From NCBI GenBank assembly GCA_949152475.1, contig OX424560.1, positions 40,059,719 through 40,123,718 on the forward strand: a stretch of DNA of 64,000 nt. The letters run 5' to 3'. The notes below the pieces were generated by a model. That model had not been told where the DNA came from, did not search any database, and was given only the letters and a program-made list of their open reading frames with translations. This document shows positions 1-64,000 of the stretch, one piece after another (positions within the stretch are counted from its first letter, which is position 1; every line of letters starts with the position of its first letter). Made by a program: the position numbers and the translations under genes. The DNA is from Terebella lapidaria (Eukaryota > Annelida > Polychaeta > Terebellida > Terebellidae).

Positions 1-716
1 CAACACAAACATGATACAAAGGTAAACAGTTGATACAAAGGTATACAGTTGATACAAAGATATAGTCAACAGAGGACCAAAATTCCTCTGAATCGCGGGT
101 TCGTACAGCATCCATGATCGTTCAGTATTGCATTGACCACAAATCTCAACCAATGTTCGGTTTTTATTTATTTACATAATCTGTGAAACAAAATCTGAAA
201 CTAAAACTTCATGACATTATTCATGCTTGATGGCTGCCTCCAGAACTCTCAGATCATAATGGTACCAACTTTACGAAATACGACCACAAATGCATTAGGA
301 CATGTGGACATTATGATGTCCAGTTCTGTAGAGTTTGTGAACCATTTTCATATTGCATTTCAATGTGTACAAGATTACTTCTCAAGAACCAAACACTTTG
401 TTGGTAATATCAATTATCACATTTTCGGAAATTATCAAACATGAGTCATGAGGTTTTCAATTTTCAGCAGTTAAACATGTTATATGACAGTACATGTAAA
501 TAAACAACACTGACTCCAGTTCATGAAGTGCTGTAAAATAAACCTGAAAGGTGATGCCAGGGAACATGATAATACTTATATTATTATAATATTATTGTTT
601 TTAATGAGAATATTACTCAACCAATGTAATGCATATTCATCACTCATTACCAATATATACTATGTTGACTGTTTATTGTTATTAGATCAAAATGTTGCAC
701 TGAAACAGATTTTATT
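1..716. other. Intron 10 / 3' side, no exon seen
   Basis: AT-rich, unique-looking sequence between the left edge and the 38-bp array. I looked for the remaining lectin exons (CLDV, QLWEY, QQWL motifs) on the minus strand and found none. A near-direct repeat of gatacaaaggta(t/a)acagtt occurs at the very start (about 12-60). Confidence 0.6.
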
Positions 717-1745
717 GACCTGGTTACCTCCTCCCCCCCATGCCCTGGTTGCCATGGATACTGACCTGGTTACCCCCATGCCCTGGTTGCCATGGATACT
801 GACCTGGTTACTCCCATGTCCTGGTTGCTATGGATAATGACCTGGTTACCCCAACACCCTGGTTGCCAAGGATACTGCCCTGTTACCCCATGCCCTGGTT
901 GCTATGGATAATGACCTGATTACCCCCCATACCCTGGTTGCCATGGATACTGACCTGGTTACCCCCATGCCCTGGTTGCTATGGATGCTGACCTGGTCAC
1001 CCCATGCCATGGATACTGACTTGGTTACCCCATACCCTGGTTGCCAAGGATACTGACCTGGTTACCCCCATACCCTGGTTGCCAAGGATACTGATCTGGT
1101 TACCCCCATGCCCTGGTTGCTATGGATACTGACCTGGTCACCCCATGCCATGGTTGCCATGGATACTGACTTGGTTACCCCATACCCTGGTTGCCATGGA
1201 TACTGACCTGGTTACCCCATGCCCTGGTTGCTATGGATACTGCCCTGGTCACCCCATGCCATGGATACTGACTTGGTTACCCCCATACCCTGGTTGCCAA
1301 GGATACTGACCTGGTCACCCCATGCTCTGGTTGCCATGGATACTAGCCTGGTCACCCCATGCTCTGGTTGCCATGGATACTAGCCTGGTCACCCCATGCC
1401 CTAGCTGCCATGGATACTGACCTGGTTACCCCCATGCCCTAGCTGCCATGGATACTGACCTGGTTACCCCCATGCCCTGTATGCTATGAATAATGATCTG
1501 ATTACCCCACATACCTCCTGGTTTCCAAGGATACTGACCTGGTCACTCCATGCCCTGGTTGCCATGGATACGGACCTGGTTACCCCCATACCCAGGTTGC
1601 CAAGGATACTGACCTGGATACCCCCATGCCCTGGTTGCTATGGATATGCACGTGTTCATCCTATGCCCTCGTTGCCATGGATACTGATCTGGTTACCCCC
1701 ATGCCCTGGTTGCCATGGATACTGACCTGGTTACCCCCCATGCCG
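717..1745 (-). repeat. 38-bp minisatellite made of the exon 10 end plus its splice donor
   Basis: About 27 tandem units of roughly 38 bp (plus strand: ctggttacccccatgccc then tggttgccatggatactgac), with single-base variants and a few shortened units. Read on the gene strand each unit is the last ~18 nt of exon 10 (ending GGTAACCAG) followed by 20 nt of intron starting GTCAGT. The genuine donor at 1726/1727 is the first unit, and the array runs downstream into the intron. Most units repeat CAG|GTCAGT or a one-base variant. Each unit also holds GTTGCCATGGATAC, one mismatch from an RFX X-box palindrome. Confidence 0.95.
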
Positions 1746-1825
1746 TGACAGGACACCATGCCGACTTTCTCCCCGGCCTTCCGTCCCATGCTGTCCAGGC
1801 ACTGCCCCGTCTCCTTGTTGCGAAT
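1727..1825 (-). CDS. GALNT1/13: GALNT exon 10: first part of ricin-type lectin domain
   Basis: 99 nt, phase 0 at both ends. The acceptor is gcacacag|ATT and the donor AACCAG|GTCAGT. It encodes [20 protein letters not shown] then [13 protein letters not shown], the alpha repeat of the beta-trefoil lectin domain with the CLD motif. The next lectin exon (beginning VFSY in human) is not in the window. The last ~18 nt and the donor are the template of the 38-bp minisatellite that follows. Without splicing the frame reads 21 more codons into the array before a stop. Confidence 0.95.
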
Positions 1826-4800
1826 CTGTGTGCAAGGTGCGAAGTACAATGAATTATTGCGAGTATTTTTTTGAACGATTACATGGAATTTCAACAGGTC
1901 TTAAACGAAGTTTTATCAGGAACATACTTGAACCGCTAAACAAACTTTAATAGGTATGTAAACACGATATAAATCGTCTACTTTCCATATAAGATATAAG
2001 TTTGACAATTCAAGCACCCAACATATTTCCCGTCATATTTTGCCCATCTGTCCTCACCTCCCCGAGGGAGTAGTAGTCTAGGGGCATCTGTGACTCCGGA
2101 TAAATGTTCTCCAGATACCAGCGGAAACTTTTACATTTTAACCGCTCGCGTAGAGCTGTTCTCTCTGAGATATCACCGTAGTCGGTCTGCTTTACACCTG
2201 CAGGATTGAAAATTGCAATAATTATTTTATAACAACAATAAAATCACTGGGCATTAAGGCAAGTATGACATAGAGTCAAAAAGTTTTGACAATTCAACAA
2301 TTTCAGATTGCAAAGTTATTAATATCATGTCAAGACTATGTTTATGCTTTGATATTACAACACAGATATTTTCAATATACACGCGCGATGGGAAGTTACA
2401 ATGACAGAAATATGATATATTCACACATTCTAACTATGAAGCATGGGGAAAAACACCAAACCCGATCAACAGAGAAAATCAAAGCGCAAAACATCAAGAA
2501 GCCGTAACAAAATCATGAGAATATGAAAAGAAAATCACCATGTGAATAATAAAGGTTGTGCTACATGCAAAACTGCTGTGAAAATACCCAGAAGCTACTC
2601 AAAAATGTCTGTCACATTTATTTAAGTTATATTTGTGAACCATGATAATACTGCAGGTAAAGTTAATTTGGCGTCAACCAATACTACCTTATAACTGGGA
2701 GGGATAGAATACTTGATGACATGCTTCAGTATATCAGTAACATTGCACAAAACATGCATAACAGTATATCATGTTAATAAACCATTACAAATGTTAGAAC
2801 TGTTCAGTGACATCTAAATAACAATACAGAACCTTCCTCGTTCTGTGTCGATCAAAACAACCCTGAGATCTGAATGATAAACAATGGCAGATTCCATCAA
2901 TGTCTTCTGAATTCACACCCGTCAGACCTCTCTTTCATTTCTACGAGGTTCCATTGATCTGATAGTCACCAATAGAACGATTCAATCAATTTGGAAAAAC
3001 ACAATATTCAACAGACTACATACACTAAAATTTGACTATTAGTTCACATTGTGACAGGTATATGCTAATCTTTCTTCTCTAACGATTGTCAACTGTGAAC
3101 TGTGACATTCTTCTTGCTAGTGTTTTTGCTAATGTTTTAATTGTTATAGTCCAGACCCAATCCAGTCCAAGAAACAGATAAAGCATACTTCGGGCAAGTT
3201 TAAGTCTTTCTGATGAACACATTTAGTGCACGTACATGTTTTTGTGATCTGGAATCCTACTGCCTGTTGTATGTACAGGTGAAGTTCGGTCATGAAAGTT
3301 AGCAATATGAACAAAAAACTGAAGGCTGCCTTTATTTATACAATGTTATACAGCAGCTAAAGTTTAGCCTGCAAAAAATGTTAGAATTTGAAAAAGAAGC
3401 ATTAAAACGACAAAACCCTGTAACCATGGCAACTCAACATGAGACGAGAGTAAAAACCCAGTAACCATGGTAACCAATGCTACATTATCCCTGCCCCCAG
3501 CCTGTAGCCATGGCAACTGTTGCTAGGCGGACCTGGGCTGATCTTGTAGTAGAACTGTTTGTAGTCGTCCATCCAGACCTCGACCGTCCGCAGCGTGTTG
3601 TGGTTCAGGATCTTGACGACGCCTCCGGGCCACGAGTACGGCGACACCTTGCGGAAAACATGGCCAACGCGGGAACACGTCGCAATCAGGATCTGGCCCC
3701 CGCACATCCAGACCTGCCAACACGGGAGGGAGGGGTCAGTGGGGGGTCACATGGTATCCATGGCAACCTCTCAGTGAGTTTGGTGGCTCGGCTCCATGGG
3801 TCGGCAGCGTGGGTCGCTGGAAGTAAGGAGTCAGACTTGCCACCAGGTAGCAGAGTTGTGTTCTTGGGTAAGAGATTATCAATCACCGGATATCAAACAA
3901 ATGGGATAAATGTGAAAAGCTTCTGATTAGATGATGCACAGGATTCAGAATACTACAGGGGACAGCTAAATGTGATACAGATTCTATATAGATCTATGGG
4001 TCATGAGTATGTAACTAAAATGAATCATTACCGATAACTACAATACAGATGACTTTATGTACAATTTTTTTTCCGGGATGATCAATTTTGGGTATTGATT
4101 GACTCAAAGTGTTTAATCTTAATGTTTATTATTACCGTACTGTACATGATATCATGGATATTTGAATCACTTCCTCAGATATTTCAAGACAATGAATTGT
4201 TTCATGAGAGTCATCATTCAAGATCTAACAATTTGGTAAGTGATAATATTCCTGATTGGAACACATACATTCACAGTGCCATAACATGCAACATTCATAA
4301 AACACATTCAGGATACAGTAAAATATCACAGGTTTGAAAATGCTCAGTCATGCAAATGTCTTTCATCAGTTATCTACGAGAAGAATTTAGACTAAACTAT
4401 TCAGTTTTTTGTGCCATTTTATCAATTTGATAATTGAAAATCTCCAACATGACGCCTGAGCATTTCCATGAAGCATACACTGTACATGTGATAGTCAAAT
4501 GGAGAACTGAAACATAACATGCATAGTGTCGAGTGGAACAAACAGTGCGGAGGTAGATTCTGACTATCAAACTGGACGGAAGGACGGAAGGACTTCGTGC
4601 ACATGAGCGGTGATTTCTGGGGCCGCCGCGCCTGTACCTGGGTTGATCTTATAGTAGAAGTCTCGCCAGTGATCCATCCAGACCTCGGCCAGGCGCGCGT
4701 TGTTGTGGTTGATGATTTTACCCGTACCGCCGGGGAAGGTGTACGGCGTGGCCTTGCGGAACACGTGGCCCACGTGAGAGCATGTTATGATGAGTACCGA

Positions 4801-7800
4801 GCCACCACACATCCAGATCTGCCACCAGGGGGAGCCACAAGATAGACAACAGGGCGGTTAGGTAGACAGTGAGGACCGAGGTCAGAAGTGTACTGACTCA
4901 AGTTTATGTTAGGTGATGAAATGGGGTGCTTATATGTACAACAGTTAAAAGATAAAAGACAAGCCCATCATGTCCACTGCTGTTACATATGGTTGAAGAA
5001 TATTACAGTCAACTTGTGTGACCCAATATCTAGCATGATGATTTTCGCTGTAAAATTAAAATTTAAATGTACACAAAAGTCAGTTAGCGTGTGAAAAACC
5101 ATGAATTTTTCCATAATTGCTTGTACTGGAAAAATGCTTATTCGAACATAAATGTAAAACTTGTGTAGCTGTATAGAAATTGGACTTTTTAACATCTACA
5201 AGGAGAAGGAAAACTTCATCCACACAACTTCAGTTATTTTCAACCAAGCAATGCGACTACAAAATTACCCTGAAGGACATTTCGAGGTTTTCTCCGCCCC
5301 AGATATCCATGCCGCTATCATATGAACCAATCTCATAAAAGTAGTCCCGGTCGATAGCCAACAGTCCGCCCGCCATGGTCGGAGATCTGCGGTAGGGAGA
5401 CAGCTACGGTTATCACAAGCTCTAGTTCTGTAAGATTTATAGACAAAGTGAGTAAGTGATGTAATTGTACACAGATATATGTTTAGAAGGTATTTTTCTC
5501 CACACCTGAGAGGCAGACTCCTGTCCCCGCCCCGTCTCTCCACCTCTCTCTGAGGCACAGGGTACCAGCGAAAGTTGAGTTTCCAGTTGAAGCCGCCCCA
5601 CGTCATGTCGGAGCCCGTGATGTACTCAAACGTCTCGTCGCTGATCACGTCGATTATTGGACACACCACGGACGTACTGCAGGAGCGTAGCAGAAATATT
5701 AGCATTCTTTCATCCATCCGGAATAATATGTAGGTTGGCTTTGCGGGGTTTTTGCACAAACACATCAAATATTGAGTTTCAGTTACCAATCAACTGCTGT
5801 GTAGTACATCTGCATGTACACATGTCTCGCATTAGAAACAAGTAAGGGTATCATCATTACGGTAAAGGTTACAGATATTGTAATCACCGAAATACATGAA
5901 TAAATGCAGACAGTGGATGTCCCTGGGACTGCGACATACCGATCCTTGTGTATCTCATACAGAAGTGGTTCCAGCCAGCCCTGAGTACACTCACAGTGGG
6001 CGTCTAGGAAAGTTATCACTTTGCCCTTCGCTCTCGCCGCACCTGCAAGTCAAAACTATACCTTGTGCAACTCATATCTGAGTGATTTTGAGGACTTGTA
6101 TGTGTAGTATGTGTACATTGATTCCAATATTATTAACACACTGGGTAGATGAAAATTGCTCTCCAAGTGTTTGGTAAGTGATGTATTCTGAAATAAATGT
6201 CCGAAATGCCGAGGAATTCTCACTGTCTGTTACTATGGGAACCATGGTGAGGTAAATTGCTTATTTAGTCAAGAATCAACGAAGCACCGGCATACATAGA
6301 GAAATATGTCCACCTGTACTGTTACTATGGCGACACAAATGGGTGGGAAGCCTGGAGTTTGGAGCAGATTTATAAATCCCTGACTTGCCTCTGAGACTGG
6401 GGACGAGACGAGCGATGGCTGGGACAAGAGTCGGGAGACGCGAGTCATGGATCCTGATTACTGTCAGGGCAAATTAGCGTCCCAGCGCGGGGATAATTGA
6501 CAAGTTGTGCGGACATGTGACGGACGGAAATTGCTACCGGCAACCAAACCAAGCCCCACCCCCACCCAGCATTCCTTGAAACCATGGCTCCTCCATCGAA
6601 TCTCCTAAAATAACCATTTTTTCCCCACCCATGTACCAACTCCCCTCCGTCCTCCAACAAGTCCAACTCCTGGACTAAACTTGGGTTTCCACAGTAGACC
6701 TCCTGCACCAGATTTACTGCCCACCACTCCAACCCCCCCCCCCCCCCCCACCCTCGCCCATATCCATGACACCCGGACACTGGCCCTGTCCTCTAATGTG
6801 ATTGGTGGAGATTAGATTTGTTACTGCGACAAAGACACAGCCAGATGACTGTCAGCTTCAATGCCATGATACTGGAGGAATTACATTGGATCGCCGAGAA
6901 ACACTTCGACCTGAGCAAGGAAATCAGAGAAAGGCTCAGACAAATCAAATAAATATTTTGACAAACAGGATTAAATGTTTTCTATGCGGCCAGTGCATAC
7001 CACACAAACTATGCCAAGTTCTGGTAGGAAGCTGCAAAGTTATCTTTTTAGGTGCATGGAAGAATCCATAATCGCTAGAACTTTATGCAAGAGTAATTTT
7101 TATCCAATGATTCAACAATCAATGCTACTAGTATGACAAATCATGACAAGACATCCCCAGAACTTGAAGACAAACAAAACCTCAGCACAAGAGCTTTGCT
7201 GACATGACAAGCAGCCCGATCTACGACAGCCACTGACGAACTCGCACTGTCAGAGGGGCAGACTTTGTGTGACGTGTTGTGACAGGGGAGGACGTTACCG
7301 TGGTGACACGTCACATATATACGTCCCTGGCCTGACAGTTACCGTGGTGACACGTCACATGTATATGTCCCTGGCTTGACAGTTACCGATAGTTACCATG
7401 GTGATATGTCTTTCTCTCTCTGACAGGGGACTTGGGCAGTAAATACCGGAAAACAATGAACATGCACCCAGCTTTACCAGGGAACCATATGTACAGGCCA
7501 ACCCTTCTCGGTGTACATACATGTAGGAGGCATGAAAAAGATCCCAAATACAAGCCACGAACAAAGAATTATTGATAAACTTGCCTCTTTAAAGAGTTAG
7601 ATGCCACAAATGCCATGTTTGAATGGGTAACCATGGCTACAGACCTCGTAATCTGGCGCGTATGAGTCCCGTTCTGTCGCCCATACGCTCAACGTGAATC
7701 GGGACAGGAAGCTGAGCAGCGTAGTCTTCCAACTCCTTCCCCAGGAAATCTGTCAGGAATACATGTATACAGAACTCTATCACGGCATGTTGAACTGAAT

Positions 7801-10800
7801 GTGTGAGATCTAAAGTTACATGTAGATGTAGATAAGTTAGACTATTCTTTATGGTTATCATCATTATGGTGTCTAAATAAAAGTAAGTTTTAGAATTAAA
7901 CTATTACAATTCCATGTACATGTCTTTACTTTAACTAATCATGCCACTCAAAGGACCACTGAACATATATCAAGAGTCGCTTTACCGCGCTCGCTGGCGT
8001 CGTCCACAAGAATGATTTCCTCCAGTAGGTGGCGTGGCGAGCGGTTGATGATGCTGTGAATTGTGCGCAGAAGGGTCGACCAAGCCTCGTTGTGGAACAC
8101 GATAACGATACTCGTCGTGGGCAGGATCTCAGTCGGGTACGACTTCCGCTTGCACCTGTATTGTACAAGTGTACAGGGTGTGGGTTACTTGTGGGGTGGC
8201 TAACACAGGAACATCAGCTATAGTCATGGCATTGACAGACTTGAAGATGACGAAGGCTTTGCAAAATGCACTATGATGGACTGGATAGTGGGGAGAATTC
8301 GTGTAGACCAATCAGACAGATATGAAGAAGTATTGCACTGAATCATTTTGTTAATTCCCAAATTAACAATATTGATATGTTTCGTAGTCACATTTTGCTA
8401 TACATGTACATCTTACAACTGGTATAAATTTGTGTGATAACAATATCACATTCCTTTAATTTTCTTGACAGCGACACATTATGTGTATTGTCTGCTGTAT
8501 CAGCGTAAAACCATCGATCACACATACCCTGACATTTAGATGTGTTTTGTACCACACTCTTCCTCTACAGACTCCAAACATCCCAGAGCTCACACCAGGT
8601 TTATCACGCCTACCACAAAACGATTATCCCATTCACACACAACACCACAATATGCATAATGGCTTTACGGTGGTGACTAACAGGAGTTTAGGATATTACA
8701 AGCAGGGAACCACCCGCCCTGCTGAGTAAACCCTTTGGAACTTGAACAAACACATTTTTGGCTGCCATGACAACGAGCCAAAACTTCACCCTGGGGAGAA
8801 TCCTCCATTGTTTAGTACCTTGCATCAAGCTAATCCAGGCTTTGGTTGGGTTTTACACCCTCCAAGCAAACATCGTAAATTTTGATCACGCTATGAGCGG
8901 CAGGGGCAGTTAGTTCGTGACATCGCCCCGGTGTCGGACGGACAGCGGCACACGCCGGACAGTACACACAGCGGCGAGGTCTCAGGAGCTCAGGCAAGAT
9001 TTATGTCTGGAAGAAGGCATCTGGACAGAGCCATGGGCAGCCGCACAGACTTCGGGGAAAGGGCAGGGAACGTTTCTATCGCAAACTCACGTACGAGGAT
9101 TTATCTTGTGTCATTGTGATTTATATTGGAGAAAATTACCGGTAATGCTAAATTTTAAAAACAAAAACATGCAATGCTACATGTATTCAAGTATTAAATC
9201 AGAAGTATTCTATCCAGATTAGCCTTTGCATGTTTGTCCCTCATTTTGAGACAAAAAAAAAAGTTGCATAGAGTGTGTTAAAAGCTACAAGGGGAGACAC
9301 TTTATGAAGTCAGCCTTTTACTCTACACAGACGCGAGGATCAGGCCTGTGGCTGTGGACGTTTTTCTCGTGGTGTGAAGAGCCATCAAGTGAGAGTAATT
9401 GACTGCACCAGCCAATCACCGGCTTTTTATCATTCCATGTCGCCCCAGGCACGATTCCGACCAAACTCCACACTTGTAACTCTACAAGTCACTTTTGACG
9501 CAGACGTGATCAGAGCAAAACGACTGAATCAATACACAGCCCAGAAATGTCACCTTCACTTCGTCACGTTAAACGCCGACAAAACTCTAAAACTGACAGT
9601 CCGGATTAAATCCTGAAACTGCACGCGACCAACTAAAAGACCAGAGAAAAATCGTTCCCCATTTAGCTTTGGGATCTTGTCGGTTTTTAGTTCTCCCCTT
9701 CAAATGGTTGTAGCTAACACGAGAGGCTCGAATGTGCCAGCAACTGGTGCAGTTTTATTGAACAAGATGGTATTTAGCGAACATGAAATACCACCTGTTC
9801 TGACAGTTTGTATCACCTTTATTGATTTAACAATTACTTTCGCCATTATTATTGACTTCGCTTATTGATCAAAGTGTTTCAGAAGCAGGGATAATTGAAT
9901 ATGTCAAGCATTTTATGTTTAGTGATTAAGATATCAATTTCAAATGTCTGACTTGTGACTCGATAAATACACCACCAACAAGATACTGCTGGTAATGAAT
10001 ACAGCTCAGGGAAACAGATGTTGATCATTGACAACATCACCTTACCGGTAGCAAGCAGACACCCTTTGGTGTGCTCTAGTTGAACATAACACAGTGACCA
10101 GTTGCAACATTATTCCTGCGTCCATGCATTACTAGTTGTTTTTATCCCCAAGATGCTGCGATATAACCTTGCACTATTTATCTTGTACCCTTTCAGACAA
10201 CATCACATTTATAATGACCTATTACATGACATGACAGTGTTACACTCTAATACCCACCTTTAGTGATGGGAGTCGGTTTGGAATTCATTATCGATCATCG
10301 GTTTGATGAAAGTAACCGATGATCGATTAATAATCGGTTTAGATAATGTCAATCAGTATTTACTAATATGAATATATTATGTAGTTTAGTTCACGCTCTC
10401 TACCATCTTTTTTCCAGTTAACTAATCGTATCCACCCAGTGCTCACAACCAAACACTTCGCACTCCATTAAGTTCGATCCAAATCATAACGTTCGCCCTT
10501 CGTTAAGTACATGCGTGGATCCAAATAATTGATGGTACGAAATGCACAGCACCGGGCAGATGGGTACGAAATAGATCGGAAAGCAACTACCGTACTATAG
10601 CGCATTGATGAAAATCGAGCTCTAAATATACAATCGAGTGCTTGAATTTTCATAGCAAACAACAGACTTTCGACTAGAGTCGATGATCGTCCCATCACTA
10701 CCCACCTTCCTCCCACCTCCAATTAAACTAATCCATGACCAAATTGTCTGTACACAGACGATACCTTACCATTAAATTGATTACATCATCTCCTCATATT

Positions 10801-13800
10801 TAATTCAGCAAAAATAATCCATCTGTTTACAACAAATAATATGTTCAACATCGGACAATTAATTCCCACCACATATACCCCCGATACTGAACACCTCCAC
10901 AACACCCCCCCCCCTCACCCCCCCCCCCCTCACCCCCCCCCCCCCCCTCACCCCGACCCATCCCATAGTCTCATAAACTGATAAATGGACCAAACTCGTG
11001 TCCTATCCATATATTGCAGTGTGGCCCAATTTTTCGGTGCATTGAACATGTTTCACTGAGAATCGAGAACAGTTTTCTGTGGACCCCAGAAGACTCCCGG
11101 CTTTTACGAGATCGCCGCCTTGGGACCAACGCCAAGTAGAATGTGTTCAGTTTCCATGAAATCCAATCATCTTTCTGAAATGGAGTTCTTTTTTTCCCAA
11201 TTTGATCATAATTTGCCGTTGATGTGGTTTCTGCTATGACCAGGGGAACCAGCGCCTGGGTATCTCGAGGATTCGATGATAGCTTTTGTTAGATCCAAAT
11301 GGTCACGTCTCCAGCTTTCAGTTAGGTGTCAAAAGTACATGTAGATTCAAGAAGATAATTTGATGAGCCTTTTCCAGGTTTTCTGATATGGGAGATTTGT
11401 TCTGAACAAAGTAGATATGAGGGAATTGTCAACAGTAAATCTCATTTTGTAAAGTGTTGTTCTTAAATATGTTTAAAGGAATTACATGCAAAGCTCCAGT
11501 TTTTATGTCTCAATTTTCTTTACTTAGTTGTCGCATCATCTTTCGTACTTAGTTGTGGCAATCTAAGATGTGTACTCAAACAACATCCCAGAGAGATGGA
11601 TTCAGGAAACCACACACTGACAAACCTGGCAACAACATAAAGTCAATAGGTACAAATCACATGAACTAGGCCGCTCGGTTTGACAATGTCACAGCAGCCC
11701 GGCACCATCATTGCCGCTATTTTACTCGTCCATTATACAATCAAGCAATTAGTTGGAAACAAAGCGAGACGGCCAATACTGCCGACATACCCGCAATCAG
11801 GCATGGCTTTCATCCTCCTGGAAGACATGATATCGCCCATGGTAACAGATCGTCATGGCAACCCTAGACAATACACACAAAGACGATATCACCGGGTGAT
11901 TGTTCCCAAGCGTACAACACAGCCATTGTACTGCACCAGACCACAATAAAGTACATGCTGACAAAATAAGGACCGAATTCAATTTGACTGAAAGTGAGAC
12001 TAAGTCTGCCAATTATTGTACGGCTATCTCGGGTTGTGTCTTTTGTTTTTGCCGAGGCTAGAGATGCTGTGTAACAGCGTAGGAGACAAGAGACGCCCAA
12101 TAATTCAGCAGCTCGTTGATCATCGAGATGACGTGGACTAGCCGCAAATTTACGCAACGATCTCCTCAGAGATTCCCAGAGAAAAATCTACAATGTAATT
12201 TATCGGCACAATACATCGCCTAGAAACGTGGAATCTTGGCTGCTCCTTCTTGGCCTGAAGGAGACTTGACCAGACAGATACTGGACGGGCAAGTGGTTAA
12301 AGTAGGGTAGTTTATATGTAAGAACGGGCACATAAAACTTACTCCTTGGAGAAAATGGTCTTAAGGGCAGTAGTAGTATTCGATTTCCATAAATTTCAAG
12401 AGAAAATCCAACCTTAATGTCAGTCTGGAGAAAAGAGAGCAGCGCAGGAATCCACTTCATTTTGCCGGGTTTCAGGTTCTTGTCTCGTCCAATCAGAACG
12501 TTCCCGGGAACAGACACAATTACTGTCTCCCCACGTCCAGGAACAACCACTCTCACTAACGAACATATAAATCCCAATCAGCCTATATTGATTCTCTCCT
12601 GTTCTTACTTTCACAAATGTTATGGAAAAACAAAACTTCTTCCCAAAGTTTTTCTTCAATGATAACACTCGCACAAGTGACCAGATACTTCTTCGGGTGC
12701 AACTATAATTGTTTCATCAGATAATTGTTTCATCAACATGTATTTCAAATGAGGGAGATTCCAGATTTCTGTTGTTCAAATGCTCCATCATACAATGTAA
12801 ATGACCATAATCATCATAAAACAGATGACACAGGTTTCTTGCACTGATGCTTGATTTGTACAGAATACCCTGTGTCCCCAGAACACCTGAAATCTGTCTC
12901 ACACTCAGGAAAAGTCAGTGCTCCACCATGAAGTAAAGGACGCAGCATCAGTGCGGCACAAGAATCTAAGGAGCACATTTGTGAGTGGAGAGTGAGCCAT
13001 GTTCCCGGAACTCTGCGCACTAACTAATGTTCTACATTCATCAAGCTCACTCACAAGGAGCCCCCTGACAAGTCGGCATCACGACCCGAGTCCGCGCGTT
13101 CTGTGCCGAACCTGGCTGTTATTGACGGAGACGTCACGAGAAAAACACACAAACTGCCGTGTAAATTTGTCATGTGCTCACAGGTGAAAGTCTTTAGTAC
13201 TCAGCTTGTCGTGTGAGAGAGGCACAACTAAATGGTGACTCTACCAGGGGCTGTTTGTAAAAACTCTGCGCTCATTAGATTTCAGTGTTTGTACAACTCA
13301 TGATCAGAATTACTGAGTCAGTTTATGCAATAGCAGAGTGGGTTCAAAAGCACTGCTCTATAAAAGTAAGTGAAATAAATTTCGTTCTCTATCTAGACTG
13401 ATTAGTACATTTTGTAAATTACTCTACAAGCTGTAAAACTCCTGCTGCTGATCCTGTTTATATGTCACAATAAATCCTCACACCCGAGTGTATTCCCAAA
13501 CATACTCGGCCGCCTGGATATGCTCCCGGAGATTAATGTGACAGGGGTTTTTATTCCGTGCTGGGAAATATTCACTTGTTTTATCCGTGTCTAAGACATA
13601 AACCGACAAATTTATGGAAGAAATGCGGCTGAGCCAAATTGGTTTCCAGATATCTTGTTTGGTTACTACTCCATGTATTCTGGGGTTAGCAACTTTGGAG
13701 ACAGGTGGCTATACCTGATAACACAGTAACCATGACAACCACTGGAGGCTGTTACCATGGTGACTATGGAGGTGGATTAGGGGCCGCCATAAACAAAACG

Positions 13801-16800
13801 AACAGGGTCAATAATGTCGACGGTGACACGCGGGGATGTGACAGGAATATTTACATTTAACAGATGTGTCTGTTTATGTTTCTGCCCAGGTCAACAAGAA
13901 GCTTCACCGAGTTTCTGTCGAGTGTTGACATTAAATCTCAGTGGGGTCTGATGGTGCTAATACGGTAATACAGTAATGGAAAAAAGTTCACAGAGAACTC
14001 TATTACCAAGTTTATTGTTCGTCATAATTCTGACCAGGGCACTGTGGGCAAATCATGAGGCGAAGTACATGTAGCTCACTAAAGCAAGGGTAAAATACAT
14101 TGAACTTCAGGAAGCAATGGAAATATTCCGCTGAAAAACTGTGAAAAATATGCAAAGTTAAATATTCAATCTTTTCCCAGAAAATGTATGATTTTGAAAA
14201 ACATTATTTAAGTAAGAATTTCAAAAGCTGCACCAAGCACAGAGCTCCTTTCAGATGTACGATATCAGCATCTAACATTTATCCCTGAATGTACATCAAC
14301 ATGCGCCTGGCTCAGTCAGTGCTGCTGATAACATCGTCTGTGTCTGTGGTCGGAACATGGGGCCTTTGGTGTGCTCTTTTATCATACAGCTTCAAACACA
14401 AAGTGTTAATTCTAATTGCATCAACTGGCTTTCAGAAGTGACTCCAGCTTTTGTGCGATAATCGGAGTCCAGACCTCTGTGGCTGACACCTCGATTCCAT
14501 TTATAAAAGGCTTTTGGTTCACACCGCGGTAAGTCACAAATCTCGTGAGAACCAATGGGCGTGAGTGGACACGACAATACTGGGGAATAGAAGGCTAGAA
14601 TACAAGTCTGTAGATGATTGGATAGAGTGGTCAGCACAATAATGGACATTCCACCTATTGTGTCCACCGCTGGCACTCACTGTCACCTTCTCAGTCTGTT
14701 ATCACTGCCCGGTGTCCGTGCTTAGGGTGACATCAGACAGAAGTAAGAAGCCTTTGCTATCAGTGCGGAGTGTCAAGCTGTCAATCGACCAATCAGCTGA
14801 TGACGAGAGCTGTCTCGCTGCCACACGCAAATACGTCGTCTGTCTGTCATCCGTCTGTCCATCACATGACTGGGGTTAGTCTTTGGCTTTTCAACATTAT
14901 GCCATGGATAAACACTTCAGAACATACCCTGGCTGTTAGTCGCTTTTTTGGCAATAATACATGTACTTCACACAATACACATAAATACGTTTTAGGTCTG
15001 ACATCAATTTCTAGCATATTTCTCACTGGTGCTATGAAATGTAACATTGTGCAGACACTTGCATCACGTAGCCCTCAAACAAGATTGAAATGTGTTTAAA
15101 ACTTGCTTGAGAGTATATAGATAAGTCTGATAGATCATCATTAATGCATGCCGTATGAGTGATAAGATCATTTTAATATTAATTCCACACCATCCATCAA
15201 CATTCTGTCCTGTTACGTCTGAAACACATTCAGAATTCCTCTGCCAAGTTTTTCACTTTACAATACAATCAAATATCGCGATTTAATATTGCATCACCAG
15301 TCGACTCTGTGATCGGTGTAGCAGAATGCGTTCTTCGTAAACTGTGAAGAAAACACATGGAACACACAGAATTGCAATATTTAGGAGAATTCCAGAGCAT
15401 CACAGACAATTATTAGTTGATGATGACCAACGGTTCAAAGCTCTGCCGATCCAGGCCGCTCTGTGATAGCCAGCAATAAAATAACAAATAAATTAGAAGC
15501 TCATATATCACGAGGCCGTCACCGTCACTCAACACGTTAGTACGGGAGCCGATGAATGGAGGTCCACGGGCAAGGTGCCATGAGGTCCGACTCGCGGGGA
15601 TATTGATGGGGCCAAGTTCTCAGTCCCAGCCTCCACTTTCATAAATATGAATGAGGGGAAAAACACCTCACACACAGGCGAGCGGTAAAACTCCCAGTAG
15701 TGTTACAGCTTGAACATAATGGCATAAAAGGCCACTTTAGACGGGGCGGCTCCTCGAGTTGATGCTGAATTGAAAACACCACAATAAGAGAAAACCAGGG
15801 AAACGAAGCGACCGATTTCGACTCCCATGGGGGGAAATTGTCAGGAGTTTTTGCCTCGGCACAAGTACAAAGGCAGAGGATGACAGTCCTGATGATATCC
15901 GTGGCGAAATGGGGCGAACATCCCTGGAGAGACCACGGGAGTGAGCGATATACATCACAGAGCAAACCAGCCTGATAGAGGCCTAGAAACACTAGTGCTG
16001 AGTAAATATCATACCCCTCCATGGAAATCTACAACAGCTAGGGTACTGGGAACAATATACATGATTCAACAGGATGGATCATGATGCTGTACTGTAATGG
16101 TATATGACAATAAAGCCAATACTCTATTATTTGCAACATTCCTGATTGTGAATGTCAAAAGCAAAATGCCTGAACCTCACAAACATACTTTCATCTTGAT
16201 CCTATGACTGCAGACAAACAAAATATTGTTTGAATAAAGTCCATTTCCAACCATTCTCCCGATAGACGCGATCGAGGGTCCGGCCTGTGGCTGTAGAAGT
16301 TTTTCTTCTGGTGTTAAGCGCCATCAAGAGATACTAACTGACCGCCCCAGCCAATCACCGGCTTTTTATCATTCCACGTCGCCCCAGGCACGATTCCGTC
16401 AAAACTCCACACTTGTAACTCTACAAGTCACTTTTGACACAGACATGATCAGAGCAAAACGACTGAATCAATACACAGCCCAGAAATGTCACCTTCACTT
16501 CGTCAAGTTGAACGCCGACAAAACCCTAAAATTGACAGTCCAGATCAAATCCGGAAACTGCATGCGACCAACTTAAAGACAAGAGAAAAATCGTTCCCCA
16601 TTTAGCTTTGGGATCTTGTTGGTTTTTAGTTCTCCCCTTCAAATGGTTGTAGCTAACACGAGAGGCTCTAACGGCCAGCAACTGGTGCAGTTTTATTGAA
16701 CAAGATGGTATTTAGCGAACATAAAATACCACCTGTTCTGACAGTTTGTATCACCTTTATTGATTTAACAATTACTTTCGCCATTATTATTGACTTCGCT

Positions 16801-19800
16801 TATTGATCAAAGTGTTTCAGAAGCAGGGATAATTGAATATGTCAAGCATTTTATGTTTAGTGATTAAGATATCAATTTCAAATGTCTGACTTGTGACTCG
16901 ATAAATACACCACCAACAAGATACTGCTTGGAATGAATACAGCTCAGGGAACCAGATGTTGATCATTGATAACATCACCTTAGCAAGCAGACACCCTTTG
17001 GTGTGCTCTAGTTGAACATAACACAGTGACCAGTTGCAACATTATTCCTGCGTCCATGCATTACTAGTTGTTTTTATCCCCAAGATGCTGCAATATAACC
17101 TTGCACTATTTATCTTGTACCCTTTCAGACAACATCACATTTATAACTAGACGCTTCCGGTCGCCTATGACCACTTGGGTGTATCCCCCGTAGCCCTATC
17201 ATCTCTGTTGCCCCAAATTTATCACTGTCAAGTGTGAAAAACTAGAGCAAGGGCTAAAAAAGATTACCAGAGAAATGTTAAATCTCAAGACACAACTGTT
17301 TTCTTTTCCCCACCAAAATTGCTGCACTGATTTTCCGAGGTTATTGAAGGTCGAATTCAAAATCACCACTGAAATCTCTTTATATGAATTTCCATTTCGA
17401 CATGTTTGATAAAATAACGAAAATACAGATAGATCAATCTTTTCACCTATTTATATTTCAACTCAGAATATTTTACAAACTTGGTTCCAAGTTGAAATTC
17501 AAAGTAAAATTTGACCAAAAATGCATTTCAAGATGACGAAATTGGAGCCAGATTGAACTTCTCACCATAAGTTATATTTCGACTCATAATACATGTATGT
17601 GCCAAACATGGTTTCAAGTTGAGATTCAAAGTAAAAGTTAATAAAAACTGCATTTCAAGATGACAAAATTGGAGCCAGATCAAACTTTTCGCCATGAGTT
17701 ATATTTCAACTCATAATATGTGCCAAACTTGGTATTAAGTTGAAATTCAATGTAAAAATTGACCAAAACTGCATTTCAAGATGACGAAATTGGAGCCAGA
17801 TAGAACTTTTCATCATAAGTTATATTTTAACTCATAATATGTGCCAAACTTGGTTTCAAGTTGAAATTCAAGCTAAAAGTTTACCAAAACTGCATTTCAA
17901 GATGAAGAAATTGGAGCCAGATCTAACTTTTCATCATAAGTTATATTTAAACTCATAATATGTGCCAAACTTGGTTTCAAGTTGAAATTCAAACTAAAAA
18001 TTGACCAAAACTTTATTTCAAGATGACGAAAATGGAGCCAGATCGAACTTTTCACCATAAGTTATATTTTAACTCATAATTTGTGCCAAACATGGTCTCA
18101 AGATGAAATTCAAAGTAAAAGTTGATCAATGTTTTCATAAAAAGCTATTGTGATCAATAATAGACTTAACTAGCAGAAAAATAATGTTAACTTATTTGGT
18201 CACAGCCATAAAATCTCTACTGGACAAAGCCTTCACCTTGTTGAGCCCAATAATAAATATTTCTTGTCTGAAAATCATCTTTCTGAAATGGGAGTTCTTT
18301 TTTTGCCAATTTGATCATAATTTGCCGTTGATGTGGTTTCTGCTATGAACAGGGGAACCAGCGCCTGGGTATCTCGAGGATTCGATGATAGCTTTTGTTA
18401 GATCCAAATGGTCACGTCTCCTACTTTCAGTTAGATGTCAAAAGTACACGTAGATTCAAGAAGATAATTTGATGAGCCTCTTCCAGGTTTTCTGATATTT
18501 TCCATGTACATGTATTATGATATTTTATTAGATTTGTTCTGAACAAAGTAGATGTGAGGGAATTGTCAACAGTAAATCTCATTTTGTAAAATGTTGTTCT
18601 TGAATATGTTCAAAGGAATTACATGCAAAGCTCCAGGTTTTATGTCTCAATTTTCGTTACATAGTTGTTGCAATCTAAGATGTGTGCTCAAACAACATCA
18701 ATCTGACAGTTTCTAGGTTCACCCCAGAGATGGATTCATGAGACCACACACTGATAAACCTATCTGTTTCCATGGCAATGACATGAAGTCATTAGGTACA
18801 AATCACATGAACTAGGCCGCTCGGTTTGACAATGTCACAGCAGCCCGACGCCATCATTGCCGCTATTTTACTCGTCCATTATACAATCAAGCAATTAAAG
18901 TGAGACGGCCGATACTGCCGACATACCCGCAATCAGGCACGGCTTTTATCCTCCATGGAGACACAATATCGCCCATGGTAACAGATCGTCATGGCAAACC
19001 TAGACAATACACACAAAGACGATATCACCGGGTGATTGTTCCCAAGCGTACAACACAGCCATGCTACTGCACCAGACCACACAAAGTACACGCTGACTCA
19101 ATGAGGGCAGAATTCAATTTGACTGAAAGCGAGACTAAGTCTACCAATTATTGCACGGCTATCTCGGGTTGTGTCTTGTTTTTGCCAAGGCTGCGTAGGA
19201 GACAAGAGATGCTATTAATTCGGCAGCTCGTTGATCATCGAGATGACGTGGACTGGCCGCAAATTTACGCAATGATCTCCTCAGAGATTCCCAGAGAAAA
19301 ATCTAATTTACCGGCACAATACATTGGCTGGAAACCTGGAATCTTGGCTGCTCCTTCTTGGCCTGAAGGAGACTTGACCAGACAAATACTGGACGGGCAA
19401 GTGGCTAAAGTAGGGTAGTTTATATGTAAGAACGGGCGCATAAAGCTTACTGCCTGGAGAAAATGGTCTTAAGGGCAGTAGAATTATTCGATTTCCATAA
19501 ATTTCACAAGAAAATCCAACCTTAATGTCAGTCTGGAGAAAAGAGAGCAACGCAGGATTCCACTTGATTTTGCCGGGTCTCAGGTTCTTGTCTCGTCCAA
19601 TCAGCATGATCAGAAAGTTCCCGGGAAAGGACACAATTACCATCTCCAGACGTCCAGGAACAACCACTCTCACTAACAAACATATAAATCCCAATCAGCC
19701 TATATTGATTCTCTCCTTTTCTCACTTTCGCAAATGTTATGAAAAAACTTCTTCCAAAAGTTTTTCTTCAATGATAAGTTCGCAAAAGTGACCAGATACT

Positions 19801-22800
19801 TCTTCGGGTGCAACTATAAATTGTTTCACATCCGAAATTTTTCAGGTCCTCAGATATACATGTGTTTCAAATGAGAGAGATTCTGGACATCTGCTCCATC
19901 ATACAATGTAAATGACCATAATCATCATGAAACAAATGGCACAGGTTTTTTACATTGATGCTTGATTTGTACAGAATACCCCGTGTCCCCAGAACATCTG
20001 AAATCTGTCTCACACTCAGAAAAAGTCAGTGCTCCACCATGAAGTAAAGGACGCAGCATCAGTACTCTAAGAGCACATTTGTCAGTGGAGAGTGAGCCAG
20101 ATGGAATGTTCCCGGAACACTGCACACCAACTAATGTTCTACATCCATCAAGCTCACTCACAAGGAGCCCCCTGACAGGTCGGCATCACGACCCGAGTCC
20201 GCGCGTTCTGTGCCGTAACCTGGCTGTTATTGACGAAGACGTCACGAGAAAAACACACAAACTGCCGTGTAAATTTGTCATGTGCTCACAGGTGAAAGTC
20301 TTTAGTACTCAGCTTGTCGTGTGAGAGAGGCACAACTAAATGGTGACTCTACCAGGGGCTGCTTGTAAAAACTCTGCGCTCATTAGATTTCAGTGTTTGT
20401 ACAACTCATGATCAGAATTACTGAGTCAGTTTATGCAATAGCAGAGTGGGTTCAAAAGCACTGCTCTATAAAAGTAAGTGAAACAAATTTCGTTCTCTAT
20501 CTAGACTGATTAGTACATTTTGTAAATCACTCTACAAGCTGTAAAACTCCTGCTGCTGATCCTGTTTATATGTCACAAAAAATCCTCACACCCGAGTGTA
20601 TTCCCAAACATACTCGGCCGCCTGGATATGCTCCCGGAGATTAATGTGACAGGGGTTTTTATCCCGTGCTGGGAAATATTCACTTGCTTTATCCGTGTCT
20701 AAGACATAAACCGACAAATTTATGGAAGAAATGCGGCTGAGCCAAATTGGTCTCCAGATATCTTGTTTGGTTACCATGGTTACTACTCCATGTATTCTGG
20801 GGTTAGCAACTTGGGAGACAGGTGGCTATACCTGATAACACAGTAACCATGACAACCACTGGAGGCTGTTACCATGGTGACTATGGAGGTGGATTAGGGG
20901 CCGCCATAAACAAAACGAACAGGGTTAATAATGTCGACGGTGACACGCGGGGATGTGACAGGAATATTTACATTTAACAGATGTGTCTGTTTATGTTTCT
21001 GCCCAGGTCAACAAGAAGCTTCACCGAGTTTCTGTCGAGTGTTGACATTAAATCTCAGTGGGTCTGATGGTGCTAATACGGTAATACAGTAATGGAAAAA
21101 AGTTCACAGAGAACTCTATTACCAAGTTTATCGTTTGTCATAATTCTGACCAGGGCACTGTGGGCAAATCATGAGGCGAAGTACATGTAGCTCACTAAAG
21201 CAAGGGTAAAATACATTGAACTTCAGGAAGCAATGGAAATATTCCGCTGAAAAACTGTGAAAAATATGCAAAGTTAAATATCCAATCTTTTCCCAGAAAA
21301 TGTATGATTTTGAAAAACATTATTTAAGTAAGAATTTCAAAAGCTGCACCAAGTTTAGAGCCAAGCACAGAGCTCCTTTCAGATGTACGATATCAGCATC
21401 TAACATTTATCCCTGAATGTACATCAACATGCGCCTGGCTCAGTCAGTGCTGCTGATAACATCGTCTGTGTCTGTTGTCGGAACATGGGGCCTTTGGTGT
21501 GCTCTTTGATCATACAGCTTCAAACACAAAGTGTTAATTCTAATTGCATCAACTGGCTTTCAGAAGTGACTCCAGCTTTTGTGCGATAATCGGAGTCCAG
21601 ACCTCTGTGGCTGACACCTCGATGCCATTTATAAAAGGCTTTTGGTTCACACCGCGGTGAGTCACAAATCTGGTGAGGACCAATGGGCGTGAGTGGACAC
21701 GACAATACTGGGGAATAGAAGGCTAGAATACAAGTCTGTAGATGATTGGATAGAGTGGTCAGCACAATAATGGACATTCCAGCTATTGTGTCCACCGCTG
21801 GCACTCGCTGTCACCTTCTCAGTCTGTTATCACTGCCCAGTGTCCGTGCTTAGGGTGACATCAGACAGAAGTAAGAAGCCTTTGCTATCAGTGCGGAGTG
21901 TCAAGCTGTCAATCGACCAATCAGCTGATGACGAGAGCTGTCTCGCAGCCACACGCAAATACGTCGTCTGTCTGTCATCCGTCTGTCTGTCATCCGTCTG
22001 TCCATCACATGACTGGGGTTAGTCTTTGGCTTTTCAACATTATGCCATGGATAAACACTTCAGAACATACCCTGGCTGTTAGTCGCTTTTTTGGCAATAA
22101 TACATGTACTTCACACAATACACATAAATACGTTTTAGGTCTGACATCAATTTCTAGCATATTTCTCACTGGTGCTATGAAATGTAACATTGTGCAGACA
22201 CTTGCATCGCGTAGCCCTGAAACAAGATTGAAATGTGTTTAAAACTTGCTTGAGAGTAAATAGATAAGTCTGATAGATTATCATTAATGCATGCCGTATG
22301 AGTGATGAGATCATTTTAATATTAATTCCACACCATCCATCATCATTCTGTCCTGTTACGTCTGAAACACATTCAGAATTCCTCTGCCAAGTTTTTCACT
22401 TTACAATACAATCAAATATCGCGATTTAATATTGCATCACCAGTCGACTCTGTGATCGGTGTAACAGAATGCGTTCTTCGTAAACTGTGAAGAAAACACA
22501 TGGAACACACAGAATTGCAATATTTAGGAGAATTCCAGAGCATCACAGACAATTATTAGTTGATGATGACCAACGGTTCAAAGCTCTGCCGATCCAGGCC
22601 GCTCTGTGATAGCCGGCAATAAAATAACAAATAAATTGGAAGCTCATATATCACAAGGCCGTCACCGTCACTCAACACGTTAGTACGGGAGCCGATGAAT
22701 GGAGGTCCACGGGGCAAGGTGCCATGAGGTCCGACTCGCGGGGATATTGATGGGGCCAAGTTCTCAGTCCCAGCCTCCACTTTCATAAATATGAATGAGG

Positions 22801-24679
22801 GGAAAAACACCTCACACACAGGCGGGCAGTAAAACTCCCAGTAGTGTTACAGCTTGAACATAATGGCATAAAAGGCCACTTTAGACGGGGCGGCTCCTCG
22901 AGTTGATGCTGAATTGAAAACGCCACAATAAGAGAAAACCAGGGAAACGAAGCGACCGATTTCGACTCCCATGGGGGGAAATTGTCGGGAGTTTTTGCCC
23001 CGGCACAAGTACAAAGTCAGAGGATGACAGTCCGGATGATATCCGTGGCGAAATGGGGCGAACATCCCTGGAGAGACCACGGGAGAGAGCGATATACATC
23101 ACAGAGCAAACCAGCCTGATAGAGGCCTAGAAACACTAGTGCTGAGTAAATATCATACCCCTCCATGGAAATCTACAACAGCTAGGGTACTGGGAACAAT
23201 ATACATGATTCAACAGGATGGATCATGATGCTGTACTGTAATGGTATTATGACAATAAAGCCAATACTCTATTATTTGCAACATTCCTGATTGTGAATGT
23301 CAAAAGCAAAATGCCTGAACCTCACAAACATACTTTCATCTTGATCCTATGACTGCAGACAGACAAAATATTGTTTGAACTAGACGTCAAGGCCTAAAGA
23401 TGCCTTGGAGGCATTTCGGTGTGATGATTAATTTATAATATATACTAGATATCGACGAAAATGAAAAATGTCGACTCCGCAAAAAAATTTACCATTAAAA
23501 TTAGACATTTTTGTCTAGGGCGACGAGTCCGAAAATAACGTCCGTTTCGCTCTACAACGCACCGTTTCCGAGATATCGACGAAAACGAAAAATGCCGACT
23601 CGGCAAAAAAATTTCGGATCAAGGTCAAAGTTCATCCATAATAGCCCTTAGACATGTTTGTCTAGGGCGACGAGTCCGAAAATAACGTCCGTTTCGCTCT
23701 ACGACACACCGTTCCCGAGATATCGACGAAAACGAAAAATGCCGACTCGGCAAAAAAATTTGGGGTCAAGGTCAAAGTTCGTCCATAATACCCCTTAGAC
23801 ATGTTTGTCTAGGGCGACGAGGCCGAAAATAACGTCCGTTTCGCTCTACGACGCACCGTTCCCGAGATATCGACGAAAACGAAAAATGCCGACTCGGCAA
23901 AAAAATTTGGGGTCAAGGTCAAAGTTCATCCATGATTCCCCTTAGACATGTTTGTCTAGGGCGACGAGTCCGAAAATAACGTCCGTTTCGCTCTACGACG
24001 CACCGTTTCCGAGATATGCAGGATGCCTCAAGGATGACTCAGCAAAAAATCTAGGTCAAAGGTCGTTTGAAGTATCGATCCCAAAATCAATAGGGTTCTT
24101 CCCTGTTGATATATAAACCTCCGTGCAAAATTCTGCAACTATTGCCTGAATATTTTTCGAGTTATCGTCCGGAAACCAAGTTTCAAGATCAGCCTCGATT
24201 TCATCCTCAAGGACCTCACGGACCTCGGAGCCGGATCAAAAAAAATAATACACCCTAGAGATGTTTGTCTAGGGCGACGAGTCCGAAAATAACGTCCGTT
24301 TCGCTCTACGATGCACGGTTTCTGAGATATGCAGGAAGCCTCAAGGATGAATCAGCAAAAAATTATTTCGACCTCTAGGTCAAAGGTCGTTTGACGGATC
24401 GATCCCAAAATCAATAGGGTTCTTCCCTGGTGGCATATGAACCTCCATGCAGAGTTCTGCAACTATTGCGTAAATATTTTTCCAGTTATCGTCCGGAAAC
24501 CAAGTCTCAAAATTAGCCTTGATTTCATCCTCACGGACCTCACGAACCTCGGATCCGGCTCAAAAAGAATAGGGTTCTTCCACATATCATTTCTGACTTG
24601 TGGTGAAAATTTGACGAGGATCCGTCAAGGCAATCTGAAGTTATCGTCCGGAAACCAAAAGTGGCGAAAGAAGAAGAAG

Positions 24680-24715
<36 letters not shown>

Positions 24716-27700
24716 CTGCTAAAACCATAAAGGCATTTCTGCCGAAATGCCTTAATAAAGTCCATTTCCAACCATTCTCCCGATAGACGCGATCGAGGTT
24801 CCGGCCTGTGGCTGTAGAAGTTTTTCTTCTGGTGTTAAGCGCCATCAAGAGATACTAACTGACCGCCCCAGCCAATCACCGGCTTTTTATCATTCCACGT
24901 CGCCCCAGGCACGATTCCGTCAAAACTCCACACTTGTAACTCTACAAGTCACTTTTGACGCAGACGTGATCAGAGCAAAACGACTGAATCAATACACAGC
25001 CCAGAAATGTCACCTTCACTTCGTCACGTTAAACGCCGACAAAACTCTAAAACTGACAGTCCGGATTAAATCCTGAAACTGCACGCGACCAACTAAAAGA
25101 CCAGAGAAAAATCGTTCCCCATTTAGCTTTGGGATCTTGTCGGTTTTTAGTTCTCCCCTTCAGATGGTTGTAGCTAACACGAGAGGCTCTAACGGCCAGC
25201 AACTGGTGCAGTTTTATTGAAGATGGCATTTAGTAAACATAGAATACCATCTATTCTGACAGTTTGTATCACCTCTATTGATTCAACAATTACTTTTGCC
25301 ATTATTATTGATTTCGTTTATTGATCAAAGTGTTTCAGAAGAAATGATAATTGAATATGTCAAGCATTTTATGTTTAGTGATTAAGATATCAATTTCAAA
25401 TGTCTGACTTGTGACTCGATAAATACACCACCAACAAGATACTGCTTGGAATGAATACAGCTCAGGGAAACAGATGTTGATCATTGATAACATCAACTTA
25501 GCAAGCAGACACCCTTTGGTGTGCTCTAGTTGAACATAACTCAGTGACCAGATGCAACATTATTCCTGTGTCCATGCATTACCAGTTGTTTTTATCCCGA
25601 AGATGCTGCGATATAACCTTGCACTATTTATCTCATACCCTTTGAGACGACAGCACATTTATAATCACCTATTACATGACATGACGGTGTTACACCCTAA
25701 TACCCACCTTCCTCCCACCTCCAATTACACTAATCCATGACCAAATTGTCTGTACACAGACAATACCTTATCATTAATATGATTACATCATCTCCTCATA
25801 TTTAATTCAGCAAAGATAATCCATCTGCTTACAACAAATAATATGTTCAACATCGGACAATTAATTCCCACCACATATACCCCCGATACTGTACACCTCC
25901 ACAGCCCCCCCCCCCCCCTCCCCTCACCCCCGACCCATCCCATAGTCTCATGAACCATTAAATGGACCAAACTCGTGTCCCATCCATATATTGCAGTGTG
26001 GCTCAATTTTTCGGTGCATTGAACATGTTTCACTGAGAATTGAGAACAGTTTCCTGCAGACCCCAGAAGACTCCCGACTTTTACGAGATCGCCGCCTTGG
26101 GACCAACGCCAACTAGAATGTGTTCAGTTTCCATGAAATCCAATCATCTTTCTGAAATGGAGTTCTTTTTTTGCCAATTTGATCATAATTTGTCGTTGAT
26201 GTCGTTTCTGCTATGACCAGGGGAACCAGCGCCTGGGTATCTCGAGGATTCGATGATAGCTTTTGTTAGATCCAAATGGTCACGTCTCCAGCTTTCAGTT
26301 AGGTGTCAAAAGTACATGTAGATTCAAGAAGATAATTTGATGAGCCTTTTCCAGGTTTTCTGATATGGGAGATTTGTTCTGAACAAAGTAGATATGAGGG
26401 AATTGTCAACAGTAAATCTCATTTTGTAAAGTGCTGTTCTTGAATATGTTTTTTTTTATGTCTCAATTTTCTTTACTTAGTTGTCGCATCATCTTTCGTA
26501 CTTAGTTGTCGCAATCAAAGATGTGTACTCAAACAACATCCCAGAGAGATGGATTCAGGAGACCACACACTGACAAACCTGGCAACAACATGAAGTCAAT
26601 AGGTACAAATCACATGAACTAGGTTGCTCGGTTTGACAATGTCACAACAGCCCGACGCCATCGTTGCTGCTATTTTACTCGTCCATTATACAATCAAGCA
26701 ATTACCTGTGTAAACAAAGTGAGACGGCCGATACTGCCGACATACCCGCAATCAGGCACGGCTTTTATCCTCCATGGAGACACAATATCGCCCATGGTAA
26801 CAGATCGTCATGGCAACCCTAGACAATACACACAAAGACGATATCACCGGGTGATTGTTCCCAAGCGTACAACACAGCCATGGTACTGCACAGAACACAC
26901 AAAGTACAAGCTGACTCAATGAGGGCAGAATTCAATTTGACTGAAAGCGAGACTAAGTTTACCAGTTATTGTATGGCTATCTCGGGTTGTCTTTTGTTTT
27001 TGCCGAGAAGCTGCGTAGGAGACAAGAGATGCTATTAATTCGGCAGCTCGTTGATCATCGAGATGACGTGGACTGGCCGCAAATTTACGCAACAATCTCC
27101 TCAGAGATTCCCAGAGAAAAATCTCATTTATCGGCACAATACATCGCCTAGAAACGTGGAATCTTGTCCACTCCTTCTTGGCCTGAAGGAGACTTGACCA
27201 GACAGATACTGGACGGGCAAGTGGCTAAAGTAGGGTAGTTTATATGTAAGAACGGGCACATAAAGCTTACTCCTTGGAGAAAATGGTCTTGAGGGCAGTA
27301 GAAGTATTCGATTTCCATAAATTTCACAAGAAAATCCAACCTTAATGTCAGTCTGGAGAAAAGAGAGCAACGCAGGATTCCACTTCATTTTGCTGGGTCT
27401 CAGATTCTTGTCTCGTCCAATCAGGACGTTCTCGGGAACGGACACAATTACCGGTACTGTCTGCCCACGTCCAGGAACAACCACTCTCACTAACAAACAT
27501 ATAAATCCCAATCAGCCTATATTGATTCTCTCCTGTTCTTACTTTCACGAATGTTATGGAAAAACAAAACTTCTTCGGAAAGTTTTTCTTCAATGATTTA
27601 ACACTCGCAAAAGTGACCAGATACTTCTTCGGCAACTATAATTGTTTCACATGCGTAATTATTCAGGTCCTCAGATATACATGTACATGTATTTCAAATG

Positions 27701-30700
27701 AGAGAGATTCTGGACATCTGCTCCATCATACAATGTGAATGACCATAATCATCATGAAACAGATGACACAGGTTTTTTACACTGCTGCTTGATTTGTACA
27801 GAATACCCTGTGTCCCCAAAGCACCTGAAATCTGTCTCACACTCAGAAAAAGTCAGTGCTCCACCATGAAGTAAAGGACGCAGCATCAGTGCGGCACAAG
27901 AATCTAAGGAGGACATTTGTGGGTGGAGAGTGAGCCATGTTCCCGGAACTCTGCGCACTAACTAATGTTCTACATTCATCAAGCTCACTCACAAGGAGCC
28001 CCCTGATAGGTTGGTATCACGACCCGAGTCCGCGCGTTCTGTGCCGTAACCTGGCTGTTAATGACGGAGACGTCACGAGAAAAACTCACAAACTGCGGCG
28101 TAAATTTGTCAAGTGCTCTCGAGTGAAAGCCTTTAGTACTCAGCTTGTCATATGAGAGAGGCACAACTAAATGGTGACTCTACCAGGGGCTGCTTGTAAA
28201 AACTGCGCTCATTAGACGCCAGTGTTTGTACTAGTCATGATCAGAATTTAACTGAGTCAGTTTATGCAATAGCAGAGTGGGTTCAACACAGTTCTACAAA
28301 AGTAAGGGAAACCAAATTTCATTCTCTATCTAGACTGAATATTACATTTTGTAAATTACTCTACAAGCTGTAAAACTCATGGTGCTGATGCTGTTTATAT
28401 GTCACAATAAATCCTCACACCCGAGTGTATTCCCAGACAACAGCCTATTATGCTTCCAGTGATGAATGCGTCGGGGGTTTTATTCCGTGCTGGGAAATAT
28501 TCACTTGTTTTATCCGTGTCTAAGACATAAACCAACAAATTTATGGAAGAAATGCGGCTGAGCCAAATTGGTCTCCAGATATCTTGTTTGGTTACCATGG
28601 TTACTACTCCATGTATTCTGGGGTTAGCAACTTGGGAGACAGGTGGCTATACCTGATAACACAGTAACCATGACAACCACTGGAGGCTGTTACCATGGTG
28701 ACTATGGAGGTGGATTAGGGGCCGCCATGAACAACACAAACAGGGTTAATAATGTCGACGGGGACACGCGGGGATGTGACATGAATATTTACATTTAACA
28801 GATGTGTCTGTTCATGATACTGCCCAGGTCAACAAGAAGCTTCACCGAGTTTCTGTCGAGTGTTGACATTAAATCTTAGTGGGTCTGATGGTGCTAATAC
28901 AGTAATACGGTAATTATACAGTAATGGAAGAGAATTTACAGAGAACTCCATGACCAAGTTTATCGTCTGTCATAATCCTGACCAGGGCACTGTGAGCAAA
29001 TCATGAGGCGAAGTACATGTAGCTCACTAAAGCAAGGGTAAAATAGATTGAACTTCAGGAAGCAATGAGAATATTCCGCTGAAAAACTGTGAAAACTATG
29101 CAATGTTAAATATTCAACGTTTTCCCACATAATGTATGATTTTGAAAAACATTATTAAGTAAGAATTTCAAAAGCTGCACAAAGGTTAGAGCCAAGCACA
29201 GAGCTCCTTTCAGATGTACGATATCAGCATCTAACATTTATCCCTGAATGTTCATCAACATGCGACTGGCTCAGTCAGTGCTGCTGATAACATCGTCTGT
29301 GTCTGTGGTCGGAACATGGGGCCTTTGGTGTGCTCTTTGATCATACAGCTTCAAACATAGTGTTAATTCTAATAGCATCTACATGATCTACTGGCTTTCA
29401 GAAGTGACTCCAGCTTTTGTGCGATAATCGGAGTCCAGACCTTTGTGGTTGACACCTCGATGCCATTTATAAAAGGCTTTTGGTTCACACCGCGGTGAGT
29501 CACAAATCTCGTGAGGACCAATGGGCGTGAGTGGACACGACAATACAGGGGAACAGGAGGATAGAGTACAAGTCTGTAGATGATTGGATAGAGTGGTCAG
29601 CACAATAATGGACATTCCACCTATTGTGTCCACCGCTGGCACTCGCTGTCACCTTCTCAGTCTGTTATCACTGCCCAGTGTCCGTGCTTATGGTGACACC
29701 AGACAGAAGTAAGAAGCCTTTGCTATCAGTGCGGAGTGTCAAGCTGTCAATCGACCAATCAGCTGATGACGAGGTCTGTCTCGTAGCCACACGCAAACAC
29801 GTCGTCTGTCTGTCATCCGTCTGTCCATCACATGACTGGGGTTAGTCTTTGGCTTTTCAACTTTATGCCATGGATAAACACTTCGGAACATACCCTGGCT
29901 GTTAGTCGCTTTTTTGGCAATAATACATGTACTTCACACAATACACATAAATACGTTTTAGGTCTGACATCAATTTCTAGCATATTTCTCACTGGTGCTA
30001 TGAAATGTAACATTGTGCAGACACTTGCATCATGTAGCCCTCAAACAAGATTGAAATGTGTTTAAAACTTGCTTGAGAGTAAATAGATAAGTCTGATAAA
30101 TCATCATTAATGCATGCCGTATGAGTGATGAGATCATTTTAATATTAATTCCACACCATCCATCATCATTCTGTCCTGTTGCCTCTGAAACACATTCAGA
30201 AATGTCTCTGCCAAGTTTTTCCAATTTACAATGCAATCAAATATCGAGATTTGATATTGCGTCACCAGTCGACTCTGTCATCGGAGTAACAGTGTGAGAC
30301 TGTGTTCTTCGTAAATTGTGAAGAAAACACATAGAACACACAGAATTGCAATATTTAGAAGAATTCCAGAGCCTCACTGACAGTTATTCGTTGAAGATGA
30401 CTACCAGTTCAAAGCTCTGCCGATCCAGGCTGCTCTGTGAAAGCCAGCAATAAAATAACAAATAAATTGGAAGCTCATATATCACGGGCCGTCACTGTCA
30501 CTCAACACGTTAGTGTGGGAGCCGATGAATGGAGGTCCACGGGGCAAGGTGCCATGAGGTCCGACTCGCGAGGATATTGATGGGGCCAAGTTCTCAGTCA
30601 CGGCCTCCACTTTCATAAATATGAATGAGGGAGAAAAACACCTCACACACAGGCGGGCGGTAAAACTCCCCGTAGTGTTACAGCTTGAACATAATGGCAT

Positions 30701-33700
30701 GAAAGGCCACTTTAGATGGGGCGGCTCCTCGAGTTGATGCTGAATTGAAAAGAAACGCCGCAATAAGAGAAACCCGGCTAAACAAAGCGACCAATTTTGA
30801 CTCTCGCAGGGGGCGGGGGGGGGGGGGGGGGGGATGGAATAGTCGGGAGTTTTTGCCCCGGCACAAGTACAAAGGCAGAGGATGACAGTCAGAATGATAC
30901 CCGAGGCGAAATGGGGCGAACATCCCTGGAGAGACCACGGGAGCGAGCGATATACATCACAGAGCAAACCAGACTGATAGAGGCCTAGAAACACTAGTGC
31001 TGAGTAAATATCATACCTCTCCATGGAAATATACAATAGCTAGTGAAACTCTGCCAACAGCTAGGGTACTGGGAACAACATAAGGGGATGGATCTGAACT
31101 GTACTATAATGGTATCAAGCCACTGCATGCCAGTTCAGGGAGTGCTGTGTACCGGTACTGTCATTAGCATCATGACCATTTACATGTATGCCTATTGACA
31201 AACAATATACATGTATTATTTGAACAGCAAAAAAAAAACAATTTCAGAATTCAAGATGCTGTGGGTACAGAATGAATACAAGTATCTCCCCACCCCCCTA
31301 CTCCCCTCACTCCCCCCATGCATCAAGCAAGTCCATCATCATGGTCATGAACAGGCCAACTAAATACCAATCTGAACCCTATTACAACAGCTGAACCCAC
31401 CATTTCACAAGTCACACCAGAATTACAGTTCAGTACTGTACGCAAGAATCTCGAGGACAAGTCCATCAAGTCAGGGCCGACGACACACAATCCCCGTCGG
31501 CAGCAGTGAAGACTTGTGCACCCAGCAACATTGCCGCATTCCGTCCCAGCGATTGAGCACATCGTAAATGACACCGACCATCCTTGTCACGACGCCTCAA
31601 GCTATGGACGAGACGCGCGACACTCGCCTTGTATATGTTCATAAATTTATGATCTATCCCCTGCCCTGTGTCATTCCGACGACGGAAATCATGACTTTGT
31701 GGTGGATCAGTACACAATCTTACGAATCACGGGACTAAGTAATTAATGTATGAAGCTAATGTAATGTGTATTTAATCACTCAGAAACTATGCTGGTGCCG
31801 GGACGGAGGTTCACTGGGTGGGTTTTTTATGTGTGGGAAATTCATTGAGATTAATGGACGATTATTGATGGAGAAAATATTTTATACGACATTTTATTGA
31901 CTTGGTTGCCTCTTAATCCTCACAATTTTCCTGGAGGAATAACACGGCGACGAATTTGCAGACTACCAGATATTGTGCTGTTGCTTAATAAGTCTTCCGG
32001 TGGCTTGATACTTGTGACAGAAAAGTTTTAATACATACTAGTATGATAATATTATCAATGAATATTCTTCTAGGTAGTGAAGGAAGTTGACATTGGAACA
32101 CAAGGTAAACAAACGACAACAAAGTCCTGATCAATATTGACTGTTGGAAGCTTGGGAGTAATTTACTTATCCACATGCCCAAGAAGGTTATTTGCATGAC
32201 TAAAACCTTCCTCACATAATCAGCCATCTCTTCCGTGTGCTCAACTCCGTCAAGTGCATAAATCGTCCCTCGATTATACACCAGCTCCACGCTAACGCCA
32301 TCTTCAAGGAATTTATGTATGCAATTTGGAAATTTGTGTTTTGAAATGCCATTAAAATGTGCAAGGGTGAAACTTGCATAGATCCAGTACTGGTTGAGGA
32401 TGTAAAAGGACAAAATTCACTTCATTTGAATTTTGACAATCATACTCGCATGCAAGCATTCACAAAACATTCACGAGTTTTGACCACCACAGTCACCCAT
32501 ACATGTGTTTTGACTTACGCGTCCATCCGTACATCGTTGAGACTGCGGTTGACGGATATCATGTCACTTGCCATTAAATTGAACTGGTTGATCTTGAACT
32601 TTTCTTTCATTTCCGTCTTCTGAGAGTCGGGAATTACGACGGGTTTTCCCAGCTCACCGGGCCCCTGTGGTGCCTGAGGCTTCAACACTGGAAGAAGGAA
32701 ACACAAATCTTTGTTAACATGATAACCATGGCAACATCCAACAAATTTCCTTATTCAACATCATATATATGAACAAAATGTAGCAGTATTGACATTTACA
32801 GAAAAAATTTAGAAAAATATTGAACATGATCAACACATGCAAAATTAGTAATGTTAGATTTCTCAATCTCATATGAAACATGTTTGCTTTGTGTATGGAA
32901 CTCAATTCTATACAGGATCCTTTCTGTAGAATACTGCAACTCAAACAAGTAAAGTTCCACGATACCAGTACAATGAAATAAAAAGTTCTTGTCAAATCGA
33001 ACGAAGGAAACCTTGTCCAATGCTGTACACCTGGTGAATGCCCACAGAGAGCTAGCTCTGCCTTCTGCTCATGTACAAGGAGTTCCCTCAGCATGGTCAA
33101 GATGCTGTACCAGTTTTACTTCAACCCCTGTATGTATCACTATCTGACTATGGTCATGCACCTCCAGTACAACTTCAAAACTTGTCGATGTCACCAATCT
33201 AATCTTGTCAGTTTACAAACCAGTTCAGACTGTACAACATGTAAGTGGCTTCCCGGTTTCCGTGACAACGACATCCAGGTGATATTGTACACTGTGTTGT
33301 GGGGTGGGAGTCTGGGGGAAGGGAGGGTTTCAAAAAGTGGCCAGATTTTTTACCCTCATCAATGTCGGTGTCAAACGGGGCAGAAACACCTACGGTTGAT
33401 TGTTGTCGCTCGGTCGCTTCTGAAAGATCATTGCTGAATCATTGATGACATCGCGGTAAAAGTATCAACCACGGCGAGAGAAACACCGTACTTCGATAGT
33501 GATACTGTGAGTGTATACAGGTAATAAACATTGCTTTCACACCTATATAGTGGAATAGTATGTGAGATAAACATAATGATAGCAAAGTGTGACATCTGAC
33601 TCCAGAGTTTGGAGTGAATGAATTTTCCAAGAAACAGCGCCATGTTTTCTGCTGTGTTAATTGTCGAGTGCCGAGAAATCAGTGTTTCCGGATTCCCCAC

Positions 33701-36700
33701 CGGTTATATTGGGAGTCATAAGTATTGCATGATACAGCTCCAGTTCATGGATACGTACAATATAACTCCATGCCGCCCCCCCCCCCCCCCCCAGACCCCT
33801 CCACACACAGCTCTTAAGTCTCAGCAGCCCGAGACAGACTTTTGTTTTGGGGCGTTACCGCGGCGAAGCACCTTCTCTTTTGCCGAGACTTCCACCAATT
33901 TCCGGCCCGAATCATAATTTGGCTTTAAGATGGAAGACTTCGCAAAGCGTCCACATTGTTTATGGTTCCCTGTCAGGCAATGTGCCCGTTATCGGTGGAC
34001 TGCCGTAAAGCACTCGCCTGAGCGGAGAGCGTCTTTATGGTATTATGATGCTCTGGGGAGCGGAGGTGGCTGGACAGTCAGTCAAGTGTCAGTCGTTCAT
34101 CACACACAGGCCTCTAGGGCATGGCGTCTCAACCCACACAGCTGATCATGTCGGTAAAACATGGGGGTAACATAGGAGTTTGGCCAAATCCATTTTTTTT
34201 TTTCAAATTAATATGACAAAAGTGCTGTTCTAAAAGTTGCAATAACTGAACCAGTAAGCTGGCACATGGAAAACAAAACCTTAAAATGTGCCCGAAACAA
34301 AATCAGCTTTTTATATTGATGATAATCAACCTGAGCACTGTTCAGAAACTGGGTCTCGAAGGTATTGAAAGTTAACCACCAAACCAAACACACTTACCAC
34401 AGAATTCTCCATACAGCATGTACAGCTGAACCCAAATTTTCCCAGTTTGACAAAACAGAGACGTAGCCAAAGCAATACTCTAGGGGCCTTCCACAGACAG
34501 ACAAAATAGACCGATGTGTCTTGGAACCCGGGGCTTGGACTCGTGGGAACTACTAGTTGCACCTGTGGCCACGACCGCCCAGACCGCCCCACACCACCTC
34601 GGACCACCTCAGATGATCCATGTGTCTGCCAGACTGTATGCGAGGTCTGATGTAACGAGGTCCAAGTCACTTAGGAGAGGAATATCACCGTGGAATTAAT
34701 CGAGAAAGGACACATAAATCTGGATTTGCATGTGTATATTAGAGTCACAGCAACGACTAATTTCATCAAATGAGTAAATGGCTGCCACAGTGGCAATGCC
34801 ATTACCTTGTGGGTTATTTATTCTCCTAGCGCATTATCATGATTATTGAAGTCGGGATATAGACCAGAGGTGACTTTTATAATATTGCTGTCACAACTTA
34901 GTGCCCATACATGTAGGTAGAAGAATGTCGCCAAATATAGCCCTGCTTCAGAGCGGTAGCTAATGAATATTAATGAGCTATTATTGGACATGCCAAACAT
35001 ATTGATTTATACCGAAAACGGAGCTGAATATACACTGATGAAGAAGGTTTTTTGGCGGGGTACCATCGATGAATAAACACGGCAAATGTCCCTTAGTTCA
35101 TCACGGAATGGAGCGGCGGATGTTACGCAAACAAGTTACCCAGCGCTGTTGGCAGTCATGGGGGAGAACAGAGCTAGGGACAAGGAGAGAGACGGGAAGG
35201 TAGAGATACAAACTGTAAAGTGATGGGGACTGGTTCCTGGACCAGAATGAACCTGATGAACAGGAAGAAGTTCTGAAAAATGTCAAACCAGCAGAAATAT
35301 GGTTGTTAGCTTCATGTTCATTTTATTCATTTGGCTTATAGCTCTATGCCATGATAATATATACATGTATGATCAAAATAATACATGTAGATGCACACCT
35401 CTGCTGTTCAATTCCAGGACCAGAGGATCAACTTCAATATTGACAATTTAGTACAATTTGCGTGTAATATTTGTACTGATTGGGTCCATTTAACACTTTG
35501 ATTGTTTGCCGAGCTGCTGATAACTGCCCAAGTGAAGAGCCTTCTCTCCAGTAGCAGCGTCTGTCCAGTCTGGTTGGACAACAAGTTGACTTTACGGCCG
35601 ATAACCCCCGATGATCATTCGGCCCAGTAATAATCTACCCTATCGCGTCCACTCAGCAAGTCTGACGACTACCCTGGGTCCTCCGACTCCCGCGTCAGCC
35701 CCACTATCTCAGATCTTCCAGCACCCCGAGTGCCCTCGTTACCATGGATACAGGGACGGCAGGGACAGGCAATCTCCAGGAGTAGCAATTTCCTGTCCAC
35801 GGACTACTTGTTGTAGCCGGGAAGTCAAGCAGAAAACCGTAACTCACCGGGACTTACAGACTTTCCATTAGACTCGAGGCTGGCCGCATTGTTGCCATTT
35901 GAAGCCTATCACAAGTATAAAGGTTTTTCATGGTAAAGTTTGATCTAGTGGAACGCTCAGTTCATCATTACCTGGTCACTAACAGTCTGGCACCTTGATT
36001 TATACATAATTTGTTCTGTAGATAAAAGTTATAATGCTGAATCCACCAATGAAAGTCTATCATCAACAATATGGTGACAATGTCAGACTTGCTATTTGAA
36101 CTTCTAGCCCTGTCTGTCACAAAAACCTGTCAACATAAATCATGTCAAATGTTGGAGATTTTGGTCGCTAGGTGACATGTGTCATATATAGACAGTAGTT
36201 GGACTAGTTGGAGGAGTTATTGACCCAATATTGCTGAGCTGTGTCCAGCTTTCTCCCAAGTATGATCAGGAAGTCTCTGACACAAGAATTCTATAGCAGA
36301 CTATTTCTGTGAGACACCCATCCATTACGTCCCTGTGGACACTATTTTTGTGACACACCTGGCCTGAGCAGATAACGGATGGTATCTCCCCTAGGGTGGG
36401 CAGTAACACATCGTTATCCCCTTGGTCAGAGGAAATAACGGATAGCCGCCTTACAGACAGTTCCCATGGTAACAAGGATCCAAGACGGATGAGTCTAAAG
36501 GACAACGATACCATACCTTGTCTATGTACCACACATAATGATCAAAGAGAGTGGACTGCTGTCTTTCCAAAGGTTCACTTTTGCAAATACCTATATCTAA
36601 TTAGAAAGTTTTGTTCACTAAACATGCTAAAGATGCTAAGCATTTCAACTGCATAAATATCATGAGTATGCGTGTGTTTTTTGTAATTGAATTTAGTTGT

Positions 36701-39700
36701 ACAAGGAATGCCAGCATGATAATATAACAATGTTGTCATAGTGTTATTTCAATGAAAACACAGACATGTACAATATTGTATTATCGACAATCAATAATCC
36801 GCAAACCTATGTTGGCACACGTAAAAGGTTACAACAACAAGATAAGCAACAGTATTCCAACAAACATGGTATTTTGTTGGAATATGATGCACAGCGTGAA
36901 AATTTCTACCATATACAAAATGAGGTGTGAAGAATATCATCATCATTGACTGATTGTTCGTATTGACAAATTCTATGAAACAGCTAGGGATGAAAAAAAT
37001 TTCAGGTACGTGTACATGCGTGAATACATCCCATCAGAGTGAGGGAGTTCAGATGATGGAGCATTTCAAGTTCAATTGATTTCAACATCAACAATTTACT
37101 GGTTCGGAAAATGTCACAATTATCAAATTCTTTTTGCAGTCGCAGCGCACATTAGAGGGGTTTTCATAAAATGTCTAAACCCGAAAGGACCAATATTTTC
37201 TGTAGTAGAATTTTGTCGCCACCTTCCCGCATAGTATTCTTGTGATACCAGGGAGAATAAATACATTCCAGAGATAGCCCCGCACCTTAAGGAACTCTTT
37301 AGAAAGAGGTGCGAAGTGACCTGAGACCAGTCACATGGACTAAAGGCGACTATTCTGCGAGACACAATCAGGTTTTCCATAGGAGCGGATAATTCACTCA
37401 TACATCTTGGTCAGTGTTGGATGGCGTCAGAATACCTAAATCACATATCTACGCATGCATGCACCAGTGCACGTACTGGGTCTAACAGATGGAAGTACAA
37501 CAAAGTTTTGAAACTGTTGAGGAAAAGAAGTACCGTATTTATTCAATTAGTTCGAACACTCTAATAATTCGAACACCAAAAATTATTCAAGAAAATAATT
37601 TTTAAATTGACTCGTTTAGTTTGAACAGTCAAATTTACGATCAAAATTTCGATTGAAACAACGAACGAAATCAACTTGTCAGCTGCCAAAAATTACAACT
37701 CGCCAGGTGGCAGCACTAAGAAATGAGTAATCAGCGATATATTCGCCAGGTGGCAGCGCGTGCGATTAGGCCTACCATAGACAAAGTACGTCTTTCGGGG
37801 ATACCTGCTAAGGACCGCAGGTCCGAAAGACGAAGTGCCATGCGTGTTGAAAAGTGTACTTCGATGCGAACGAAATCTATTCGCTGTTTGAGAGTTCGAA
37901 ACTTGGTGAAAACTAACGAAAATTGCAGCTGAACTTACCAAAATGGCAAGCATAATCATTTCAAAGTTGTTATCTGTATTAAAATCGTTGATTCATGGTG
38001 TTTTACAAACATTTTCAATCGTTTGAACTAAACCGGCAAATTCAGGCAAGTTTCTCGCTTCCATTCAATGGCGGTTTCACCATTGCCTCGATAAACTCCG
38101 TGACGAAGAAATACGGTGTAGAATCAAATCGAAATGAAAAATGTGTTGCGTAATGCTAAACAACATGTACGCAACACTAAGCCAGTTTCGATTTGATTCA
38201 ACATCGTATAAAGCCGCCATTGAATCGAAGCGAGAAAGTTGCCAGATTTTGCATCTTTGGTTCAAACGATTCAAAATGTTTGTAAAAACATAATAAATCA
38301 ACGATTTTAGTGCAGATAACATCTTATAAATGATTATCCTAGACATTTTGGTAGGTTTAGCTGTAATTTTCGTTAGTTTTCACCATGTTTTGAGCTCTCA
38401 AACGGCGAACAGATTTCATTCGCATCGAGGTACACATTTTATCATGCATGGCACTTCGTCTTTCGGACCTGCGGTCCTCAGCAGGTATTCCCGAAAGACG
38501 TACTTTGTCTAGGCCTACCAATGCTAGGGTATATGACAAAAAGCGCGGACCTCATAGTGCCAAACGGTTTGCTGCCCATTGAAGATTTTCCGAGTCGAGT
38601 GACTTGATTGCACATGCAATATGACTAGAATCTAGCATCAATGCGAGATTATAAATTATTATAAGTTATCCAAGTTTTTTTTTTTAAATGCTAGTTGTCT
38701 GCAGTTAACCTATCAATCGTACAGGCCCTAACCAGCCAGCATGAGAGGCATCTCGCGTAGGCCTATCTGCCATGGCATGATCGATCTGGGTTTGGTGTTT
38801 TTTTCTCGTTTCGACGGACGATTTTATCGTGAATCTAATAATTCGAACATTTCAAAATTTAATTATTTTTAGCTGTTCGAACTAATTTAATAAATATGGT
38901 AAAGTAGATACCAAAGCACAGAAAAATTTGCTATCATAAATCCTGATGATTAAAAACTAGATGTGCTAATACAATTTCAATTTAATTAATTTCAATTTGC
39001 AATCAATCAGATTTTCTTCAGTAGAAGAAGTCTCCACCATAAGAACTGATTACCCGCCGTGCATGATATCAATTAACCGATGTGACAGACAATACGATGC
39101 AGTAACCCCCGGCTCGTCCCGCAGTATGCCGAGATTGCATCTAACTCTTCTTCTGCTATAATTGGTAATCAGTCAAAGCGGGCGGGGACTGGTCTCAACC
39201 ACTTCGGCCCCTCGGGACGATCTGGCAGGTTTACATGAAAATACTCTTCCCATGAATCAAGCGTAATCCAGAGCACTTGAAAACGGGAGCTGTTAAATTA
39301 CATGAATTATGTAAATTGAAGCACTGTTGAATTATTTTCCTTCTGCAAAAATTTCAGATCACCTAGCCCAAGGAGACCAAGACCATGAAGACAGATGGCT
39401 TGAAGCAGTTCAATCCAAACCATGGTAACAAATGCTATTCCTGCAATGACCGTGACAAAACATGATAAAAGAGAACTTTGTTCCAGCATGATCATAATAA
39501 TTCTGCATCACATAAATTCTGCAGGGCTAACATCAGACAAGCCCACAGTTTGCCAGACATGGTGGACACTTCAGAAGGCATGTAGAGGCGAGGATTACCG
39601 CAACTTTGACAGAAGGCCTTTATCCACGGCAATGTCCAGGGAAATTTAGCATTTCTTTCTCTATTTATGAAACAAAAATCTCCTCGAACAAGCCATTACT

Positions 39701-42700
39701 TTGCAACTAAAGCTGCTAGAAGATGGGTTGGATGTCAGGTCCCAGAAATGTCTCCCATGTGGGCTTTAAATCCCGGGAATTCCGAGCCGGTGTTCCCCAC
39801 CATCCCCCCACATATTGTTACTAGTCAGTGGCTTCACTCTCTCCAGGCTTCTACAGAGGCCTAAGACCTTCTAAATGCAGCAAGGATGTGATCGGAAATT
39901 GCAGGGAACACAATATAATATGACTGTTATCTGAGGCACGCACGAGGTTGCACATGACAAAATGCTACGCAATTCCGCAAGTGATAGCAAAGACAAATAC
40001 ATGTACATGAAATAGGTATGCAGCTAGTTCAGAAAGTTTACAGAGCACACAAATGCCAAATGGAGGTAAAGAAAACTGTTGTACAAATGTAAACTAACTA
40101 ATAATAGTATGTCATAATGCTGGACTCTATCAATTCTAAAGCGGCTGTTGGCAACACATGTATTCAACCTCAAGACCTGAAGTCTTCACATTCTACAATG
40201 TATCCTTTTGAGAACCTGCTGAACGAAAACCAGGTCTTCAATAACTCGACTCAATCCCCCACCACCCTCCCCATCCCCTTCCTGTACCCACCCAACCCTC
40301 GCAGAATAGCGATGCTCGACCCCCAGAGTCCACCAGTTAATAGGGGTCTCAGCGCCGCGCAATCCGTATGCCGCATGGCACATCCAATCATCTTCAAGCG
40401 TTCCCATCTTGTCGCCTCATCCTGACACCTCCGTTAATTGCATGGCCTCGTGTTCCTCACCGCGGCACATTCTTCAACATACGCAGCATCGCTCTCGGGA
40501 GATGTATCAGCATTCTGTGCAAATGTAATCCTGGTAGCGACGCGTGCGGTTAAGGAATTCATAATTGAAACAATAAAGATTATCATACCAGATAGATCTA
40601 TTCCTACACAATGCATACATGTACATGTATACCGTATTTATTCATCAATAATTCGGGTAATGCATCAATAGATTTAAAATCTCAAGAATAATGTCTAACT
40701 CTAGGTAAGATTGAAATCTATATGAACAGAGAGCCTCAATGACAGAAAACAGTGAATTATGGATAAGTGGAAATAATATTGAATTGTATCTGTTGTTGTT
40801 TCTGGAGATATACATGTACACATAAACATAAATCTGTCTGCATCAATGAGAAAATTGTATGTATGTAAAGCTTGGTTTTGTGAACATGGTGTATCAGTTA
40901 CTAGTAATGACTGACTATATAAGCATGATAAGTTTGACTTTGTCCTGGGCACAAAAACAACAGGCTTTCATTTGCACAACATCCTGAGATAAAACTTCCA
41001 TCTGGATCAAGCAGGCAGACTGAAGTGTAACTATGGCAACAGCTAGAGGAAACAATATGAATAGCTTCAAACAACTGCCACAAAGTTCTGATATTGTCTC
41101 ACAAAGCCTTGTGTTGGGAGAATTGTGGCTTCTATCCAGTATTAACACTACAATGGAGTGTTTCTTTGAAGGTCACACCCACGGAGTTTGCCAAATTAAT
41201 CTCGACAAATCCTGACATTTTATTGCGAAGTCTAGGACCACTCAACAAGAAACACAGGACAGCTTCTATTTATCACATGTGTTTATCAAAATGTGCAGAT
41301 ATTGTCGGAGATTCGTGGAGGGGCAATGAGGCTAATCAGGATGTCACCATGGCAACAGGTCCAACCCAGGGCTCCTGGACATCAAGTGGTGGAGAATCTA
41401 TAGAGTTGTGGAAAGAAAGGGGGGGGGGGGGGTGCAGAAAATGAAGCTCATATCTGGGAGCAACCTGTATCAAGCATAAAACAAACAGGTTTGATGAAAC
41501 ACAAGAACCGAAGTAAGCATGGCTTGACACAATTCAGAGTAACCCCATACAACTGCAGTTAACATTTCTCCATCCGGAACCATTCACAGTCATGTTGTGA
41601 ATCCGAGGTAGATACAACAGTTTTCATGGTTTGAGGAACAGTGCTGAACTTACATGTATGTGACATGCTCATTTATGTTACATCAGAAACCCATAAGAGA
41701 GATGGGTTTCTGGTTACTAGTATCATGGTTATATGTATATCTGCACAAGCGGAACCATCTAAAATCATGTACCGTATTGGTCCTAATACATGTAGTAGCA
41801 CGGCGTGCTAAAGCAATACCCCTTGCAGCAGCACGCGCAAAAATGAGGTTAAACTCGAGGTCAAATTTAAGAAAATCACTGAAATATATACCTATAGCCT
41901 TCGATCACCTTTATTTTGATTCAAATAACCTAAATGTGTGGATTGGAATACTTCAACATCTTATTAGAAAGATATGAAGTGAATTATTAGGTTACAAAAA
42001 TTGAACATTTTTGGGCAAAAGAGGGGGCCGCTCTACTATTAGGGCACGTGCCACTATTAGGACCAATACGGTATCCTGACAAGCAATGGTGCATTATGCA
42101 TAAACACAAGTCATAAACCTGCAGGTGAACTAGATCATGTGTTGGCTGCAATCTCTCCACAGGCGCATTAAACTGAGCTGGGCCATTATCAGTTGTAAAA
42201 CATACATGGAGTATTCTGCCTGAACATCGGAGAATTTCATTGGGATTGAATGAGCGACATGTAAGACCTGTTCATGATTAGAAACACTTTCAAATGAGGA
42301 AAAGCAATAATCTTGTCCGTTTAATATCAACACACAAGACTCCAGGTACGGTGGTTTGTATATCAATCAAGAACATTCATGCATAAGTGAAAATGTCCGC
42401 AGCAATAAAACTACACCGTATATTCGCTGTGGCACTGTGCGTGTTGAGCGAGGGTTTGGCTGGTGGACGATATGACATCCATTAATTCGTTAATGGCTGC
42501 AGGCTGCGGTATCGGTCACGCGGGGTGATGTATGGAAGGAGGCAGTGCAGGGGAAGGAGCAGGGGGGGGGGGGGGGGGGGGTGAATATGGATACACCCAT
42601 GTCCACAGAGACAGCCCCGTCCGTCCGTTATTGATTGTGATGTCCGCAAACATGCCTCACCGCATGACAATATCACAATTGTTGCTTGGTCGCGCGTGGA

Positions 42701-45700
42701 GACAACGTGCGGGAAAGGTGATTTTTCCATCGCGATTGCATATTTCATCAGCATAAATGGCCGTGCGCATTTCATTGTCTCCCTTGTGACGATATTTGAT
42801 TAATTCACTCCCCGTAGCCTGCCCGAGGTGTAATGTTGCAGCTTCACCAACCGTTTGCGTGCTTCTGGAAGAATTTGCCCACTATGAAACTTGCAACTCT
42901 CCCCGAGATCTGTCTCAGCCAAAGTTGTAGTATACGAGCCACAAAGGCGGGATACTTTAGGTTACTATCGGGCCGACAAACATACGCCAGATTGGGCCTA
43001 ATTCCAATAAATGGAGTCTTTATGGGACAAGGTCGTGAGGAGCGCTCACAGCTCCAGAAAACAGATCCGCAGTAACTGAATAAAGCGGCTGTCTAAACCT
43101 CCGCTAACCCTCGGTCGTAAACCAAGTCTCCAGAAATAATGCCCACATAAATTGCGTCTTTCTACCACTCTCGGCCAATCGAATTATGCGGCCACAAAGA
43201 AGCGAATGATCTGCAGTGTCCAGTGATACGCCTCAGTCTGGACTCGACTGTCCGCGTTATGGAGTAATTCTCAGCCCTGAATTATGTCCCGGGTTGTTCC
43301 ACGTTGAAGGACTCCACACCAAGTCACCCAGCTTCTTTACCACCATCAAATCCTGCCAGCGAACTCCCAGGTTGTGTGGTGACAATTGAGGACCTGGAGA
43401 TCCCTTGACACAATTGACATCATCACTTCCCGGCAAACCATAGAAACAGGGCGCAAAAACTCAGTCAAAACTTCAGCAAAAACACACTCTTTTTACAATG
43501 TTGGTTTCGGTGACGGTCATGTTTACAAATACTACATGTACGTCAAGGAACATTTGGGAACTTTCACGAGGCTCACACTTGAAAATATCCATATTTTTAT
43601 TCTCTACCTCTGTTCGCTGTTACGCTGCTGGATCGTTCAGTGACATTTTAGCATAATTGATATTGACAAGGCCATCCATCATCATGTCCATCTCACTAAA
43701 GCTTTCCATGCGTTTTTATTTATGAATATTAATGAGGGCCATTTTGCAGCCCAAAAACTAGCCTGGTACAGAACATGATGCCCCCAACTATCATCCTGTT
43801 TATTGACACAATACACTGATGTTCACATGTTCATATTATGATGTAGCTCATCAGTAAATTATCATAATTTATAGTGTTCAGCAATCATGACAATGGCAGT
43901 GTTATGGCACCATTTTATAGTTTGCACACACAATCATGTAGCTTTCAGATAGGAACTGTGTTGATCATGAATATTTGTATACAGGACATGTACGATGACA
44001 GAACCACCATTTAAAACAATGCAATGTTGCCTTGTATTGACAGAGGTGTGACTATGTAGAATGGAAGCAGAACAGAGATGTTGAACACGTCAAAGTTAAT
44101 ACTTTAGAAATATGGACGATCAGACACCTATGTACCCTTGTAGTCTTGTACCTCTCTCGCCACAAAACATACACCTACACGAACATCTCAAAACGTAAAG
44201 GGAAGTGGAGCACCGGCCACCATGGGCCTCACGACACGTCCTAAATCATTTCTGGCCGGCACGCCACCGGTAATGAACTTGACACAAAGACACTCCGAAG
44301 GAAAAAATAACGCGGGGGAAAAATTCATCAACTGGACAAAACGAGAGCCATTCCGAGGTACTCAACATGCCCACATTCCTGCACAATACTCGCAAACCAT
44401 TAAAACTTGCGACGGGTAATATTGATTCCAAGTCGGGTTTTCTTCTACTTTTTTTTCCCGTTTTCGCCTATTTTCTCCCGACACAGAAGCACCCACAAGT
44501 CCACTAGCGTTCGCCGCAGACAAACGAGACCCGGGAGACCACGAGACATCCTCGGCACGACACAGCTACTCGACAGAACATTTCTCTGCCTCTCCGCTAG
44601 CATCGAAGAGCCATGGGAAGCAAGGGGCTGAGTACTTCTGCCGGAAGTCTTGAGACATGCAGCACACGCAAGCACATGGGAACACACGCGAGCAACGGGA
44701 ACAGATGGGCATACTAGTAGTAAGGAGAATACCACACATCTGATGGAGATGGCTTCAGGTGAAGTCACTAAATCGACAGCAATGAAGACAACCACTAATA
44801 GCAACATTATTTGCTGTACCTGTTATAAGGTATTGAATAAATTTTCAGAAAAAACAATTCATGAAAATGGTTCAGGACACTAGTATTAATCATTCAGTAT
44901 GACACTTGACAACATACTTTAGGGAGTTAATGATCGAAAGTCCCACAAGGTTCAATTTACAGTTTATGTTTGTATAATGTGTATTGCATTTATTTACAAC
45001 ACATATAGTACAATGAACATGTGTGTTTGGGGGAATGGCAATATTGGTCTCTGCAAGTGAGTATTCAAGTCATGAGTTGCCAGAAATTGAAACCAGATTT
45101 GCTGTGTATACTCTGTCCTGACACTCCGAAAGCCTTGTCCTTCACTCAATAATTGCCACAAGTATGTCCGACGGTCCTAGAGCGATACCAGCGCTAATGT
45201 TTTATTCAATAACGCGACGTTTTAGCCATCCAATCACGCAGGCGAGGTGACAGCAACGCAGCCATTTATATGCACAAAATAAATAGCGGCTGATCCCTGC
45301 TGGCAGTGTTCCCTGAGGGCTGGGGACTGCTCCAGACTGGGTCTGCACAGGTTAGCTGCCTTCTATCCCCCCCCCCCACAATCTATACCCTCCAAAACAG
45401 CCATATATCTTAATCACATTGATCGCAGGGTATTCCCAGAGGCGGCAAAGCACTGCACACATCTGTCACTGGCAAGTTTAGTAGCCAAGATAAACGTGGT
45501 CGACATGACTTCAAGAATTTGATGATGAGGCTGCAACGGTACGACTCTTAACTGTCCTACACACCAGCATTATCATCACAGCATGGCACAAAGTCGACAC
45601 GGATCTGTTCCACCTCGAGGACCAAGATTATCTCATTGTGATTGATTATCACACAAACTACCCCGATGTTGCTCATCTCAAGAACGCAACTAAAAAGAAG

Positions 45701-48700
45701 TCATCTCTCACATGAAATCTATATTCGGTCGAAATGGCATACATGCAAGTTGTGGGTGACAATGGGCCACAGTTTGCCGGATTTGAGTTTCAACAGTTCG
45801 CAGAACACTATGACTTTGAACATTCAACCACATTATGCACAAGCGAATTACACCACATTCTTATCAGGTGATGAGTCAAACGGGTGCCAATTATATCCAG
45901 AATCGTCGACACTCGCTGCAAGTGAAGGACACATCTGTGGCAAACGATGGATCAGATAATAACCATTAGATTCCAGAGTAGCAAATAAGCTATCCAGACC
46001 AGAGATATGGATGAGAACAAAACCGCAGACACAACCTCCTGTCCGAAGTTCCTCCAGAATGTCAAAATCTCCAGACTGTTTTGACTTGTAATAGTGTGGT
46101 ATCATCATATCATGTGTGTGTTTTTTCTAAATCATGTTCATTGCAATTCTGTTCAATTTTGTTTACAAAAAGAGAAATATTTAATGAAATATTCAGGGTA
46201 TTACGGTAGGTGAAAGATGCACTACCCACTGAAGTATGGTACATGTATTTGCAAGAAGGAATAGAGAAGTTTGATATGTATCAAAACTGGGGTAACATAT
46301 ATTCTGACACACTTTGGCATAAACACCACAACAAACACCCAATCAGGGCATATTAATGTCTCGCACCATTGCTGAAAATTATTCGATTTTATTCGATCAC
46401 ATTGTAACTATATTTTATTGCTAAAATGGAGATCCTAAGATGGTGATTTTGGTATTTCCGACAAGTCCATGGCGGCCATCTTGGATTTATGCTAATTAGA
46501 CATTCTTCCTCTTACACTCACCCAATCAGGATATACTAATGTGTCGCACCATTGCTCAAGATTTTGAAATTTTATTGTAACATTTGAACTATATTTTATT
46601 GCCACATTGGAGATTCTGGAAGGCAAGAACGTGATCCGTTTTTGTGTGTTCGACACATCACGTTTCATAAAATCGTCATATATATCACATGAAGAAGTTC
46701 GATAATTCAAACGAATGACATTTATGATGAATCTGAATGTGCAAGTTGAATTCCTTGACCTGAAAAACATTTGTTTAGACATCAAAATCGTGTCAATACC
46801 ATGAATAAAAGCCGAGATATGGTGATTTCGGTATTTCCGCAAGTTCATGTCGGCCATCTTGGATTTATGCTAATTAGACACTCTTCCACTTTGTTGATTC
46901 GAGTAGATTCTTCACCAATTGTTGTATTCCTATTGAAGAGTAAAATAAAACATGATTCGAAAGTATTGCAATTTGTATGAGGTTGAATCCTATTTTCCCT
47001 AGACTAGTTTGGAGCCGCAAGCTCTTGCAGTCCTGAAGCAAGGTACAGATCAGGAATTTTCTTCTTTTTTTTTTTTTTGGAGGACTGAGAGGTCATGCTG
47101 TGTCTAATTCTGAGCCAGTTAGAATCAATTGCTGACTGGAATGATGCTGTATCTATGTACATCTAAAGCAGAGACAGTTTTAGAGAACCAAAGGGTAGAT
47201 AATAGAGACAATGCCAAGCTCTGATTTATGAGATACTGTAATTGTCAAGTCTTGAGTTTCCACGAAACACTGTTCACGAATATTGAACTATAAAACAGCA
47301 AACCGTTCTTGTTCTTTCTAACCCCAGAATTGTATTTTCCAGAGCTCTCACATCACGATGCGTTGAGTCTGACATCGGGCCCGCCTCTGTGGTCCACGGT
47401 GATAGTGGAGTAAGTCCCTGATCACCACGGCAACGTTTCCCATATAGCTGAGGTCACAAGAATCCTTTGATCGCCATGTCGTCAGTCCGTCTGTAGTTCT
47501 AAGTGCCCTAACTAGGTCTTAGCTTCTCTACCGCGATGTGCTTTATTCTCCTGGCCCACAATGCACTGCAGGTAGACCTAATGACATTACGCAAGCTCAG
47601 ATCATATCGTACCGAAGCAGGCAATTCAATTTAGATGTTTATCAGACTGATGGAAAACCCCAGGGGAAAACCCGACTCCGGGAGAGCCCAGACAGACAGT
47701 CAAACGGGTGTGGCGGATGATAAGTGTCTGTACTTTGTCTTGTGCTGTTGTCTTTAGTCCTTCATCACACAATAGAGTACTATAAAGTCATGTTTTTAGC
47801 CAGATTCATTCTCAACAATCAGGTACATGACAGGTTTTGGTGATATCTGTACGTCCCCATCCCTTTGTAAAGATCTGTAGTGTGCTTGATTTGTAGGCTT
47901 GGAAAAATGTCTAAAATGTTCGCTGCTGTTCTTCTGGCCTTTTTAATCTATAAAATGTCAGCAGCAAGAATAAATCTTGTGGAAATAGGCAGACCCTTCC
48001 AGGACAAAAACTGATGAAAGAAATGTCTCATAAATCACACAATTCATCATTCAGTCACCATGGCAACAAAGCGGTCACCTCTTCGCCAAACTTTGCCAGA
48101 ATGGCCATTGCAGATGAAATGGAAAGTCGTAGACATCTAACACATATTCTTTTGTTTTGTTCCGCACTCTGCGGGCAATTTCTAGAGCTGAATAATTGAA
48201 GACCGACATTTTCTCCCAAAGCTTTTGTCCACACTGCAACCCCCCACCCCCTCAAGTCCCAAACCCTACCTTACCAATGCAATACCATAAGAGAAGGACA
48301 CTTCTGTCTTCCACAGCCCTGTGCCATACTACCAGGCCGGGAAATAAACCCCAAACAATTGTGAGTCTTCAGTCGTCCGTCCGTCCGCCGTCCAGTGGCA
48401 TCTCTTTAAGCCAGCTCCAATCACAGGGGCCCAGGTGGCCTGCGGGGTTCTTCAGTCCCCTCATCAACGACCGCTATCAACAATCATTAACGGGACAGGA
48501 AGTGGTGTAAGTGAGGGATTACGGTAACCGTGGGTAACCACGGACTGTTGAGAGATTGTCCTCAGTAATCTGGCCCCCAGGAGATCTGTCACAAGTCTGG
48601 AGCCCCTGACACGGGGCACCTGGGGACCGGAGCAGGCAATTATACATGTACATGTCCCGGATCCCGGTACAGTCATCACAACTACTGCTTCTGCTTCAAG

Positions 48701-49663
48701 GAGTACAACTTGAGTTTTTGTTCACTAGCTATAAGCTATTACAACATGACCACGATTATGTTGAAAGGTGACTAGGCCCAACAAAATGGTACAAAAGCAT
48801 ACATGTCCAAGAATAGAACAGTATAGAAGCCACTCCTGAATGTCTAGTAAGATGGAGTAGGTCACTCAGTCAGATGTTCTGATTACGATGTCCCCATGTA
48901 CCACTAGAGATACCAGGCTTAAGCACCCCTCTGTCATAGTCCCACTAGCCCCTGTTGCTATAGTTACTCACCCTCAGGCAAGAAGCATTGTAAGATGCCG
49001 CTACTCACTCCCTGTTGCTATAGTTACTCACCCTCAGGTAGGAAGCATTGTAAGATGCTCCCACCCCTCCCTGTTGCTATAGTTACCCTCAGACAGGAAG
49101 CGTTGTAAGATACCTCACCCCTCCCTGTTGCTATAGTTACTCACCCTCAGGCAGGAAGCGCTGTAGGATGCCCCTACTCCCTCCCTGTTGCTATAGTTAC
49201 TCACCCTCAGGCAGGAAGCGCTGTAGGATGCCTCACCCCTACCTGTTGCTATAGTTACCCTCAGACAGGAAGCGTTGTAAGATGCCTCACCCCTCCCTGT
49301 TGCTATAGTTACTTACCCTCAGGCATGAAGCGCTGTAGGATACGTCACCCCTTCCTGTTGCTATAGTTACTCACCCTCAGGCAGGAAGCGCTGTAGGATG
49401 CCCCTACTCCCTCCCTGTTGCTATAGTTACTCACCCTCAGGCAGGAAGCGCTGTAGGATGCCTCCGCCCCCTCCCTTGTTGTCGGGGCTGCGGGTTGTCC
49501 TGAATCTGGGAATATCCTTGTCGTGTTGCGCGGCGTTGTCGCAAGGCTGTGTTGTCATGGAGCAGTCGGTGATGTACATGATGAGGAAGACGTCCACCAT
49601 AAACCAGACCAGCGATGTGGCGATGATGACTTTGCAGTACTGAAGACGAAGGCGGCTCACCAT
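1727..49663 (-). CDS. GALNT1/13: Polypeptide N-acetylgalactosaminyltransferase, GALNT1/13-like (spliced; 3' end off window)
   Basis: This is the full span of the visible spliced coding region. The enzyme moves GalNAc from UDP-GalNAc to Ser/Thr of proteins and starts mucin-type O-glycosylation in the Golgi (family knowledge, CAZy GT27). Visible in order are a short cytoplasmic tail and membrane anchor (exon 1), a stem with a GKPVVIP block (exon 2), [12 protein letters not shown] (exon 3), [10 protein letters not shown]-like [10 protein letters not shown] (exon 4), the DxH motif LDAHCEC (exon 5), [12 protein letters not shown] (exon 6), DIWGGEN (exon 7), GHVFRK (exon 8) and the start of the ricin-type lectin domain (exons 9-10). 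Exon lengths 229, 169, 170, 105, 103, 171, 118, 181, 140 and 99 keep one frame for 495 codons. Human GALNT1/13 are about 556-559 aa, so roughly 60-90 residues of the lectin domain lie left of base 1. GALNT1 and GALNT13 are vertebrate paralogues; an invertebrate gene is probably co-orthologous to both. Confidence 0.95.
2058..2197 (-). CDS. GALNT1/13: GALNT exon 9: linker to lectin domain
   Basis: Residues 416-462. The acceptor is atcctgcag|GT (phase 1) and the donor GGGGAG|GTGAGG (phase 0). It encodes [20 protein letters not shown], then [18 protein letters not shown] and [22 protein letters not shown] matches the conserved [14 protein letters not shown] block between the catalytic and lectin domains. 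It has no long ATG-started frame of its own but is secure from homology and splice phases. Confidence 0.95.
2198..3419. other. Intron 8A-9, plain sequence
   Basis: AT-rich intron sequence without a recognisable gene or mobile element. It ends, next to exon 8A, in a cluster of RFX-like palindromes listed separately. Confidence 0.6.
3420..3517. promoter_or_regulatory. Cluster of three X-box (RFX-type) palindromes beside exon 8A
   Basis: GTAACCATGGCAAC (3420-3433), GTAACCATGGTAAC (3461-3474) and GTAGCCATGGCAAC (3504-3517) each fit the RFX consensus GTNRCC-N(0-3)-RGYAAC without mismatch. The last ends 16 bp from the exon 8A donor. Similar but imperfect motifs are scattered across the window, so this may be a genome-wide word rather than a bound element. 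Confidence 0.35.
3533..3713 (-). CDS. GALNT1/13: GALNT exon 8A: alternative catalytic flexible-loop exon
   Basis: 181 nt, exactly the length of exon 8B, with the same phases (0 in, 1 out). The acceptor is ttggcag|GTC and the donor AGCCCAG|GTCCGC. It encodes [20 protein letters not shown], then [20 protein letters not shown] and [20 protein letters not shown]. About 40 of 61 positions match 8B. Both Cys, the metal-binding His and HVFRK are kept, but the lid changes from [12 protein letters not shown] to [12 protein letters not shown]. There is no stop or frameshift and third positions are GC-rich, as expected of a used exon. Including both exons, or neither, breaks the frame, so mutually exclusive use is inferred. 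The GTCCGC donor is weaker than that of 8B. Confidence 0.88.
3714..4637. other. Intron between alternative exons 8B and 8A
   Basis: 924 bp, no element recognised. Any splicing-control elements for the mutually exclusive choice would be expected here or in the 450-bp intron 4819-5268. I could not identify docking or selector sequences by eye. Confidence 0.5.
4638..4818 (-). CDS. GALNT1/13: GALNT exon 8B: canonical catalytic flexible-loop exon
   Basis: 181 nt, residues 356-416. The acceptor is ggtggcag|ATC (phase 0) and the donor AACCCAG|GTACAG (phase 1). It encodes [20 protein letters not shown], then [20 protein letters not shown] and [20 protein letters not shown]. His373 of GHVFR is the third metal ligand, and [13 protein letters not shown] corresponds to the mobile lid over the active site. 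The loop is identical to human GALNT1/13 as I recall it, so this is the ancestral version. A second exon with the same borders and length lies 924 bp downstream (8A). Confidence 0.95.
5269..5386 (-). CDS. GALNT1/13: GALNT exon 7: Gal/GalNAc-T motif
   Basis: Residues 316-355. The acceptor is taccgcag|A and the donor TTCAGG|GTAATT, exiting in phase 0. It encodes [20 protein letters not shown], then [26 protein letters not shown] is the signature Gal/GalNAc-T motif with the catalytic-domain acidic residues and the gating Trp. Its phase-0 end fits both exon 8B (450 bp downstream) and exon 8A. Confidence 0.96.
5506..5676 (-). CDS. GALNT1/13: GALNT exon 6: catalytic core
   Basis: Residues 259-316. 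The acceptor is cctgcag|T and the donor CTCAG|GTGTGG; entry phase 2, exit phase 2. It encodes [17 protein letters not shown], then [20 protein letters not shown] and [17 protein letters not shown]. These are near-identical to the GALNT1/13 core. The joint with exon 7 restores R-SPTMAGG (R-TPTMAGG in human). Confidence 0.96.
5940..6042 (-). CDS. GALNT1/13: GALNT exon 5: DxH metal-binding motif
   Basis: Residues 225-259. The acceptor is cttgcag|GT and the donor GATCG|GTATGT; entry phase 1, exit phase 2. It encodes [20 protein letters not shown], then [14 protein letters not shown]. Asp238-Ala-His240 form the DxH motif that binds Mn2+ and the UDP diphosphate in this family. With the His of GHVFR in exon 8 it completes the metal site, so the gene keeps its catalytic residues. 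Confidence 0.96.
6043..7644. other. Intron 4, with C-run and short tandem repeat
   Basis: Intron between exons 4 and 5. It contains a poly-C run of about 16 (near 6735) in a C-rich block (6540-6765) and, near exon 4, a 44-bp tandem repeat (7294-7400). No coding potential was recognised on either strand. Confidence 0.6.
7294..7400. repeat. 44-bp tandem repeat, about 2.3 units
   Basis: GTTACCGTGGTGACACGTCA begins at 7294 and 7338, with the following tatgtccctggc(c/t)tgaca conserved. A third start occurs at 7382 (GTTACCGATA), followed by GTTACCATGGTGAT. The motif contains another GTTACC..GGTGAC palindrome. Confidence 0.8.
7645..7749 (-). CDS. GALNT1/13: GALNT exon 4: GT-A fold
   Basis: Residues 190-225, 105 nt, phase 1 at both ends. 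The acceptor is ttcctgacag|AT and the donor TACGAG|GTCTGT. It encodes [20 protein letters not shown] followed by [16 protein letters not shown]. The TGLIRAR block corresponds to the SGLIRAR of GALNTs, part of the UDP-GalNAc pocket. The intron after it carries a short 44-bp tandem repeat. Confidence 0.95.
7986..8155 (-). CDS. GALNT1/13: GALNT exon 3: N-terminal GT-A fold, UDP-binding start
   Basis: Residues 133-190. The acceptor is acaatacag|G and the donor GCGCG|GTAAAG; entry phase 2, exit phase 1. It encodes CKRKSYP, then [20 protein letters not shown], then [14 protein letters not shown] and ILVDDASER. This is the first beta-strand region of the GT-A catalytic domain, where the VDDAS segment contacts the nucleotide sugar in the family. 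The matching frame is not an ATG-started reading frame, so the exon is easy to miss; the longer frames overlapping it here are shadows. Confidence 0.95.
8156..9330. other. Start of intron 2, single-copy sequence
   Basis: Sequence between exon 3 and the first triplicated unit. No conserved coding frame was recognised; short open frames here have no recognisable protein features. Confidence 0.5.
10261..10700. mobile_element. Non-autonomous hAT-like MITE, 440 bp
   Basis: Perfect 11-bp terminal inverted repeats, TAGTGATGGGA at the left and TCCCATCACTA at the right. It is flanked by the 8-bp direct repeat CCCACCTT (10253-10260 and 10701-10708), the target duplication size of hAT elements. The orthologous point in triplication copy 3 (tacccaccttcctcccacc) has a single CCCACCTT, an empty site. 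The interior has repeated gatcatcggttt-like words and no transposase. Confidence 0.93.
10895..10950. repeat. Compound poly-C tract
   Basis: Runs of 8-13 C separated by TCA in copy 1 of the triplicated unit. The equivalent in copy 3 (about 25907-25926) is shorter and of different phase. The complementary strand is able to form G-quadruplexes in principle. Confidence 0.8.
17147..18268. mobile_element. Second Helentron/HINE-like block with 120-bp array, in copy 2
   Basis: Replaces sequence found at this point in copies 1 and 3. It begins AACTAGACGCTTCCGG: the first bases (A)ACTAGACG equal the terminal bases of the 147-bp-array elements, and the interior is likewise a tandem array (see 17480-18135). 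Its right end is not obvious. The host flank resumes at aatcatctttctgaaatg near 18270, and about 0.95 kb of unit sequence is missing, so insertion with deletion or two events is likely. Confidence 0.6.
17480..18135. repeat. 120-bp tandem repeat, about 5 units
   Basis: GCATTTCAAGATGACGAAAT-like words start at 17523, 17650, 17771, 17892 and 18012, giving spacings of 127, 121, 121 and 120 bp. Each unit also has ttggagccagat and aagttatattt(c/t/a)(g/a)actcataat(a)tgtgcc. The units differ by several percent, older looking than the 147-bp array. Confidence 0.93.
23380..24753 (-). mobile_element. Helentron-like non-autonomous element (HINE), short-array copy, 1374 bp
   Basis: Inserted near the end of triplication copy 2. 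On the minus strand it starts AAGGCATTTCGGCAGAAATG (subterminal inverted repeat), has a T-run, tail, tandem core and ends in a small hairpin (ATGCCTCCAAGGCAT) about 20 bp before CTAG. Flanks are AA on both sides on the plus strand, i.e. a TT target on the minus strand. The empty site at the copy 1/2 junction (tgtttgaataaagtcc, about 16230-16245) confirms both ends. It carries about 3 core units of 147 bp. No Rep/helicase is encoded. The class assignment rests on known Helentron/HINE structure. Confidence 0.8.
24776..31116. repeat. Intronic triplication, copy 3 (about 6.3 kb)
   Basis: Third direct copy. It starts at gatagacgcgatcgaggttc and loses similarity near atggtat at 31116, so it lacks the last ~130 bp present in copies 1 and 2. 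It is more diverged than copies 1 and 2 are from each other in the right half. It carries a long G run (about 30806-30832) where the others have a short one, and it preserves the empty site of the copy-1 hAT element at about 25699-25710. Confidence 0.93.
31117..32518. other. End of intron 2, single-copy sequence
   Basis: Sequence between the triplication and exon 2, with a short A run (31231) and C-rich stretch (31288-31318). The open frames here are short and unrecognised. Confidence 0.5.
32519..32687 (-). CDS. GALNT1/13: GALNT exon 2: stem region
   Basis: Residues 77-133. The acceptor is cttcttccag|TG and the donor GACGC|GTAAGT; entry is in phase 1 and exit in phase 2. The translation contains [23 protein letters not shown] and NRSLNDVR, which match the juxta-catalytic stem of GALNT1/13 almost residue for residue (human: [31 protein letters not shown], from memory). 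NRS is a potential N-glycosylation site. The exon is isolated between a 16.7-kb intron 1 and a 24.4-kb intron 2. Confidence 0.95.
32688..37530. other. Intron 1, exon-2-proximal part, no gene seen
   Basis: No coding exon of GALNT is expected here, since exon 1 and exon 2 join cleanly. No transposable element with definable ends was found. A poly-C run sits at 33776-33792. ATAACCATGGCAAC next to exon 2 (about 32722) is another near-X-box word. Confidence 0.5.
37533..38899. mobile_element. Mariner/pogo-like foldback DNA element, 1.37 kb
   Basis: The ends are inverted repeats CCGTATTTATTCAATTAG (left) and, read inward from the right, CCATATTTATTAAATTAG; both continue into TTCGAACA. A TA dinucleotide flanks each side (37531-37532, 38900-38901), as for Tc1/mariner/pogo elements. 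The interior is a long imperfect palindrome: sequence around 37760-38060 (AGACAAAGTACGTCTTTCGG ... CGCTTCCATTCAATGGCGG) returns reverse-complemented at about 38210-38520. No transposase was recognised. The family name is inferred from TA target and end sequence. Confidence 0.85.
38902..41769. other. Intron 1 middle, no gene seen
   Basis: Mostly unique sequence. A lone TACCGTATTTATTCATCAAT at about 40629 looks like one end of a pogo-type element, but no partner end was found. Short repeats of ACATGTACATGT occur near 39999 and 40617. Confidence 0.45.
41772..42071. mobile_element. 300-bp MITE with 17-bp perfect terminal inverted repeats, TA target
   Basis: The left end CCGTATTGGTCCTAATA is exactly complementary to the right end TATTAGGACCAATACGG, with TA on both outer sides (41770-41771 and 42072-42073). 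The CCGTATT start resembles that of the 37533 element, consistent with the same Tc1/mariner-pogo group. No coding capacity. The perfect ends suggest a fairly young insertion. Confidence 0.92.
42074..45579. other. Intron 1, exon-1-proximal part, no gene seen
   Basis: No recognisable exon. A poly-G run lies at 42563-42581 and a shorter one at 41418-41431, and a C run at about 45368. Several short open frames are GC-balanced but resemble nothing I know. Confidence 0.45.
45580..45870 (+). mobile_element. Ty3/gypsy-type LTR retrotransposon fossil: integrase core fragment
   Basis: The plus strand shows a decayed stretch of integrase catalytic core, including the characteristic VGDNGPQF block after a segment typical of the first catalytic Asp region ([13 protein letters not shown]-like). 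It is a short remnant. No LTRs, gag, protease or reverse transcriptase were recognised around it, and it has at least two breaks, so it is a dead fragment, probably old. It lies antisense to the GALNT gene in intron 1. Confidence 0.8.
46325..46890. repeat. Degenerate tandem duplication (about 190 bp, second copy enlarged)
   Basis: CACCCAATCAGG followed by ata(t)taatgt..cgcaccattgct occurs at about 46336 and 46518. ATCTTGGATTTATGCTAATT then AGACA(t/c)TCTTCC occurs at about 46479 and 46856. Between them the second copy has about 190 bp not found in the first (roughly 46613-46815). Confidence 0.8.
46891..48948. other. Intron 1 before the exon 1 minisatellite, no gene seen
   Basis: Unique-looking sequence with a T run (47066) and C-rich patches (48239-48250). 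The closely spaced CGGTAACCGTGG / GTAACCACGG palindrome at 48522-48542 is the only compact symmetrical motif. Confidence 0.45.
48949..49475 (-). repeat. 60-bp minisatellite made of the exon 1 end plus its splice donor
   Basis: Nine units of 55-60 bp. On the plus strand each contains cctgttgctatagttactca, then ccctcaggcaggaagcgctg. On the gene strand a unit is the last 26 nt of exon 1 (CTTCCTGCCTGAGG) plus about 34 nt of intron starting GTGAGTAAC. The unit nearest the exon overlaps the true donor (49434/49435). Copies of the donor lie near 48966, 49026, 49083, 49140, 49200, 49255, 49315 and 49371. The copies near 49083 and 49255 lack 4 nt and read GG|GTAACT. Read-through from exon 1 meets TAA after two codons. 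Confidence 0.95.
49435..49663 (-). CDS. GALNT1/13: GALNT exon 1: start codon, signal anchor
   Basis: This exon encodes residues 1-76 plus the first base of codon 77. It begins [12 protein letters not shown] and runs into one hydrophobic segment (about residues 12-31), the type II Golgi anchor. [12 protein letters not shown] closely matches the GALNT1/13 N-terminus as I remember it. The start is supported by a strong Kozak context (gtcgccATGG). The 3' border is GAGG|GTGAGT, phase 1, and joins exon 2 cleanly. The C-terminal part ([16 protein letters not shown]) is a stem segment with a Gly run. The last 26 nt of this exon are the template of the 60-bp minisatellite that follows in intron 1. Confidence 0.93.
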
Positions 49664-49710
49664 GGCGACCGGTGGGGGTAATCCTGACAGTGGGGGGGGG
49701 GGGGGGGAGG
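49664..49710 (-). promoter_or_regulatory. 5' UTR of exon 1 and probable splice acceptor with C-run tract
   Basis: Reading on the gene strand, a run of about 17 pyrimidines (plus-strand G run, about 49691-49707) is followed by ACTGTCAG and then 20 nt to the start codon. This is a good polypyrimidine tract plus AG, so the ATG exon may start at 49683 with an upstream noncoding exon. If not spliced, the C run would sit in the 5' UTR. Confidence 0.5.
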
Positions 49711-49969
49711 GTACAGGTGGGCGGGACTTCTCAGCAGTTGGTTATAGTTATAGGTGTATCACAGAATGCTGAACACATCGGGGCACTCTCTGTAACATAC
49801 GTACGAGTGCTCATTAAATTTGATTTTTTTCTCACAGATGTACAACTTCAAATGAACATTTTCCAAGGCGCAGATTATTTCTACTCCTGCAGTTGCAGCA
49901 GTCGATTGAACTATATCCTTGTGCTCATATTTTTTCCACTGCTACTATTAGTCCCTCTCTGACTTGTGC

Positions 49970-50110
49970 GTATTTCTGAGCCTGACGACAAAGTTGCTTC
50001 TTGTTGTTCTGTCAGCGAGCTAGGTGACAGTCGTCAGAGAAGTCTCCGGGAGATAGTCATCTTTGTGAGGTCCTAGTTCACCTGACGGATCGTGTATCCC
50101 GCAGAACCTG
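49970..50110 (-). promoter_or_regulatory. Candidate upstream noncoding exon or promoter-proximal region
   Basis: A locally GC-richer block 0.3-0.45 kb upstream of the start codon with CpGs, flanked on the gene strand by a good acceptor-like TTGTTTGCAG at about 50108-50117 and a possible donor CGTCAG|GTGAAC at 50082/50081. The exon defined that way would be only 26 nt, so this is a guess. Confidence 0.25.
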
Positions 50111-53100
50111 CAAACAAGCAATACAATAAGATCTTAATACCATGGAGGTAAAAATATTTGTAGCGTGCAATTACTGGTGCCATACTGCATTCTCCGCCAC
50201 AGTAATTACTCCATCAATGAAAGCTGTACATATTAATACCTCGACGCTCCACAATGGCTCGAGCGAGTGGCTAGAATTTGTAAGCATGCAACATAGCAAT
50301 TATAAACTGACACCAGGACGACTTGAATGGCTTCTACACAACACCGCAAGCTTACTTGTTCATAATTGATGATGATCAACTCCTGGATTATTCTTACATT
50401 TCATTCTTACAGATACCGGTAATTTTTCCCTGGAAAGCCGCCTTTTAGTTGCTCATGTTGCTAGAGCTGCGAGCTCGCAGGGGAAGATTTGCTCCAAGTA
50501 TTTATTGGAGTTTTATACAGCAACCTCCTGCAGTTCAGGGAACCTTTGAAAAACTTCACAGTGCTGTGTTTGATTATCCTCACACAGACACTCACTGTAA
50601 GCTACAAGCTACGAGACTGGATGAATATTGTGAAATGATGGCAGAACCAAACACTTCAATTGCAACGAGCAGCAAATTTTCAACCATCTTAAATGTTCAA
50701 TTCATCCTCACAGCACCCTGATGTTGACCATCTCAAATTGAATGTGGTCATGGTTAGGTAAATTTCCCAAGTAGTTTAGATTGGTGATCAATGTATAAAA
50801 TAAACCCATTTGGCTTCAATATAAACATACACATACAATGAACATTAATCTATTATGGTAATATGTAATTTTGTATGAATATGACCAGGTGTTGATGTGC
50901 ATCATATGCAATTATGCATTGTGTAAGGAAAAATATCAATGGTCTCAGTAGAAACTAAACCATATTCACTGACAGCAAAATGATAAAATCATCTTAATAA
51001 TTTATGTGAAATTGCCTCTGGTAAAACTCAGTCATAAAATAGTTATATTGTTTTGGTGTGGAGTTGAAACAATAAAATTCACTCACTGTCTCCTCCTGCA
51101 CACGCCACAGAGCAGCTCACAGGCTTGCCCATGTCAAACCATTGATGTCTTTATAGACATCATTCAATCGTTGTTGTCTCCATGAATTTATGCACAGTCA
51201 ATCACTGGGTCAATTACCATGATTACTGATGTATCTTGGGAGTGAACATCACAGTAAATCATCGAAACCATGAGTTAAAGCTATAATCACTTTTAGAATT
51301 GGAAAAAATTATTCATTCTGCAATAGCTCTATTTTGTCTATAGAATGAGAAATCGTATAAATTTTTGTCTGAAAATGTGTATTACGTGCCTAAATTGAGT
51401 TTCAAAATCAAGTTTCAATTCTTCAGGCCAGTCAATCTCGCATCAATTTTTCCCTCAAAGCGGCCCGCCTTTCGGGCGAGTTCTACACAGTCTCATGATG
51501 TCATTGGTATTTGTCTAGATACTGTGGCAACCGGCAATGTAGACAGGCCGAGCATTCTCTATCCACTGTTTTCATGCACGATTAACGCAATTTTCTGAGT
51601 ATATGTTGTCGAACTGTGCATATTTCCTATATATTCCCGACTACGTGTATCTCGAGATGTACTTTCAAGTTTGCATGACAAACAAGAATGCTAAATTTGG
51701 CTGATTTTAAAATTGATTCCAACTTTAAGCATGTATATGGAGCATTCAACACGAGCTGGTTCAGATGCATACCAGGTAGATTTTTTCCCCAGCCTTTCTT
51801 TCAGTTCAAATCTTGCACTGTATCCACTCATATGCCAGTGCAGTTTTGATACATATAGAATATGATTCTCTATAAACATGATGAATGGCCAACATGAATC
51901 ATTCGAGAAGAGAGCTAGATAAAACAACGTATGCTATTGCTTTGATTACACAAAACACTGCACGGCACTGAACATTACGAAGCATATCCTAGTACAACAG
52001 ACCTCTCAAGCACAAAAAAATATTAAACGTGTATAATTATCTTTCTGTCATCATTGCGGTGACAGTCATTTACAGCATACTGCCTGCTGAGTTATTTCGC
52101 AATAAATATACATAAAGTCATTTTCCCCTGGGAGATACCTAGCAAAAATATCTGAACTACAACATGTACATGTAGATGCATGGCGGAGTTTACACCTGCA
52201 GTTGTTACATCCAAGCTGCCGGCATTCCGACTTCCGAGAGAGAACGCTGTAATTGCTCCGTCAGGTGTGAACAGGACCCGTCAGTGACGACAAGACAAAC
52301 GGCAGACACGCTGATCACAAAAATCCTAGTCACATCCATCATTGTGTACACCGTGCTGTCTTCACCGTATCCATGGCAACCAGGGATATCAAACTCTAGA
52401 TGCAACCCTTACACATCGCCTTTTTTTTATCTATCTTTTTTCATGAAATTTGAACTTGAAATACACGCATATTAAAACGATAAATTATTTTCTCAGTGCA
52501 AAATTAGACCATACATGTACATGTATTTGACAGAACAAATTGAAAGATTGTGAATAATACAACAAATTATTCAGAAATATCCAATTTGCAAAGCAGAAAC
52601 AAATTTCAAGACACCGAACGATGCAGCAAGTATTCCACGCAAACACTCTCAAGATCAATTCACGCCAATCAACGCGGGCTTCGCAATCACCACTTCTTCC
52701 CTGCTCGATCAGCACACACAACACTGTTCGGACACAAGTTCACCCCATTGCATGCCTCTAGTCGCGCGTGAGAGCTGCTCAGCAACAAGTGGACACCTGA
52801 CGCAGCGCCCTCTCTACCATCTGGCTCCCGTTCCCGCCCTCATAACCCAACGGGTCGCTGTGACGATTGAATTAGTGCGCCATCAGGCCGCAATGCAGGT
52901 GGCGACTTTGTGTGCACAGCACGAGAGAAAGTGAGCTGTTCAAATAATGGTTTTATCGATTTGCTTGTGCAAATGTTTTCTCTTTGTTTGCCGATGATTT
53001 GTTGAAGATTCAAGTACTGGAATTTCATTTGTCCCTTGCCGGAAAATTTCTTCGACAAGTAAAATCAAACACCATTCAGAAGCACACAAATAACAGCAGT

Positions 53101-56100
53101 AGACATTCATGTCACACCTGTGGGGGATGCCCTGCATTCATCACTAATGATTAAGAGTCGGAATAAAAATGGAACCAGCTTGGACAAGTGGGCAGAGGAA
53201 TCAATATACCAGTAGACAACAGACGTAATCAAATCAAAGCCAAGGTGTACCGTCCTGGCTTGACTTCCTACAGTCGGCTACTATCTAACTCACTCACACA
53301 CACATTGAATATTGCTCAATCGAGCCCAGACGATTTGTCGCCAGTTTTGGGGCAGGTATTCACTGAACCATGCCGAGATAAGGCTTCAAGGGGAGGGAGT
53401 CTGCTGAACAATGGCTGTAGGGAGAACCTACAGCCAGAGACGCAGGGACTTTTAGGGGACCAGAGGTATCGGATCAATGATGACATGGTATCAAAAGCGT
53501 CGTTTATACTAGAATGATGCATTACCAGTATCCTACTTCATTCAATCAACGATCTATTTAGATTTTTATGATATGTGAGGGTTTTATCCGGCCAAAAAAC
53601 AATAATACACGATACATGAATCAATTTTGCGGGAGATGGCCAGATAATTGCAGTAATACCACATACCACCTACCGCCGTGACGCCCCGCATTCAGACATT
53701 CCATGCGGCACTGCGAGAGACACGTTCAGTCACTAAACGAGACTCTAACATCGTTTACTCCACGGCAGTAATCAAGTTTGCACCTCGATGAATAATCACA
53801 AATACGACGAGGCACAAGGCGTTACAATCGGGCAGCACTTCGTGGCAAGATTGAATTTACTCCGATCTGAGATACAACGCGATATCAGACGAATACAGTA
53901 TGACAAGCAGCAACTGCCACAAACTTCCATCAATGTGAGGCCGAGCAGGCATGCAACTTTCCAGGAACCATGCAACTTCAGTGAGAAAAATCCCTCCTTT
54001 TCAATTTGATGAACACTGAGAGATGAAAGCACTTCTAAGCAGAACTTCCAAGATCCAAAATGACACGAACTGACGTTACAAAGTTAGAAAGCCATTGATG
54101 CAAATGTCCCCACAGTAGTCAGGCTGCATTCAGTGGATCCTTTTGAGAGCCTTGTATGAAACAATAGGCCGTGTGGGGGTATAAATCCCAACAAATTACC
54201 ACGAGTGATACGTCAAGCGGAGCTAAGCGCGGGCCTGGTGACAATCACATCAATGATGGTCTGGCAGTGTGCATCCCGGACTTGGATGGTTGCCGCGGGT
54301 AACTGCAGACTGTCGCCCACCCGCCTGGGGTAACTGCCGGATTAGGCAGCCCGTTTGTCAGTCAGTCAGTCCTGTGGCCCACGGGTGCTGTGTGGATTGT
54401 GAAGGACCCCAGGTTTTATAGAGCTCTGGTACAGTACAACTACCCTTCGTGAATACCCAGCCTTACCCTGGAACAATGTCAGTCGCCTCCAGATCCATCT
54501 ACGCCCAGTGCAGTGATGAATGAATGTGAGGTCGGGGTGGGGAGGATGGGGGGGGGGGGAGGGGGGAGGTGAGGTGGGGGGAGGAGGGGGGAGCACCAGG
54601 GGCAAGGATTGGCCTAGATCTGAACAGCAATGCTAATCATGTCCCTTTTTGGTATCTTTCCAAATAGTTTTTTCATCGGGAAGTTTTATCTCCATGATCA
54701 AGCACTTTAATAAGTTCCTCTGACCCAGCCAATTCTAGCGAAGAGAAACTCAGCGATAGAGCCTAGCCTACTGTACATGTACATGTGAGGCACAAGCCGC
54801 ACAACTGCGTTGTTCAAGGGCTGGATATTTTGCTGTGGAATTATGCCGTGTATTCTGCGGGTCACGGATCAGTCGGCCAGACGCTCTGGAGACATCAGGG
54901 TGTGTGCACGGGGTTTTAACCTCGGGGTTGGCGGGTGGGAGGGCCTGTGGGGGCAGGGATTCAGGGACCATCAGGAAGTGTTTCCTTCGACTGTTTGTTT
55001 TCCAATGATCGATGTCGCCGTCGCCTGACAGCAATGCGTGTCTGTCACCAGGGAGAGAACCCCACGGTCGCAGTGACGCGGAGCCGCAGCATAGATCCTG
55101 AATTAGTGATCACGCTTCGTCTAGAATGCATGGACGGGGACAATGTTGGATGCACTTCACTCCACAGACACAGGTATTTCTAGGAAAGGTGCCATCAAGC
55201 ATCAATTACCCTTAGTGATCATGGTACTGATCACTGAACGGTTATAGCGAAAGAATATCCTAATATATAATGCCGAATGAACTTTGGTTGTCACATTATC
55301 TATTGTTATTGCATGAAGTTTTGTATCCAGGAATTGATACTTTAACAGATATTGGAGGACAGCCATCTACAGGACGCCTGTTTGCATGATAACATAGCTC
55401 ACAGTAACTGCCGGCTTCCCCATGTTTTCCCCACTCAGGAGCCAAAGGGTCAATGCCGTATATACACATGATATACGGACTGCTGTTTTCCCATCCATTT
55501 TTGGAAGAATTGCCGGATGCCTGATTGCCGTACAATGGAATGTCAGATAAAGAGAAAGTGACTTGACAATTTACATTCGAAGCTCCCAAAATGCTCGCCC
55601 TACGTGTTCAGACACACGAATGTACATTTCTCATGCTTTTTCCATTCTGTGTAATTTTGCTCATACAGCAAAAAAAAATCATACAATATTCTTCATGTCC
55701 CCAGATATTATGGTTATTTTGCCTCGGCTTCACAAACTGCACACCGTCAAATACCTGCTGGTTCATTGCCGCAGTACATGTACATGTCTGATACACAAAA
55801 TCCTTGCATAGGATGGGTACATGAGGATGATTTCTGCAGAGTTACGAGAGGCTTCAGCATGTCCAATAACAGCCTGACAAGTATCATTACAAGATGGTAT
55901 CCATGACAAGTGGACAAAGAGTAGCAGGGTGATAACAGATCTCTGATCATAGACTGGGGGATACCACAAAACATCAATAGAGTACATGCAGACAAACGGA
56001 CTACGACTGGAGGCACACAATGCAGGACAGTTGCATGACATCGTGCCGGGCATTTGGAGGTTCCAGAGTCTGAACATTTGACAAACGCACAGGACAGGTC

Positions 56101-57777
56101 CTACAGATTTAGTCCGTCCCAGTGCCTCACAATATCGACCGATTTATCAATGGGACCGAGCGTTTCGATGTCAAACATGCCGGGGCGGGGCGGTGGTCGT
56201 GATGAATAGCGTCTGGGGGGACAGGAGTTATCAGGGACGGGAATAAATCCCAACCCTGTCTGGCAATATGACAGGTCTGTAGGAGTCCAGGCCTGCTGAC
56301 CCAAATATACATCCGTGGCAGGAAAGGGGTTGGGAAGATTTGTAGGGTAATGGTAAAAGTAGAACTGGAATTCAGTTAACATGTTCAAAGAGAAAAGGCT
56401 CAAGTTTGGGCTGAACCGATTTTGTCCATTTCTACCTATGTACAGAGGACAGGTGAAGATGTTAAGTGAGCAGTTTCGAGATACCTGGCTTTGTACTGAA
56501 CAAATGACGAAGATCTTCATAATATGCAGTAAATTTTTGGTAACATTGAAACATTTCAAGCAAAGAAAACACAGAATACTTACCAAGGCTACATCACAGT
56601 AATTAATTTCCAACATCCATGATCCAACACTGGTCTTCACCAATCACCAGACAGCTACTTGTCTTTTGTTCCAGGATGGTTATCATGGTTATATACAAGT
56701 ACAGACTTCAAGCAAGCTCCAATATATCATGACTGTAAGTGTGACATGTAATTATAACTTACACTAAATTCACCGAAATTTCCCAAATTAATGATAGCTT
56801 AATCAAGTCAATAGAGGAAGAATTTGATATGACACTCAAACAGCAATACATATTTACAAGGACAGATCACACATGGAAATACTACAGAAAATATCTATCA
56901 ACTTTTATAAATAAATCGTTTCCTTCACCACACTTGCAGATAACTAAGGCGGTATTAAAGTACAACTGATGGAGCGTAAAAACCCGCAATACAAACTATA
57001 GCTCACGATGTAAACTGGGTAATTTGTTGATCATACACTACCAATACCATGTGGGCAGAGAAACTTGATAAAGCTGTGATCATGACCATCGTGATGATGG
57101 CAAACACCAGCTACATTAGAAACGACGACAAGTGAGTAAATGTCAAATAACAATAGCCGCGATCCACGAGCCAAGCTGGACAGAGATCTAATCACTGAGT
57201 GAATTGTTTTGATGATATATTTTATCAACAGATTAGAGCTCGGCCATTGTGCATTACTTCACACAGTTAATTGATATTGATTATTGATAACATCATTCTA
57301 TTTCTATAGCACAGCTGACACTGAGCTTGCACGGGTGCGTAATAACGCGCAATGCGTGTGCGCAATGGCTGTGAAGTGTCAATAGTGATAACGCTCATAC
57401 TGGAATTAGTCGCAGTGAAACCCAAGCATGAGACAACTATCATAACAATGAAATACACAGACCATGTGACAATTTATCCAATTACTGCTCCTATCTATAT
57501 ACACAGTGACTGTCCCTGATTAACCTTAAACCATGTTGACACTTAATGAAGTAGCTGCAAGTAGCCATGGCACATAACCACGACCGTGCTAACAGTCGCA
57601 TATTTGAGCACGGTAAGAAGCTTTCCAGAAATGGTACTGGTTCATCTTGTAATTTTGAAGGTCAAACAATCCCACTGTGACAGTAATAAGTATCTCTCCT
57701 ATATGTATACATTATCATGATTATCCATACTGTAGATATACATTATGGAAATGACAGCATGTTTGTTCATTAATAAA
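50111..57777. other. Region upstream of GALNT, no gene recognised
   Basis: 7.7 kb between the likely 5' end of the gene and the first right-hand HINE. A 180-codon minus-strand frame at 56101-56643 is the longest, with a Pro-rich second half, but it has no recognisable domain and its length is what chance allows in this window. ACATGTACATGT palindromes occur at about 52161, 52512, 54773 and 55776. Confidence 0.45.
54528..54597 (+). repeat. G-rich tract, quadruplex-prone
   Basis: Many runs of 4 to 11 G separated by one to three other bases (GGGGTGGGGAGGATGGGG and onward). This is the strongest intramolecular G4 candidate in the window, about 4.9 kb upstream of the GALNT start on the opposite strand. 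Confidence 0.75.
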
Positions 57778-60119
57778 CTAGACGTCAAGGCCTAAAGATG
57801 CCTTGGAGGCATTTCGGTGTGATGAATAATTTATAATACTAGATATCGACGAAAATGAAAAATGTCGACAAATTTCAGGTCAAGGTCAAATTCATCCATA
57901 ATACCCGCTAGACATGTTTGTCTAGGGCGACGAGTCCGAAAATACCATCCGTTTCGCTCTACGACGCACCGTTTCCGAGATATCGACGAAAACAAAAACT
58001 GCTGACTCGGCAAAAAAATTTCGGGTCAAGGTCAAAGTTAATCCATAATACCCCTTAGACATGTTTGTCTAGGGCGACGAGTCCGAAAGTAACGTCCATT
58101 TCGCTCTACGACGCACTGTTTCCGAGATATCGACGAAAACGAAAAATGCCGACTCGGCAAAAAAATTTCGGGTCAAGGTCAAAGTTCATCAATAATTCCC
58201 CTTAGACATGTTTGTCTAGTGCGACGAGTCCGAAAATAACGTCCGTTTCGCTCTACGACGCACCGTTTCCGAGATATCGACGAAAACGAAAAATGCCGAC
58301 TCGGCAAAAAAATTTCGGGTCAAGGTCAAAGTTCATCAATAATTCCCCTTAGACATGTTTGTCTAGTGCGACGAGTCCGAAAATAACGTCCGTTTCGCTC
58401 TACGACGCACCGTTTCCGAGATATCGACGAAAACGAAAAATACCGACTCGGCAAAAAAATTTCGAGTCAAGGTCAAAGTTCATCCATAATACCCCTTAGA
58501 CATGTTTGTCTAGTGCGACGAGTCCGAAAATAACGTCTGTTTCGCTCTACGACGCACCGTTTCCGAAATATCGACGAAAACGAAAAATGCCGACTCGGCA
58601 AAAAAATTTCGGGTCAAGGTCAAAGTTCATCCATAATACCCCTTAGACATGTTTGTCTAGTGCGACGAGTCCGAAAATAACGTCCGTTTCGCTCTACGAC
58701 GCACCGTTTCCGAGATAACGACGAAAACGAAAAATGCCGACTCGGCAAAAAAATTTCGGGTCAAGGTCAAAGTTCATCCATAATACCCCTTAGACATGTT
58801 TGTCTAGTGCGACGAGTCCGAAAATAACGTCCGTTTCGCTCTACGACGCACCGTTTCCGAGATAACGACGAAAACGAAAAATGCCGACTCGGCAAAAAAA
58901 TTTCGGGTCAAGGTCAAAGTTCATCAATAATACCCCTTAGACATGTTTGTCTAGTGCGACGAGTCCGAAGATAACGTCCGTTTCGCTCTACGACGCACCG
59001 TTTCCGAGATATCGACGAAAACGAAAAATGCCGACTCGGCAAAAAAATTTCGGGTCAAGGTCAAAGTTCATCCATAATTCCCCTTAGACATGTTTGTCTA
59101 GTGCGACGAATCCGAAAATAACGTCCGTTTCGCTCTACGGCGCACCGTTTCCGAGATATCGACGAAAACGAAAAATGCCGACTCGGCAAAAAAATTTCGG
59201 GTCAAGGTCAAAGTTCATCAATAATTCCCCGTAGACATGTTTGTCTAGTGCGACGAGTCCGAAAATAACGTCCGTTTCGCTCTACGACGCACCGTTTCCG
59301 AGATATCGACGAAAACGAAAAATGCCGACTCGGCAAAAAAATTTCGGGTCAAGGTCAAAGTTCATCCATAATACCCCTTAGACATGTTTGTCTAGGGCGA
59401 CGAGTCCGAAAATAACGTCCGTTTCGCTCTACAACGCACCGTTTCCGAGATATGCAGGATGAATCAAGGATGACTCAGCAAAAAATTATTTCGACCTCTA
59501 GGTCAAAGGTCGTTTGAGGTATCGATCCGAAAATCAATAGGGTTCTTCCCTGGTGATATATAAACCTCCGTGCAAAATTCTGCAACTATTGCCTGAATAT
59601 TTTTTGAGTTATCGTCCGGAAACCAAGTTCCTCGATTTCATCCTCACGGACCTCACGGACCTCGGAGCCGGATCAAAAAAAAAAGTACACCCTAGAGATG
59701 TTTGTCTAGGGCGACGAGTCCGAAAATAACGTCCGTTTCGCTCTACGACACACGGTTTCCGAGATATGCAGGAAGCCTCAAGGATGAATCAGCAAAAAAT
59801 TATTTTGTCCTCTAGGTCAAAGGTCGTTTGACGGATCGATCCCAAAATCAATAGGGTTCTTCCCTGGTAGCATATGAACCTCCATGCAGAGTACTGCAAC
59901 TATTGCATAAATATTTTTCCAGTTATCATCCGGAAACCAAGTCTTAAAATTAGCCTTGATTTCATCCTCACGGACCTCACGGACCTCCGATCCGGCTCAA
60001 AAAGAATAGGGTTCTTCCTCATATCATTTCTGACTTGCGGTGAAAATTTGACAAGGATCCGTCAAGGCAATCTAAAGTTATCGTCCGGAAACCAAAAGTG
60101 GCGGAAGAAGAAAAAAAAG

Positions 60120-60150
<31 letters not shown>

Positions 60151-60188
60151 CTGCTAAAACCATAAAGGCATTTCTGCCGAAATGTCTT
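57778..60188 (-). mobile_element. Helentron-like non-autonomous element (HINE), 10-unit copy, 2411 bp
   Basis: Same family and ends as the copy at 23380 (CTAGACGTCAAGGCC left on plus, GGCATTTCTGCCGAAATG then TCTT right). The core has exactly 10 intervals of 147 bp between successive GACATGTTTGTCTAG words (57911 to 59381), then a 0.75-kb tail with a poly-A run (about 60118-60148). The A-run and Lys-rich open frame in the tail are not a gene. No autonomous protein is present. Confidence 0.82.
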
Positions 60189-61497
60189 AATTAGACAATT
60201 ATTCTTGGGAAATCATTTTCACTTTCCGAGTGATCTGGCGACTCCAGTCTATTTGGGTCACCATGGTGATGGTCACGGCCATGCTACATTCTATAATTCC
60301 ACATCCATTATCCATTTATATCTTTGGTGAAAACAACATTTCATGGTTGTAAACTTACATGTAGTAAAATATGTGGATTTTGTGTGGAAAGGCTCAGAAC
60401 AGTTTGACGGAAATATTAGAACAGTGAGTTTGAAGGAAAAATTGAGACTAATATCTCAAACAATTGATTGGAGTGAGTTACTACATGTACATAATGTACA
60501 TATGGATGACACATTCCCTGATATCATCCGAATGACAGATTGTTTTCATATTTCAGCAAAAACACAATAGCTACAGGTGTCACAAACATTGCACATACGA
60601 TACACACCTCTAGGACAGGTACAAGATCATTTTTTACCATAATTTGTCATGATCATAATGTACAAGATGTCTACACCTGTCACAGTGTCAAAGCTATGCC
60701 CCCCACCCCCACCCCCCTCCCCCTCCCAACCAAGCACATTTCATAGTTCATACTGCGACTAAGAGACATCCATTAAGGAAGACGGCCCTCCGAGTTTTTA
60801 GGGGAAAGAACGTTACGTATGAAAGGAGACATCCATCCAACCACAATTATTGATTGGTAAGTGATATATTTCTGCCAGGGCACAATGTGACGGCCCATAA
60901 TTATGATGGATGACGGACAGGATAACTTAGCAAAAACAAGACGCTGTCAGACTCAGACAGGAAGGACGCCCGGAGGACATGCGCCTAGAGCTGTGATTGT
61001 GCAACACTCAGCCAGGGAACTGTCCGAACTGTGTGTGTATGTGGGGAGGGAGAAGGGGGTGTGGAAACTGGAAAGACGTACTCAACACAAGAATGATTCG
61101 TGATTTCAGAGTCAGAAAAACATAGTATTCAAGGTAGAACAGGTTTGATATTTTACAACTCACCATGAAGGGTTTTCATCTATGCAGTACAATTCCTTTC
61201 TATAGCATTCCATGTTCGCTTGAAACTTAAAACAGTCATGAATCAAAATTCAAGACTAGCCAAACGTCCAATGGCAGGACCCTATAACCTGTCACATGAC
61301 CAGTCACATGGCAATGCTGCTATTGGTCATCAAAACCACTAAAACCTATAAACCTCACTAGATCTAGATCTTCCTTCACTAACTTTTCTGATATCGGTAC
61401 TAGTACTAGAAAGTTCACAAAATTTATGTGCACAAAATACCTGAAAATGCTCAAGTACAACTGAACTTGTAACTTAGCGCCAAAAAGGCACATTAAA
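60189..61497. other. Spacer between the two right-hand HINEs
   Basis: 1.3 kb of sequence not repeated elsewhere in the window. It has a C-rich patch at 60700-60726 and no recognised gene. It shows that the two HINEs are separate insertions or a duplicated block with unlike flanks, not one long array. Confidence 0.55.
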
Positions 61498-63834
61498 CTA
61501 GACGTCAAGGCCTAAAGATGCCTTGGAGGCATTTCGGTGTGATGAATAATTTATAATACTAGATATCGACGAAAATGAAAAATGTCGACAAATTTCGGGT
61601 CAAGGTCAAAGTTCATCCATAATACCCGCTAGACATGTTTGTCTAGGGCGACGAGTCCGAAAATACCATCCGTTTCGCTCTACGACGCACCGTTTCCGAG
61701 ATATCGACGAAAACAAAAACTGCCGACTCGGCAAAAAAATTTCGGGTCAAGGTCAAAGTTAATCCATAATACCCCATAGACATGTTTGTCTAGGGCGACG
61801 AGTCCGAAAATAACGTCCGTTTCGCTCTACGACGCACCGTTTCCGAGATATCGACGAAAACGAAAAATGCCGACTCGGCAAAAAAATTTCGGGTCAAGGT
61901 CAAAGTTCATCCATAATACCCCTTAGACATGTTTGTCTAGTGCGACGAGTCCGAAAATAACGTCCGTTTCGCTCTACGACGCACCGTTTCCGAGATAACG
62001 ACGAAAACGAAAAATGCCGACTCGGCAAAAAAATTTCGGGTCAAGGTCAAAGTTCATCAATAATACCCCTTAGACATGTTTGTCCAGTGCGACGAGTCCG
62101 AAAATAACGTCCGTTTCGCTCTACGACGCACCGTTTCCGAGATATCGACGAAAACGAAAAATGCCGACTCGGCAAAAAAATTTCGGGTCAAGGTCAAAGT
62201 TCATCCATAATACCCCTTAGACATGTTTGTCTAGTGCGACGAGTCCGAAAATAACGTCCGTTTCGCTCTACGACGCACCGTTTCCGAGATAACGACGAAA
62301 ACGAAAAATGCCGACTCGGCAAAAAAATTTCGGGTCAAGGTCAAAGTTCATCCATAATACCCCTTAGACATGTTTGTCTAGTGCGACGAGTCCGAAAATA
62401 ACGTCCGTTTCGCTCTACGACGCACCGTTTCCGAGATATCGACGAAAACGAAAAATGCCGACTCGGCAAAAAAATTTCGGGTCAAGGTCAAAGTTCATCC
62501 ATAATACCCCTTAGACATGTTTGTCTAGTGCGACGAGTCCGAAAATAACGTCCGTTTCGCTCTACGACGCACCGTTTCCGAGATAACGACGAAAACGAAA
62601 AATGCCGACTCGGCAAAAAAATTTCGGGTCAAGGTCAAAGTTCATCCATAATTCCCCTTAGACATGTTTGTCTAGTGCGACGAGTCCGAAAATAACGTCC
62701 GTTTCGCTCTACGACGCACCGTTTCCGAGATATCGACGAAAACGAAAAATGCCGACTCGGCAAAAAAATTTCGGGTCAAGGTCAAAGTTCATCCATAATA
62801 CCCCTTAGACATGTTTGTCTAGTGCGACGAGTCCGAAAATAACGTCCGTTTCGCTCTACGACGCACCGTTTCCGAGATATCGACGAAAACGAAAAATGCC
62901 GACTCGGCAAAAAAATTTCGGGTCAAGGTCAAAGTTCATCCATAATACCCCTTAGACATGTTTGTCTAGTGCGACGAGTCCGAAAATAACGTCCGTTTCG
63001 CTCTACGACGCACCGTTTCCGAGATATCGACGAAAACGAAAAATGCCGACTCGGCAAAAAAATTTCGGGTCAAGGTCAAAGTTCATCCATAATACCCCTT
63101 AGACATGTTTGTCTAGGGCGACGAGTCCGAAAATAACGTCCGTTTCGCTCTACGACGCACGGTTTCCGAGATATGCAGGATGAATCAAGGATGACTCAGC
63201 AAAAAATTATTTCGGCCTCTAGGTCAAAGGTCGTTTGAGGTATCGATCCCAAAATCAATAGGGTTCTTCCCTGGTGATATATAAACCTCCGTGCAAAATT
63301 CTGCAACTATTGCCTGAATATTTTTTGAGTTATCGTCCGGAAACCAAGTTCCTCGATTTCATCCTCACGGACCTCACGGACCTCGGAGCCGGATCAAAAA
63401 AAAAAGTACACCCTAGAGATGTTTGTCTAGGGCGACGAGTCCGAAAATAACGTCCGTTTCGCTCTACGACGCACGGTTTCCGAGATATGCAGGAAGCCTC
63501 AAGGATGAATCAGCAAAAAATTATTTTGACCTCTAGGTCAAAGGTCGTTTGACGGATCGATCCCAAAATCAATAGGGTTCTTCCCTGGTGGCATATGAAC
63601 CTCCATGCAGAGTTCTGCAACTATTGCATAAATATTTTTCCAGTTATCGTCCGGAAACCAAGTCTTAAAATTAGCCTTGATTTCATCCTCACGGACCTCA
63701 CGGACCTCGGATCCGGCTCAAAAAGAATAGGGTTCTTCCTCATATCATTTCTGACTTGCGGTGAAAATTTGACAAGGATCCGTCAAGGCAATCTAAAGTT
63801 ATCGTCCGGAAACCAAAAGTGGCGGAAGAAGAAG

Positions 63835-63873
<39 letters not shown>

Positions 63874-63911
63874 CTGCTAAAACCATAAAGGCATTTCTGC
63901 CGAAATGCCTT
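61498..63911 (-). mobile_element. Helentron-like non-autonomous element (HINE), 10-unit copy, 2414 bp
   Basis: Nearly identical to the element 1.3 kb to its left, in the same orientation. GACATGTTTGTCTAG words lie at 61632 then every 147 bp to 63102 (10 intervals). The first units share private variants with the 57778 element (ACCATCCG, AAAACAAAAACTG, AAGTTAATCC). Left flank ATTAAA and right flank AATTATG agree with insertion between two A (TT on the element strand). Confidence 0.82.
61606..63100. repeat. 147-bp satellite-like core array (10 units) inside the HINE
   Basis: Units are free of length changes and differ at a few positions (tctagGgcg/tctagTgcg, gatAtcgacg/gatAAcgacg, ccataa/caataa). 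Each unit contains TCAAGGTCAAAGTTCA, a perfect extended nuclear-receptor half-site overlapping a DR1, and the words GTTTCCGAGATATCGACG and CCGACTCGG. The homologous arrays are at about 57880-59380 and 23500-23945. Confidence 0.95.
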
Positions 63912-64000
63912 AATTATGTGAAAAAGGCAGACAAGAACTGTCAGAAGGAGAAGGAGGTACGTTTCAAATGCGTCGAATCAAATCTCGGTGAAAAGGCTGG
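63912..64000 (+). other. Right edge: short open frame, possibly the start of another exon
   Basis: From 63914 the plus strand is open to the window end (YVKKADKNCQKEKEVRFKC and onward), Lys/Glu-rich with two Cys. A GAG|GTACGT donor-like site lies at about 63956-63961. Too short to identify and may be chance. Confidence 0.15.

Follow-up and report, generated by a model that had tools for sequence, protein, structure and literature searches.

The closest described system is that of Drosophila PGANT5, the closest fly orthologue of GalNAc-T1, whose splice forms differ across residues 398-457 (PMC12776162, a December 2025 preprint, citing UniProt Q6WV17-1 and Q6WV17-2). According to the same source, PGANT5A and PGANT5B differ experimentally in kinetics and acceptor preference, and salivary granules are partially rescued by 5A and not by 5B. 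The lid of the fly pair carries a charge switch, Asp419 versus Lys419, that sets the preference for charged mucins. PGANT5 is compared there as protein forms; the word exon is absent from the main text, which gives no exon layout. A 2022 survey lists tandem-duplicated-exon substitutions for GALNT13, Pgant5 and gly-5 (PMC9741552, section 17). These cases cover the same gene group in a vertebrate, an arthropod and a nematode, and the text of that section does not name the duplicated exon of GALNT13 or gly-5. Meanwhile, the exon swap of Drosophila pgant9A/pgant9B also alters the acceptor preference of a GALNT, as proposed for the pair described below, but the replaced segment (about 30 residues) belongs to the lectin alpha repeat and not to the catalytic lid (PMC6115407). 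The preliminary description of our locus had named pgant9 as an example of alternative splicing in GALNT genes. Human genes also contain frame-incompatible mutually exclusive exons (PMC5740500). These too are tandem homologues that cannot be included together without a frameshift, with decay of the message expected, and they belong to other genes, GALNT being absent from the main text of that report.

Here, we analysed a window of 64,000 nucleotides from the annelid Terebella lapidaria, in which two neighbouring exons of a minus-strand gene, 8B and 8A, are a further member of this known kind of lid swap. The preliminary description had considered such a swap undescribed for the GALNT1/13 group, a novelty that is lost to PGANT5A/5B, for which kinetics and rescue data are already published (PMC12776162). 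In the open-licence literature, judged by titles and the starts of abstracts, no lid-exon swap of a chordate GALNT1/13 gene appeared among the best matches listed, and on the same basis nothing on such a swap appeared among the amphioxus GALNT papers listed. The human GALNT13 exon Ex10b, attributed to Festari 2017, is reportedly located in the lectin domain. We consider it likely that 8B and 8A are a tandem-duplicated pair in a GALNT1/13-group gene, for which we infer mutual exclusion, and that they would exchange the lid and helices of the enzyme. A swap of the catalytic flexible loop and following helices is the best reading of the pair and is partly supported, and the gene can probably give rise to two enzymes with different target preferences.

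With exons numbered in the style of the preliminary description, the gene can be followed along the minus strand from exon 2 (32519..32687), which aligns with GalNAc-T1, to exon 10 (1727..1825), the first exon of the lectin domain. The GT-A catalytic domain begins in exon 3 (7986..8155), which is followed by exon 4 (7645..7749), exon 5 (5940..6042), carrying the DAH metal-binding motif (DXH), exon 6 (5506..5676) and the constitutive exon 7 (5269..5386), carrying WGGEN. We take the Trp of this last motif to be the equivalent of GalNAc-T2 Trp331. Exon 8B, the GALNT1-like lid exon, lies at 4638..4818 and exon 8A, the divergent lid exon, at 3533..3713; the intron between them (3714..4637) measures 924 nt, and exon 9 occupies 2058..2197. 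Motif patterns alone located no exons 5′ of exon 2 in the window, and two short lectin-repeat probes found no lectin exons beyond exon 10 within it (apart from exon 10, E ≥ 0.17).

The architecture of the GALNT1/13 group of GT27 polypeptide GalNAc-transferases is present, with a GT-A catalytic domain bearing DXH and WGGEN followed by a ricin-type lectin domain. In Pfam, the 8B isoform matched Glycos_transf_2 (E 3.7e-36) and Glyco_transf_7C (E 2.6e-07), together with 36 residues of Ricin_B_lectin at 28.0 bits, just below the cut-off of 29, in a gene that runs off the window edge. The families of the 8A isoform were the same. Among solved structures, the joined 8A isoform matched GalNAc-T1 best (715 bits versus 482 for the next enzyme among the chains listed, polypeptide N-acetylgalactosaminyltransferase 9). 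Two GalNAc-T1 chains scored 715 and 658 bits and the other 14 chains among the matches listed at most 482; GalNAc-T13 is not among these chains, so the comparison does not separate T1 from T13. The gene is of the GALNT1/13 type. Its constitutive part is identical to GalNAc-T1 at 259 of 352 residues which, against about 57% for PGANT5 (PMC12776162), indicates a gene distinct from the fly one.

As the preliminary description had it, exons 8B and 8A are each exactly 181 nt long, enter in phase 0 and leave in phase 1, with intact AG/GT splice sites. When either exon was searched against the window with tblastn, the other was recovered at E = 6e-29, with 65% identity across all 60 residues. Other listed matches of both exons reached at most 18.1 bits, which excludes a chance likeness, and no third copy was seen in the window. 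The exons differ at 54 of 181 nucleotides (13, 14 and 27 at codon positions 1, 2 and 3). The 21 residue differences initially counted were borne out, although over 60 whole codons and not the 61 first given. Both exons also retain, as claimed, the metal-binding His (GalNAc-T2 position 359) and the two Cys, as well as Phe361, Arg362 and Tyr367. Solved GalNAc-T1 (chain 1xhb_A) is identical to 8B at 45/60 residues and to 8A at 35/60.

The reading frame permits just one of the two exons per full protein. Joined with exons 2-7, 9 and 10, either 8A or 8B gives a single open frame of 418 amino acids, free of premature stops and with every site GT-AG. The claim that neither or both would break the frame also stood: exon 9, when read out of phase, presents a TAA in its second codon (2194-2192) upon skipping and a TGA (2175-2173) upon double inclusion. 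The locus thus displays the features of mutually exclusive tandem duplicated exons, namely adjacent homologous exons of equal length and phase, intact splice sites, and frame-incompatible joint use or skipping. Each productive mRNA would use either 8B or 8A, assuming that 8A is transcribed, and messages with neither or both, stopping prematurely in exon 9, would probably be cleared by nonsense-mediated decay. The resulting proteins would have in common a donor-binding core made of DXH, the Trp331 equivalent, His359, Phe361, Arg362 and Tyr367, and would exchange the remaining lid and helix I-turn-helix II. In this scheme, 8B would supply a GALNT1-type lid, and the changes in the 8A lid should shift acceptor-peptide choice and lid closing.

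The active-site lid does differ between the exons, including the Phe to Trp change singled out initially. In GalNAc-T2 numbering, the lid changes from 8B to 8A are Ala364Val, Thr365Ser, Thr368Ser, Phe369Trp and Thr373Val, and just past the lid lie Gly374Val and Ile377Leu. No enrichment of differences in the lid was found (5 of 12 positions versus 16 of 48 elsewhere in the exon; hypergeometric P = 0.41), and divergence spans the whole exon, not the lid in particular. The peptide-contacting residues described for GalNAc-T2 include 365, 373 and 377, at each of which 8A and 8B are unlike.

The window pair and PGANT5A/5B swap the same 60 residues, covering the catalytic flexible loop and helix I-turn-helix II. 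PGANT5 398-457 corresponds to exon positions 1-60 via PGANT5 residue 420, which aligns with GalNAc-T1 Ala349 at position 23 (alignment from PMC12776162). As in the window, one form of the fly pair is GALNT1-like (5B) and the other divergent. Position 60 is Thr in PGANT5A and Pro in 5B, 8A and 8B. The fly charge switch is absent from the window pair: both 8A and 8B have Lys, as in GalNAc-T1, and the net charge of the lid is +2 in both. The change here is mainly hydrophobic or aromatic, unlike that of the fly pair, and we take the charge switch to be a trait of the fly enzymes and not of this kind of swap. Residues 365, 369, 373 and 377 agree with PGANT9 in exon 8A but not in 8B. Of the differing positions, 19 align with PGANT9 (the alignment is gapped at 374), and PGANT9 is matched at 6 of these by 8A and at 3 by 8B. 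Trp at 369 occurs in PGANT9 chains 6e4q and 6e4r, and fly cells expressing either PGANT9 splice form are reported to show increased O-glycosylation (PMC6115407), so this residue is compatible with activity. We therefore raise, as a tentative and somewhat doubtful possibility, that 8B provides a GALNT1-type lid and that the 8A lid has come by convergence to resemble the acceptor lid of PGANT9. Exon choice, not gene choice, would then set the acceptor class and, together with fly PGANT5, there would have been at least two independent lid-exon duplications in the GALNT1 group.

Purifying selection has acted on the exon pair in the past. Pairwise maximum-likelihood omega between 8A and 8B was 0.072 (2ΔlnL of 19.9 against omega 0.5, p = 8e-6, and of 37.4 against omega 1); it averages both branches over 60 codons with near-saturated synonymous divergence, and a recent loss of 8A use would escape it. 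The NG86 estimate was near 0.24, versus 0.07 by maximum likelihood. These values bear on the rival reading of 8A as a poison or relic exon, seldom spliced in and yielding no functional enzyme, whose inclusion beside 8B merely lowers mRNA levels through decay. A poison exon could take the form seen here, since 8B and 8A together shift the frame into a stop. The 8A donor (CAG|GTCCGC) is weak, agreeing with the consensus at 6 of 9 positions, and 8B is equally weak (6/9; the eight other mapped exons range from 5 to 8), which counts against mutually exclusive use as well. Residues common to GalNAc-T1 and T2 are lost at 10 of 39 positions in 8A versus 7 of 39 in 8B. Neutral simulations at half the divergence kept 39 or more identities in 412 of 2000 runs, with 27% free of stops, so identity and an open frame alone are weak evidence. 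When all third-position divergence was placed on a neutral 8A branch, only 1, 0 and 1 of 2000 copies kept 39 identities under three transition rates, and 11 to 14% were stop-free. With one copy neutral ever since duplication, omega averaged over the pair should be about 0.5 or more; as 0.5 is rejected, 8A does not resemble a long-decaying relic, and its intact His359, Phe361, Arg362, Tyr367 and both splice sites also speak against one. We thus regard a poison or relic exon as quite improbable.

The age of the duplication is a separate matter, in that a mutually exclusive pair would be compatible with an ancient bilaterian event. Such a duplication would be shared with fly Pgant5 and possibly with worm gly-5, and in vertebrate GALNT1 it would have been lost or have gone unrecognised. 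The fly swap concerns the same gene group and an identical 60-residue span, 8A and 8B are less alike (39/60) than are 8B and solved GalNAc-T1, and position 24 is Ser in 8A and PGANT5A and Thr in 8B, PGANT5B and GalNAc-T1. Shared origin does occur, the 2022 survey having evidence that 7 of 42 human-fly events descend from a common ancestor; it treats most such coincidences as convergent and leaves the GALNT13 case unspecified (PMC9741552). However, the preprint text names nine PGANT5 residues, of which 8A agrees with 5A at two (Ser24 and Ser59, the latter also found in GalNAc-T1) and with 5B at three, and Asp22, Lys23, Ala33, Leu37, Ala40, Met58 and Thr60 are all absent from 8A. Furthermore, 8A and 8B are alike at 350, 375, 379 and 398 against GalNAc-T1, T2 and PGANT9, which fits a later duplication or gene conversion, an ancestral state also being possible. 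Such common origin seems unlikely to us, and the fly residues readable in the text lean weakly towards independent duplication.

How exclusion of the paired exons might be enforced was also considered. Base pairing between intron docking and selector sites did not stand out, with 28, 32, 33 and 31 of 40 randomised pairs equal or better in four comparisons (Markov-sampled sequences, simplified stacking energies). Steric exclusion is thought unlikely, the 924 nt intron being long for it, and no U12/U2 incompatibility was seen by eye, all mapped sites being GT-AG. Flanking-intron similarity, a mark of recent duplication, was not found by blastn up to E = 1: apart from sequences matching themselves, the matches were only 12 to 22 bases long. 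Rfam gave no matches, and a search for relatives of 8A in viral contigs returned seven pattern-matching stretches, none of them confirmed.

The fly study sets PGANT5 against GalNAc-T1, treated there as having no such isoforms, and interprets 5A as adapted to the salivary mucins of the fly (PMC12776162). The interest that remains in the window pair is that it has no such charge switch and that 8A instead alters three reported acceptor-contact positions, to PGANT9 residues. Duplication of this 60-residue stretch in another animal, with other chemistry, would show that the exon swap is a recurrent way of tuning mucin-type O-glycosylation, and 8A and 8B offer a natural lid pair for testing which lid residues determine acceptor preference. 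If the convergence of 8A on PGANT9 is true, the two or more independent duplications would make the GALNT1-group lid exon a hot spot for the evolution of specificity by splicing.

The minus strand of the window carries part of one GALNT1/13-type gene, in which we mapped ten exons, all with GT-AG splice sites: exon 2 (32687-32519), exon 3 (8155-7986), exon 4 (7749-7645), exon 5 (6042-5940), exon 6 (5676-5506), exon 7 (5386-5269), exons 8B (4818-4638) and 8A (3713-3533), exon 9 (2197-2058) and exon 10 (1825-1727). Exons 8B and 8A are the GALNT1-like and the divergent version of the exon encoding the lid, the catalytic flexible loop of the active site. The nine-exon join, with 8B or with 8A, gives 418 residues and no stop. 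Pfam matched the families Glycos_transf_2 and Glyco_transf_7C and, slightly below its cut-off, the beginning of a ricin-type lectin domain. Among solved chains, GalNAc-T1 was far ahead for the 8A isoform, at 715 bits with the second-ranked enzyme at 482, and the constitutive exons were identical to GalNAc-T1 chain 8v9q_A at 259 of 352 residues. Within the window, motif patterns, the one approach used for this, located no additional 5' exons, nor did two short lectin probes reveal any lectin exon beyond exon 10.

About 27 copies of a 38-bp unit form a minisatellite (735-1744) that includes the final 18 nt of exon 10 together with its 5' splice site, which recurs along the array: counting the real site, the minus strand has 12 exact copies of CAGGTCAGT. 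If used, the downstream copies would lengthen exon 10, whose frame, read onward, stays open for 21 codons before a stop. A segment (about 12200-31040; families D19 and D20) occurs three times in the 24-kb intron that separates exons 2 and 3, its copies spaced by about 7.1 and 7.8 kb and with similar open frames; a tandem repeat of 5.7 copies of a 121-bp unit lies at 17431-18129. One 147-bp satellite forms three arrays (23501-24017, 57870-59453 and 61590-63174), with within-array matches of 95, 96 and 98%, respectively.

The preliminary description proposed a pair of 181-nt exons, entered in phase 0 and left in phase 1, which keep the metal-binding His and break the frame when both or neither is used. 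The same lengths and phases were found, His359 (GalNAc-T2 numbering, as below) is present in 8A, and a single 8A or 8B introduces no stop. Skipping both makes exon 9 read GTG TAA (stop at 2194-2192), and including both leads to a TGA at 2175-2173. These stops lie 134 and 115 nt, respectively, upstream of the exon 9 end, so that both messages would be expected to undergo decay under the usual 50-nt rule. With an intron of 924 nt between 8B and 8A, crowding is unlikely to account for exclusion, and intron-intron pairing did not exceed that of randomised sequence. Exclusion, if it occurs, would thus be explained most simply by regulated exon choice combined with decay of incorrectly joined messages, a type that PMC5740500 describes in human genes.

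The two exons are identical at 127 of 181 nucleotides and 39 of 60 residues, with 13 differences at first, 14 at second and 27 at third codon positions. Identity to GalNAc-T1 chain 1xhb_A is 45/60 for 8B and 35/60 for 8A. Both share residues at 350, 375, 379 and 398 that are absent from GalNAc-T1, GalNAc-T2 and PGANT9, which fits duplication within the gene better than acquisition of an exon from elsewhere. No third copy of the lid exon was seen within the window. A 150-codon open frame on the plus strand (3474-3926), antisense to 8A, is probably mechanical in origin.

Could 8A have drifted neutrally? Simulation excludes a neutral 8A branch that carries the entire divergence, the observed identity being reached in 1, 0 and 1 of 2000 runs under three settings; a branch carrying half of it is compatible (412 of 2000). 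The stronger argument is the pairwise codon maximum likelihood fit, which over a small sample of 60 codons gave an omega of 0.072 and rejected 0.5 and 1. NG86 gave an omega near 0.24 (dN 0.26, dS 1.11), a gap that we put down to near-saturated synonymous sites. The likelihood test favours long-term constraint on the two exons and is silent on present use.

In alignments with full-length GalNAc-T2 chains, position 1 of the exon corresponds to residue 342, so the exon spans the Mn-binding His359, Phe361, the flexible loop (362-373) and the helices after it. In GalNAc-T2, this loop and Trp331 move together as the enzyme opens and closes, and the acceptor contacts named include 365, 373 and 377 (PMC4432651). 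We take the Trp of WGGEN, in constitutive exon 7, as the Trp331 equivalent. Besides His359, 8A retains Phe361, Arg362, Lys363 and Tyr367; the two versions differ at 364, 365, 368, 369, 373, 374 and 377, with a lid charge of +2 in each. Differences are scattered across the exon, without enrichment in the lid (P = 0.41). The pattern of retained residues agrees with PMC9741552, where predicted ligand-binding residues in tandem exon substitutions are mostly retained (80.6%). Exon 8A also has the PGANT9 residue at 365, 369, 373 and 377 (4/4; 8B 0/4) and at 6 of 19 alignable differing positions (8B 3); since the alignment is gapped at 374, this likeness is no more than suggestive. The PGANT9 chains, 6e4q and 6e4r, are labelled only polypeptide N-acetylgalactosaminyltransferase 9; as they have two lectin versions, we infer that they represent the two splice forms of the fly enzyme in PMC6115407.

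The earlier impression that no lid swap had been described for this group fails against what is already published. A preprint of 24 December 2025 (PMC12776162) treats PGANT5A and PGANT5B, splice forms of the Drosophila GalNAc-T1 orthologue, and PMC9741552 groups GALNT13, Pgant5 and gly-5 as orthologues for which tandem exon substitutions are annotated. The preprint pairs PGANT5 Ser420 with GalNAc-T1 Ala349, so PGANT5 398-457, the stretch swapped in the fly, corresponds to exon positions 1-60 here. It reports that 5A and 5B differ in kinetics, names Asp419 versus Lys419 as the chief cause on charged mucin peptides, and describes partial rescue of salivary granules by 5A and none by 5B. PMC9741552 treats most such coincidences as convergent and traces 7 of 42 human-fly events to a common ancestor. 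At nine PGANT5 residues compared, 8A equals 5A at two (one also in GalNAc-T1) and 5B at three; this leans towards independent duplications, although nine residues are too few to decide. The window gene appears to come from an animal other than the fly, because its identity to GalNAc-T1 is higher. It contributes a case in another gene, in which the chemical change in the lid differs from that of fly PGANT5.
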